Below, piece after piece: positions 1 to 64,000 of a DNA stretch of 64,000 nucleotides (position 1 is the stretch's first letter; each line of letters opens with the position of its first letter). The notes under the pieces were generated by a model. That model did no database searches. It had not been told where the DNA came from and worked only from the letters and a program-made list of their open reading frames with translations. The stretch covers positions 8,812,001 through 8,876,000 of the forward strand of contig NC_058339.1 in NCBI RefSeq assembly GCF_905475395.1, in the 5' to 3' direction. This DNA comes from Chrysoperla carnea (taxonomy: Eukaryota; Arthropoda; Insecta; Neuroptera; Chrysopidae). The translations under genes were made by a program, and so were the position numbers.

Positions 1-760
1 AGTCAATGAAAAAACCCGTCAAGCCAAATAACGACTCAATTGAGAGTTTCGTACATTTAAAAATCACCTTTAATATTTTTGTTGTTATTGAATAAAATAA
101 TGATTATAATTAATGTCACAAATGATAAACAATAATGTAACCCAACTACGCTCACTAGTTTTCATATTATTGTCAGAGTAGAGTTAATGTGAGGATAAAC
201 TGCTGATGTCTTATTTAAAATGATAACTTTGTTGTCCTCGACGATTTAATTAATAGCTTTTAGTATTAAACAAATCTTAATAAAGTGATAAAATTTTATT
301 ATATTAAAAGAGAAAATAATTATCAACATCAGTATGAAGTTTTATTCGCTAAAATCAATGAATGAGTCCAGATAAAAATACAATAAATATTCAGTCTTCT
401 CTAACTATATCACTAAGTATATTAACTGTAAACGTTATCTTATAGCACAATATAATGTTATCTAATGTAAAATGATTGTCTAAAAGAAAATAAATTATTA
501 ATCTTCATGTGATGGGTATAAAAATTTCTCAATAGTATTATTATTGAATGCATAAACTACAAAGTTCGTATGGAATAATAATTTTGAAATAATCTTAAGG
601 TTTATATAGTTTTCTCATCTTTTTAAAGACAATCCTTTAACGAAATTTCAGTCAACGTTGTTCTAGAAAAAAATTAGTGAGACGGTTCACCGTTCAGGAT
701 ATCCCTGTAACCTCTCGCTAATTCAATACTTAAGCGCTCAAAATTCAGCGTTTTATCCTA

Positions 761-864
761 TTTTTGAGCTCTTCGAGCTCAAAAATATGATTATATTAAT
801 ATTTTGAGCACTCCGAGCTCAAAAAGATAGCCGTTTTATGCTTTTGAGCTCTTCGAGCTCAAAA
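761..864. repeat. Three GAGCTC-N-GAGCTC palindromes
   Basis: Three near-identical inverted repeats lie within about 100 bp. The core GAGCTCTTCGAGCTC is flanked by A/T so that each unit reads TTTTGAGCTC...GAGCTCAAAA. Units start near 761, 802 and 841. The middle one differs slightly (GAGCACTCCGAGCTC). Spacing is about 40 bp. Function is unknown; it could be a fragment of a satellite or of a transposon end. Confidence 0.75.
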
Positions 865-1784
865 GTCTAATGAAAGTTTAATAAAACACTATTTTTTTAA
901 TTTTCAAAATGCCATAACTTTTGAATGAATCAACTGATTTCTACACAGTTGGCGGAAATGTTCAATGCCCTCGTGATTTCCTTTGAGTTTCCAAATTCGT
1001 AGGATTCGTTTTTAACTCATATAACATATTTCGAGCACTTAAGAAATTTTGATCCGTGACGTCTTATTGTTCAAAGTTCTTAATTATTACAGCCGCCCTT
1101 ACAATTCTAAAGTTAAAATTTGATGAAATTAAATTTCGCTAATGTCCAGCGTCACAAAAAAAGTCATGTCGATCTTCTCCTGACAAACGTGAACACAAAG
1201 ATACAGAAATAAACCAAACCAGTCAAACCGTTCTCAAGAAAGTCAAAAAAAAATTTCCAGACCTAAGTAATTAAACGTAGATATACGTAGATCTACTTAC
1301 AATTTACACAATAATAAAGACTGTACTTAGCGCCACAACTTTGATATACGGAGATCTATGGCAAGTAGATTTCCGTATAGATCAAATTTATTTTTTGTCG
1401 GGAATACAAGTGCATACTTTCGTTAATTTATTTTCACTGGTATTCGATTCATCACATAAAATACACGACACACAGGTCAACACAAAAAAAATAAAGCCCA
1501 TTCGGTCACTGCTGGAATAGAAGGTAGATTCCATGTATAATGTCAAACGATCGATGAACTTTGTTCATCTCTGAACTTATTCAAGATATTCAACCGAAGA
1601 AACGCCTACTAAGTTTCATCGAAACCTCTTGGATTTTGTGAAAATGTCGTGTTCAAGAATTTCAGTACATCTTTTATAAATGTTAGGGGTGTGGAAAAAA
1701 TTCGAGTGAACGAATTATTCGTATCGATTTGAATAGTATGCATGACTTATACGGAAAAACATTGTACGATTATAGTGCTGTAGT

Positions 1785-2112
1785 GCGCTTTGATTAGTAC
1801 TTTTCTCGATAAAAAGCCTCATATGGGACCTACAAGGCTTACTTAGTATCAAGCGAGCATTGTAGGGATGTCAAAAATTTAGGGCTTCAGTTATTTCCGG
1901 TTTCCCTTAATCGGTATCGAAAGCGCTTAACGAGCACTAAATTGTAGTGAACTTTGATTAGCACTTTTCTTGTCAGATAGCCTCGTATGGGACCTACAAT
2001 GCTCACTTGGTGTCAAGCGAGCATTGTAGGGATGTCGCAAATTTAGGGCTTCAGTTATTTCCGGTTTCTATTGATCGGTATCGAAAGCACTAAATGAGCA
2101 CTAAATTAATAC
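1785..2112 (+). repeat. Two-copy tandem repeat, period about 164 bp
   Basis: Two copies of a block run head to tail. Both contain GGGACCTACAA, CAAGCGAGCATTGTAGGGA, TTTAGGGCTTCAGTTATTTC and GGTATCGAAAGC. The landmark CTTCAGTTATTTCC sits at 1885 and 2049, giving the period. The copies differ at several percent of positions, so the duplication is not fresh. No coding potential was seen. Confidence 0.75.
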
Positions 2113-2504
2113 GCACTGGCAAAAGCGATGTGATCAAATTTCTCAGATTTGTCTCTTTTGCCTGTTGCTTTTCTATTAAGGTAGCAGTGTAGCTTTAGGA
2201 AAAAAATATAATTTTTCGATTTCGGTGTACTGTTTCTTTTGTGACTTTATTTTCTGCCTTTGCTATTAGCACTATTCGAGCACTAATTAAAGACATGTTA
2301 TGTAGGACCAAATGACGACAGTATCTATGATTTCCAATGAATACACTGATCACTTAATCAAAAGCTAGCATTGTCGGTATTTTTGCAATACTAAAAAGTG
2401 CACTAAATTCGCCAATGCAGCACCAAAATAGCACTAAATTAGCACTAAATCCTATGCCCAAAATTAGCGAATTCTGCTGATTTGACACTTGTAGGTTTTT
2501 AGAC

Positions 2505-3730
2505 GTGCAAAAATTTTTCAAAAAATTTTTTTTGAAAGTATTTTTGTATTCGGAAATCGACATTAGTGATGACGAAGAATGTGATGAAGTGGGACAAGAC
2601 GATTCGTTGATATTCGATGTTCCGATGTTGGAAAATGCAAATACAACCAATAGCTCAAGGGAAAAATTGAAAATAATGTGGGAAAAAAGGCTTTACCGGC
2701 TCCTGAGTTGCAACAATAGAATGAAAGTTTTAATAATGGAGAAGTATTATTCCCAATATCATATTTTGATGAGTATTTACCCTCAGATTATTTTGCCGAA
2801 ATGCATTAACAGCAAGACAAGACAAAATTCAAACTATCTACGGGAAAAGAAATAAAAACATTATTTGCATTGCATATAATGATGGGATGCCTTAAATTTC
2901 CCCAAATAAATTTATATTGGGATAAAACGCTTCAGGTCGATTGTGTCATAAATAATATGACCAGAAATAGATTTTACGAACTAAGAAATAACCTACATTT
3001 AGTCAAAAATTTAGTACAAGCCAACAACAGAGATAAATTTCGGCCAATTTATGAAAAAAATGGGCAAAGAATGATGGAATTATCTTCCCAACAAGAAATA
3101 TCTATTGACGGACAAATTGTACCCTTTAAAGGGTAGGTATTTAGGTGTAAAACAATCCATAAAAAATAAGCCAAATTCATGGGGGGTACAATTATTTTTA
3201 TTATGCGGGAAGGATGGAACGAATCTTTGTTAAAGGAATACGGATTTGCAGCTACAATTATATTGGAGTTATGTAAAAGACTGGATGATAAAGACTATAA
3301 TTTGTATTTCGTTAACTTCTTTTCTTCATACAAACTTCTGCAACAGTTGAAAGTAAAAAATATACACACACGTTGTGTGTACTATTAGAGTCAACCGATT
3401 TCAAAACTCTCTACTTCTGATTAGAAGTCTAAAAAAGAACAAAGTGGGCGTATAGAGGAATTGGTCAATTCCAACTCAGATATTGTTGTGGTCAAATGGA
3501 TGGAAATAATAAGAAAGTAGTACTAGCATCAAATTTTATTGGGGCAAGTGAAGTGGGCATAGTATAAAGATGGGATAGAAAATGCAGTAAATATATTGAT
3601 GTACCAAGACTCCAAGATTGTATAAAGATACAATCATGAAATGGGAGGAATGGGCTTGATGGATCAGATGATAAGTTGGTAGCGTATTTTCATTAAATCG
3701 AAAAATGGCCACTTCACGTCAACTATTTAT
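2505..3730 (+). pseudogene. Decayed piggyBac transposase relic
   Basis: Broken frames carry piggyBac transposase segments in the right order: an acidic N-terminus (near 2560), FDEYLPSDYFAE (about 2775), MMGCLKFPQINLYW (2879), NNMTRNRFYELRNNLHLV (about 2950), ISIDGQIVPFKG (about 3100, holding the first catalytic Asp), LKEYGFAATIILEL (3230), FVNFFSSYKLLQQLK (second-Asp region, Asp replaced by Val) and an MGGMGLMDQM block near 3640 (last Asp region, first Asp lost). It is clearly the same family as the large piggyBac at 23485-39519, sharing most residues in the central block. Several stops and frameshifts separate the pieces, so it is long dead. I could not place its termini. Confidence 0.85.
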
Positions 3731-4087
3731 AATATTTTAAGTCTTTCTAAAGTGATTTCTTTGAATCTTTCAACGCCAAAAATATTACGAGCACATTTGC
3801 TAAGCCGGGAATCGTACCATTTAATAGATTGGCATTTTCTGAAGAAGATTTTTTTCCTTATGACGTTTACAGCAATCAAAAATTCCAAAATGATCCTACA
3901 AATGATTTTAAGGCCAATCCTATTGATCCCGATTAACGATAGAGAGCGAGCAATGTGTAACACCACTTTCTACAAGAGAGTCACCAAATATCATGAATTA
4001 TTTTAAATTACATAATATAACTACCACATCGAGAGCTTCCGACAGAATTAATGAAACACTCACAACCAAACCATGCATAACTTTTGA

Positions 4088-4622
4088 AGTTGTAAGACCT
4101 TAAAGTTGTAAATAGCGAATTTACACAGATACTCAAGAAAAACAAAGAATAGAAGAACTGCAAAGAGCTAAGCATGAAGCAAAGCTAAAAAAACAACGAA
4201 AGCGCTCAAAAAATTGAAAACTGTTGATTCTCAAAAATATTTGAGTTTGTTACAAAATAATATATTGCCAATTGTAAAACACTATCCGCCAGTTACCATA
4301 TTCTTCACTGACAGATCTGTTGATTCTCAAAGAAGTTGTAAGACCTTAAAGTTGTAAATCGCGAATTTACACAGATACTTAAGAAAAACAAAGAACAGAA
4401 GAACTGCAAAGAGCTAAGCATGAAGCAAACCTATAAAAGAACGAAAGCGCTCTAAAAAATGAAAACTGTTGATTCTCAAAAATATTTGAGTTTGTTACAA
4501 AATAATATATTGCCAACTGTAAAACACTATCCGTCAGTGACCATATTCTTCACTGACGGATCTGTTGATTCTCAAAAATATTTGAGTTTGTTACAAAATA
4601 ATATATTGCCAATTGTAAAAAT
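4088..4622 (+). repeat. 245-bp tandem duplication with a partial third copy
   Basis: A segment beginning AGTTGTAAGACCTTAAAG occurs at 4088 and again at 4333. Its downstream part (GTTGATTCTCAAAAATATTTG onward) appears a third time at about 4564. The copies are about 95% alike. The repeat translates in part to SQKYLSLLQNNILP, faintly like the C-terminal part of a Tc1/mariner-type DDE domain, but that is too short to name a family. It probably arose by unequal exchange within a dead transposon. Confidence 0.7.
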
Positions 4623-4879
4623 TTTCAACCTGAACTTGCAACATTCAAATCTAGAAAAAGATCACTGAACAAAAAATTAGTCAGTTAATAAAAGGGAGTT
4701 ATTGCGTAACAGTGGAAAAGAATATTTGACTAAAACGGAAATACGACAAAAAGGAAAAACATTCGAAAATTTTGATTGTAGACGTCGTAAAAAATGTGTA
4801 ACCTTATTTACAGAAAATGAGACATGAAATTTTTGACTTTTTTGTAACTTCAAAGACTTCAGAAATTCTTATCTGTATG

Positions 4880-5520
4880 TATTTTTGCAAACAGTTGACA
4901 GAAAATGTCCAAAAGATCGTTCATAAGCATGGACTCTGACCATGAGGCATTTCTCTTTCACACAGAAATTCGATGGCTATCGAAAGGTAATACGTTGGAA
5001 AGATAACACGAACTGAGAGCATAGGTTGAGATTTTTCTCATTGACAAAAAAATGAATGATTTGTTGAAACAGTTTACCAATCCGACATGTCAAATGAATT
5101 TGGCTTATCTTGTGGATATTTCCACACACTTAAATAAGCTGAATATGCAATTGCAAGGTTCCAAGAATACAAATAAGAAAACGTTGCAAATATATTCATC
5201 TTTGAAGATAAACTTCGCGCTTTTATTTGCAAACTTCAGTTGTGGTTACGTAAAATTGAAGAAAACAATCATTCTGCGTTAACGACATTAAAAGCACTTG
5301 TGAAAGACAAAAAGTATGATGCTAATAAAGCAAATATACAAGAAAACAAAACTCTTTTACAAATGTTGATTGATGAATTAAAACGTTGCATCCCAGAATA
5401 TACAGAAGTACTTGAAATTGATCAACAACTGATTCGTAACCCCTTTAGCACGAACGCTAGTGAAAGTTACTGAAGGAATCCAGGAAGAACTCTTTGAACT
5501 CCAAAATGACAGAAAATAAA
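4880..5520 (+). pseudogene. hAT transposase relic (ZBED5/FAM200-like)
   Basis: Fragments match the central part of hAT transposases related to vertebrate ZBED5, FAM200 and SCAND3: DHEAFLFHTEIRWLSKGNTL (about 4938), LAYLVDISTHLNKLNMQLQG (about 5100) and a KLQLWLRKIEENNHSALTTL block (about 5230-5290). The typical IRWLSKG and LNLQLQG landmarks are both visible. The frame is interrupted by stops near 5000-5025 and shifts at least once near 5220. The N-terminal zinc finger, the first catalytic motifs and the C-terminal dimerisation domain are not seen here, so this is an internal fragment. It is a different family from the two intact hATs further on. Confidence 0.8.
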
Positions 5521-7694
5521 AGAGAGTGGTAACTTGAGTAACAGTGGTTTTTTGTACAACATTTTTTTCATTTAAAAAGAATGTAAAATGTTTGTATATT
5601 TCGATGTATTTATTTAATAAGAAGATCTATTATAGATAAAGTTTGGGCTAGGCACTATAGATTCTAAGGCCTATTGTATTTTAACAATGTAAACTGACGG
5701 GACTAGTCTAGGCATAATCAAAGCCTAAGATCTATAAAAAGGGTCAATCACGATAATCAAAACATGTTAGCTGCTTAAATACAAACGAAAAACTTTGAAA
5801 AATATTCGGAAGACTTTGGAAAATATGGCGAAAAATATTTCGCTAGATACCTTATGAAAGATATGTTCGGAGTAAAAACAAGAGGACCACGTAGCCACTA
5901 CCACGTGGTAAAATTTTTAATGTTGAAGCTGAAGAGGAGCTTGAAAAAATGATTTAAAAGAAATAGCTATTTCAAATAATTGGGTTAGTAAATATCATCA
6001 TGGTCTCGAATGGGAAAGTGGTTCCACATATTTCAAAGATGTTAAACAAAATGTTAACGATATTCTAAAAGAAGAGTATGGCAAAATTTTGGTTAAAGGA
6101 GAGGAAAAAGTGAAATGGTGTGAGCATTTATTTAATATTAATGTTTACAACGTAGAAAATTTGTGGGATTTTGATGAAGAGAAATATAATAATATTGATG
6201 AGAAATTATTAACAAAATGTTTTTTCCATGAAAAAAATTGTGCTTTAGTAAATGTTTTTAAAATTCTTAATTCCTATGAAGAATAAAAAAAAGATTGGAT
6301 ATATGATTGGACGACTTAACATTAAGTCAACAATTAGAGGAATATTTATTATATCCTCATAATACAGAATTAGTTCGTGAGTTAAATTTAAATTGTGAAG
6401 AAGATATTGATAATGCCGAAATCTCGTCGCCCCATTCAAGTTTCGAGTGGATCGGAGGACGAAAGTGATCGAGAAATTCAAACAAAGAAACGGAAAGTGC
6501 AGTTTCAAGAGGAAATATGTCAGACACAGGATCTGATAGCGAATGGTGTAATGAATCACGACAAAGTTTTAAAATGTCAGTCAGTACGAATATTTTCAGT
6601 GACTACAAGTACTTAAAGGATATTTAGGAAATAATTATCCTAGTTTAACATATTACCAGGAATTATTAAATAAATTGGCATCAAGAAAATTGTTAGAATT
6701 AGACGAAGAAGAAATTATGGAAGTGCCAAATAAAAAATTACGTGTAATTTCAAGTGATTCAGATAGTGACGATATTGACAGTATGTCGTTTAAATTATTT
6801 TTTTAAAGTTTGTTTAATTACTGCAACACCCTTCGAATTTCAGAAGCAATTAATGTTTTCATTGACAACTTTAAAACAAAATTTGAAGTACGAAACAAAA
6901 GAATTGCGGAAAATGACAATGTTGAAAATAATGCAAGAATTGTACACTCCCAATATGAAAAGCTTTGTTGGTTTTATGTGAAAATCCAAGAAAGTTCTTG
7001 GTCCACCGAATTATTCGATGGGATTCTGATGCAGAACGTGAAGAAATTTTTCGCAAATTGTGTAAAGCAGCAATCGGATTCAACGATTCATCTTCGACCA
7101 CCCGACAATCAACTTTGAACACATCCACGTTGTCCACGACTGCAACAAAGGAGGCGGTAAATGTAGATGTGCCATCCTCACTGGACAGCATTTTGTACGC
7201 TATCTCAGGTCCCTCGACAAGCAACTTATTATCACAACGGGAACATCTCCACAATCTCAGAAGTTATGCCAGTAAGGAGAAGTAAAAATCCATAAGGATT
7301 TTTATCAAAGACCAATCAAATAAAAAACGCTTGTGCAAGTGACTAAACTGAGTTTGTGGAATATGATGGCTTCGAAAGTACAAGTTTCCAAGAATTTTCA
7401 TCATCCGTTTCTGGTGGGAATGATGTGAAGTATAAAAATGATTCACCATGTAGTTTGTCGACGCTTCCAAGTGGAACTGAAGTTGTTTTTGAAACAACTT
7501 TCGGAAACAGTTCGAGCGATGGAATTTATAAGATGCATTTTTTCTTTATTGAACGATGCTCCATGTGTTGAACTTCCAAGATTAACTCGACTCAAATTTT
7601 ATAAATGTATAGCTTCAGACAGTTTATTTACGTACAATTTGTTTATCAAAATGACACCAAATATAAAAGAATTTATTTTTCGATATTCATATCT
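5521..7694 (+). other. Unclassified relic region
   Basis: Only short frames are present. One at 6089-6286 is rich in Lys, Asn and Glu and matches nothing I know. Frames at 6415-7285 encode a Ser/Asp/Lys-rich leader ending SSDSDSDDID, then what looks like a small intron (GTATGTCG at 6781 to TTTCAG at about 6842), then a short helical segment. The same leader plus mini-intron recurs at about 18880-19000, so both are copies of one dead repeat. The stretch 7300-7694 holds further short frames with no recognisable motif. It forms the left flank of the DUF7869 element that starts at 7695. Confidence 0.45.
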
Positions 7695-7706
7695 GAATCG
7701 CTTATT

Positions 7707-7876
7707 TATGAAAGGCCTCATGTCACATTTTCAGCCATTTTTAAAAAATGACAAAAATCAATTCTCAATGCAAAGCTGCATCGTTTACTTATGAAAGGGC
7801 TCTTGTCCCATGTCTGTATGCCTAGTAACACAGCCGTTTAGAATGCGTATATTTATGAAAGGTCTCATGTCACTGA
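7707..7876 (+). repeat. Subterminal motif array, left end
   Basis: The word TTATGAAAGG[CG][CT]CTCATGTC occurs three times, near 7707, 7790 and 7855, with small variants (GGGCTCTTGTCCC in the middle). The right end of the same element carries variants near 17789, 17818 and, inverted, 18003. Repeated subterminal words of this kind are usual transposase-binding sites; that role here is inference. Confidence 0.65.
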
Positions 7877-8131
7877 CAGGAGGCTCTACAAAACCAAACC
7901 GCTGCTCAGAAAGCAACAGCTGGTATGTTCTCTAGGTTATGTTCAGCTGCTGTTTACATTATTTACAATCATTATTACTGTCTAATAAACAGGGCCGTGC
8001 CTGACGGGCGTTCATTGCGTGCACCGCACGCAGGCGGCCGAAATTAAGAGGCGGCCAAATCGTTACAAGTTGTTTACTGGGCAAAAATACAATCGGTTTG
8101 TTTTCATTAAGATACGAAGTAAAAACTGTAT

Positions 8132-8180
8132 TATACATACAGTTATATGTATATATTATATACATATAACTGTATGTATA
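8132..8180. repeat. 49-bp perfect palindrome
   Basis: Two 24-bp arms, built from TATACATACAG and TATATGTATATA and their complements, flank a single central base. It lies about 140 bp inside the left end of the hAT. It could extrude as a hairpin, or mark an internal foldback of the element; the right end has no counterpart that I found. Confidence 0.85.
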
Positions 8181-8537
8181 AAAACTGATTAGGTCGTTGA
8201 CTCGTTGTAGTATTTATATACCTAGTCATGCAGCGAATCCGAATTTTTTCGAACATTGCACGAGCGACGAGCCGAAATAGTTTTTTCAATTGACCGGCGT
8301 CGCGTAAGCGGTCTTATTCGTCTTATTAGTCGTATTAGTCTATAGACTAGCGAGGATAAATCGTTATTTGTGTCCTGTGTGTGATCCGATATTATTAAAG
8401 TCTTTAATTTAACGAATAAAAATAAATTGCTTAATTCCTGAAAACTTTTAGTTGTGTGTTCGTGTGGTGAAATTTAATAAAAAGTTTATTTACTCGACAA
8501 AGACTGAAAAAGGTAATACACAAAAAATGTAAAATTT

Positions 8538-9306
8538 GGGTAGACTTTCACTTTTTGGGCCCGGGAAATTTTGGCGGGTCTTTTTGGAGGGAAAAGGCCT
8601 TTTGATATGAAATTCTTAAATAAATATTAAAAAATATTTAATAATATTAAAAAAAAAATTAAATAATAATTAAAATAAATAATAAAATAGTGCAATTTAA
8701 TATTAAATTACTTAAAATCTTCCTTAATTTATACTAAAAAATGAATATCTTTCTCATTTTGAATGCATTTATATAATAATTAAAAGTTGTTTGTTTGCAT
8801 ACCAGATTCTCTGTTTAAATCGCTCACAACCCGCCGATGGAAAATCAAGCATTTGAACTTGTGTAGCCGAAAGCAACTCTTTAAATTAAGCTTATGATTC
8901 CTTTTTATAATAGCAATGTTATTGTTATTAAATGGAAGAAATTTACCTGACATTGAACTAGAAAACAGTTATATGTGGTTGAATTTTCCTCTCCGTTTTC
9001 ATTTTCAAAATAAATCTTGACATATTTATGTTTAAAAATATGTTTTACTTAAAAAGCTTATAAATGATTTTCTTATCGTGTCATCCTATGCGCATTAAAA
9101 TATACATTAATTATAGATTTTAAGTAATTTAATATTAAATTGCGCTATTTTATTATTTATTTAAATTATTATTTAATTTTTTTTTAAATTTTTTTTAATA
9201 TTATTAAATATTTTTTAATATTTATTTAAGAATTTCATATCAAAAGGCCTTTTCCCTCCAAAAAGACCCGCCAAAATTTCCCGGGCCCAAAATTGAAAGT
9301 CTACCC
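8538..9306. mobile_element. 769-bp MITE with long TIRs and 8-bp target duplication
   Basis: The termini read GGGTAGACTTTCA at 8538 and its inverse ending at 9306. The inverted arms extend about 180-190 bp (8538-8725 and 9115-9306) and include GGGCCCGGGAAATTTTGGCG and AAAAGGCCTTTTGATATG. An 8-bp target duplication, TAAAATTT, flanks it (8530-8537 and 9307-9314), which fits a hAT-type non-autonomous element. The middle (about 8730-9110) is non-coding. It inserted between the promoter side and the start codon of the surrounding hAT transposase, so it is the youngest layer at this point. Confidence 0.9.
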
Positions 9307-9351
9307 TAAAATTTAATATCACTGCTCATTTACATTTTTAAAGGCCTACGA

Positions 9352-11932
9352 ATGTCTGAAAGGAAAACGAAAAGATTGTCTGGAGCGCAATATAAAAGAA
9401 AAACGAAAAGATTGTCTGGAGCGCAATATAAAAGAAAGCGAGAGGAAAAGCAAAATGAAGCTAAAAAAATGTTTGGCTCATTAACAAAGTTTTTAGTAAA
9501 ATCGCCAGAACCGGAAAGTAGTTGTAGTAGCCAATTAAATCCAATTGATGATTTGTTTTGCGATAAAAATGAAAATGAATTATCTGTCGAAAATGAAAAG
9601 GCTAATGACAATACTAGTAGTACCGACGAAATGGAAACAGAAGATAATAAGGATATCGATCTATACAATACCGATACCGCTGAAATTGATAAAGCATATT
9701 TTGCTATGTGTATGGATTTAAATGATCCAGCTTGCTGGCCTTTAACAATTACCACTAAAATATTGGATATATTAATCGAAAAAGGACCCATACAAAATAA
9801 ACAATCTACATATCCAATTAATGAATTGGGAAGATCATTTTCATCAACTTATTTCTATAGAAAAATGCCAAATGGTGAAAAATTTAATCGTGAGTGGTTA
9901 ATCTATTCTCCAAAAACGGATTCCATATTTTGCTTCTGTTGTAAATTATTTGGCAAACAAGAAATAAAATTAGTTAATGAAGGCTTCAATGATTGGCAAC
10001 ACACATCTGATAATTTATCTCGTCATGAAAAAACATCGCTGCATATCGGAAATTGCACCAATTGGAAAAATTTGGAATTAAATTTAAAAAACAAAGCTAC
10101 AATTGATAAAAATTTGCAACGGTATTATGACGCAGAGAAAAAAAGATGGTATCAAATTGTCGTACGCATGATATCTGTGGTACAATTTCTGGCAGTACAG
10201 GGTTTAGCGTTTAGAGGTAGCTCGAGCAGATTGTATGAAAACAATAATGGAAATTTTCTAAAAGCAATTGAAATGATAGGAAAATTTGATGATGTTATGG
10301 CAGATCACATAAATCGCATTCAACAATCAGTTGCTTTAAAGAACCATATGCCACATTATGCGGGAAATCGCTTCCAAAATGAAATAAATAGTATCCTTGC
10401 AGCGCAAATTCAAAAATATATTTTGTCAGCAATAAAAGACGCCAAATATTTTTCAGTAATTTTGGATTGTACGCCGGACATGGGACATGTCGAGCAAATT
10501 ACAATAATTTTGAGATATGTGCATATTCAAAATGACGAAGTAGAAGTGAGAGAAAATTTCGTTGGTTTTTCTCCAGCTCAAAAAAGTACTGGAGAAGCTT
10601 TTTACGACTTTTTAATTGAAAAATTAAGCTCTCTTAAATTAAATGTTAACGATATGAGAGGCCAGGGGTATGATAATGGATCAAATATGGCTGGAAAACA
10701 TATTGGATTGCAGAAACGAATTTTGGACAATTATCCACGAGCTTTGTTTATGCCATGCAACGCGCATACATTAAATTTGGTCGTTAATGATGCAGCGAAA
10801 GTTTCTTTTTCAACTGTGGATTTTTTTTAGTAATGTGTCAGCAATATACAATTACTTTTCCGGATCACCTTTTCGATGGCAAATTTTAAAAAAACATGTA
10901 AAATCGTTAACAGTAAAACAAGTTAGCGTAACCCGGTGGGAATCAAGGATTAAGGCGATTAGACCACTGCGTCATGAATTAGGTGAAATTTATGACAGCC
11001 TAATAGAACTAGCGGAAGAATGTTCAACACCAATAGGTCAACATGAAGCTAAATGTTTGGCAATGAAAATTAAATCGTACAAATTTATTTGTTCCACAGT
11101 AATATGGTACGAAATCTTAGAAAAAGTAAATATTATTAGTAAAATGATGCAGACCGTTTCTTGGAATCTTACTTCATGTGCTGAATCTATTAATAATATT
11201 TTAATTTTTTTCCAAAGTATTAGAAATGATGAAAATTTCGAAAAGTATTTGAAAATTGCTGATGAATTATGTGAATCACTTGAAATACAACCGGAATTTC
11301 CTGTTGAAATTAATCTACGTCGACGCCATAAGCGAAAACAATTTGACTATGAAGGAGATGAGGATATTCAGTTAACTGCTAAAGAAAATTTCAAAATTAA
11401 TTTTTTCTATGTAATATTGGATACAGCCATTTCATCTGTTACTACCCGATTTGAAACATTATCCAATTTCGAACAGTCTTTCGGATTTTTATATAAATTT
11501 GTTGAAATAGGAGAGGACGACATAAAAAAAAGTTGCTTCGACTTTCATAATAAATTCAAGGATGGCGAATCGTGCGACATAAACGGAGCAGAATTATACG
11601 AAGAGTTAATTTCATTGAAAATAATTATAAAAGATAGGAAACAACCCGAAGAACTCCTGAAGTATTTGTACAAACACAATTTACAAAATTCATTTCCAAA
11701 TGTATCTACAAGCTTAAAACTATTATTGACCATGCCTGTATCAGTTGCGTCTGGAGAACGTAGTTTTTCTAAATTGAAAATCATAAAAAATTACCTACGT
11801 ACTTCCATGACGCAAGAACGTATGAGCAATCTTTCAATTATCGCGATTGAAAGTGAAATTGCTGAATCTTTAAATATTCACGAAGCAATTGACGATTTTG
11901 TCAGTAAAAAATCCCGTAGGATTAACTTTTAA
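9352..11932 (+). CDS. hAT transposase (zinc finger MYM-type 1-like), one frameshift
   Basis: Two overlapping frames (9352-10830 and 10787-11932, together about 860 aa) make one protein. Order of parts: a basic N-terminus with a 12-residue unit KRLSGAQYKRK[TR] repeated twice (a 36-bp duplication); a TTF-type zinc-finger region (SSTYFYRKMPNGE through FCFCCKLF, about residues 165-200); a DUF4371-like catalytic part with ILDCTPDMGHVEQ (first Asp) and GQGYDNGSNMAG (second Asp); CNAHTLNLVVNDAA; and the C-terminal hAT dimerisation domain (SVASGERSFSKLK, near 11740-11775). The frame breaks in a run of eight T at 10821-10828, where seven would keep it open, so damage is minimal and recent. Relatives are annotated as ZMYM1-like in many animals. 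The protein excises and pastes its own element and acts in the nucleus. Confidence 0.9.
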
Positions 11933-12803
11933 TATGTACTTTATTTAATAATTGCTTCGTGAAGATTCAGCAATTTCACTTTCAATCGCGATAATTGAAA
12001 GATTTCCCTAATTAACCGGTAACCTAACCGAAATAATTTTATGAAACCGGTTAATTAACCAAAAACCTTTACTATTTTCAATATCAATAAATAATACGTA
12101 AGATTTGATTTTTTTAAATCAAATAATTTTAAATTGTCACTGAGCGACACCTAGGATTTTAAATTATCGTATTCCTATGTTCTTTATGTTTGATAATTTT
12201 GTCTGTGATTATAATACCAATACCATAATTACTTTTTTTCATGTTATTATTAAAGTAAGTAAATTAATTCTATTTTGTATACCTCCCAAGTTGCAAGTCA
12301 GCCCAGATCTGCCATTGGCCACTGAGCTTTGTTATCCTAATATGTTAGTATAGATTTAAGGGTTATTCCTTGTTCTTTATGTTTGATAATTTTGTCTGTG
12401 ATTATAAAACCAATACCATAATTTTTTTCATGTTATTATTTTTGTTTAAATTTTAAATAAAAAAATGTTTATTTTGTGCATTTTTTTTTCTTAAATTTCA
12501 TCCAAACATATAAATCTCATAAAACCGGTTTTTAGCCGGTTTTTCTTTTCAGAAACCGGTTTTGGGAACAAAACCAATATTTTTTTTCGTTCTCGATTTC
12601 GGTTAACCAAAAACTGATTTTTTTCCCGGTTTGATGCCCTCTGTATAATAATAAACATTAAAAATTAAAGTAGTTTTTTTTAATGTTATCCTGGGGGCGG
12701 CCATACAGACTGGCACGCAGGCGGCCATATACCCAGGCACGGCCCTGCTAATAAAGTATAATATTGTTGTTAATAATTATTTCAATTTATAATTTGAATA
12801 ATA

Positions 12804-15800
12804 ATGTCAAGTTCAGAAAGTGATGTGAGTGAGAAAAGTGCAAAAAGAAGAAAAGGGAAACGTAATCCTTCCAAATATAAAGTGAATGTGATCAAGAAAG
12901 CAAGATTGGATGGAGAGAAATATTGCAACTATTCTGGAAAAATTGTTAATCAACGAAATGTTGGATCACCATGCTTGTAAGTTACAATATATATTTTTTT
13001 TAATTAGAGTAAGTGCGTCAATTATGGACTGGTCCTGTAATATGGACTACCGGTGTTTCTCAAAGAACATCCTTCGTATCGAGCCGTCGCGCCGGCGCGC
13101 ACCCTTTACCCTCCCGCGGCCCCCTTGTCAGTTGCAAGCAAGCCAACAGAGCGCGCGCATGTGTTCACGGGAGCCATTTTTCGTTTTTGTCAACGCTCGA
13201 TATAATTTTTTAGTTAACTTCTTAAGACAATAATTTCAACAAATAATACTCTTTGTGAAAGTGAGTTAAACCAGGGAAAAGGTGAGTTATTTTACAATTA
13301 TTCATATTAGGTTACAATAACTAACAGTTTTTCTGATTTTTTTAACAACAATATTAACCTAGAAATGTATGTGTATTATAATATGGACCACCGGAATGTT
13401 TTGAATATGGACTAGTAGTCCATATTACAAACCGTCACTAATATTTAATTGTATTGTTTTAGGATGGCATCTACAACCAAAGAAAAGACCAGACAAACAT
13501 GGGATAAAAATGCAATGGCAAATGCAATTAAAGCTATACGAGAAAAGCAAATGGGATTTTTAAAAGCATCAAAAACATACGGAGTACCCAAAACTACGCT
13601 TATACGCTTATCAAAAATAGAAGACAAATCAATTAGTGACATTACGAACCAAACACTTGGAAGAAAATCTACTTTACCGAGTCAATTGGAAGATGAATTA
13701 GCTGATTATATTCTAGAAATGGAAAAATCTGGATTTGGTCTCACACGCAGGGCCATCAGATCTTTGGCTTACCAGCTAGCAGAAAAAAATAACATAAAGC
13801 ACTCATTTTCACAAGATAATGAATCTGCAGGAAGATCATGGTTGAGATTATTTCTCAAGCGCCATCCTAATCTATCCTTCCGCCGTCCAACGGGCACATC
13901 AATCGCAAGAATGAAAGGCTTTAACAAAGAAAATGTCAACGCTTTTTTTGATTTGTTGGAGAGCTCTTTGAATGAAATCCAGTATCCTGCGAGCAATGTG
14001 TATAACGTAGATGAAACTGGTATTTCAGTTGTGCCATCAAAAATGCCGGAGATATTGGCATTCAAGGGCAAAAAACAAATAGGAACTGTAACATCAGCAG
14101 AACGTGGATCAACGATCACTTGTGTGATATGTATGAGCGCAGGTGGCACATTTGTGCCACCGATGATGATATTTCCGCGAAAACGGGATAATCCACTACT
14201 GATGAAAGGTGCTCCACCTGGTGCCATTCACGCTTGTCATCCCTCAGGATGGATACAACTTGAACTATTTACTCAATGGTTCGAGCACTTTTTACAGCAT
14301 GTGAAACCAACTGCTACATCGCCAGTTCTCCTGATTTTAGACGGGCATTCCAGTCACACCCGAAATATCAAAGTAGTGGATTTAGCCAGAGAAAACCACG
14401 TTCGCTTGCTGAGTCTACCCCCTCACTCAAGTCACAAAACGCAGCCACTTGATAAAACATTTATGGGTCCATTAAAAAAGTATTTGACTGAAGAAATTCG
14501 TAAAAGACTACGAATGCAAGCTCGAGCAATAACACATTACGACATCGCAGAATTATTTGGTCAAGCCTACATAAGAGCTCAGCGTGCAGAATTGGCCATT
14601 AACGGCTTCCGTGCAACTGGAATATATCCCGTGAACAGGAATGTATTCCAAGATCATGACTTCATTGACGAAGACCTTCCAGAGGTAGAAGAAACTTTTG
14701 ATGATCCAGTGCGCGATTTAATGACACCAGTCAATGATGATTCCGATAACTGTTTGCCTGAGCCAAGAACTGTTGTAACTCCGAGTCCTCAATCTGTGAA
14801 TGTACCGCCATCACCCCAGAGTGTTGATGGACATCACCAAGCTAACCCGCAAACCGAAATGCCGACGACGACCATCGATGATGCTATAGCTGGTCCCTCA
14901 ACATCATCTAGAACATTTTTGTCGCCAAAAGTGTTGCAGCCTATACCGCGTTTGAAGAAGACAGTCAGCAATAGAGGAAGAAAAACCACCAGGCCTACGA
15001 TTTTGACATCTTCACCTTATAAACAAGATTTAGAAACGTCGATACAAAGGAGCACAAAAAAGAAACAAAAGAAAACGCCAAAGAAAACAGCACAAAAGAA
15101 AAGAAAAATCGCAAAAGATAAAAAATCATCGTCTGAAAGTTCTGATAAGAGTGATTTTTCAGTCAATGATAGTACCGATGAAAGTCCAGATCGTTCCCAA
15201 AATCAAAATGGTAGATGTTTGTATTGTAATGGGCTTTTTTCAGAAGATGTTCATGGAGAGAAATGGATCCAATGTGCATCTTGTAGGGAATGGGCTCATG
15301 AAGATTGTGCTGGCGTAGAAGATATGGTTGATTTCTTCGTGTGCGAATTGTGTACCAATGACTAGTTTAACCCTAATAGTTTACTGATTCAGTTTTAGGT
15401 GACAGGGCTAGTTTCTTTGATTAATTTTGAACCCAATTAACTGTGGTCCATATTTGAAACCATGTGGTCCATATTTTGTACACTATTTGCAAATTTCCAT
15501 TTATGATAAATTTTAGAAAATGTTGATTATTTCTAAGATGTCAAGGTTTCTTCAGAATTTTATTAATCGTTTTTGATACCAACTAATTATCGAACTGTTC
15601 AAAATATATAAGGCTGATTAAACTTTAAAACACTGAGTTTTATTTGACAAAACCCTTATGGTGGTCCATAATTGCCGCACTTACTCTAGTTGTACGGTAC
15701 CTACTTGGTCACAAATAATTTTTGATAAAACTTAGCTCGGCCTAGTTAGTTTAACTTTCAAAAATTGTTGAATGCATATTCTACTCCCAATAATACTGTT

Positions 15801-17654
15801 ATTATTATCATAACAAGTTCGAAGTGCAGGTATATCAAGCTTTGAAGTTCTGCTGCTGATTTCAAAAAACAACCCCTTAAGTTTTCCTTAAAAAATCAAT
15901 AATTATTCTTATACAGAATTATTGTTTGTAGGTGCCGGATGAAATGTTTTGACAAATTTTCAAACGATGAGAGAATTTCAATCCTTGAGAGATCTCGACA
16001 AATGAAGACAAAAGACGAACAAGACCTATTTCTCCAATCATTGATTGAAGCAGTTCCTGTGAAACAGAGAAGATCAAGGGTTACTACACTCAATGCGGAC
16101 GACGTCGATGACATGTTGACATGTGATGACAACGTTGACAATCTCAATGAAATTGACAAAAAAGAACTTCCAATTCCAAGTCACTCTGTTCAGCATGCTA
16201 GTTCATTCAAATTTCATGTACTGTTTCAAGAAAGAAGAATTCTTGTGTGTCGTAAAGCATATCTCAGTTTATATTCCTTGGGAGAGAAGCGTGTAAGAAG
16301 ACTGAAAGATATTCTATTGAAGGGTAACACTCCCAAAGACTTGAGAGGTCAGCAGCAGAACCGTAAAACGTTTCCAATAGATTATGTAGAACAAATTAAA
16401 GACCACATAAAATCATTTCCTGTAAAACAAAGCCATTATTCATCAAAGGAGGTTAATTATCTCGATGCAAAATTAGATGTGAAAAAAATGTATTCTCTGT
16501 TCTTAAAAAAACATAATGATAGTGATGTTAAATACAGTTTTTATTACAAAATTTTCAAAGAGCATTTCAATTATCGATTTGGAAGACCCCAAATCGATAC
16601 ATGCTGTGAATGTGAAGAGCTCATGACAAGAATAAGGAGCCCTCAGCTCAATGACACTGCTAAAAAAGTTGCATCTGCTCAGTTTCTTATTCATAAAAGA
16701 CGAAGCAATAAATTTTATAAATCATTAAGGGACACTAAGGAATATTGCCAGAATAGATCCAATGCAACTCTTCTGTGCTTTGATTATATGCAAAATATAA
16801 GTTTACCATGTATTCCAGTCCAGGAAATATTTTACATGCGACAACTTTCAGTTTATCCATTTGCCATACATGATGGGAAAACTGATATAACTCAATTTTA
16901 CTTGTACCATGAGGGCATTGCTCAAAAAGGAAGTAATGAAGTTTGTTCTTTTTTGTTGGACTACATCTCTTCAATTCCCGAAGTTGATGAATTGTACCTA
17001 TACAGTGATAACTGTACGGGTCAAAATAAGAACCATGCAGTCATTAGACTGATCATGGCTCTTACTGATTCGGGAAGGTTCACAAAAATTGTCTATAGGC
17101 TTCCAGTTAGGGGTCATTCGTTCCTTCCTTGCGATCGATCTTTTGGTCTAGTTAAACGATCCCTTCGAAAACATGATAGGTACTATACTGTGAAAGAAAT
17201 TGAAGATTTGATTATATCATCTTCTTAAGGGAAAAAATTCAAAGTCAAGTGCATAGAAACCCAGGACGTGAAAGACTTTACTTCTTGGTGGCCATTGCAT
17301 TATAAAAAATGTGTAGCTTCTGTTGAAAGTCAGGGAGCAAAAAAAGGAAAACGGGAGTACTTTACTCTCACAAAATATCACGAGTTTGTTTGTGATAGTT
17401 CTAAAAAAGGGTGCATTGCAGTATCTGAGTTCACTGATGGAATCAATGAAAGACATTTCAATTTACTGAACAATCAATCAGCTGCTGTATCAATGCCCAC
17501 CACACAGGCATATGGCCACCACAAGCGGCCAATCAATGAAGAAAAATTGAATGATTTAAAAAAAACACTTCAATACATCCCTGATGAATTCAGACCATTC
17601 TATAACACTATACAAAATTGGCCAACGAAGAAAGGCAAAAGGCAAGAAGTTTGA
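12804..17654 (+). CDS. DUF7869-like putative transposase, two exons, one internal stop
   Basis: Exon 1 is 12804-12976 ([11 protein letters not shown] then a basic stretch), donor GTAAGT. Exon 2 starts at 15932 after TTTGTAG; the phase-2 junction restores a Leu and runs on into [14 protein letters not shown]. The intron was small before a pogo element landed in it. Exon 2 has a Cys pair region ([11 protein letters not shown]), LLCFDYMQN (candidate first Asp), [11 protein letters not shown] (second Asp; hallmark of the family) and [12 protein letters not shown] (candidate third acid). The frame is stopped once by TAA at 17226-17228 and continues in the same frame to 17654, adding WWPLHYKKC and a C-terminal helical part. 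Such proteins are multicopy in insects and cnidarians. The DDE reading is inference from spacing. Start chosen as the first ATG in frame with the junction. Confidence 0.75.
13007..15686 (+). mobile_element. pogo/Tigger-type element A
   Basis: Terminal inverted repeats GAGTAAGTGCG[TG]CAATTATG face each other at 13007 and 15686, and the duplicated target is TA (13005-13006 and 15687-15688), the rule for Tc1/mariner-pogo. The 2,680-bp element carries one intact transposase gene. The word ATATGGAC or its complement GTCCATAT recurs in both subterminal regions (near 13022, 13040, 13381, 13405, 13420, 15446, 15470, 15660). It lies wholly inside the intron of the DUF7869 gene, in the same orientation, so splicing of the host element may have survived. 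Confidence 0.95.
13464..15365 (+). CDS. pogo/Tigger transposase with C-terminal PHD finger
   Basis: The protein is 633 aa and uninterrupted. It has an N-terminal psq-type helix-turn-helix (about residues 8-50, ending PKTTLIRL), a CENP-B-like second DNA-binding half ([12 protein letters not shown]), and a DDE_1 core with NVDETGIS (first Asp), [11 protein letters not shown] (second Asp) and [15 protein letters not shown] (third Asp), the DDD form typical of pogo. A Ser/Lys-rich linker leads to a PHD-type zinc finger (CLYCNGLF through CELC, about residues 585-630). The longer frame upstream is only intron: GTGAGT at 13282 and TTTTAGG at 13462 bracket a likely 5' UTR intron, so I start at ATG 13464. 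No damage is seen. The PHD could read histone marks and bias target choice; that is inference. Confidence 0.95.
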
Positions 17655-17779
17655 TTCAACTTTTGTACACTTATAATTTTGTACACTTAAATTATATTTT
17701 ATAATTATATGAGTAATAATTCAACAAAATATTTGTATTATTCCATCAACATAACACTTCCAATTGTGATAAAAAGTTG

Positions 17780-18036
17780 AGCTTTATTTTTGAAAGGGCT
17801 CTTATCACACATTAATTTGTGAAAGGCCTCATGTCAGTATTTTAAATTGTTCATAATTATGTGAGAAATTGATTTGACATTTTGTGAGCAGAATATATGT
17901 ATGTAAATGTGATTGAAATAATACTTGGAATTGAAAAAACTGGAATTATCAACAATGGATAAATATAAGAGACATTTTTTTAGCTGCTGAAAAATTGACT
18001 TCAAGTGACAAGAGGCCTTTCATAAATAAGCGATTC
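17780..18036 (-). repeat. Subterminal motif array, right end of DUF7869 element
   Basis: Variants of TATGAAAGGCCTCATGTCA lie near 17789 (GAAAGGGCTCTTATCAC), 17818 (GTGAAAGGCCTCATGTCAG) and, in reverse, 18003-18030 within the terminal repeat itself. Together with the left array this brackets the element. Confidence 0.6.
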
Positions 18037-19110
18037 ATCCTATCGAGTTTTTGTCCATTGGAATTTGGAAAAGTAATGAGAACGGTTTGTAACAGTTTAC
18101 GAGAACATGCGGAAATTTTTACAATTTCTCGGCGGCAAAGAATAAAGAAAGTGCAACAAAAAAATCTCCAACTCCAACTAGAGGTTTAAAAAATAAAATA
18201 TCTAAAATACCGTGAACGAAAGCAAAGAACCCGAGAACGAGAACGGCTTCAAAGAGAAAAAATCAAATTGATAATGACGAATACAATGCAAGCATTCCAG
18301 TTCACATCGAAGGGTAGATATATATTTCAAGTCTTGCGTATACGGAGGCTTTTAGAGAATATCTCTAAAAGCTTCAAGAAGAAGCACATTTCTTGTTTTG
18401 CTCATACTCTTTGGGAGTTCAAAATATTCTAAAATCTACGATCAAGCGCAGTGAGTCATTACTGGAACTAACAATTGATTGAGTTTTCCAACTTGCTTTG
18501 GTGTTTGACAGTCCAAGTGATTTCCAGTACTTTTGGACGAAATCATTAGCAACTTCAAAGAAATTGGAACCGGAACTACAAATAAAACGAATAATAACGA
18601 AAACAATTCAAGTTTTCAACGTTGTTTGGACGAATCTATCAGAAAAAGAAACTGCGAATGCATGGCATAATTTAGAGAAGAAATGTTTAGACGATAATTT
18701 ATTCTGCACAGAATACTTCGATGCAGAAATAAACGAAAAATTAATGATATTCTTAAGGAATTGGAAAAGAGAGTCGCAAGGTATATGGGACAAATATTGT
18801 GGGTCTCCGCCCACAATACAAGTGGATGGGAACATATCCACGTTTTGCCAATAACAAAAAAAAAAAAAAAAAAAGAAAAATTGTGGAAAGTGAAGATAGC
18901 GATAGTGATAATATTGATGGTATTAATTATACTGTCACTTTAGATTGTTTTTTTAAAGCGTGTTTATTAACTTTCGCTACACCTTTTGATTTCCAGCAGC
19001 AATTGATGTTTTCATTGCCAAATATAAAAAAGCAATCGAAGAAGGAACAGAAACCATTGAAGAAAATTGTTTTTGCCATGATCAAAGCGATACATCAACT
19101 GTGTCAGCCG
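18037..19110 (+). other. Unclassified relic with mini-intron
   Basis: Only short frames are present. 18498-18850 encodes about 118 residues with no recognised domain. After an A-rich run of about 20 bp (18857 onward) comes a Ser/Asp-rich leader ending EDSDSDNIDG, then a likely intron (ending GATTTCCAG near 18997) and a short tail. Leader and intron match 6700-6990 in order, giving a second copy of that dead repeat. It abuts the piggyBac fragment that follows, and may be its diverged N-terminus. Confidence 0.4.
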
Positions 19111-19123
19111 AATATGAAGGAGT

Positions 19124-19843
19124 TTGTTGGGTGCACTATTAAAAGACAAAAATATGAAAAAAGGCGATTACGACATGATGGTTTCAAATACTGGTCTCGT
19201 TTATGCAAAGTGGAAAGACACAAAAGTAGTGCATGCCTGTTCAAATTTTCACGGCACAGACGAGGTCCAGATTTCAAGAAGGCAAAAGATGGAAATAAAT
19301 TGGATGTGAAGTGTCCAAAACTAATAAAAGGCTATTGTCAAAATATGGGAGGAGTTGACCACGCAGACTATTTTCGTGCTCTGTACGGAATTGATAGAAA
19401 AGCAAAGAAGTGGTGGCATTGCTTTTTTTTTTGGATTGCTTGAAATAGCATTTTATTTTTTTGGATTGCTTGAAATAGCATTTGTAAATGCTTACATTTT
19501 GTATAGGGAATCCATTGAAGACATACCATTGTTGGATTTTAGGCGAAGAGTAATAAGAGGTTTATTATCTCGATGGACGTCTGACCAAAATGTAACGCCT
19601 CGTGTAAGGAAGAAAACCCAACAAAATACTGTTAAAAGACGAAAATACCATTGTAGTGTATCAGATGACGTAAGATTCTCAGGTAATCATTTGGTGGAAT
19701 TTGTAAATTCACGCGGCAGATGTGAATACTGTAGCAGCATGGGAGTGCAATCAAAGCCACAATCCAAGTGCACACTTTGCCAAATCTTTTTATGTTGCAA
19801 TGTGAATAAAAATTGCCACAAAGAATTTCATATTAAGTAATCA
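19124..19843 (+). pseudogene. piggyBac transposase 3' fragment
   Basis: The C-terminal half of a PGBD4-like piggyBac transposase: MKKGDYDMMVSNTGL, VKCPKLIKGY then NMGGVDHADYFRALYG (the third-Asp block with both Asp), KKWWH, FGLLEIAFVNAYILY, and the Cys-rich tail RGRCEYCSSMGV through LCCNVNKNCHKEFHIK with stop at about 19838. There are at least two shifts: one near 19290 and one near 19428, where a 26-bp unit (TTTTTTGGATTGCTTGAAAT and onward) is tandemly doubled. The N-terminal half with the first two Asp is missing. It is closer to the element at 39594-44784 than to the 16-kb one, judged by the tail. Confidence 0.85.
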
Positions 19844-19919
19844 CATTATATAAGTGTATTTTTTTAATAAAAATAAATAAAACTTATTTCGGTGTATTTT
19901 TTTATCAACCTTTAGTCCT

Positions 19920-19941
19920 GACGGTACTTATAAGTACCGTC
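19920..19941. repeat. 22-bp perfect palindrome beyond the piggyBac fragment
   Basis: The sequence around GGTACTTATAAGTACC is self-complementary over 22 bp. It lies about 80 bp past the stop of the preceding piggyBac fragment. Short palindromes in this position are also seen in the 16-kb piggyBac, so it is likely a subterminal site of the broken one. Confidence 0.7.
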
Positions 19942-20019
19942 CTTGTATTTCTTTTATGGAATAATATTTTGATACGACATATACTGATTAACTTTAATTA
20001 AGACTTAAAAATTCAAAAT

Positions 20020-20689
20020 ACCCATGCTTGTGGTACAATTCGTGTTGGCCGCAAAGGTTTACCACAAAATAAGATTAATGAAAAAAAATTGAAGAGGGGA
20101 GATTTTGAGATGCTCGCGAGCAATACGGGAATAACATATTACGTCTGGAAGGACAACAGAGTCGTTCATCTGGCATCTAATTGCCATGGGGACGAAGAAA
20201 GTGTAGTGGAACGAAAGAATAAAACGGGCGTGAAAGAACCAATTCGTTGCCCGCAGGTGGTTAAAGACTATGGCATCTTCATGAGCGGTGTAGACAAGGC
20301 AGATCATCTACGAAGTCTATACGGGCTTAATCGACGAAGCAAAAAATGGTGGCATCGTCTTTTCTTCGGTTTTCTAGAAATTGCTTTTGTGAATTCGTAT
20401 ATTATTTATTCGCAAACAGTGGAAAAAATACCTATGCTAGAATATCGCAGAAATGTTACGCGAGGCCTGTGTATCAAAAATAAAGCAATGGGTACACCAA
20501 GAAAAAGAAAAGTTGATAACCAAAAACTTGTAAAAAGGAAAAAAAAATATCAACATTCAGTGCCTACCGATGTCAGGTTGGGAAATGTAGGCGCCCACTG
20601 GCCCGAATTTACTAATACTCGAGGAAGATGTGAAATGTGTCGTGGATTAGCTGTTAACAATGATACATTACAAAATTCAAACATTTTTG
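20020..20689 (+). pseudogene. 5'-truncated piggyBac transposase fragment ending in a splice donor
   Basis: The frame is open from THACGTIR through MKRGDFEML-like, GVDKADHLRSLYG (third-Asp block), RSKKWWHRLFFG, FLEIAFVNSYIIY and HWPEFTNTRGRCEMC, the start of the Cys-rich tail. It then diverges from normal piggyBac tails and meets GTAAGT at 20690. The first two catalytic Asp are absent because the left half is missing. The donor is in phase 1, which matches the next exons downstream (see the DUF7869 gene that follows). So it is either a dead fragment that happens to end at a cryptic donor, or a 5' exon of a chimeric gene. I favour dead fragment but cannot exclude the chimera. Confidence 0.75.
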
Positions 20690-20846
20690 GTAAGTCTGCA
20701 TATTTTTAACCAATAGATGTTGATAAAATATAGGAGAAGGGGGAGTTTAAGTCTAGATGCAACGCCACTAAGTGAGGTCTCGGTGCGTAAGAAATTTATT
20801 TATCAGCTTTTATTATTTGTTTTATAACCTACGGTTTTTATTTTAG

Positions 20847-21083
20847 ATGCAGCGTCATTACTACCCAGCGATGTTTCTATTGGTTTGGAGAAAAACAATT
20901 TTAATAACATAATAAATAATCATGAAGTAGAAAGTTGTAATCAAAATGTTGTTAACCCAAATTGTGGGAGATATAACCTAGAATTAGCTGATAGTTATGC
21001 ACCACTGCAAAGCTCAATTATTTTGGGTACGTAAGACTAGATTTTTTTAAACCAAAGCCATTTGTTATCATTTGAATCGTATT

Positions 21084-21127
<44 letters not shown>

Positions 21128-23267
21128 TAGATCCAGATAACAATAATATTAATATGTTTCTATCCAGCGAAGTTCCTATTATTGTTTTAGATGAAAATGC
21201 CTTTAATAATATTATAATAATAAATAATGAGGAGGACAATAATAACGATAATACGGTTGACCCAAGCTGTAAGGTAAATGACAACTGCGAACAAGGGGAC
21301 AACAATGATCCTGATTTTTTCCCCAACAATAGTGAGTGCAGCAATGACACTGTTAGCGAGGGAAAATCACCTGATACTTTGGTTGAAAATGTCGAAGAAA
21401 CACCAGGTAATGTGGATACAATAACGAAAAGGAAAAGAAAAGCAGAACCAGCAGAGTGGAAAAAGAACGTAAAGAAACGGCTTAGAAGAGAAGGTAAAGT
21501 TTATGAATATAAAGATAGAAAAAAGGAAACAACAAATAAAGGAAATGTTAAACTTATAAAAGCCAAAGAAAGAAAGCTTGGCCCTCCATGTACCAAAGAA
21601 ACTTGTAAGAAATCGAAGAAAAGATTTTGCCAAAATTTTTCGGAAGAAGTTAGGCAGGAAATTTTCAAACATTTCTGGGAAGTACTTTCTAGGGATGAAA
21701 GAAAAACCTTTGTTTCATCTTTAGTAGACTGCACGAAACCGGTACAAAAGAGAAGACCAACGTCTGGAGATAGGAGAGGGAATACTCTTCATTATCATTT
21801 AAAAATAAAAACAAATGAACGAAAAGAAGTATGTAAAGAAATGTTTTGCAACACATTATCGTTGAATAATTGGTCAGCCCAGTATTGGGCGAAAATCGGG
21901 GAGCATGGTATGAGATCAAATAAAAATATTAATACTCCTTCAACTTCTTCTGTTAGGAGTTCAAAAAGAAAATCTCAAACCGACAAAACGGCAAAATCAA
22001 AGTTTGCAATAGAGTATATCGACTCCTTACCCAAACTTGAGTCACATTACTGCCGAAAAGATAGCAGTAAGCTTTATTTAGAACCAATGATTTCTTCGTT
22101 TCAGCAACTGCACAGGTTGTATTTGGACAGATGTAAGGAAGCAGGAATAGAAGGACTGTCCAGAACCAGTTTCAGGGAACTTCTCAGTTCAAAAAATGTT
22201 TCACTATTTACCCCTAAAAAGGACCAGTGTGATATCTGTTGTCAGCATACGGTTGGTAATTTGTCTGATGTGGATTATGCATCACATATCGCGGAAAAAG
22301 ACAGGGCCCGTGCAGAAAAAGAGGCAGATAAAAAAAAAGGTGCACAAAAGAAGTGCGAGGTCATCTGTGTTGACGTACAGGCAGTTAAGTTGTCTCCTTG
22401 CCTAAAAGCTTCTGCACTGTACTACAAAACAAAGCTTTGTAGCCACAATTATACGGTGTTTGATATGACAACATTGGATGCCCTGTGCTACTGGTGGGAC
22501 GAGAGCGAGGGAGAGCTAAAATCTTCAAATTTTGTCAGCTGTTTAATAAATTATTTAGAGGAATTAGTTTTTAGCTGGCCTTCTGAAATTGACCGCGAAA
22601 TTATTATTTGGAGCGATGGCTGCGGCTACCAAAATAAAAATAAAGTTCTCAGTAATGCCCTACTGCAATTTGCTGTTTTAAATGATATTACAATATTTCA
22701 AAAATACCTTGTTCGCGGACACACACAGATGGAATGCGATTCTGTACATGCAACAATTGAAAAAAAATTAAAAAACAGAGACATCTATTTACCCCATGAG
22801 TATATTTCAGTAACTAAGGAAGCCAGGATGAAGCCTTTTCCTTACAGAACTAAATGTATCACCTATGATTTTTTTAAAGATTTCACGGGGGCTAAATTTG
22901 AAAGGTTTTTGTATAAATCATTTGTTAATATTTATTACATTAATTTTTTATTTTTCTTTAACACAGTTTCATTTTACATTTTAGATTTTCGTCAATCCGA
23001 CCGGATAACAAGCCAACTGAACCTACAGTGCACCAGCTGTGTTCCATTAAATACACCCCTGCAGGAAAGCTATATTATAAACTGAGTTTCATTGACGAGG
23101 AATTTGTGGAATTAGAACGTCGTGCCAAAAAAGTAGTGGACGATCCTTATCCTCAAATGTATAAGGAAAGACTAAAAATAAAACAATCAAAATTTGAACA
23201 TCTACAGCAGCTAAAGAGTGTTATACCTGTTGGGGCACATGCCTTTTATGATAACTTACCTCATTAA
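20847..23267 (+). CDS. DUF7869-like putative transposase or derived gene, spliced
   Basis: Supported exons: 20847-21026, 21131-22904 and 22985-23267, with phases 1 and 2 agreeing at each join. A 30-nt exon at 20757-20786 is also phase 1 but has a weak acceptor. The last intron (GTTTTTGT to TTTTAG) joins KFER to FSSIRPDNKPT, the SSIRP block typical of this family, then YKLSFIDEEF. The main exon has an acidic and then very basic N-terminal part, Cys pairs (DQCDICCQH), CEVICVDVQ (candidate first Asp), YYWWDE-like CYWWDESEGE, IIWSDGCGYQNKN (second Asp) and VRGHTQMECDSVH (third acid candidate). No stop or shift appears. The first ATG in the main exon is 21154; if the upstream exons are used, the true start lies further 5'. 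It differs strongly from the DUF7869 gene at 12.8-17.7 kb. Confidence 0.75.
21086..21126 (+). repeat. 41-bp T run before a splice acceptor
   Basis: An uninterrupted run of T fills the intron of the DUF7869 gene directly before GTAG at 21127-21130. It is an extreme polypyrimidine tract, and a likely slippage and assembly trouble spot. Confidence 0.95.
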
Positions 23268-23539
23268 TTAATTTTTATTTACTTTCAATTCATTTTAAAT
23301 AACTGTAAATATTAAAAATTAATAATTAACAGACTGAATATTCTAAAATACATGTTTTTTTTTTGTTTCATTGCTTCATACCCTATCTCGTATGTCATTA
23401 CTATCATGCATACTGATCGGTACTCCACCTCCTATGTCAATTTAGTATTAAATTATTTATCCATTCTAAATATTTCTTTTTTAACCTCATGACTAGGTAC
23501 TGGCTTTTAAATTTTTTTTTACACCCGTTGATAACGTTT

Positions 23540-23909
23540 GTATCATATATGATACATACACTTTTAAACCGATTTTATATCACCTGAGACATCTTCTTTT
23601 GAATTTCTAAAAGTTTTATCATATATTTGAACCTTTTTATTGCTATGTGAGTCATCCCTATCCGTTTATACTTAAGTAACAATGAAAAAATTCATGTTAA
23701 AACAAGTGTCCTGTTTGTGTATTTTTATGTGTGAATTAGTTCATAAAGTGAAAATTGATTTTAGCCAGGAAATTTTTACAGTAAGTAAAGTTTTAAGCAT
23801 TATTCAATATTTTTAAAGTATAAATTTAATTTTAATTACAATTTGAGCAATATTTACCTTTTCTGTTTTATGTGCATGCAGTTTAAAATCAATGTATCAT
23901 ATGTGATAC
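23540..23909. repeat. Subterminal palindromes, left end of 16-kb piggyBac
   Basis: GTATCATATATGATAC lies at 23540-23555, and a one-base variant (TATGTG centre) at 23894-23909. Both are matched at the right end. Such 16-bp palindromes near the ends are likely transposase-binding sites (inference). Confidence 0.85.
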
Positions 23910-24857
23910 AAAAGTAGTCAATAGACGTAAAATAAACTTAACAAACACAAATAATATTGTTATATACTTATAATTTTTACTTTGCTTTAGAATATAATGG
24001 CCAATAAAATTCTGAGTGCGGAAGAAATTTTGAACTTACTAGAATCCGGAAATGTATCTGAGCTCGAACTAAGTGATGAAGAACAATATGAGATGGAACA
24101 AGATGATACTAGAATTTTTACTGATCCGCTAGTAAGATTGGAAAATCGTAATTTGATAAGAATAGGGACTGATACTTTGCGGCCCTTCCAATCGGAATTA
24201 GAAGAGCCAATTTCCGATGATGATGCCAAAGATAATAAGGAAAATGTTGCACAAAAACATATCTGCGACACACTCAAACTGGGTAAAAGAAGCCTTTCAA
24301 TCACCTCAATTACCTCAATGGGGTGAAGATGAGATCCATGAAGAACTTTTGTCCCCACTTGCATATTTTGAGAAGTATTTACCTTCAGAGTATTTCTCAG
24401 AAATATCAACTTATACCAATATATACGCATTGCAGAATGATAAACAAAAGTTCAAACCGAGTACACCAAGAGAAATAAAAACATTATTTGCTCTACATAT
24501 TATGATGGGATGTTTGAAATTCCCCCAAATTAATTTGTATTGGGAGAGAGCACTGCAGATCGATTGTTTCGTAAATAATATGACAAGGAATCGTTTTTAC
24601 GAGTTGCGAAATAATTTGCATTTAGTTAATAATTTAGAACAAGAGAACAATACAGACAAATTTTATAAAGTTCGGCCAATTTACGAAAAGATTCGGCAAA
24701 GAATGTTAGAATTGCCCATTCAGAAGGAAATATGCATCGACGAGCAATTAATACCATTTAAGGGGCACTTAAGTGTTAAACAATATATTAAAAATAAACC
24801 CAATCCATGGGGAATCAAATTATTTTTATTGTGTGCAAAAGATGGGATCGCTTATGA

Positions 24858-27394
24858 CAGCGGTGCCCAACCTACGGCCCGCGGGCCGGATCCGGCCCGC
24901 GAAGAAGCTCAATCCGGCCCGCGAGCTCCTAGTCGGATATTCGTAAATTATTGACCAAATACCGCCTATTTTTTAAATTTATTAAAGTATTTTCTGTGAA
25001 TTTTATTAACTACAATATTTCTGATATTGTTATATGTATTTTGATTGAATAATTTGTATTTGTACATGACATCGGCATGACACGGTGTGTCATGCCGATG
25101 TCGACTAGTGCTGCCGCGAGTGGCCGATAGTCGAGGTGACTACAGAGTGAAGTTAGTTATAATCATGGAGTTACTTGTGGTAATTATTTCATAGGAGATG
25201 CTCACATATGTTTACATTAACTTTTGTGAAAACTTTAAGTTAATTTTTGATAAATAAGTTATTAAAAAATATAAATTTAATTTTGTGAAAGTTTTATAAT
25301 ATTGAATATTTTTACCCCAAATAATGTCGACGAAAAAACGTAAAGTGGATAGTGAGTGCCGCGTTTTTCAAGAGAAATGGACAAACATGTACTTTTTTGT
25401 GGCGCAAGGGGAAAAATGCTTATGCCTTATTTGCAAGGAAAGTTTATCTGTATTTAAAGAACATAACATCAAACGACATTACGATTCCAAACATAAGCAG
25501 ACATATAACAAATACGTCGGTGTGTGCCGCGAAAATAAAATTACAAATTTACAAAGTGAAATTGGCGGATTAACCAAAGTATTTAACAACGCGAAAAATA
25601 TTAATGAGTCGATTGTGCGAGCTAGCTATCGAGTAGGTCACATAATAGGCAAAGAAGTTCATCCATTTTCAGATGGGGAATTTGTTAAAAGGTGCTTAAT
25701 GGCGGTAGTGGAAGAAGTGTGCCCGGAAAAAAAAAGTGCATTCGAATCTGTGAGTTTATCACGTATGACAATGACACGAAGAATAGAAGATTTAGGAAGT
25801 GATCTTATGGTACAATTAAAATCAAAAGCAAGTCAGTTCAAAATGTTTTCCATTGCTACAGATGAATCTACGGACGTGACTGATATTGCGCAATTGCTTG
25901 TATTCATCCGTGGAATAAATAATAGTTTTGAAGTTACGGAGGAACTTGCTGCAATGAAAAGTATTAAAACAACTACTACGGGTGAAGATTTATTTAAGGA
26001 AGTATCCGAAATTTTTTATGATCTTAACCTTGACTGGAATAAATTAACGGCCATAACTACAGATGGCGCTCCATCTATGGTTGGTCGGCACAATGGGCTA
26101 GTAGCCAGATTAAGGAAAAAAGTGCTGGAATCAAATGGATCACCGCCGTTGGATATACATTGTATCATTCACCAACAAAATCTTTGTGGAAAAATTTTAA
26201 ATTTAGATCATGTTATGAAGGTAGTTACTAAATCCGTAAATTTAATAAGATCATATTCTACGAATCACAGAATATTCAAAGAATTTCTTTTACAAATTGA
26301 AGCCGAATATGGTGATGTGGTTTATCATAGCGAAATCCGCTGGCTGAGCCGCGGTAGGGTACTACAGCGATTTTTTGATTTGAGACATGAAATTGATATA
26401 TTCTTTATTGAAAAATCAACTCAGCTCCACGAACTAAGTAACCCTGTGTGGCTGTGGGATTTAGCTATACTCTGTGATTTAACTGCGTATGTAAATGAAC
26501 TTAATCTCAAATTGCAATGCAAAGACAAACTTATTTCCCATGTATATGCTGATTTATGTGCGTTTCAAACAAAATTAAAGCTTTTCATACAGCAAACGGA
26601 AAAAGGACAGTTGACGCACTTTCCGACTTGCACTGCTTTACGTAAAGAAAGGAAAAATGATAATTTTCCAAGTGAAAAAATTACCAAGATGCTGCAATTA
26701 CTCAGCAAAAGTTTCGAAGATAGATTTGCAGATTTTCACCGGATTAAAAATGAAATACGCTTGTTTGAAAATCCTTTTACAGTGGATGTTTCTACGGCGC
26801 CAGGTGATTTACAATTAGAATTAATTGAATTGCAATGCCAAACACCATTACAGGATCTTTTTCGCGAGAAGTCCTTACCAGATTTTTATGCAGCGTTAGA
26901 TTCTTATCCGAATTTGAGAAACCTTGGAATGAAAATGACAACGGCGTTTGCAAGCACGTACATTTGTGAACAAACATTTTCAACTTTAAAAAGAGCCAAA
27001 CCAGCGTCTCGCGCTCGACTTTCAGATGATCACCTTCATTCCATATTAAGGATGAACGTCACTCAACTTGAACCAAATATTAAAAAATTAGTTTCTGAAA
27101 AACAACATCAGACTTCACATTAATAAATCGTGAGTACACATTTTGTTCTTTTGAAATTTTAACCTTTTATGATTTCATTTAATTCTAAAAATAAATTAAA
27201 AAACGCAACATTTTCATAAAATTTATAAATATTTAAAAAAAATGAATCAGCACAAACATATTCGTGAATTCATTGAAAATGTTGAATTTTTTTCAAAGGT
27301 GTTACTAAGATATGCAATTATAAAGAATCCGGCCCGCGAAATCGTATGTCATGATGAATCCGGCCCACGGACAAAAAAAGGTTGGGCAACCCTG
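24858..27394 (+). mobile_element. Intact hAT element (GTF2IRD2/Charlie-like)
   Basis: The termini CAGCGGTGCCCAACCT (24858) and, inverted, CAGGGTTGCCCAACCT (ending 27394) are typical hAT ends, and the 8-bp duplication GCTTATGA is perfect (24850-24857 and 27395-27402). Subterminal copies of CCGGCCCGCG occur at both ends (near 24892, 24913, 27329 and 27358 as CCGGCCCACG). The 2,537-bp element holds one open transposase gene. The ends resemble those of the SPIN/Charlie group. It interrupts the piggyBac gene just before its second-Asp block. Confidence 0.95.
25324..27123 (+). CDS. hAT transposase, full length
   Basis: The protein is 599 aa without a break. Residues 8-60 form a BED/SPIN-type zinc finger (CLCLICKE then HYDSKH). 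The catalytic core follows: FSIATDESTDVTDIAQL (first Asp, about 185), ITTDGAPSMVG (second Asp, about 245), CIIHQQNLCGK, and HSEIRWLSRGRVLQRF (the conserved Trp). The C-terminus carries the hAT dimerisation block (STYICEQTFSTLK, about 545-560). It resembles transposases related to GTF2IRD2 and FAM200. ATG 25324 is the first in frame, and an AT-rich leader of about 460 bp precedes it. The product would cut and paste its own element in the nucleus. With perfect ends and an open frame, it is a candidate for a still active copy. Confidence 0.95.
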   Translation: MSTKKRKVDSECRVFQEKWTNMYFFVAQGEKCLCLICKESLSVFKEHNIKRHYDSKHKQTYNKYVGVCRENKITNLQSEIGGLTKVFNNAKNINESIVRASYRVGHIIGKEVHPFSDGEFVKRCLMAVVEEVCPEKKSAFESVSLSRMTMTRRIEDLGSDLMVQLKSKASQFKMFSIATDESTDVTDIAQLLVFIRGINNSFEVTEELAAMKSIKTTTTGEDLFKEVSEIFYDLNLDWNKLTAITTDGAPSMVGRHNGLVARLRKKVLESNGSPPLDIHCIIHQQNLCGKILNLDHVMKVVTKSVNLIRSYSTNHRIFKEFLLQIEAEYGDVVYHSEIRWLSRGRVLQRFFDLRHEIDIFFIEKSTQLHELSNPVWLWDLAILCDLTAYVNELNLKLQCKDKLISHVYADLCAFQTKLKLFIQQTEKGQLTHFPTCTALRKERKNDNFPSEKITKMLQLLSKSFEDRFADFHRIKNEIRLFENPFTVDVSTAPGDLQLELIELQCQTPLQDLFREKSLPDFYAALDSYPNLRNLGMKMTTAFASTYICEQTFSTLKRAKPASRARLSDDHLHSILRMNVTQLEPNIKKLVSEKQHQTSH

Positions 27395-28070
27395 GCTTAT
27401 GATTTCATTATGTATCAAGATGCGAGAACGAACTTGAATCCTGATTGGTTAAAAGAATATGGATTTGGAGCTACAGTCATATTAGAACTTTCCAAAAGAT
27501 TGGATGAGAAAGGCTATTTTCTATATTATGACAATTACTTTTCTTCGTATAAGCTCCTCCAACAATTGAAAATAAAAAATATATACGCAGCTTGTACGAT
27601 ACGAATTAATAGGTTTCAAAATCCTCCATTTAGTTCTGATAATGAATCTAAAAATAAAAAAAGAGGGCATATGGAGGAACTGGTTAATTCTAATGGAGAT
27701 ATTGTAGTTGTCAAATGGATGGACAATAGAAAAGTTGTTCTTGCATCAAATTTTGTTGGTATAGGTGAAGTAGATCTTGTAAGTAGATGGGACAAGAAAC
27801 TTAATAAATACATTAATGTTACAAGACCAGAGATAGTAAAAAAATACAACCATGGTATGGGTGGAGTCGATTTGATGGACCGAATGATTAGCTTGTACAG
27901 AATATATATTAAATCAAAAAAATGGACACTTCGACTCATTTTCCATGCCGTGGATTTGGCAATTGTCAATTCATGGTTTGAGTACAAATCCCACGCAAAA
28001 AAAGAGTGTATCCCCGAAAAGGACATATTAGATTTGTTACACTTTAAAATGAGAATTGCTGAAGAACTAA

Positions 28071-28678
28071 TAGTCTAAGATCCCGCTGCAAAAATCTGCA
28101 TGTATCTGTTTTTTTGATAAAACTTAATTTTTATGAATGTTAAGTAATAGCAGAACAGATTACGGCAGGGTTGCCTATCAAAATTTGGCCGCAAATATTT
28201 TTAATTAAATTTTTTAAAATTGATTTCTGTTGATAAATTGCATGTACATGTTTTTTACGTAAATCCAATGTTATTTAAAAGCAAATGATGGGAGAAATAC
28301 AAATAAAAAGGGTTGCCAGCTCTCAGTCGGCCGCAACCTGTGGGTTGCCAGGTGTGAACAGGTATATTACTGTTGATTATTTGCACTTACGTGTTTTTCA
28401 CTTCAATTATATATGAAATTAAAGTTTATTTATTTCTCTATACGATAACACATGGTTGCCTGAAAAATAATGGCCGCAAGTAGGGGTTGCCATCATTTGA
28501 ATTTATGTCTCCTATTACTGTTGATTATTTGCACTTACGTGTTTTTCACTTCAATTATATATGAAATTAAAGTTTATTTATTTCTCTATACGATAACACA
28601 TGGTTGCCTGAAAAATAATGGCCGCAAGTAGGGGTTGCCATCATTTGAATTTATGTCTCCTACGCTGGAGGACTGCAA
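28071..28678 (+). repeat. Left 608-bp TIR with four GGTTGCC-N11-GGCCGCAA sites
   Basis: A bipartite motif, GGTTGCC then exactly 11 bases then GGCCGCAA, occurs at 28169-28194, 28311-28336, 28454-28479 and 28602-28627. In the last three, a second GGGTTGCC follows 3-5 bases later. Sites three and four sit in a direct repeat of about 148 bp (about 28365-28661). Each site is in the same orientation. This looks like an array of transposase-binding sites. Confidence 0.9.
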
Positions 28679-28848
28679 GCTAGAGAATGCGCGCGCCACT
28701 TTGGGTAGTAAACAAGGATGCCATATGGCAGATGGGATTTATGTAGACGTTTTCTTTAATATACTTCTTTCGTTTTTCGAGTGAAGAGTTCTATTCTGTC
28801 AATTTTTGTGTTGATATATTTTTGCCAAATTAATAATTGTTTTTCAAA

Positions 28849-31800
28849 ATGAAGACGTGTTTTTTGTGCGGCAGTACTGACAATGTCATTGAGTTTAGTG
28901 ATGATTCATTACAAAAGTGTAAACTAATGCTATTATTCCGCCAAAAAAAACAATTTAAATACAGTGATTTAACCCTAAAAAGTGAAACAGACAAAATAAA
29001 TGGTTATCACTCACAGTGTTATAAAAAGTTTACGGTTTTAAAACAAAAATATAAGGAAGAATTTTCTAATTTTTGTCAAACGCAAACTGTAAGTAAAACT
29101 TTATGTTTATCATACTTTTTTTTCATTTACATTTATATCATGTAATTTACAATGGGATTATTTATAGGAACATTCAGCCACAACTTTTGCTGCTGAGCAG
29201 TCGAGTAATGTTAATAATCCAAATGAAATGTTGATCCAAATGGACGTTGATGAAATGGTGGTATACAATGATCTTAGGACTGGAATTTTGAAGGAGGTAT
29301 GTGATGATTTACAATAAAACGATATAGGTATTTAGGTGCTCCTTTTTCAGATAGTGGTAATATTTCTTTTAGTTCTATAATATTGCTGCAATATTTTAAG
29401 TTAAACCTGAAATGTCGCATAAAATTTTGATTCAAAAAATATGTACAGATAGCAGCTGTGCTTCCCATTGCATTTCTATTCATCAATTCATAGGTACTAC
29501 CATAGATAATAATTATTTATCACTCAACTCACGAGGCAGCGCTTCAATCAATTGACCGCCTTTTTTAAAATACTCAATGCCAAATTCTCAACACAATTGA
29601 TATTTTTACTTTTTTATGTTTTACTGTTTTAGAACATGTTTGAGTATCACATTTTTATTTGAAATGCTATCAATTAGCGTTTTTCCCAAATCATGTGCTT
29701 AAAACAGTAAAACCAAAACATAATTAAACATTTGAAAGAAAAAAACGCTTTTAAAATATAAAATAAATTTATTAAACAACTAATCTTTAACTTTTTTACA
29801 TTTGCATAAAATTTTATATTTCATAAAATTTTATAAATCGTGATTGCTTTCGAGAATCCTCTATAAGACCTACTTACAATAATAAATTAAATATATGTAT
29901 TACATAAAGATTTTAACTTACTACTTAAGTGGAGGCTAGGAAAAGCATTTTCCTTTGTATTAGTTCGCAATTTTCCTCTACAAGGTTAGAATTTAATTTC
30001 TCCGGCGAAATGTAAATCGCAGGCACGATAGTTTCAAATATTCAATGTACGTTCAACCAATCTCTATCGTCCATTTCTTAAATCGCTGAAAAATTAAGTC
30101 TTTCAAGAAGATTTCTTCTCAAGCTAATAATTTTTGTACTTACCTCATAATCTCATAATCCTTAGGAATCGTATGGTAATCTAATCTCGTTTTGTATTTT
30201 TCCACAACCTTTCACTCAACATGCAAAAACTATCTTTTAATTTTATATATTTATAATTAATATTTTATAATAATTGACACTATTTGAAAATAACTATTTT
30301 ATTAGTCTGTCAAATATGACAAGGTAACTATGGTGATGAAACTTTCCCACAAAACAATATTGTAATCAAAGAATTCAGTAGAATTAGCCAAAAAAGTGAA
30401 ACATCTCTATAGAGCTAGATAATCTTTAAAAAAATCATTAAAACCATTTAATTTTTATTAACGTTGAAGTAAATGAAATAAGTTGATCAACTAATTTACA
30501 CTTTACCAGCAATAAATATAATTGTATAAATATTAAATTAAAATAATAAACAATTTTATTTCAGGAGTTGCCCTCAACTTCCACTTCGATGAAATCAATG
30601 GAGTCAACGAATACTTTAGCAAGCTCTCAATATTTAACGCCGACTAAAAAAGTGCTGTGTATGTTTTGTGAAACAGTGGAGAAAAAAGTTGGCGGACGAC
30701 GAGTTTATGTTTCATTTCCAAAATCACAACAGACAATAGATGAAATAAAAAAAATTGCAATGATAAATAATGACACACGAATTTTAGATATACTGGAACA
30801 TTATAAAGAACAAGTAGCATACCATGGAATTTGTTTAACCTCATTTCAAGTAAAAAGAATAAGACAAATTATTGAACAGCCTGAACCTACTGTGTGGCAT
30901 GATAGTAGGAATTTGTATAAAAAAGCATTTCAATCACTTTCGGTTTTAATCACTACTGAAATAGTGGAAAAAAGGAAGGTCATGTATCTTGCTGACCTTT
31001 TTTTTACATACAAAGCACTTTTAATGGAGTATAAACCTGTTCATATGTCCATTGAAGAGTTAAAAAACTATCGAATAGAAGCCTTAGAGCATAAAATTAT
31101 GAATGTTTTTAGCGACTCCATCACTATCGAAACCTCTTCTGGGCCACAACAGAAAAAAATTGTTTACATGCGTGACATTAATATTTCAGAATTGGCTACC
31201 AAAGCTGCACATCTCCAAAATAGAGAAGTCAATAAACTAGAGCATGCCGCTTATGAATTACGTAATTGCATCAAGAGCATTACAGTGAATAAACTTCCTG
31301 AAAAATTGACAGCCGATGACGTGATAAAGGGAGAATGTGAGATCCCTGAAAAACTTTTTGACTTTATGTGTAATCTTATTCAGGGGCCAGATATAAGGCG
31401 GAAAAGTTGTGAAGACGATTATATCAAAATTAAATCGTTATGTAGTGACATAATTTATATTGCATCAAAAGGAACAATTAAACCATCCAAAAACCTGACA
31501 CTTGGTCTTGCTATGAAGTCATTAACCAGTTCTCGAAGAGTTGTTTCTATACTAAATAGATATGGCCATAGCATAGGCTACAACTTAGTAGAAGAAATTG
31601 AAACTGAAATGACATACACAGCACATGAAAACAACAAAATTATACCAAATGGAATAGACATTGTTGAAGAACGCAGTACACATGTTGCATTCGACAATTT
31701 TGATCGTTTTGTCGATACAAGTTCTGGTAAAGATACCCTGCATGACACAGTAGGAATTATCTATCAATTTACTGCAGATGATGAGAATGAAAACTGTGCG

Positions 31801-34800
31801 GATACGGAAAACGATAATGATGAAAATCTGGACAGATCAAGTACGTCAATTGTTGATGAAAATAGCAGCGAATCTTCATCACGTCCTCGTAAAAGAAGAA
31901 GATTTCAAGGAGTTGTCAATGAGATTCGACCATATTACAAACAACCTGCACAAGGTATGACTTTGATTTCCGCCAGTGCCATTGAACAGTTTATTAGTGA
32001 ATGTAAATATGCTACAAACATTGCAATTGATAAAGACTTAATGTGGATTATTTCATTATCACGTTTCAATTCAACTCCAATGTGGTTGACTTATAATTGC
32101 AACCTGTCTTCAGACAATAGTAAAATTCAGACTATTGAATATTTGTCTCCAATTAATGCGTCTCCAACGTCGGACTCTGTTGTTCAGAAAACTCTGGAGA
32201 TAACAAGTGAGATTGCCAATAACTGTAAACAACAAAATATTATTGTCACGTATGATTTAGCAATAGCTAAAATCGCTTGGCAAATTCAAGAAAAATTAAG
32301 ACCTAAATTTGATAATATTTTCGTAAATATGGGTGCATTCCACACACAAATTGCATTCTTCAGAGCTCTGGGAAAATACATCGATTCTAGCGGATTGGTT
32401 GACATCTTAATTAAAGCAGAAGTACTTGGCGTAGGTTCAACAAACAATTTTATTGACAGCAAACACTTTAATCGTTGCAGACGACTTCATCCGTTGATTT
32501 CTGCCGCTTTGCAGATACTGCATTTCAAACAGTATTTATTACAACTAGAAGGTAGTGCTGAAGTGTCTCGTGGAAATTCATCACAAAGTGAAAGTGAACC
32601 TGACGCGCTAGATGAAAACTTATTACCAATAGAATTTGATCCAAATACATTTGATGATGATTTATTAGAGTTTATAAACAATTCGTCTAACCATATTTCA
32701 CCTGATGACAACGAACCAATGATTTTACCGAATTCCTTACAAAAAATAGTTAATGGCTATAAACAATTTTGCTTAATAACTTTATCAGGTGGTCACGGGA
32801 AAACAGCTCAATATTTTTTTCAATATACACAATTTGTCAACTTGTTCTTGAGATTTTCGAGAAGTATCCGCTCTAGTGATTATGAACTATATTTGGATTC
32901 TATTTTCGACATGTGTGATTTGTTTTTCGCATTAAATCAACCAAATTACGCAAGATATTCGACTTTATATTTAAACAATTTAATGAAATTGAAAATCGAG
33001 CAATCACCTCTTCTTTCTGACTTTCGACGTGGAGCTTTTGGTATCAGACGTACAACCGCAAAGTTTGCAAGATCACCTGTAGATTTGTCATTAGAACAGA
33101 CTATCAACGCTGACGCTGGTAATACATTGACTGGTATTACTCACTTTACGAATTCCATAAGTGCTAGACAAAAATGGGCTCTTAGTCACAGTATGAGGAC
33201 TAAGATTTTAACAGCAGTCAAAAAAGAAACAGGATTATTGCACGAAGATGATACGTCCCAATGTTTACAACAACATCAAATTAAAAAAGATAAACTCGAT
33301 TTAAACCAAATAATATCAGTATTTAATAACTCAATAAATCCCTTTAATAAAAATATAGATGAAAATTCGCTGTTCAACATTTCGACTGGCAAAGCAGCAT
33401 CTCAACCTGTGGCTGACTTTCTTCTTAACATTATATCAATTGGCAAGAAACAAAAAATGGAATTTATATCAGAATGTGTTGAAGAACCTGGGAGATTCGT
33501 GAAATCCATTCGTAGAAATAACATTTTAAATTTTGCATCTGACTGCGTTAAAAAAACTCAAAAAAGTAGAGACGGAAGCAAACGCATTCTTCTGAAAATG
33601 GAACGAGATGTGTTTGGACGGCTATTAGCAATAGGATTAAAAAAAAAAGTTGATCTTGAATATTGTTTAACCTTTCCTCTTGCACCTGCACCTCCAGCTC
33701 TTTTTCAATGTTCTGGTGAAATGTTCAAAACGACGAAGTCTAAATTAGCTGATCACTTGAAATCACAAATAAAGCTAACTAATCCTCCACCAATTGATAT
33801 AGAAGTGATTGATGGTTTTTACTTTTTACATCTCATTGGATTTTCCTTGCCTCAGATGTTTGGAAAATTAGCTGAGTCTATTTTAATAAAACTTTGCTCA
33901 ACAAGTGCTCATGAAGTACATATTATTTTTGACAAATATATAGTGCCTTCGATAAAAGATTGCGAACGGGAAAATCGATCAGCGATCAACATTCCATACA
34001 CTATCAACGGCCCTCTTCAACCTCGACCCAATAATTTTCTCGAAAGCCTCAAAAACCGTTATTTCAAAGAGGCACTCATTAATTTTTTAGCTACTTACTG
34101 GGAAAATGATTGTAATGCAACGACATTACTCAATAAAAAAGTCTTCATAACCGTTGAAGAACAGTGTTTCTCTTATAAATCAGATGGAAACTGTGTAATA
34201 AAAACAGAAGAAATTGATTTTAATTGTCAACATGAAGAGGCTGACACGAGAATAATGTTTCACATAAGTAAAGTGCCTCCAAACTCAAAAATTTTAGTCA
34301 AAGCTAACGATACTGATGTGCTCATCATTTTGTTGGGGAATATTCACAAAGTACCTGATATAGAAATTTGGATGGCTGGAACAACTAAAAAAAATGCAAC
34401 TAATCAGAGTTGCATAAATTGTACACAATTAGCATTGAAACTGGGTTCAGAATTATGTCGTGCTCTACCAGCATTCCATGCTTTTACTGGTTGTGATTTC
34501 ACAGCTGCGTTTTATAACAAAGGCAAAGTCAGACCATTTAAATTATTTGCAAAAAATAAAAATTTTCAAACAATTTTTCAAGCACTCACCAATGAAACCG
34601 ACGTATTTGATGAAGAAAAAATTAGTATCGTGCAAGAATTTACTTCCCTCATATACGGTGTCAAGAAATGCTCGAGTGTAAATGACGCTAGATATCAATT
34701 ATTTCAAACAAAATATTCGGCAACGAAAAGTACTGAAAAATTTTTAAAAAATGTCACGACCTTTGACTCAAAAATGATTCCACCTTGCTGGCGGTCATTA

Positions 34801-35151
34801 AAACAAAAAATGTTGAGGACTATTTTTGTCAACTCAATGTGGACGAACGCAACGGATCCATGTTGTGTAAACTTGAATCCTGAAGACTGCGGCTGGAAGT
34901 TAATTGAAAATACTTTACAACCAACATGGTTCATTGGTGACCCCACCCCAATGACAGTTGAAGATATTTTATCAGAACCAAATCATAACTTCGAAGACTT
35001 CGAGAGTAATTCTTCTGACGAAAACTTCCTTTTAGATAAAATAGATTCAATCTCAGAAGACGAAGAAGAAGATGGTTATGATAATAATAATGATGAAAAA
35101 GAAGAAAATGAAAAAGAAGACGAAGAAGAGGACGAAGAGCAAGAAAATTGA
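28849..35151 (+). CDS. 1,651-aa XPG/FEN-like nuclease protein (Academ-type transposase)
   Basis: Exons 28849-29088, 29168-29296 and 30565-35151 join in phase 0 with GTAAGT/TATAG and GTATGT/TTTCAG signals. Two Cys/His units open the protein: CFLCGS with YHSQCYKKF (about residues 4-60), and LCMFCE with YHGICLTSF (about 150-220). A long helical middle without a domain I know follows, including SGPQQKK and SRPRKRRR (possible nuclear signal). Near the end come HEEADTR (about 1346), KANDTDVLIIL (about 1372) and FHAFTGCDFTAAF (about 1432), the acidic triad of XPG/FEN or PIN-like nucleases. The last 50 residues are almost all Glu and Asp. No stop or shift is present. The N-terminal units fit the Cys domain reported for Academ. 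Cutting its own ends is the inferred role. Confidence 0.8.
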
Positions 35152-35215
35152 TATATATATATATAATTTTTCATAACAATTTTTGTGTTGTAAAAGTAAT
35201 ATTATATATTTTTTT

Positions 35216-35221
35216 AATAAA
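35216..35221 (+). terminator. Polyadenylation signal AATAAA
   Basis: AATAAA lies 65 bp after the stop codon of the nuclease gene, in T-rich sequence and before the right TIR. It is the best candidate for 3' end formation of that gene. Confidence 0.55.
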
Positions 35222-35603
35222 AGCACCTCATTCTACAATATTTATCAAACTCGATTATTAGAAAAACCTTAATATAATACCTTCATTGACCAATAGTTAT
35301 AAGTTCGTATTTAATTATATAATACTGTACTTTTAAAAATAATAATTTAGACAAGCTTATTGATATTTAAAACAATATTTAGTAAAGACTCATTCGTTTA
35401 AGAGACTAAAGTCTATGAGAATAAAGTGATTAATTATTAAAATGAAACATGGGTTTATCTTAATACAGTTTTCTGTATGGATTTCATTTCCTCAAAAATC
35501 ATTATTTCACAGATATAAAACTCGAATAAAAATAAATTTTAACTCTGATTCATCATATTTCTCTTCACAACCCAAAGTAACACGCGCATTCCGCCTCTCT
35601 TGT

Positions 35604-36211
35604 TTGCAGTCCTCCAGCGTAGGAGACATAAATTCAAATGATGGCAACCCCTACTTGCGGCCATTATTTTTCAGGCAACCATGTGTTATCGTATAGAGAA
35701 ATAAATAAACTTTAATTTCATATATAATTGAAGTGAAAAACACGTAAGTGCAAATAATCAACAGTAATAGGAGACATAAATTCAAATGATGGCAACCCCT
35801 ACTTGCGGCCATTATTTTTCAGGCAACCATGTGTTATCGTATAGAGAAATAAATAAACTTTAATTTCATATATAATTGAAGTGAAAAACACGTAAGTGCA
35901 AATAATCAACAGTAATATACCTGTTCACACCTGGCAACCCACAGGTTGCGGCCGACTGAGAGCTGGCAACCCTTTTTATTTGTATTTCTCCCATCATTTG
36001 CTTTTAAATAACATTGGATTTACGTAAAAAACATGTACATGCAATTTATCAACAGAAATCAATTTTAAAAAATTTAATTAAAAATATTTGCGGCCAAATT
36101 TTGATAGGCAACCCTGCCGTAATCTGTTCTGCTATTACTTAACATTCATAAAAATTAAGTTTTATCAAAAAAACAGATACATGCAGATTTTTGCAGCGGG
36201 ATCTTAGACTA
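35604..36211 (-). repeat. Right 608-bp TIR, mirror of the left
   Basis: It is the reverse complement of 28071-28678, including the 148-bp direct repeat (about 35621-35917) and all four bipartite sites in opposite orientation. Equal length means no indel since the arms last matched. Confidence 0.9.
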
Positions 36212-36342
36212 TAATGAAGGTTAGAGAAAGCAAACATGCTCGAGGGAGACCATCATCTTCATTATCTACCGAACCCCCCTCCAAAAGAAAAAAAGAAACA
36301 AGGCCGTCAGATGCTGTCAGGTTGGACCAGGTGGATCATTTA

Positions 36343-39039
36343 GGGGAGCGAAGGCTAATACCGTACAGCGGCTAATTCCGTACATCGCTGTTTATACTGA
36401 AAGAATAGAGCTGCGCGCGTTTTGTTGGTTTCAATCATTAGCACAGTAGTCTTAGTGTAACCTATTAAGTTACTGTGTTATTAAGCGTAATCATTTTGCT
36501 ATGAACACATGTTATGTGATTTGTTGCTGGTTTTTACAAGTTTTTAACATAAGAAAATAAGATGTAAGTACCTATTTTTATTAAATTTTATATTGAAATT
36601 ATTATATTTCGGACTATAAATCTCTTTTTAATAAGATTATGGTCAAAGAATCACTTTATTTGAATTTTTTTTAGGTAAGTTCTCATTCTTGAAATTTGAA
36701 TTCGGTTTCGGGAATTACCGTACACTGTACGGTATTACCCGCAATAACAGCTTGTATTAGCGTTGATTTATATGACATGTTATTAAATTTTTATTAATGA
36801 ATAGGTGTTATAATATGTTGTTAATTAATTGTATTACATGGTTTTTTAATTTTTTAGATGGCTCCAAATAAAAAATGTAGTTGGTCACCACGAAAAATGA
36901 AACAAGCTGTGAAGGCTATACAAGATGGAGCTAAATTGAGAAAAACGGCTACTTTATATAATATTCCCGTAATGACACTATCAGATTATGTGAAGAAAGC
37001 AGGCAACTCTCGTTCTATCATTTTTAACAAAATGGGTAGAAAGCCAGTTTTTACAGCACAACAAGAAGCAGAAATAAAAGATCATATTCTGCTTTTAAGT
37101 AAGTTATTTTATGGATTGACACCAAATTCATTGAAGAGAGCTGTGTTTGAATATGCAGAAAGAAATAAAATAAAAAATCCATTTAACAAAGATGCAAGGG
37201 AAGCTGGAAAAGACTGGCTTTACGGTTTTCTCAAAAGAAACCCAGAAGTCTCTGTAAGACGCCCAGAAGCAACAAGTATAAATAGGATTCTTGCTTTCAA
37301 TTCTCAAGAAATTAAATTGTATTTCGATAACTTGAAACAGATCATGATTAAACACAAGTTTCCTCCACACAGAATATTTAATGTGGATGAAACGGGCATA
37401 AATAGCGTTCATAGGCCTGATAAAATTCTTGCTGCAAAAGGGCTTAAGCAAGTTGGAGCAGCAACGAGTTGGGAAAGAGGAAAAAATATTACAATATGTT
37501 GTTGTATCAGTGCTACAGGCCAATACATCCCACCTATGATAATTTATCCCCGCCAGCGTATGCCAGCCAGTTTGGAAAGAGGAGGTCCAAATGGAAGCAT
37601 TTATAAATGCTCCAAGTCTGGATGGATGAATGAGGAGCTATTTCTCGATTGGATCAAACATTTTAAAGAACATACAAGATCAACACTTGAGAATGAGGTG
37701 TTATTGATCCTCGATAATCACTCCAGTCATATTTCTTTAAATATATACCAGTACTGTCGTGAGAATGGCATCCATATGGTAACTTTACCACCACACACTT
37801 CCCATCGTACACAGCCCTTAGATTTAACTGTGTTTGGACCACTAAAAAGTGCATTACATAAGGAGTGCCAGACATATATGAATACGAACAACTATGAGAA
37901 GTTAACGCCTGTAGATCTCATTCCTCTTTTTACAAAAGCGTATCTTAAAATTGCCAATGCAGAAAAGGCTGTTAATGGGTTTAAAACTGCAGGAATTTGG
38001 CCTTTCGATTCGAATATTTTTGAACAATTGACTGAGGAAGGAAATGATGAACCATCACATGAAGCTATTTCACCAGAAGAAGCAATTCATTTAGCATCAG
38101 AGGTAGGTGAACTCATTTCACCAGAAGATGAAGTTAATTTAGAATCGGAGATACCATATGAACCCGTGTTTCCAGACAAAGCAGTCATTCATCCAGATAA
38201 CCAGCAACCTAGTACATCAGGTATGAATAACGCAAGGCAGATTGTTGAAAATATTGAAGAAGAGATTATACAAACATCTTTCGAGGCTATTTCTCCATTA
38301 CCAGACCAAAAAAAAAGGCAAGAAAAAGGGCAAGGTAAAAGAAAGCAGCACTCAATAGTTCTCACTTCCAGTCCAATGAAGACGTTCTTAGAAGATAAAG
38401 AAAATAAGCGAATTGTAAAAAAAGAAAACAAGCCGAAGAAACAGAATATATGCAAAAAAAATAAAAAGGACTCTAAGAAAACACTTCAGAAAAAAACAAA
38501 AAAAGAAACTAAAAACTTTTCAACTTCATCGTCTGAAGATGAATTTTATGACGAAGGGCAATCAGGAGTGAATGAATTGTGTGTTATATGCCATGAATTT
38601 GGGAAGGATAAAGAATTGTGGTATAGATGTGTGTCCTGTGGCAAATGGGCACATGCTTTGTGCAGTGGAGCAAATTCTGCGGACAATTATGTATGTCTAA
38701 TTTGTGAATAAATAAAATAATAGGTACCCACAGTTAATTAATTTTTTTTTTTTTGTATAAAAAACCTTCTTTCGGGCTATTTAGGGTCTTAAAATTATGT
38801 ACGAAATTAGACGAACAAAGTACGGAATTAGACGCAAGTCTCGGGTAATTCCGTACAAATAACTTTTTTAAATATTTTGATTTTGACACTGTCATATTGG
38901 ACACTCTCAATTATGGATTATTTATATAAAACTAGATTAAATTTAGGATGGTTTGATATATAATACATTGAATTCTATTAAGTAGTTTCGGAGAAATGCA
39001 CGTTTAAAGTTAGGTGTACGGCAATACCCTCCGCTCCCC
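36343..39039 (+). mobile_element. pogo/Tigger-type element B
   Basis: GGGGAGCGAAGG at 36343 and, inverted, GGGGAGCGGAGG ending at 39039 form the termini; TA is duplicated at 36341-36342 and 39040-39041. The element is 2,697 bp with one open gene. The word CCGTAC or GTACGG recurs in both subterminal regions (about 36361, 36380, 36718, 36729, 38829, 38854, 39017), standing where element A has ATATGGAC. It interrupts the C-terminal part of the surrounding piggyBac gene; taking it out with one TA gives DHLPEYENR and then the Cys-rich tail. Confidence 0.95.
36858..38711 (+). CDS. pogo/Tigger transposase with C-terminal PHD finger, second family
   Basis: The protein is 617 aa and intact. It has an N-terminal psq helix-turn-helix (WSPRKMKQAVKAIQDG through TLSDYVKK), a second DNA-binding half (WLYGFLKRNPEVSVRRP), the DDE_1 core with FNVDETGIN (first Asp, about 175), VLLILDNHSSH (second Asp, about 290) and SHRTQPLDLTVFGPLK (third Asp, about 325), an acidic repeat-rich linker (EAISPEEAI, ELISPEDEV), a Lys-rich tract, and a C-terminal PHD-type finger (CVICHEFG through CLICE). 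It shares domain order with the pogo at 13.0-15.7 kb but is a distinct family. A likely 5' UTR intron (GTAAGT at 36564 to TTTTAG at 36857) ends exactly at the ATG, the same design as in element A. Confidence 0.95.
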   Translation: MAPNKKCSWSPRKMKQAVKAIQDGAKLRKTATLYNIPVMTLSDYVKKAGNSRSIIFNKMGRKPVFTAQQEAEIKDHILLLSKLFYGLTPNSLKRAVFEYAERNKIKNPFNKDAREAGKDWLYGFLKRNPEVSVRRPEATSINRILAFNSQEIKLYFDNLKQIMIKHKFPPHRIFNVDETGINSVHRPDKILAAKGLKQVGAATSWERGKNITICCCISATGQYIPPMIIYPRQRMPASLERGGPNGSIYKCSKSGWMNEELFLDWIKHFKEHTRSTLENEVLLILDNHSSHISLNIYQYCRENGIHMVTLPPHTSHRTQPLDLTVFGPLKSALHKECQTYMNTNNYEKLTPVDLIPLFTKAYLKIANAEKAVNGFKTAGIWPFDSNIFEQLTEEGNDEPSHEAISPEEAIHLASEVGELISPEDEVNLESEIPYEPVFPDKAVIHPDNQQPSTSGMNNARQIVENIEEEIIQTSFEAISPLPDQKKRQEKGQGKRKQHSIVLTSSPMKTFLEDKENKRIVKKENKPKKQNICKKNKKDSKKTLQKKTKKETKNFSTSSSEDEFYDEGQSGVNELCVICHEFGKDKELWYRCVSCGKWAHALCSGANSADNYVCLICE

Positions 39040-39323
39040 TACCCGAATATGAAAATCGAAGTCGGTGTAAAGAAAAACATTGTAAAACCGGACAAACTAA
39101 CTGGAAATGCTTAAAATGTAATGTGCATTTGTGCATTACCAAGGACAGAAATTGTTTTAAAAATTTTCATTTAAATAAATGATTTTTTAAATTTTTGATT
39201 TTATTGTCTTTTAATTTTTGATTATCTCAATTTAGTTTTTTATTTACAACAATGTAATAATTCTAATTTTGAACATGCGTTTATTATTACCCGTCTGAAT
39301 AACAGCAACCCTTGACTACCAAT

Positions 39324-39503
39324 GTATCATATATGATACATGTTAAAACCTAGTCTTATCGAGAAAATTTTAAAATTTTTGTTATTGGAAGTTATTAGGC
39401 TTGCAATAATGAAGTTAAAACACGAAAAAAAAAAATTTTTTTTTTTCAGGAATAAAAAGTTGGGGTCAACGGACCATACATTTTTATGTATCATATATGA
39501 TAC
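39324..39503. repeat. Subterminal palindromes, right end of 16-kb piggyBac
   Basis: GTATCATATATGATAC occurs at 39324-39339 and 39488-39503, about 150 bp apart, mirroring the left end. An A/T homopolymer stretch (about 39425-39447) lies between them. Confidence 0.85.
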
Positions 39504-40099
39504 AAGGGTAGTCAAGAGGTTAACTAAAAGTAAAATCATTTCATAAAACAGAATACAGAAAATAATAACAATAACTTGAAGTACCTTTTTTAACCCCTTA
39601 ACTACCGACACTGTTTCTCTAGGAAGCTACTAGTGGTACTTCAGTGTACCGACTATTTGAATTCTCTGTAAAACTTATTAACAATATTTATTTCTAGATA
39701 TTTTGGTGGTACTTTAAAGTTTAATGTATTCTTATACGGATTATGATTCAAAAACTTGAAAAAACTTGCAATAACAGCATGTTTACACTAATTGAGACTC
39801 AGTTCTTGTCGAAGGTTATAATTGCGTATTTTAGTGTAAATTATCGAACAAAATTCAGGTATAATTTTGAATTTTTAATTAAATATGTGGATTTTTATTA
39901 ATAATTAATGTGTTTTGAATGTGCCTGTATAAAATAGTTTTATTTTATTAAATTGTTCATCTTTAAATATCAAAAAATATAAACTGGACTCGTAAGTACC
40001 ATTAAGTAAGTACAATGCTTTTGTAAGCATTGTTATGATATTATTTTGAAACAATAAAATAGTATTTGAAATAAATCGATTTTAGTACAGTAATTGAAA

Positions 40100-41916
40100 A
40101 TGTGTTCGAGAAATAGAGCTATGACTGATGATGAGTTAATAAGAATACTTGAAGAAGATATTCCATTCGATTTATCTGAACAAACCGATGAAGAGGATGA
40201 TTTTGAACAGGAGGAGGATAATAATACTGATCACTTTACGGATGTTTTTGAAAGAAATTTAGATAACATGTTTAATGAAGACGAAGAATTAGATATTGAA
40301 ATGGGACCTGCGGTACCATCTACATTACAAGATATTACAAATATTTTACATGAATGCAGGACTTGGAAAAAAATTGAAGAAGATAAGAATATTGGTCCTT
40401 ATTATTTGCCAGAAGGTATACGGTAACCATCATAATATTTTAGTATGTATTGAAATTCTGTTCTCTTGCAGGTGTAAATTTAGACGAAATTTCCGATTGT
40501 GAGACACCCACTGATTTTTTTATAAAGGTAATGGGTCCTGCAATAAAACACATAACTTTCCAATCGAATTTATATGCCACCCAAAAAAATAAAAACTTAA
40601 AACTTACCGAAGATGAACTTTTATCGTTCTTTGCATTGAATTTTTTTATGGGGTATCACCAATTACCTTCCATTAAAAATTATTGGTCAACCGATAAAGA
40701 TTATGACGTTCCGTTTGTAAGGAATATTATGACACGGACGCGATTTGAAACGATACTTTCCAATATTCATATCAACGACAATACATTTATAACAAATAGT
40801 AATGATAAACTATACAAAGTAAGGCCTTTGATAGACATTTTGAACGAACAATTTAAGCATTATTACTATGGTTCAAGAGAGCTGGCTGTAGATGAAGCCA
40901 TGATCCTTTTCAAAGGAAGATCCACGATTAAACAATATAATCCAATGAAACCTGTGAAAAGAGGTTATAAGTTATGGATCTTGGCGGATAAATGTGGATT
41001 CGTAAAGAAATTCGATGTATATCAAGGGAAAACCGGTCAAGTTGACAAAAAATTTGAAAATTACAATTTAGGTGAACGCGTTGTGTTAGAAATGACTGAA
41101 GAGCATTGGGGGAAACAAAAAATTATTTATTTCGATAATTTCTTCACATCGTTACGATTGTTGGAAAAATTGAAAGTTGAAGGAACTTTCGCCTGCGGCA
41201 CTATACGACAAAATAGAAAAGGTATTCCTCCTACCATTAATGATAAGCACATGAAAAGAGGCGATTTCGATCACAAGACAAGTAACACAGGCATTACATT
41301 CTGTAAATGGATGGATAATCGACCAGTTCTCTTGGCCTCAAATTATAATGGTAGTAAAGAAACTACAGTAGAAAGAAGAGATAAAAAAGGGGAAAAACAT
41401 CCAATAAAGTGTCCCGAAGTAATATGCGATTATGGAAAATTTATGGGTGGTGTCGATCGAGCCGATCATCTACGCAGTTTATATAATTTAGACAGAAGAT
41501 CTAAGAAATGGTGGCACCGTTTACTTTTTGGAATGATAGAAATTTCTTTGATAAATGCATATATAATTTATTGCCAAGCTCGAACTAAAATGAGCGTGTT
41601 GGAGTTTCGTAGAGCTGTCACAAATGGACTAGCAGTAAAAGGTGCTACTTTACCTTCTACATCAAGATTGTCAAATTCACGCATCAGCTATGGTAATCGT
41701 CCGCAAAAGAGAAAATATAATTATTCGGTATCTCAAGACTTACGACTAAGTAATAGAGGTGCTCATTGGGCACGATTTGGGAATCAAAGAGGAAGGTGTG
41801 AACAGTGCCGCTGTTATGGAATACAATCAAGACCTTTTTCAAAGTGCTCAGCTTGTGGAATTTTTTTATGCTGTAACAAGGAAAAAAATTGTTTCCTTCA
41901 TTACCACCAGGATTAA
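40100..41916 (+). CDS. piggyBac transposase (PGBD4-like), two exons
   Basis: Exon 1 is 40100-40415 (acidic, TDEEDDFEQEEDNN), intron 40416-40471 (GTATAC to TTGCAG), exon 2 40472-41916; the phase-1 join gives PEGVNLDE. Total about 586 aa, the normal size. The catalytic residues are all present: LAVDEAMILFKG, IIYFDNFFTSLRLL and GGVDRADHLRSLY (two Asp). The Cys-rich tail reads GRCEQCRCYG, CSACGIFLCC and NCFLHYH. No damage is visible in the exons, though the 3' non-coding region was hit by another piggyBac. An intron near the N-terminus is found in several animal piggyBac families. Start chosen at the first ATG of exon 1. It is related to the fragments at 19.1 and 20.0 kb. Confidence 0.92.
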
Positions 41917-42084
41917 TTTATTTATTGGTAATTATTTCGATTGTTAAAGATTATAATAAGAAAATATTAAATTATTTTTGAAATTTAAATAATTTGAGTT
42001 TTATTGTTGTATGAATCCCTTAGTGGTACCTTGAAGTACCCAAATTTTATCTCCGGTTTGGTAAATAATTTTTGAATTTTTTAA

Positions 42085-44647
42085 CCCTTAAATGCGCAGT
42101 GTAGTTTAAAAACAACGAAATGAAACGCATAGATAAATGACCAGTTTTTTTTTTTTTTTTTTTTAATAAATAGAACTAACATGTTTCTGAACGAATAAAG
42201 AATAATTTTTTAAGTTGGTAAAATTGAATTTGACATTTGCTTTGACATAACATCTGATCTTATGTAAAAGCGCGGCAATCCGTAACTTTTTGTCGATAAC
42301 AAAAATTGGCTGCAGTTTTTGAATCACAATTTTCGCAAGTAAGTCATTCGATTATATGTATAATTGTTTGTTATATCATTAATTTTATATTTAATTTACA
42401 ATTTATTAAAAAAAATCATAAAGCATGGTGATAAGACCTAATTTATGCTTGTTGTGTAAAAACAACAGTGCGCATTGGTGGTATGTATTTTATGCATGTA
42501 TGGTAAATGTGTTATTTGGGTTTTTCAGCATGCCACGCTCGTTAGGCTTGTTAGATAGTGAAATAAGAGAATATTTAGAGAAACTTGATGACTCGGAAGA
42601 CGGATTGGATGGTTCGGACTCTGAACCGGAGGATGAAGGTAATTATTACCGAAACGTTCACGAGCTTATGAATGATCTTGAAAATGAAGATGAATTGGAA
42701 AACATTGAATTAGATGAGATGAATGAAGATCCTCCATTAGTTACTGAGGATACGGAAAATGCGCAAGAACAGGAGGACCCTCCCCTTGAAGAAAGCAATG
42801 ATGAAGAAGTGAGCATACCAGGAGCACCTCAAAGAAACAGGCCCCTACTATGGAAAAAAAGAAATCTCGTTACTAATGAAGATGACCTTGTGTTTAGAGG
42901 TAATACTCAAATACCAGAAGCTTTATTGAATTGTAATACACCATTTGAATTCTTTTCATATTTTTTTACTCCAAATTTGAAAAAAGAAATTGTTTACGAA
43001 AGTAACCTTTATGCCACACAAAAGCAAATATCTAACCCAGAGACTATAAACGAAAATATACTAAATAAATTTCTAGGCATACTAGTTTTTACATCCGTCA
43101 TAAAATTTCCAAATACAAGGTTATATTGGAGTGATAAATTTGGATATGATCTTATCAAAAACACCATGTCACAAAAGAAGTTTGAAAAAGTAAGATCGAT
43201 TATTCACTTTGCTGATAACACTAAATGTCTCCCAAAGGAACATCCTGATTATGATAGACTCTATAGGATCAGACCACTTATCGAAACACTAAATCATGTG
43301 TTTGGCACCGTCCCTATGGATCAAAGGCTATCCATAGACGAGCAGATGTGCGCTACAAAAATGAGCCACTATATAAAACAGTACTTGCCTAACAAACCAC
43401 ACAAGTGGGGCTTCAAATTGTACCTTATCTGCAGTCTGCAAGGATATGCTCACAAATTTGAGCTATATGCAGGAGGAGGCAATAAAAATACTGCATCTTT
43501 ACCAGGAGAACCAGATTTAGGAGAATCTGGGAACACTGTCATAAGGTTGGCTCGAATGGTACCTCGTCATGTAAACCACATAATATATTTCGACAACTTT
43601 TATACTTCTTTGCCGCTTCTCACCTATTTGGCCAAGGAAGGAATATATTCTTTAGGGACAGTTCGGGTAAACCGCGTACGAAATTCTAAATTACCAGATA
43701 AAAGAACAATAATGAAAAAAAATGTTGCAAGGGGTTTTTACGAAGAGAACGTAGCGAATGTAGATGGTACTGAAGTGAGCGCAGTTGTTTGGAAAGATAA
43801 CAAGCCTGTCAATCTTCTTTCAACTTACGTAGGTGCCGAACCAGCCACCACTGTATCAAGATTCGACAAAAGGAGGAAAGAAAGAGTTGAGATCCCATGC
43901 CCCAAAATAATTCGTGAGTATAACACTCACATGGGAGGGGTGGACCTGTTAGATTCTTTTATAGGACGCTATCACATAACGATGAAGAGCAGGAAATGGA
44001 CTATGCGTCTTTTTTACCACTTTTTGGACCTCTGTGTCATCAACTCATGGGTAATGTACAAGAAAGTGCACAATCAACTGGGTACCAGCAAATTGTTAAA
44101 TTTAGCTCAATTTAGATTAGACGTTGCAGAGACATTGTGTCAGACTGGGTTGCCTATCAGTGGTTGCAAGCGTGGCCGTCCCAGTACCAGCAGTATACAG
44201 GCTCAACTTGAAATGAAGAGGAGTCGCACATCAGCTCAGTCAGTTCCGTCTAAAAATGTTAGGTTGGACCAAACATCACACTGGTCAGTTTGGTTAGAAA
44301 AACAGCAACGATGCAAATACCCCAAATGTACTGGATACACATTTAAAAAGTGTGAAAAATGTCAGGTATCTTTATGCGACACCAAACAGAAAAATTGTTA
44401 CTATAAGTACCATACTGAATAAACATAATAAATATAGATTAAAAAAATCACTTCATTTTTACTTACTCATACATCATAATGACCCCTAAATGCGCAATGT
44501 GGTTTTTAAACAACCAACACATTTTATGAAAAAAATTACATAAAAACTAAGTCAATCTTTTTTTAAATATTTTTCCCTGTAAGTATAGAAGCTAAGTTAC
44601 AAAATATATTTTTTTTTAACAAAATAGAAAATTCGCGCATCTAAGGG
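42085..44647 (+). mobile_element. Nested piggyBac element, separate family
   Basis: TTAA lies at 42081-42084 and 44648-44651. The termini are CCCTTAAATGCGC (left) and CCCTTAGATGCGC (right, inverted). A subterminal inner copy, CCCCTAAATGCGCAATGTGG, lies at 44481, resembling the left end's GCGCAGTGTAG. The 2,563-bp element has one intact gene. It sits about 170 bp downstream of the outer transposase stop codon. Confidence 0.92.
42530..44422 (+). CDS. piggyBac transposase, full length
   Basis: The frame gives 630 aa from ATG 42530 (MPRSLGLLDSEIREYLEKL). A longer frame begins at 42425, but TTTTTCAG directly before 42530 looks like a splice acceptor, so the upstream part is probably an intron or leader. 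Parts in order: acidic N-terminus (EDGLDGSDSEPEDE), FEFFSYFFTPNL, LSIDEQMCATK (first Asp), IIYFDNFYTSLPLL (second Asp), MGGVDLLDSFIGRYH (last two Asp), SRKWTMRLFYHFLD, GRPSTSSIQ, and the Cys-rich tail RCKYPKCTGYTFKKCEKC with CYYKYH. No break is seen. With matching ends it could be an autonomous copy. Confidence 0.93.
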   Translation: MPRSLGLLDSEIREYLEKLDDSEDGLDGSDSEPEDEGNYYRNVHELMNDLENEDELENIELDEMNEDPPLVTEDTENAQEQEDPPLEESNDEEVSIPGAPQRNRPLLWKKRNLVTNEDDLVFRGNTQIPEALLNCNTPFEFFSYFFTPNLKKEIVYESNLYATQKQISNPETINENILNKFLGILVFTSVIKFPNTRLYWSDKFGYDLIKNTMSQKKFEKVRSIIHFADNTKCLPKEHPDYDRLYRIRPLIETLNHVFGTVPMDQRLSIDEQMCATKMSHYIKQYLPNKPHKWGFKLYLICSLQGYAHKFELYAGGGNKNTASLPGEPDLGESGNTVIRLARMVPRHVNHIIYFDNFYTSLPLLTYLAKEGIYSLGTVRVNRVRNSKLPDKRTIMKKNVARGFYEENVANVDGTEVSAVVWKDNKPVNLLSTYVGAEPATTVSRFDKRRKERVEIPCPKIIREYNTHMGGVDLLDSFIGRYHITMKSRKWTMRLFYHFLDLCVINSWVMYKKVHNQLGTSKLLNLAQFRLDVAETLCQTGLPISGCKRGRPSTSSIQAQLEMKRSRTSAQSVPSKNVRLDQTSHWSVWLEKQQRCKYPKCTGYTFKKCEKCQVSLCDTKQKNCYYKYHTE

Positions 44648-44788
44648 TTAAAGAAATCCGTATTCGTAAACTATTCGAGATATCAAAACATCAAGCAGCA
44701 CCAAAAAATTTCCATTATTTCACATGCTGGGGTTTCAGAGGTAGTAAAAATCAGGACTGATAAGTACCACTAGTAGCTAAAGGGTTAA

Positions 44789-45439
44789 ATATAGTTTTAA
44801 TGCCCTACTGTAAAGTTGGTTATTTTGACATAAGAGTTTGAGAACTTTCATCATCGATATACAAATTAGTGGTATAGAAATGATTGAAGAAATGCAGACT
44901 AAAGGGCCCTGTACACGATCAAATTATTTGTTTGACAAACGAGTTTGTCAAATTTTTTGAAAGTGTGCGAGCTTGTTTGACGTGTTTGATGGAAATTTTG
45001 ATTGACGGTGTGTGTTTGACAAACCTGTTTGATAGTGTGCAACGGTGTTTGTCAAATAAGATCTCAATTATCGTCTTGAAACCCTGGTGAAAACAACTGC
45101 GACGAAAGACCACAATAACGGCAACATCAAAAGACTATATGGATAAAAACAAGAGAACGAATGCGATCAAAAAAAGACGAATTTATGGAAAGTGTCTCGC
45201 TCGAACATCACTGAAGATGTTGAAAAAAAATGTTGATAATACCACACAAATTACTGAAGATAATCAATTTGATAATGATACACTTTTTTAGATACACAAA
45301 ATATAAAAAACAAAGAAGGATAAAGGATTTAAGGATAAGGTTCAAAATTTATTATCAAAATATATTCAAATTTATCAGAATAGCAAAAAAGAGTCGACTA
45401 AGAGAAACATTAAACTAGCAAAACTCCATATCCACCATC
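44789..45439. repeat. Non-coding spacer with TTTGACAAAC-type repeats
   Basis: From about 44902 to 45090, GGGCCCTGTACACGATC is followed by several copies of TGTTTGACAAAC, GTTTGTCAAA and GTGTGC[AG]A in both orientations. This looks like a short MITE, perhaps Harbinger-like from the GGGCC...CACG tip, but I see no clear target duplication. The rest (45100-45439) is AT-rich with nothing recognised. Confidence 0.5.
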
Positions 45440-45994
45440 TTCATGTTCGGAGAAAACGTTTGAACGCGAAATGTACCATTAAAAATGGTTTTCAATATTG
45501 TGGATAAGTTTATGTCGAACCATCTGGGGTTCAAATATAAACGTTTCGTCGCAAACACCACATTTTATTTATATCATTGAATATTATTTTAATTTATTTA
45601 TTTATTTTTATTCATTTATTTATTTGTGTTGTTTAATTTTGGACACGGTTTTTTTAAAAGTGTGAATTCGTTTATGTTGAATTAAATATTGTTTTTCAGA
45701 AAATTTTTTATCACAAAATTCACATGAAAAATGTTTTATTCCAATATGGATGAGTTTATGTTTAGCCATAATCATCACATGAAAATGGTTTTTCTCCAAT
45801 GAGTTCGTTTAAGCACGATTAATCTGTTTTTTAGAGCAATTGTTTTTGTCACAATCTTCACAAGAAAATGATTTTTCGCCACTATGAGTTCGTTTATGTA
45901 CAACTAAATTGCATTCGTATTTACTTGAAAAACATTTAACTGTATTACGTTGATCATCCAAAACAGTTTTATATTTCACTGATATTTCACTCAT
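45440..45994 (-). pseudogene. C2H2 zinc-finger pseudogene
   Basis: On the minus strand, from ATG 45994: CFSSKYECNLVVHKRTHSG, then EKSFSCEDC (finger start and linker), then after stops and shifts FSCEFCDKKFSEKQYLIQHK and RIH (about 45720 down to 45650), and further down CGVCDETFIF...MVRHKLIH (about 45560-45500). C-x2-C and H-x3-H spacing and the HTGEK-like linker (HSGEKSF) are visible. Some finger Cys and His are lost, and at least three frame breaks are present, so the gene is dead. Its parent is probably a small multi-finger transcription factor. No intron is evident, which may mean a retrocopy, but no A tail was found. Confidence 0.75.
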
Positions 45995-46733
45995 AACTAT
46001 TAATTTTTTTAATTTATTTGCTGTTCAAGTTAAAAAGTTTAAACTGTTCATTTAAATGCATTATTTCATGTTCTAAGATTTCTTCTTTAATTGCCACGTG
46101 CCATTGGATCACTTTCTTCGAATACCTTATTTTGTACAATTAACTTTTTTTGTTGATACACAAATTATTATATCTTCATTATTTGCCATTTTTTATATTT
46201 TTGTGAACAACACGTGCAAAATTTTATTAAATTTTTAAATAACTATTTTAAATACGCCATCCCCATCCGGCTTTAACAAACGCCATGGACGCCATGTTGA
46301 ATTGTGATATTTTGTTCTTGGCATTGGTTGCGTTCTTGGTAGAATCAGATTTTACCAAGGTTGCGTTCACACTAATAGTAGAGCTTATGGATAAAAAAGA
46401 TAGAACTAGCACCTTACATATGTGAGTAAGATTATTCTCCATGTTTATGCTTATGTCATTTAGACAAAGTGTATTTTTAAGTAAGGGTAGACGAAAATTG
46501 ACGCATTTTTATGGAATATAATTGATATTTTATTTTTCAAATATCAAATACAATACATGTAATCATCTACATGTAATCTTCTTTATAGTTCTATTGAAAT
46601 CCATTCAAATAAGTAACAATAAGCGTCAAGTGTCAAGATAATTTTATAAATACAAATCATTAAGGTAATGTAACATTGTTATATTATCTCATGTACAAAT
46701 CCCCCTAATCTTTATCCTAGAGAGTCATAAGCG
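45995..46733. other. AT-rich spacer
   Basis: I see no gene, RNA or clear repeat. Open frames are short and without motifs. Confidence 0.5.
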
Positions 46734-47229
46734 GGGAGCCTATGCCAGAAAAACTACACCTACATGGATTTTGAAATTTCGCATATGAATCAATGCTATT
46801 TAACGATAGGCACAATATGGATTAAGTGTGCTAGGGTTTATCCTAACAGAAATATATATTTTTTTATTTTTAATAATTGCAAGTATTTTGCACTTTCATG
46901 GAAATTAATTAGTAAGAAGTAATTTTATTGCAAATTTTATCTATTTGCAGGAAAATTTGGTCTGACAGCTTTTATCGTGGCAGAAAAGCCCTTACAACGG
47001 CATTACTTTTTTTGGTGTGGTACCCACGGACGTATATATATATACGTCCGTGGTGGTACCTCAAAACTTGACCAAAATATCTGTCACTCCATTAAAAATT
47101 CTGGCAAAAAATATTTCTGCCAGAATAAACTCTGGCACACCCAGTCCATATTGTACCTATCTTTAAATAGTTTTCATATACGAAATTTCGAAATCCGTGT
47201 AAGTGCCATTTTTTACTGTCACGGGCTCC
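46734..47229. mobile_element. Foldback MITE, about 500 bp
   Basis: The whole unit is one diverged inverted repeat: GGGAGCC at 46734 faces GGGCTCC at 47229, and matched blocks continue inward (GGATTT[TC]GAAATTTCG, GATAGG[CT]ACAATATGGA, TATCCTAACAGAAATAT against TATTCTGGCAGAAATAT). The centre is a nearly perfect palindrome at 47019-47060 built on CCACGGACGTATATA. No coding capacity. I could not define a target duplication. Confidence 0.8.
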
Positions 47230-47709
47230 AGGGCTACCTTGGTACATTTTTAAACATGACATAACCGTACATTTTAAAAATGACATTTTTCAAATGTCAT
47301 TTTATCGAAATTTATTGATTCAAAAAATATTTGAAGTACGATTGTTAATAAACTGACCGATGACTAAAAATTTAGTATATTTACAAATATTGATTGTTAT
47401 TAATAATAATTAATGACCGTGGACTTTTAATATGAGATTGTATTAATTTTTAAATATTGAAATATAAAATTTTTTATTGGCTTAATTTAAAAATTTTTAA
47501 TTGCCTGTTTACTTTCAAATGATAAATAAATGTTTTACACGTCTACATTATTTATTGTTGAAAAATATTTAATTAAAATAATAGTAGGCGTAAAGCATAA
47601 AACATTACTGATAACGATAAACGCAGAATAATGGATAATTTAATAAGTATTATTAAATTCATATAATGGTGTTGAAAGTAGTTTTGATAATATAAAATCA
47701 TTTTGAAAA

Positions 47710-50700
47710 ATGGCACGAATTATGTGGTCGGAATTGTTTCCGACAAAATTTAGTTTAATTATATTTATTTCGTATATGTTACTATTTGTCAATCAAGGTA
47801 AATACACGTCAACAAAATCTATTTGATAATTATTTACAAGTGAGCACTCTTTAGGGCTGATACTTACTTTTGTATTTATTTATCCGAGAATTATTATATG
47901 AAGTTTCTGATCTCCGGATTGAAAACATTATTCGAATTACATAGTATATTAAGTTTAGTTCTAAGTTTGTAACGCTTAAAAATATTGATGCTACGAAATA
48001 AATTTTGGTATAGGTGTTCATGGAATCACCTAATTAGTCCATTTTTTGTTGTCTGTCCGTCTGTCTGTCAACACGATAACTCAAAAACGAAAAGAGATAT
48101 CAAGATAAAATTTTTACAGCGTACTCAGGATGTAAAATGTGAGGTCGAGTTCGTAAATGAGCAATATAGATCAATTGGGTCTTGGGTGCGTAGGACCCAT
48201 CTTGTAAACCGTTACGAGATAGAACAAAACTTTAAATGTAAAAAATGTTCCTTATAAAAAAATAAACAACTTTTGTTTAAAACATTTTTTTGTTAACATC
48301 ACTGTTTACCCACGAGGGCGCTAATTAGGTGCAAATTTTATAGTATGTATTAATATGAGAATATTAGTTATGTGTGTGTGGCTATTTAACAGTGGAAATC
48401 TTTCTTTATTTACGTGATGTCAAAAAACAAACAATTGCGTCATCAAAACTGTCTATACATGGTATTTTAACAATTAACTCAGCCAATTGTTTGTTTTCAC
48501 TTGTCCTTAATAATATTAATGAAAATTATCAAGAAGAACTTTTGTTAAAAATGTGTTTAAAACCTATTCATCGAATCCGCAGAGTGAGAGCTGTGCTAAA
48601 TATAAGTCAACTAGGAACACTCTCCATTAAATTCCACCTTTCATATACACAAAAATTAAGATCGATTCATCCGTTTAGGGACTACGATGCCACAGAGAGA
48701 CTGGAAGACACACACAGCGGTCTTATACCACTCTTTTGCGTTGGGGGTTAAAAAGAGATATAATAACGATAATTTTATGATATTTTCACTATAACGCATA
48801 AACAGTGATGTTTATGAGAAAATGTTTCAAACAAAAGTTGTTTAATTTTTTATGAGGAACATTTTTTACATTTATATTTTTGTTCTATATCTAACGGTTT
48901 ACAAGGTCTTGACCCTCACCAACGTTGCTCATTTACGAACTGAGCACTTTAACTTTTTACGTCCTGAGCACACTGAAAATTTCAGCTTGATATCTCTTTT
49001 CGTTTTTGAGTTATCGTGTTGACAGACGGAAGGGTGGACGGACCTTCAAACGGACAACCAGAAATTTAAGCAATAAAAAACTTGGGACTAAACTTAATAC
49101 ACCTTGATATATTTCATATATACATGGTATAAACATCAAATCATGAATTTGGAAAATTTTTAATTGATTTATCATATTTTAGGAATACTTGTAACGGCTT
49201 CTCAAGGACCAAATAATAATTATGTATATAATACCGTTACTGTTGTTCTATTTACTGAAATATTAAAACTAGTCTTATCTACGATCTTGTATTGTAAAAA
49301 GTAAGCGATTTTTCAGTTTTCAATCAAGTCTATATATATAAACATTACGAAATCCGGCAGCAATATATCTGTTATTATCTCCTAATCAATTGAAAGTATG
49401 AAAATAATATTTTATACCTTTAAATTTAGATGTCAAAAGTTTCAAAAAATCATTGTTTACATTTAAACTTTTGTTCTATCTCTAATGGTTTACAAGATAG
49501 GTCCTACGGACTCAAGTCCCCAATTGACCTATGATCAAATCAATCATTTGAACAGATATTTTGCAATCGTATTTTGGTGAATATTAATTGTGGTAATATT
49601 TATTGTATATATTTTTTTCTAGTCACACTTGGAAATCGTTATTTGAAGAAACAATTAAACATTCAAAAGTTCTTGGTTTATATTTTGTTCCAGCATTTTT
49701 ATATTGTATTTATAATAATTTAGCATTTGAAAATTTATCTGCATTTGATCCGACAACATACAATTTATTACTACAATTACGAGTTGTTATTACTGGATTA
49801 TTATTTCAAGTAATTATTTATTTAAACATTATTATTATTTATTATTTTAAAAGGTTATTTGATATATTATTGTGGAAATTAATTTAAACCCGGTGCAGTG
49901 GTGGAGCAAGAGCTAAATTTGTACTTTACGAATTTAATTTTGCTCTATCACATTCAAATTTTATCCAATTTTGATAAACCAAGTATGTAATCCTACTAAA
50001 ATTGGGCCATACTTTTCAAATTTGTGGTCAAAATAAACCTAGTTCTAATAGGTTTCTGAATATGGTGTCCTGGTCCCGGAAGTAGGCACATTAGTGATAG
50101 CTAGCAAAAAAATGACTTCGCAGCTGAAAAGAATGACCCAAAATTAGTGGGTTTCAAAAAAAATTCCAATAAGATCGGATCAAATTTGATTGTGCTATCA
50201 AGAAAATCGAATTTTTAACTTTATGACGTCATCAAAACCAAAAAAATTTAATTTTGCTCTATCACATCCAAATTTTATCCAAATTTGTGTTCAAAATTAA
50301 CCTAGCTCTAATAGGTTTCAAGAAAATGGAGTCCTGGTCTCGGAATTAGACACATAAGTGGCAGCTAGCGAAAAACTGCCACTACAGCTGAAAAGAATGA
50401 CCCGAAATTAGTGGGTTTCAAAAAAATTTCCAATAGGATCGGATCAAATTTGCCTGTGTTATCAAAAATACCAATTTTTTTAACTTTATGACGTCATCAG
50501 AATAAAAAAATTTTGCTCTATTACATCCAAATTTTATCCAATTTTGATAAATTAAGTATGTAATCCTACTAAATTTGGGCCATATTTTTCAAATTTGTAG
50601 TCAAAATTAACCTAGCTCTAATAGGTTTCAAGAAAATGGAGCCCTGATCTCGGAATTAGACACATAGGTGATAGCTAGCGAAAAACTGACAACGCAGCTG

Positions 50701-51478
50701 AAAATAATGAACCAAAATTAGTGCGTATTTGCTAGTCTTTAATAATATTTATATTTTTCAGTGTATATTCAAGAAGCAATTGAGTGGAAAACAATGGTTT
50801 TCATTGATATTATTAACAATCGGTTGCATGTTAAAAGCCGTAAATTTCGATCAATTTTTGGCACAAACATCCGATGAACAAATTATAACATCAATAATTA
50901 CGTCAAAAAATAGCACAATACGTTTAAATGATTTTCAACATGTAATTGAATTAATATTCATATTAATACAAGTATTATGTTCATGTTTAGCGGGTGTTTA
51001 TAATGAACATTTATTAAAAAAAACTGGTCATGATGTAAACATTTTTATACAAAACATTTTTATGTATATTGATTCAATCATATGTAATGTTTTAGTATTA
51101 ATGTTACAAGGCAAATTAACGGATGCATTTACAACAGATAGTTTACAATCGATTTTACATTATAAAGTGATTTTAATTATGTGTAATAGTGCAACCGTTG
51201 GTATAATTACAAGTTTATTTTTAAAATCATTAAATTCAATATTAAAAACATTTGCTAGTGCATTAGAATTAGTTTTTACCGCTGTTTTTAGTTATATATT
51301 CTTGGGGATGTCAATACCGTTGAATACAATGTGTGCGATAGCTGTTGTATCGTATGCGGTTTATTTATATTCGAAAGTACCAATCATTAATAATGTTCCT
51401 AATGAATCCAAAATTAATGATAAGAAATGTATTGATAAAGATAAAGAATTATTGTTAAAACCAGAAGAAATGGTTTAA
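47710..51478 (+). CDS. UDP-galactose transporter senju-like (SLC35A family)
   Basis: Exons 47710-47797, 49183-49300, 49623-49809 and 50762-51478 join in phases 1, 2 and 0 with standard signals, giving 369 aa. Exon 1 holds the first membrane helix (FSLIIFISYMLLFVNQG). Next come TASQGPNNNYVYNTVTVVL and TEILKLVLSTILYCK, then YFVPAFLYCIYNNLAFENL and FDPTTYNLLLQLRVVITG, the nucleotide-sugar transporter signature, then further helices to SYAVYLYSK and a Lys-rich cytosolic tail. About ten helices fit a Golgi membrane antiporter that imports UDP-galactose in exchange for UMP. The match to Drosophila senju is from memory of its sequence. Another SLC35A member is the alternative. Introns 1 and 3 have been filled by repeats. 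Confidence 0.85.
48044..49060. repeat. Inverted repeat pair in the transporter intron
   Basis: A block with GTCTGTCAACACGATAACTC and AAACGAAAAGAGATATCAAG (48055-48330) returns inverted at 48795-49060 (CTTGATATCTCTTTTCGTTT, GAGTTATCGTGTTGACAGAC). The arms are about 270 bp and diverged. A shorter third piece lies in the next intron (about 49445-49520, GTTCTATCTCTAATGGTTTA). Between the arms, 48680-48750 (CTACGATGCCACAGA) matches 61208-61290 in the TOG gene. All are non-coding dispersed repeats. Confidence 0.75.
49915..50715 (+). repeat. Tandem repeat array in the transporter intron 3
   Basis: Landmark ATTTTGCTCTAT[CT]ACATCCAA occurs near 49938, 50252 and 50511, each followed by CCTAG[CT]TCTAATAGGTTTC, GATAGCTAGC and AATGACCCAAAATTAGTG. 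So there are about three units of roughly 260-318 bp, the shorter ones with internal deletions. TTATGACGTCATCA (a CRE-like palindrome) lies between units (50222, 50487). The same family fills part of the TOG gene intron (59245-59690). Confidence 0.8.
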
Positions 51479-51629
51479 ATTTCAAAAATTTATTTATTTT
51501 ATTCGAATTTAGGGACATATGGCGTATTTGAAATAAGTTAGGTTGTTGAGAATCCAATGATATTTGAAATTTTTTTTTTTTTGTTGATAGGAGAAAATAT
51601 TTTACTTACCAGGAGTGGGCTAGATGTTG

Positions 51630-52110
51630 TACCTGGTATGTCGGACTTGAAGATCTCCATACCGACTAAAAACCTTCTCTGCAATCATTATCCGCTCGCA
51701 AATGCAAGGACGACTCGATCGGAACTGCGTTAGTATTACTTTAATTCAGTCTGTGTTACATCTCTCGAAGTCTGCTCCTGTATACTGCTTTCTTGCCAGG
51801 ATTTTATCCTGTAAAAGCCGTCGCACGTAAGCTGCGATTTTCGACCAGTTCTCTTCACGTTGTAGCATGTGGACTGCTAATATTGTCGGGTTGAGAACTT
51901 TTCCTAAGGTCACTTCGTACTGGCTTTTTAGTGCTTTCAGCGCTCGCATATGAAAAATGTGTGCTCAGCATTGTTCGTTTGGTAAGGGCAGTACTTGCAT
52001 ATGGGGGTGTGGGGGAGGTCCCTTACCCGCCCACAGGTTGGTCAGGAAATTGTCTTTCCCCGTGGTTTTGAGTGAGCCAAACTTTGTCAGACGTCGTCTA
52101 TCTTTCTTGC
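51630..52110 (-). mobile_element. LINE 3' end (ORF2 C-terminus), antisense
   Basis: On the minus strand the CCHC knuckle typical of LINE ORF2 ends is readable: CKYCPYQTNNAEHTFFICER (about 52000 down to 51945), followed, after one frame change near 51947, by LGKVLNPTILAVHMLQREEN and WSKIAAYVRRLLQDKILA and a stop at 51746. The 3' UTR side (51630-51745) contains TTTAGTCGGTATGGAG and AAGTCCGACATACC, words common in R1/Jockey-like 3' tails. It is a 5'-truncated dead copy, only about 480 bp long. Confidence 0.8.
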
Positions 52111-52139
52111 CATTTTTCCAGCGTTTTTGCCTTCACATT

Positions 52140-54184
52140 ATTATATAATACAACTTATTTTGGGTTGTCCTGTTAAGAATACTATAAATTCTCTTTATGT
52201 TGGTAACTGACAAAATTAATCTTAAAATTTAGCAAGTTTATTTTAACTAGAGTGGTCTGATTTCGATCTGCCATACTACCTTAAAGAGTAATCGAATAAA
52301 AATAGCTTTTGGAACCAAAAAACAAATAAATTTATTGTTAAAAAAATTATTTCACTTTGATACTTATTTCAAATACACCGTTGGGGATGTTAAACAATCA
52401 TAAATTTTTTTCATTTAAATTATTATGTTGGAAATTATAATTCTTTGTTTTTTTGTGATTTTTTATTATTTTCGTACTTTATACATTTTAATAGTATTTG
52501 AGAATTTAAATAAAAATTGTTAGTATTTAATTGTTTCGTTTTAGAAACATTTTTTGTAGACAATTTCTAGACAAAATCAACGAAATGGATCAAATAAGTA
52601 AAATAATAATACTAAAATTGAATTTGAAACTTAATTTATATTACGTAAATTTTTATTATGTAATATTAAATAATATATTTAAATTCTTGTTGCAACATAT
52701 GTTTCATTTTAATAAATTGTTATTAAAATTAGACACCGTAATCACAATAATTTTGGAAAATTTCACTTTGATGCTTAATTTGTACACTTTCGGGAATTGA
52801 GCCGGGCACTGAATAAACAATTACTAGCTCAACTCGTGCGGAATTACACAGTGAGATACCCATGGCTAAAACAGGCTAGAAACATAATATATAAGTGATA
52901 CAAAACCTTATTTTATAGAAGGAGGGGGGGGGTCAAATCTCTGAACTCGGTTAATTTACTCATTTTTGGAAAAAAAACACTGTTGCCCTATATGTTTTTG
53001 AAAGAAAACTCTGAATATACTTATTCTGCTAAAAATATTTTTTTTTTTCATGTCCGGTGAAGCTATAAAAATTGTCCAATCAAATAATATGCTTACTCCA
53101 CTAAAAGTATTACTCAAAGTTAGTAATTTGAGTATAATAATTAGTTTCAATTTTTCAATTTCAAAATCTAATTACATGGATTTTTGATTATCACTACAGT
53201 TCGGGCTAGAGATTAACTATTCGCAAATGAGTTTTGATCAACTAAATCAACTTTTATTTAGATTTATATTCTTTTTGGATTAGCCAATGCTCATAATTAG
53301 CCGATAAAATTGATTGAAAGCTTATTAAAAATTATCACAGCAGCAGTCAGGGCCGCATTTAGTAGTATTAGTCGCCCGTTTAGTTTTAAATACCTGCTAC
53401 GCTTTTATTGATGCTAAAAGCATCAATTATTATATTGTTAGTATATTTAAGGTAATTTCTATTTTGAGATGTGTTTTACGAATAAAAATAAAAACATGAG
53501 CCTATAATCGTAAAAATTAATATATATGCAACTAACAATTTTATGCTCAATAACGCAATTACTACCATTTGTATTACAGAAGAATTATGGCATAAAATGT
53601 TGAAAAATAAGAAAATATGATAAATGTGATATTGGAAAATTAAAGAAATCATTATTTTTATATTTTATATTTCTTGCCATCACTTGCAAAGAGAAAGGCT
53701 GTAAATAAATAATGAATGAACAATCATATAATTAATTTGTGCATTAATTGCATAAGCATTTTTTATAATTAATTACCATACCAAATATATTGTGAAAAGT
53801 AATATAAAAATAAATAATTTATTTTTAGTTAGTAATTTAACAAAATAAATAGTTTGTTTTGAAAAATCTAAAATGTGTTTTAATTTTTGATTTTATCCTT
53901 AAACTGAAAGTAATATATGTTACCTCATGATGACGCTTGACACTGACTTTGAGCGTCGATTTAATCGACGCTCACTGTCGAATTAGGGTTCCACCTTGCT
54001 GAAAAACTAAGTTATCAGTTATCATATCAGTTATGAGTTTTTAAACTCCTCCACTGCAGCAACCACCTTAACTAAATGACTTTGAATCAATTTTTTTTTA
54101 CCATTTTGATCATTCGTGCTACGAATTACCGATGACAAATTAACCATTTGCATTTATAATGGTAAAATTTCTAAATTTTTTCAC
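52140..54184. other. Spacer between transporter and globin genes
   Basis: AT-rich sequence with short frames only. Notable pieces: CAGGGCCGCATTTAGTAG near 53348, which resembles a hAT tip; a hairpin GAGCGTCGATTTAATCGACG at about 53950-53972; and TATCAGTTATCATATCAGTT near 54013. The globin promoter must lie in its last part, but I see no firm TATA or initiator. Confidence 0.45.
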
Positions 54185-56326
54185 ATGGGTTGCCGCCATT
54201 CGCAAAAATTTTCAACGAAATATTATATTAATATAACACCCGAAGAGCGATTAGAACTTTTAGAAGTATGGGATAGAATATCACAAAACATACCTTCCTA
54301 TAATGAAAACATAATGCGAAAGTAAGTATATTTTTATGATTTAAAAATATATTGAGAAAGCAGTCGGGTAAAAAAAAGGGTATTTTTGCGGTTGCAAGCC
54401 CTTGTCACGTGGGGGGGGGGTCAAATATATCCTGCCATCTATAGGATTTATTTTTAATCTTCCCAGGAAAAAGGCTAATTATAATTAAATTAAATTACGT
54501 AGGTTTTTTGAAGTTAATCCAGAATATCAGAAATATTTCATTGTAGCGGTAAAATGCGAAGCTTCCAAACTATGTGAAAATGTAAAAGTGTTTAGACATT
54601 GGGAAGCTATTATTGAACTATTGGGATATGTTTTAAAACATTTGTATGAGAAAAAATGTATTGATGATACTCTGTCGTACATAGCATTGTTTCATAAAGA
54701 TATGAGTTTAAATATAAATGATTTCAAAAAGTATACGACCGTTTTTATTGCATGTTTAAATTTACACCAGAAAATCAATTTATCACGAAATCTTGAAATG
54801 TTATGGATAAAATTCATGAATTCTATATTTCGAATATTATGTGATAAAATGTATAAGTTCCAGACGATAGAATTGACACGAGATGATTTAGGAAATTTAG
54901 TTGTCCTAACGCCAGAAGTTGTAATACGGTATAATAAGAATTAAAAGTAGAAGGAAATACAGATGGTGCATTGCTAAATTTTTTAAAAATACGAATCCGA
55001 TGCCAGATTACACGAATTCTGTCACGTATTCCACAAATCGTCCCATTTTTGACCCGTAATTCCTCTTGTTGGAACAAAAAAGGAAAACTAAGTATTTATC
55101 GCCCAAAACTGTTATCTAGCAGGTATTTTTGGTCGCTAATTACGAATATGATGTCAGATTAACGAATTCTGTCACGTATTCCGAAAACCGTGCTATTATT
55201 GGCCAATAATTTCAATTTTTTGGCAAAACACCGTATTTGTGTCAAAAATGTAATTTTTTTACCAAAAAAAAGTTGGCACGATTTTCAGAAGACGTGGCAG
55301 AATCCTTGTAATTTAGCAGTGAGTTCGTAATCAGCAACCAAAAATACCTCCATAATATCACAGTTTGGACGATAAATACTTAATTTGCAATTTTTATGCC
55401 AAAAAAGTAAAATTCTTGACTAAAAATGGCACGCTTTTCGGAAGATGAGCAGAATCCGTGTTTTCGAACATCAGATTTTCCCCTTTATGGCTATTTTTCA
55501 AAAAGATTCATTAAAATCGGTGCTATTTCTCGACTTTTCCTATACATCCCGGCTTATTAATTGTGCTATAAGTAATAATAATGATTACCGATGCAGATAA
55601 TATCCAATCCAAAATTACCTCTTTTTATGAATTCCACCCTTAATTAAAAACTCAAAATTCGCCATTCGTATTTTATTCAACAATACGGATATTATTGGTT
55701 TACGAAAAATTGTATTTTAATAGAATTTTTCTTCTAGTCGTGATAAACACTTTTGGAGAAAGAAATCTATTTCGTGTTCAGATTTTTCTTTACCTAGAGC
55801 TTTTACGTATTATAATAAAGAATATTGGATACAACGAAAGGAATTTTGGTTGCAACAAATTTATTGGTTTTCTAGAGAACAAGATGATTCTTTTAAAAAA
55901 GTTTTAAATGTAAAAAGATTATCGATTAATGATGAAAATTCAGAATCAATAAATGCTTCAACTGTTAATAAAATTCCATCAACATCTTTTGATAATGTTG
56001 TAAAACATAATTCACAACTCATTGAAAAAATGCTGGAAGACTCGGGTACAAATTTTAGTTTAATAATTCCGGAAAAACAAAAATCTGGTGATATCAAACA
56101 ACAAACAAACATTGAAAGTTGTGAAAATGGGACCGAAGATTTGAACACACTATCTAATCTTTCATGGGACGCCACAAAAGAAGTTGAGCTAGAAATTAGT
56201 AACCATAATTCAAAACCAAATTCACATTTCGATGATGATAGTCAAAATAGAAACATAGAAGCTAGAAGACGACGCCGGCTTAAAAAGAGCCTTGATAAAA
56301 ATGGCACAAATATTCAAGATAATTAA
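54185..56326 (+). CDS. Globin X-like membrane globin with long C-terminal tail
   Basis: Exons 54185-54321, 54503-54928 and 55738-56326 give about 383 aa. The start MGCRHSQKF carries Gly2 and Cys3, the signature for N-myristoylation and palmitoylation known from globin X and other acylated animal globins. Helix A begins ITPEERLELLEVW. The first intron is phase 2 just before FFEVNPEYQKYF, the place of the ancient globin B12.2 intron. Phe47 or Phe48 fits CD1. His78 (FRHWEAI) fits the distal E7 and His110 (ALFHKDMSL) the proximal F8; their 32-residue gap equals that of neuroglobin. The globin fold ends near residue 165. The last about 195 residues (polar, ending in REARRR-like ARRRRRLKKS) are not globin. 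A membrane redox or signalling role is likely from the family. The longer frame starting upstream has no ATG. Confidence 0.85.
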
Positions 56327-56609
56327 TTTCTTTCGTTATAAATTCGAAGAACGTATTCAATTATACCTATAAGCTCAATATCTCACAAAGTTCTTTTTCA
56401 GAAAATTGTATATTTTGGTAGGGAGCATAATAGATGGAGGGGGCAGCTAAATCGACGGTAGCGCTGTTATCTTTCTTAATTTGCAGTAAATCATGCGATT
56501 TATTTAAAATATAATTTAATCACTTACATGTAAATGATATAGTAAATGTCTATAATTAAAAATATTGAAAAATAACAATTAAATAAAATTGTGAGAAAAT
56601 AAGAGCATA

Positions 56610-56615
56610 AATAAA
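56610..56615 (+). terminator. Polyadenylation signal AATAAA
   Basis: AATAAA about 285 bp after the globin stop, followed by a T-rich stretch. It is the best candidate among several A/T-rich words. Confidence 0.45.
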
Positions 56616-57533
56616 GTTTTTTAAATGTAAATAAATATAATGTCTTATTTAAATTTGTTAGAAAATAGTATTAAATTTTCAATGTAAAACATGTATACAT
56701 ACAGTTCATAGAGTTATATGACCATCGATAGAATTATATTAATAAAATAATGTGTCGTGACTATATGGTAGCTCCCTGAAATCAAATTAATGCAAGGAGC
56801 GAATAAGTATCTATTAATCGAAGAAATTGTATTCCTGATTACATCTTTAATTATATTATAATCTAAAAACTTAAGTGGCTGCTTTTTTGAAACCACCAAC
56901 TTTCACAGCTCAGTGCATTAAGTCACTAGAAGCGAATATTTACATTTATTGCTGCCTGATTAGTCGCACCCATCAATGTTTTTACTCGGAAGTCCTCAAT
57001 AGCAGCACCGATGTAGCATTCTTTCTATAGAAAAAAGAATTTTTAGAATCGGTTAAGTGTTTGTATGTATTTTCATACAAACTTTCATCCCCTACTTCAC
57101 CCTTTTAGGGGATAAATCATCAAAATTGGAATTGAGGACTTTCAGCCACGGTTTCAGTGTAGACACGGGTTACGATAACTACGGGAGCGGAATTTCTCGC
57201 GAGTCGAACTAGTCTTAATTATTAAATTATAAAATTTCAAGAAAAACAAAGAAATAAGTTGATTGTTTAAAAAGTTTTAAATATTGATTAGCACTAATCG
57301 ATATTAAAACCGTTACAGACGACTTATATAGAAGTGTTCGGAATAACACACGATGTTTAAACTGTAAACTATAAAACAGTTGGTTATATTCAACGCAAAC
57401 CATGAGGGTGTCGTCAGTCTAGTTTGGACAATGGTGTAACACCATATATGTTAATACAACACTTAACATCGCGCGCGAGTCCGAAACCGTTGTCGATACA
57501 ATGTGATCCAGTTATTTCATTAAATCCAATATA
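56616..57533. other. Spacer with a 152-bp MITE
   Basis: AAGTCCTCAAT at 56990 faces ATTGAGGACTT ending at 57141, enclosing TTTGTATGTATTTTCATACA and CATCCCCTACTTCACCCTTT, words of a common insect intronic repeat. The rest shows no gene. From about 57300 the base mix becomes less AT-rich; this is probably promoter and 5' UTR of the TOG gene. Confidence 0.6.
57501..57506 (+). promoter_or_regulatory. Minimal upstream frame ATG-TGA
   Basis: A start codon followed at once by a stop lies 27 bp before the TOG gene start codon. If this stretch is in the 5' UTR, a ribosome would stall or reinitiate there and lower translation of the main frame. Whether it is transcribed is not known. Confidence 0.4.
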
Positions 57534-60500
57534 ATGCATATTATTTCGCTACCAGCAACACCGAATATGATCGGTTACGGTGCTCTAACTGATACTGGTG
57601 GTGATAAAAAAACTGCATCACCAGAAGGTGGTGGTAGCACACCAGATTCATCATCATCTTCATCTGACAAACGTAACAATGTTTCGTTACAATTAACACC
57701 ATTGTGGGAGCACGTGGTACGAACGCAATCCTTACCAGAAGGTGTTGAATTACAACAAATTTTCTTAGAATTATCGGATCGTTTACGTGATCCTGAATGG
57801 GAGGTACGTCAACATGCGTTACGTGTTTTAATTGATGTGATACCAGTGATAAAACCTGATCATTTGGATGAAAAAGTGGCTATTATATTGAATGATTTAA
57901 TTGAAAATTTAGGGCATCCAGCACCAGCTGTACGAAAAGGTGTGTAAGAAAATTATATATTACTAGCAGATATCCGCCCGCTTTGCTGGGCAATTTCTCC
58001 TTTTTAAAACAAAGGCTATCAAGTTATAGCCCTCACTTATCCTCCCTTTTGTTCACAATTTTATGGATTTTAATTTTTTGGTGGGGAACTTGAAAATGAA
58101 GTTTTGCCCATGATACTCGCTGACATTGTAACTTTCTATTGGTCCAATCATTAAATTAATCCAATTTTTGTACTTTTTGGATCAAAAATACCCCCTGCAC
58201 CGAGTTTCATCAAATTCCAGAACAAAATTTTTTTTTTGCGTTTTTCTCGATTTTTTTAAAGGGGTAACCCCTTAAAAAAATTGCAAAAAATCGAAAAATT
58301 TTTTCCATCTCCAATTTGGATAAAACTCGGTATATAAGGTAATTTTGACCCAAAAATTACAAAAATCGGGTACATTTGATGACTGGTCGAATAGTTTTCG
58401 AGATATGGACTAAAATCAGTCCAAATATTGCGATATCTCAGAAACTCTGCATCCAATCATTAAATTAACCCGATTTTTATGCTTTTTGGGTCAAAATTAC
58501 CTCCTCCACCGAGTTTCATCAAATTCCAAAACAAAATTATTTTTTCCGTTTTTCTCGATTTTTTCAAAGGGGTACCCCTTAAAAAAAATCCAAAAAATCG
58601 AAAAAAATTTTTCATCTTCAATTTCGATAAAACTCAGTATATAAGGTAATTTTGACCCAAAAATTACAAAAATCGGGTGCATTTGATGACTGGTCGAATA
58701 GTTGTTGAGATACGGACTAAAATCGGTCCAAATATTGCGATATCTCGAATTTGATGACTAGACTATATCTACAATGCACCGTTGCAGTACTGATATCTAG
58801 AATACGTATCGTTGTCGTACTACTATACCGGTACAAAATGTATCTCTAACAAAGATATCTCTAAATATTAAGTTCTGACGGGCCCACATATAATTCTTTC
58901 ATATTCATTCATTAATATTGAAGTTACCCACATATAATTGTTTCATTTCATTCATTAATATTGAAAAGTATACATTATTTTAATTATAAAATAGATAATT
59001 TTAATTAAAATTGCAGACATTTTACTTAATATATTGAGCACAACAAAAAAAATGCAAACTCATAGCAATCAGCTTACAAAATTTAATCTATGCCTATCAG
59101 GGCCGTAATACCCTCGTTACGTACATAGCCCCGGTGGCAAGTATTTAGGTTGCGCCTTATATATATCGAGAATGGCTCTAACGTTTTTGATGATAGTATT
59201 CTGATAGTATTTAACATAAAAGTAAAGGCAAAATGGGGCAGAGAGCAAAAAATTTAATTTTGCTCTATCACATCCAAATTTGTGATCAAAATTAACCTAG
59301 CTCTGATAAGTTTTAAGAATTTGGGGACCTGGTCCCGGAATTAAGCACATAAGTGATAGCTAGCGAAAAATTGATATCACAGCTAAAAAGAATGACCCAA
59401 AATTAGTGGGTTTCAAAACAAATTCCAATAAGATCGCATCAAATTTGCCTGTGATATCAAAAAAATAAAATTTTTTAACTTTATGACGTCATCAGAATCC
59501 AAAAAATTTAATTTTGCTCTATCACATCCAAATTTTATCCAATTTTGATAAACTAAGTATGTAATCCTACTAAATTTGGGCCATACTTTTCAAATTTGTT
59601 TTCAAAATTAACCTAGCTCTAATAGGTTTCAAGAATGTGTATTCCTGGTTCCGGAATTAAGCACATAAATGATAGCTTGCGAAAAACAGACATCAATCAA
59701 TTGTTTGTTTTCCCTTGTTTTATTAAAAGTTAATGAGGACAATGAAACAAAATTTCAACAGCTAATAATGAAAATACTAAATAATTTATTTTATTTACAG
59801 GTGCTTTGGATTCATTACGTGTTTATCTATCACATAGTAAGCATTCTGAGGAAGTGTTACAAACGATAGCATACGAAGGCTTAGAAAATATATCCGATCA
59901 TCATTTACAAGGTAATGTAACAGTTGGTTTAATACTATCATTGCCATCGTTAATATTTCCACATAAAAATAACGGATACAATGTTGAATACCCAAACGTA
60001 CAATATATTGTACGATTATTAACACGTAAACTGGTACAAGTTATCTTTCAAGAGGTCACGTTACGTACGCTAGTTAAAATTCGTCAATTAATCGGTGATG
60101 ATAAATTTAATGAGTATTTAGATGATATTGCACCGTTAAATAAAACTGATTTTAATTTATTGTGTGAAGTTTATAATATTAATTCCGAAAATGATCATTT
60201 TCAATTGGCTGATTTAAATATGAATAAGCGAATGATTTTTGAGCCAAGTGTATTCCAACAAACTAAATATTGGAACACAACCAGCAGCGATACATTCGAT
60301 TTAACGGTCGATAATATACCACAAGTATTGGTACCATTTCCAACACCAATCAATAAACCAAATAAATTAACTGATGGTAAAATTATATTAAAAACTGAAA
60401 TCAAATTAAATTCCGAAACAGCGTTAACGATGACAATACTTGAAGAAAAATCGGAAAAAGATTTAAATTCGGAAAGTGATGAAGATGATGATGAATTAAA

Positions 60501-61985
60501 TATCGAAGATGGTGGAGGTGTTGTAAAAGTCTTAACGGATGATAGTGAATTTGATGATGATTTTACGATGCGTAGACGTACACCACGACGTGTTCGTTTC
60601 GGTGGGGAAGTTGTGAAATTACGTACACCGGATAGTGATACGACAATGCAAAGTGATGATGAACAATTATCGATAACTAGTGATAATAAAGATAATGATG
60701 ATGTTATTGAGATAACATTATCTACAAATGTTAAAACACATCAAATTGTACAGAAACGAATACCTAGAAATAGTAAACATCGAAGTTATATACCAATACC
60801 GATTTCACGGACATCACAAATTAAATTAGATATTGTGCCGGTTAGTACAGTAAAAATAATATCGAAAAATTGATTATAGATTCGAGATTTTATGGTTATT
60901 TTTTAAATTTATATAGCTATTTTTTGTAACAAGTGAAATTTACAAAATTTAAAAAGTCTCCGACAAATTTTGCGGGGTACGGAACCCTAAAACAGCATTT
61001 GAAACATATCTAAGAACAAGCTTCATTAAATTACTTTTTTCCTTAAAGTCTTTTCCAAACTGAGACGATTTTAATAATCATCACCAATTTTTTAATTTTT
61101 TGGGTACGGAATACTAAAATCGCACTTGAAACATAGCTAAGAACACTCGCCATTAAATTATCTTTCAAACGAAACAAAAAAAATCAAAATAGATTCTTTA
61201 GTTTTGGCGCTACGATGCCACAGACAAACAGACAGATACACACACTTAGCGGTCAAACTTATAACATCCCTATTTTTAAGTTCGGGGGTTAAAATCGGCT
61301 TTGAATGTTGTGTTACATGCACGTATGCGTACGGTACATTTACAATCATTGATTTTTCGTAAGATCTCGACTCTATAATTTGTTTTCGAACTAGATGCTT
61401 TAAAACTTGATTATTTTTACTATATATTAGATTAATAAGCAACAAATTACAAAGACGTCATCTGCACCATCAAGCCCACAACGTGCTCAAACTAAATTAC
61501 AACGTAAATTAGTTTACCAATCAACACCTGATTTGGCAAAAGAATACTTTAAATCATCAAAGAATACAAAAAAATTAGATCGTAAAAATAATAATTCTTT
61601 ATCAACAAATAAAAGAAAACCAAGTCGAGCTGATGATGTATTTAGTCCAATACCTGTACATGAAGAAGTCCAAGTGTTACATAATTTACAAGCAATTGAT
61701 CAAAAATATACAAATAAGAAATGCACCACGCCAGGATCGTCAGGATTATCAAATAATAATAAAGAAAATATCGATGAGAATAATTTGAGAAAACATTTTG
61801 AAAGCACTGTAAATGAAATGAATAAAGAATTGAAATATAAACATTTGCAAAGTAATATTAATTGGTGTGCAGATGAGGAAGAAAGTGTTACATCTAGTTC
61901 TGGTAGCAGTACGTATTCAAATGAAAAAAGTTGGGAAGATTTGAATTTAGTGGATGCTATTGTTATTAAGGATTTACATGATAAG
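57534..61985 (+). CDS. TOG/HEAT-repeat protein, probably TOGARAM/crescerin homologue (5' part)
   Basis: Exons 57534-57939, 59801-60849 and 61431-61985 join in phases 1 and 0; GTAAGA follows the last, so the gene continues past the window. The 670 residues seen have a Ser-rich leader, then a helical TOG-type domain: LSDRLRDPEWEVRQHALRVL, LNDLIENLGHPAPAVRKG, ALDSLRVYLSHSKHSEEVL, VTVGLILSLPSL and VTLRTLVKIRQLIGDD, about residues 50-240. Paired helices with a conserved W and V/R-K turns bind tubulin. After that comes a low-complexity acidic region, a RRVRFGGEVVKLRTPDSD motif and a Ser/Asn-rich stretch with VYQSTPDLAKEY. TOGARAM proteins control microtubule growth in cilia; another HEAT protein is possible. 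Start is the first ATG of the open frame. Confidence 0.65.
58135..58748 (+). repeat. 303-bp tandem duplication in TOG intron 1
   Basis: The block CCAATCATTAAATTAA through AAATATTGCGATATCTC occurs at about 58141 and 58452. Each copy contains an internal inverted pair, AAAGGGGTA[AC]CCC with flanking TTTTCTCGATTTTT and AAAAATCGAAAAA. The copies are about 90% alike. The preceding 57963-58130 (CAGATATCCGCCCGCTTTGC) is part of the same dispersed repeat. Confidence 0.75.
59245..59690 (+). repeat. Tandem repeat of the transporter-intron family
   Basis: Two units begin TTTAATTTTGCTCTATCACA near 59254 and 59510, with CCTAGCTCT[GA]ATA, GATAGCT[AT]GCGAAAAA and TTATGACGTCATCA as in 49915-50715. It ends within 110 bp of the next exon, so it has grown right up to the splice region. 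Confidence 0.8.
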
Positions 61986-64000
61986 GTAAGATAATTTTTA
62001 TTATTATAATCGAGTAGTTGCATGATAGTTAATTTTATGAAAAAGGTTTTTTTAAACTGTAAATTCCAATGACAGTGACGTCAACATATCGCTTAAGTAA
62101 CGCCATCGCTCGGAGAAACAATAAAATAACATGCAAGATGATAAATGGTTTGTCTCTCAACTGTTGTAATTTTATAACATAATTTTACATGGAAATAAGC
62201 CGAAAAATTATTTTGTATAAATTTTTTCAAATATTTCATATTCTAAAAGTAATACTTATTTTACAACTAAAGTTAGGACAAAGCAGGATTGCAAACGTAT
62301 TACACCATTAAAAATACATATTTTTTTTGTCAACTTCGCACTAAATGACCGACCCAATTTTTATTTTTATAAGGTTTTGGTTTATTTACTGAGTATAAAA
62401 TTACAAAATGCTGACAGATTCCGGTGGAGCTTCAGGCTTCATCTTGAGAAAACGTTTTAGGTGGATATCTCGGAAATTATGCCTCTTAGAGCAAAAGTCA
62501 TAGAGACCATTATTGTAGAGAATAGGATTTTGCACTTTTTGTCTTCATGGCACCTGAAGTTCCACCGGAATCAGTCAGCATTTTGTGATTTTATACTCAG
62601 TAAAGGATCCTAAACCTTATAAAAATAAAAAATTGAATCGGTAATTTAAAGCGAAGTTAATAGTATTTTAACTGTAGTTTCACAAGAGTAAAAGTGGTTT
62701 ATCTAGATGCTAACTGGAATAGAATTGTTGAAAGGAAAGTCTAACTTTAATGCTTCAAATTCGAAGTTATCCTAAAATTACCCCGCTTTGTCAATAATTA
62801 CGGTTTACAGTATCTAGGCTAAGTCTTTTAAATTTTCAACGACTTCAATGTTTACTATTTGTTGTTTATTTAATTAATTTTTATAATATTTACTTATAAA
62901 TATTTACATTGAATTAAGAACATTTAAGAATTTCCTTTTTTTTCGATTATGTTAAACGTGGTTAGTTTTATACACCTATACGTCCTAAATAATAGAATAT
63001 GATATTTGGGTATAATATATTATGTTGTTTAATGGGCATGTAACAAAAACAATGACCAATCCATTAAATTTAATCTTTTGATAAATACAACGGGATGAAA
63101 ATGTCATAAATGTCACCTGTCTCAGCTCAGGTGACTCTTTCGATTCATATCATCAATTCTTCAGGTATTACAGAGTGAAAAATCAAAATGTTAAATATCT
63201 TTCTTACTATAAATACTAGAAAAATGGTAATCATAGTTAAGTTCTTGTATCATATTTTGGTTTTTGCGAAATAAATTCAATTTTAACTACTTGAGCTAAT
63301 TTTTCTTTAATTATGTTACATTCACAAGTTATAAAATATGCACACAGTTTGTTTATGTCATGGAAACAAAAACCCATCGTTAAAATGGCATCATATTTGT
63401 GTCTAGATGGGGTTGCCTTTTTGCCTCTGATAGTTTTTACGTATGCCCACGAAATATGAAATGAAATAGCTATTGAGTACTTAGTTTTTTTTAATGTGGA
63501 TTATCGTAGGAACTTGGCTCTAATTGGTTCCATTACCTTAATTAATTGAGCTTGTTTGCTTATAATTTGTTTACCCGGTATGGTGAAATGAATAAAGAAC
63601 CCTAATTGAACTATTCTTAGTTCAGACTCAATCGTTGATTTTTATGAACATAAAAATTCTATGCTACCACCTCTAACCACATGTCTTAATATTTGCAGTT
63701 CGTGTTATGTTTTACCAAAAAGTGGGTTAAACCAATTGAAATAGGTTTATATAGGTACATATGTATACGTCCTTTTTTATTTATTTATTTATGTATGTGT
63801 AATGTAAGAAGCTATTAGAGAGGGTAAATGAGCTATGAGCTACTATATATTCTAGAACGCATTTCTAACACGCTATTTTAAACAAATGGTCATTTTTATT
63901 TTATATTATTTAGACTTACTGATGTAGACAGACGGTGTATTTTATTTATATACAGGATAAGTATTATATTAAATTATGGAATTTCAAGTAAAAGATTAAT
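61986..64000 (+). other. Intron of the TOG gene to window end, with an inverted repeat
   Basis: No exon was found. Two inverted arms of about 100 bp, 62331-62433 and 62560-62660, share GTCAACTTCGC / GCGAAGTTA, TATTTTTATAAGG, ACTGAGTATAAAA and GCTGACAGATTCCGGTGGA; together they make a MITE-like foldback of about 330 bp. The rest is AT-rich with no feature I can support. Confidence 0.6.

Follow-up and report, generated by a model that had tools for sequence, protein, structure and literature searches.

Academ elements and the transposon in the window

A Cys-rich domain is a feature of the Academ superfamily of DNA transposons, and the superfamily with its AcademX lineage was reportedly described by Kapitonov and Jurka and by Kojima in 2020. 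Zhang et al. are said to have described a recently active Academ transposon with horizontal transfer in 2016 in Insect Mol Biol; by that title alone, recent activity is what it shares with the element described here. In PMC10045372 AcademX is characterized by a nuclease and duplications of 3 or 4 bp and AcademH by a helicase and duplications of 9-10 bp, while two further papers count Academ among the DDD/E transposases (PMC9587614) and present bivalves as rich in Academ, with a mean of 5.6 kb for the curated elements (PMC10294476). No biochemical study of any Academ element was found in the open-access titles and abstract openings among the matches listed, a set outside which most subscription papers fall.

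The element described here occupies positions 28071-36211 (8,141 bp, forward strand) of the 64-kb window, which is the whole stretch of DNA that was analyzed and within which all coordinates below are given. It is a complete, "cut-and-paste" transposon which moved very recently, and we estimate a probability of about 85% that it is an autonomous, recently mobile DNA transposon with terminal inverted repeats (TIRs) of the Academ superfamily, AcademX type. Like AcademX it has TIRs, a 3-bp duplication, Cys-rich units and a protein bearing an XPG-type nuclease (by profile-profile comparison). It is longer, at 8.1 kb, than the bivalve Academ mean of 5.6 kb (PMC10294476), and its 608-bp arms of four repeated units are its own, the relation to AcademX being drawn from descriptions and not from sequences. 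The name Academ accordingly follows from how well the architecture and the length of the duplication fit the description in PMC10045372, not from a reference-sequence match, and on that footing the Academ-like identity proposed in the preliminary description is supported. On this reading the family is a further member of the known Academ kind, and this 8,141-bp family is itself new. The element lends itself well to bench work on how this poorly studied kind moves: the family offers precisely defined ends, a natural empty site and four copies that are nearly identical and carry the predicted gene uninterrupted.

Ends, copies and an empty site

The left TIR (28071-28678, forward strand) and the right TIR (35604-36211, reverse strand) are exact reverse complements, 100% complementary over 608 bp as the preliminary description had claimed, with base 609 as the first mismatch; a repeat search which tolerated two mismatches extended the arms to 617 nt. 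The left arm is built of four head-to-tail units of approximately 142-148 bp each, marked by GGTTGCC boxes at 28169, 28311, 28454 and 28602 and by GGCCGCAA boxes at 28187, 28329, 28472 and 28620, and the two inner units are identical 148-mers. The claimed TAA duplication is present in the flanking sequence on both sides (28068-28070 and 36212-36214, strand not applicable).

The genome search turned up four full-length copies, all of 8,141 bp, and the three further copies stop at exactly the same bases as the copy in the window. Three of the four are identical over 8,141 bp and the fourth differs by one substitution, at 30702, so that the three full-length comparisons with the window copy contain a single substitution in total. 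That the copy was called a rare complete one was overstated, because the same genome contains four complete copies together with several related lineages with long frames. Each copy has its own 3-bp duplication (TAA, TTG, ATA and TTA), and with the five related insertions examined, all five of which have matching 3-bp flanks, the count is 9/9 sites. An AcademH-type element of the helicase lineage, or an AcademX/AcademH hybrid, would belong to the same superfamily in print, but PMC10045372 gives AcademH duplications of 9-10 bp against the 3 bp at all nine sites here, and at E up to 10 Pfam found no helicase family in the 1,528-aa frame of exon 3; we consider this identity barely credible.

A search with the joined flanks of the C6:10.89 copy identified an empty site in which TTA occurs once and all bases (300/300) are intact, of the kind which the preliminary description had proposed to look for. 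The site sits in a 2.4-kb repeat copy with 3 differences in about 2,400 bases. A chance arrangement is excluded, since four places share their ends and the length of 8,141 bp, each of them has a different 3-bp duplication, and an empty site exists. A segmental duplication or an assembly artefact, rather than transposition, could be suspected because C6 carries two of the copies at a distance of 0.2 Mb, and the empty site is 9.5 kb from one of these; however, the four copies differ in their flanks as well as in their 3-bp duplications, and around the empty site the similar stretch is only about 2.4 kb long and ends, on either side, inside the sequences compared, so that we give such an origin almost no weight against transposition.

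No full match was obtained with the joined flanks of the C6:10.69 copy, and for the C3:16.66 copy none of the best 40 of 102 matches to the joined flanks spans the join. An 82-base match at 78% to the joined C6:10.69 flanks (C5:66538596) straddles the join by 12 bases. The copy in the window splits a piggyBac transposase ORF, the left part of which lies at 27200-28070 (forward strand) and which resumes in frame past the right duplication. With the element taken out the interrupted frame runs on; it stays open also with both TAA copies kept, and therefore the frame cannot tell one TAA from two. At the DNA level no empty site was found for the window copy, as there was no high-identity piggyBac copy and a 73% relative ends before the insertion point.

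The predicted protein and its candidate catalytic regions

The predicted gene lies on the forward strand and consists of exon 1 (28849-29088, ATG at 28849, with the first C2HC unit), exon 2 (29168-29296) and exon 3 (30565-35151, an open frame of 1,528 codons plus stop); exon 2 and the two introns, 29089-29167 (GTAAGT..TAG) and 29297-30564 (GTATGT..CAG), are predictions. The predicted exons join into 1,651 codons without a stop, in agreement with the spliced, uninterrupted 1,651-aa frame described earlier. The open frame of exon 3 recurs at four genomic places and the coding sequence of exon 1 is conserved in relatives (48% in L013, 51% in L022); for exon 2 there was no convincing homology. The paired N-terminal Cys/His units which had been noticed are two C2HC units, the first with CFLC (4-7) followed by H54 and C57 and the second, at 30658-30834 (forward strand), with CMFC (155-158; C155, C158) followed by H210 and C213, and both are mirrored in the distant lineage L064. 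A Pfam search with the 1,528-aa exon-3 protein returned no family at E up to 10, and neither a single-sequence search of PDB with the window protein nor HMMER profiles of its two domains against PDB gave anything relevant.

Conserved acidic residues point to a putative RNase-H-like DDE transposase core at 31693-33096 (forward strand), formed by D500 (in DNxD), D687 and E967. D687 and E967 are identical in all nine aligned proteins and D500 is present in 8/9, the stretch being absent from L015. Both L064 and L045, whose core is 26%-31% identical to the others, are among the proteins with these conserved acids. Pfam DUF6589 matches over the core region of L045, L025 and L027, weakly and below the cut-off, and was matched neither by the window protein nor by L064. 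An AlphaFold model of the core from a two-sequence alignment was unusable (mean pLDDT 32). A D..H..E triad, prompted by the invariant H716, was dropped in favour of D500/D687/E967. L015 was rejected as an intact second family, since it is without 35 residues, the DNxD motif among them.

The XPG/FEN-type nuclease domain, located by profile-profile comparison and alignment at 33811-34497 (forward strand), contains D1206, D1246, E1347/E1348/D1350, D1372/D1374 and D1434, with the HEEADTR (1346), NDTDV (1371) and TGCD (1431) motifs of the preliminary description all in place near the C-terminus. D1206, D1246, D1350, D1372, D1374 and D1434 are identical in 9/9 aligned proteins; E1347/E1348 are identical in the nine sequences of family alignment A1, not in L064. 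The XPG/FEN superfamily is marked by acidic residues in a set order, D, D, E(x)D/E, DxD and D, and this pattern is found in the window protein family. When the family C-terminal profile was compared by hhalign with a combined set of 15 PolA, phage, FEN1 and XPG proteins, P was 1.2e-7 over 198 columns with 16% identities and the acidic motifs were in register, in the order IDG..FD..EAD..DxD..GxD. The score of 62.8 (57.5 on match columns only) compares with 12.7 for the reversed profile, 21.4 for the best of 200 shuffles and 12.6 and 15.0 for transposase-core profiles. A profile of L064, L060 and L062 gave P 1.8e-8 against the combined set, and L062 alone matched Pfam 5_3_exonuc_N at E 0.026 (14.7 bits, cut-off 34.3).

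The combined set is needed for the nuclease result, and either half alone gives a weak P: 0.0011 against the PolA/phage enzymes and 0.0057-0.0086 with the larger profiles against host EXO1/FEN1/GEN1/XPG (0.0057-0.04 across the host-enzyme runs, that of A1 against EXO1 alone included). Host-enzyme alignments covered the TGCD helix only, and with the L064 set also the EAD, DxD and GCD motifs. No XPG structure in PDB was found with A1 as a HMMER profile or with the L064 domain by phmmer; against Pfam, whole L064 gave nothing relevant and the A1 members singly gave chance matches only. A whole-genome search for the XPG_I family returned four places; by reading frame these resemble host EXO1, XPG, FEN1 and GEN1, and there is no Academ-like element among them. 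The AlphaFold model of the domain from a two-sequence alignment was unusable (mean pLDDT 41), and Foldseek of this model against PDB found nothing at E 0.001 or below. The profile check suggested at the outset was thus positive for profile-profile comparison with the combined set, and negative for plain Pfam and PDB searches and for XPG_I in the genome. Judged by profile comparison, the domain is a distant member of the XPG/FEN superfamily and not a member of Pfam XPG_I. Motif order and register are common to it and to FEN1/XPG/EXO1/GEN1 and the bacterial and phage 5'-3' exonucleases, from which it differs in being part of a large transposase protein, in its 16% identities and in being known from sequence.

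A possible mechanism, and relatives of the family

We infer every biochemical step of the following model from the predicted 1,651-aa protein, in which two N-terminal C2HC units are followed by the putative DDE core and the C-terminal XPG/FEN-like nuclease. The zinc units would bind to the GGTTGCC/GGCCGCAA boxes that recur in the long arms, and the DDE core, after cutting the 3' ends, would join these to the target with a 3-bp stagger and so produce the 3-bp duplication. The XPG-like domain would cut the non-transferred (5') strands or trim flaps, and by cutting these strands a second active site would complete excision. Such a division of labour between the DDE and XPG active sites is tentative, at somewhat less than even odds. 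In Tn7 TnsB begins and TnsA completes, and the functional analogy proposed here is that of a DDE enzyme paired with an unrelated nuclease that deals with the other strand; in contrast to TnsA/TnsB the element has one polypeptide and an XPG-like, not a restriction-like, nuclease, and no homology is claimed.

It is also conceivable that the XPG domain alone transposes and that the upstream RNase-H-like region is merely structural or DNA-binding, as the XPG acidic residues are conserved throughout and the DDE assignment comes from conserved acids only, with a core model at pLDDT 32. Yet D687 and E967 are identical in 9/9 proteins and D500 is present in 8/9, the divergent L045 and L064 included, and we know of no FEN-type enzyme that joins DNA; transposition by the XPG domain alone therefore appears unlikely. 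With both active sites at work, a one-protein, two-nuclease strand split on nucleosome-sized (142-148 bp) box arrays can be imagined, in a family whose arrival is so recent that it could have come in horizontally and could even now be active, there being four full-length copies and no decayed or short derivative of the family among 40 scored of 56 candidates; this wider picture is possible, if doubtful.

Outside the genome, a search of genome contigs found relatives on two contigs only, a Bathymodiolus gill-symbiont contig and a 'Dive96' MAG contig. The former is circumstantially in keeping with Academ, as bivalves are reported to be Academ-rich (PMC10294476), and it bears on whether the family could be a separate superfamily which resembles Academ only in architecture (zinc units, RNase-H-like core, XPG nuclease and 3-bp duplication). 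The Academ assignment was made without a direct reference-sequence match and no Pfam model matches the protein, which would suit a separate superfamily, but a nuclease together with 3-bp duplications is AcademX in print (PMC10045372), and we regard separate status as quite unlikely. No relative was found among viral contigs with four queries, or among plasmids with the L045 domain as query. Scans of viral contigs for further XPG/FEN enzymes returned none, one (L063, not used) and two.

Recent insertions and their target sites

The element at 28071-36211 is bounded by terminal inverted repeats (arms) at 28071-28678 and 35604-36211 which are exact reverse complements over 608 bp, and TAA stands on either side of it, both as put forward in the preliminary description. 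The genome was searched with a 630-bp left-end probe (45 matches listed, the best 40 of 56 candidates scored, with weaker relatives undercounted). Eight exact arm matches were found at four places, and the next best among the matches listed had at most 83% identity. The four places hold the window copy (C3:8840071-8848211) and three further copies (C3:16657635-16665775, C6:10688916-10697056 and C6:10893738-10901878), each of 8,141 bp. Over the full length two of these were identical to the window copy, while the third differed solely at 30702, where the CGA/CGT substitution lies at the third position of a codon and is synonymous in the frame as read by hand. Since the near-identical copies each have their own 3-bp duplication (TAA, ATA, TTG, TTA), the four full-length elements are separate, very recent insertions, as expected from the earlier claim of a complete and very young copy. 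No decayed copies of the family were found among the matches listed for the probe (best 40 of 56 candidates).

Four units, each about 142-148 bp long, make up each arm of the window element. In the left arm GGTTGCC boxes lie at 28169, 28311, 28454 and 28602, and also at 28343, 28485 and 28633; GGCCGCAA boxes lie at 28187, 28329, 28472 and 28620 (spacings 142, 143 and 148). Both are obvious candidate protein-binding sites. The two inner units match each other exactly (148 bp each), and since both arms carry this duplication without differences, they were probably homogenised after it arose.

Empty sites were sought by joining the flanks of an element with one copy of the duplication and searching the genome. 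For the C6:10893738-10901878 copy, joined flanks with a single TTA matched C6:10911370-10911669 at 300/300 positions. Around this site the similarity covers about 2.4 kb, has 3 mismatches and runs out on either side before the compared stretches end, so that the site lies in a repeat copy that lacks the insertion. The preliminary description had proposed a search for such sites. For the window copy, deletion of 8,141 bp and one TAA restored a continuous piggyBac frame (...RIAEELMKVRESKHARGRPSS...). As this frame is still open, with one extra residue, when both TAA are left in place, it supports insertion but cannot tell one TAA from two. By eye the joined frame resembles part (...RLDVAETLCQTGLPISGCKRGRPSTSS...) of a second piggyBac ORF at 42422-44422. 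When the flanks of the remaining two copies were joined and searched, no clear empty site appeared among the matches listed; one 82-base match (78%) straddled the join of the C6:10688916-10697056 copy by 12 bases.

The piggyBac element at 24202-28078 is broken by the Academ-like copy and also by a hAT-like ORF (25306-27123) with a DUF4371 match below cut-off and GCTTATGA on both flanks; this region is one of nested transposons.

Predicted gene, probable transposase core and nuclease domain

The spliced, uninterrupted frame claimed for the element was recovered as a predicted gene that has 1,651 codons and introns bounded by canonical splice sites. Conserved coding sequence corresponding to exon 1 is present in the related sequences L022 (51%, residues 2-76) and L013 (48%, residues 5-73), and also in L014, where it is split over two pieces. 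The two CxxC..HxxC units of the protein recur in the distant lineage L064 within a single uninterrupted frame, which supports the joining of exon 1 to exon 3. Homology of predicted exon 2 to the relatives was sought and none was convincing.

D687 and E967 were identical in all nine aligned proteins and D500 in eight, relative L015 being without that stretch; a DDE assignment of the core is probable. DUF6589 (Pfam PF20231) is an unnamed family which three relatives match below cut-off over the core (L045, E 0.003; L025, E 0.0038; L027, E 0.0017; all scored 16.4-17.5 bits, where 27 is the cut-off). The Pfam search gave no DUF6589 match in L064 or the window protein. Genome-wide, none of three DUF6589 matches was above cut-off, and two of them (C3:2456183 and C4:76328391) fall in pieces also matched by Academ-like proteins. 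DUF6589 may represent the Academ-type transposase core; the term was absent from the open-access literature searched.

An XPG-type nuclease had been claimed near the C-terminus. Pfam and PDB searches with the window protein alone found no XPG-type match, a HMMER profile of the domain matched no XPG structure in PDB, and phmmer with the L064 domain likewise retrieved no such structure. Genome-wide, XPG_I matched at four loci, and no Academ-like element was among these. Relative L062 alone matched Pfam 5_3_exonuc_N over the nuclease motif at E 0.026, below cut-off. The claim was borne out when a family profile (18 members, 15 retained by hhalign's own filter) was compared by hhalign with a profile built from 15 nucleases (PolA of E. 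coli; ten 5'-3' exonucleases, eight from phage and two from viral contigs; and host EXO1, FEN1, GEN1 and XPG), giving a probability of 94%, P 1.2e-7 and a score of 62.8 over 198 columns. With match columns the unshuffled score was 57.5, compared to a maximum of 21.4 and median of 13.8 in 200 column shuffles and 12.7 on reversal. Two transposase-core profiles scored 12.6 (A2) and 15.0 (A4) against the nuclease set, and the host XPG set, compared with the PolA/phage set as a positive control, scored 101.3. The strength of the match comes from the combined profile, because each half alone was weak (PolA/phage set without host proteins, P 0.0011, probability 21%; host proteins alone, P 0.0086, probability 5%). 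Aligned motif pairs, family to nucleases, were IDG:VDG, FD:FD, EEADT:EADD and NDTD:GDKD, with the family TG..CD paired with the GD..DN region.

Classification and relatives

The observation is confirmed, and its interpretation as a well-preserved new Academ-type member is supported. A 2016 paper reportedly describes a recently active Academ transposon, which lowers the novelty of a young copy, and the element is useful mainly as a test system. AcademX duplications are described as 3 or 4 bp and AcademH duplications as 9 or 10 bp, the length being tied to a nuclease or a helicase, respectively (PMC10045372). Judged on this published description, the window element agrees with AcademX (3-bp duplication, nuclease) but not with AcademH, its duplication being shorter than 9-10 bp and no helicase family in Pfam matching the exon-3 frame at E up to 10. 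All nine insertions examined at both ends have a 3-bp duplication, start with TAG and end with CTA.

Protein searches (at least 55 matches each) revealed many related pieces in the genome, several with frames longer than 1,000 aa. The L015 element (C3:2147538-2154277; pieces L053/L054) is 6,740 bp with duplication ATT. Three short elements (L055, 149-1279, 1,131 bp; L056, 210-1539, 1,330 bp; L057, 204-1533, 1,330 bp) have duplications TTA, TTA and TAA. Arms of all four are about 70% like those of the window family; between the short elements and the L015 element, arm similarity rises to 98.7-99.1%, identifying the short elements as non-autonomous kin of the L015 element. Within each of the four the arms are near-identical except at bases 5-7, one end being TAGTCTAAG and the other TAGTACGAG (the window family has CTA at both); with the arms otherwise homogenised, this asymmetry may reflect one ancestral event common to all four. 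Further pairs resembling short non-autonomous elements were seen among the matches listed for the left-end probe.

L064 (C3:7201000-7206600), a second, distant Academ-like lineage, has a single 1,551-aa frame, arms longer than 500 bp, ends TAGCCC..GGGCTA and, in the single copy for which the two ends were read, duplication AAA. Its protein has a Cys cluster at the C-terminus. A further copy at C1:128649-128654 kb is identical to the C3 copy across 902 bp of compared end sequence. A place at C6:21975 kb has the same protein-search score.

Beyond this genome matches were found in two contigs only, both filed as bacterial: JAJRVU010000273.1 (L045), a Planctomycetota MAG contig (isolate 'Dive96'), and NZ_CAHJWD020000426.1 (L046), a Bathymodiolus gill-symbiont contig. 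As the 1,466-aa frame of L045 has the same architecture as the window protein, both contigs are probably animal (host) contamination. No relative was found in viral contigs (four queries) or plasmids (one query).

Elsewhere in the window, two DDE_1/psq transposase ORFs (13449-15365 and 36858-38711), which we take to be pogo-like, each end in a PHD-like Cys/His cluster as judged by eye. Two further ORFs (15903-17228 and 21076-23085) contain Pfam DUF7869, DNCTGQNKN and one further motif, and are possibly transposon proteins of an unnamed type.
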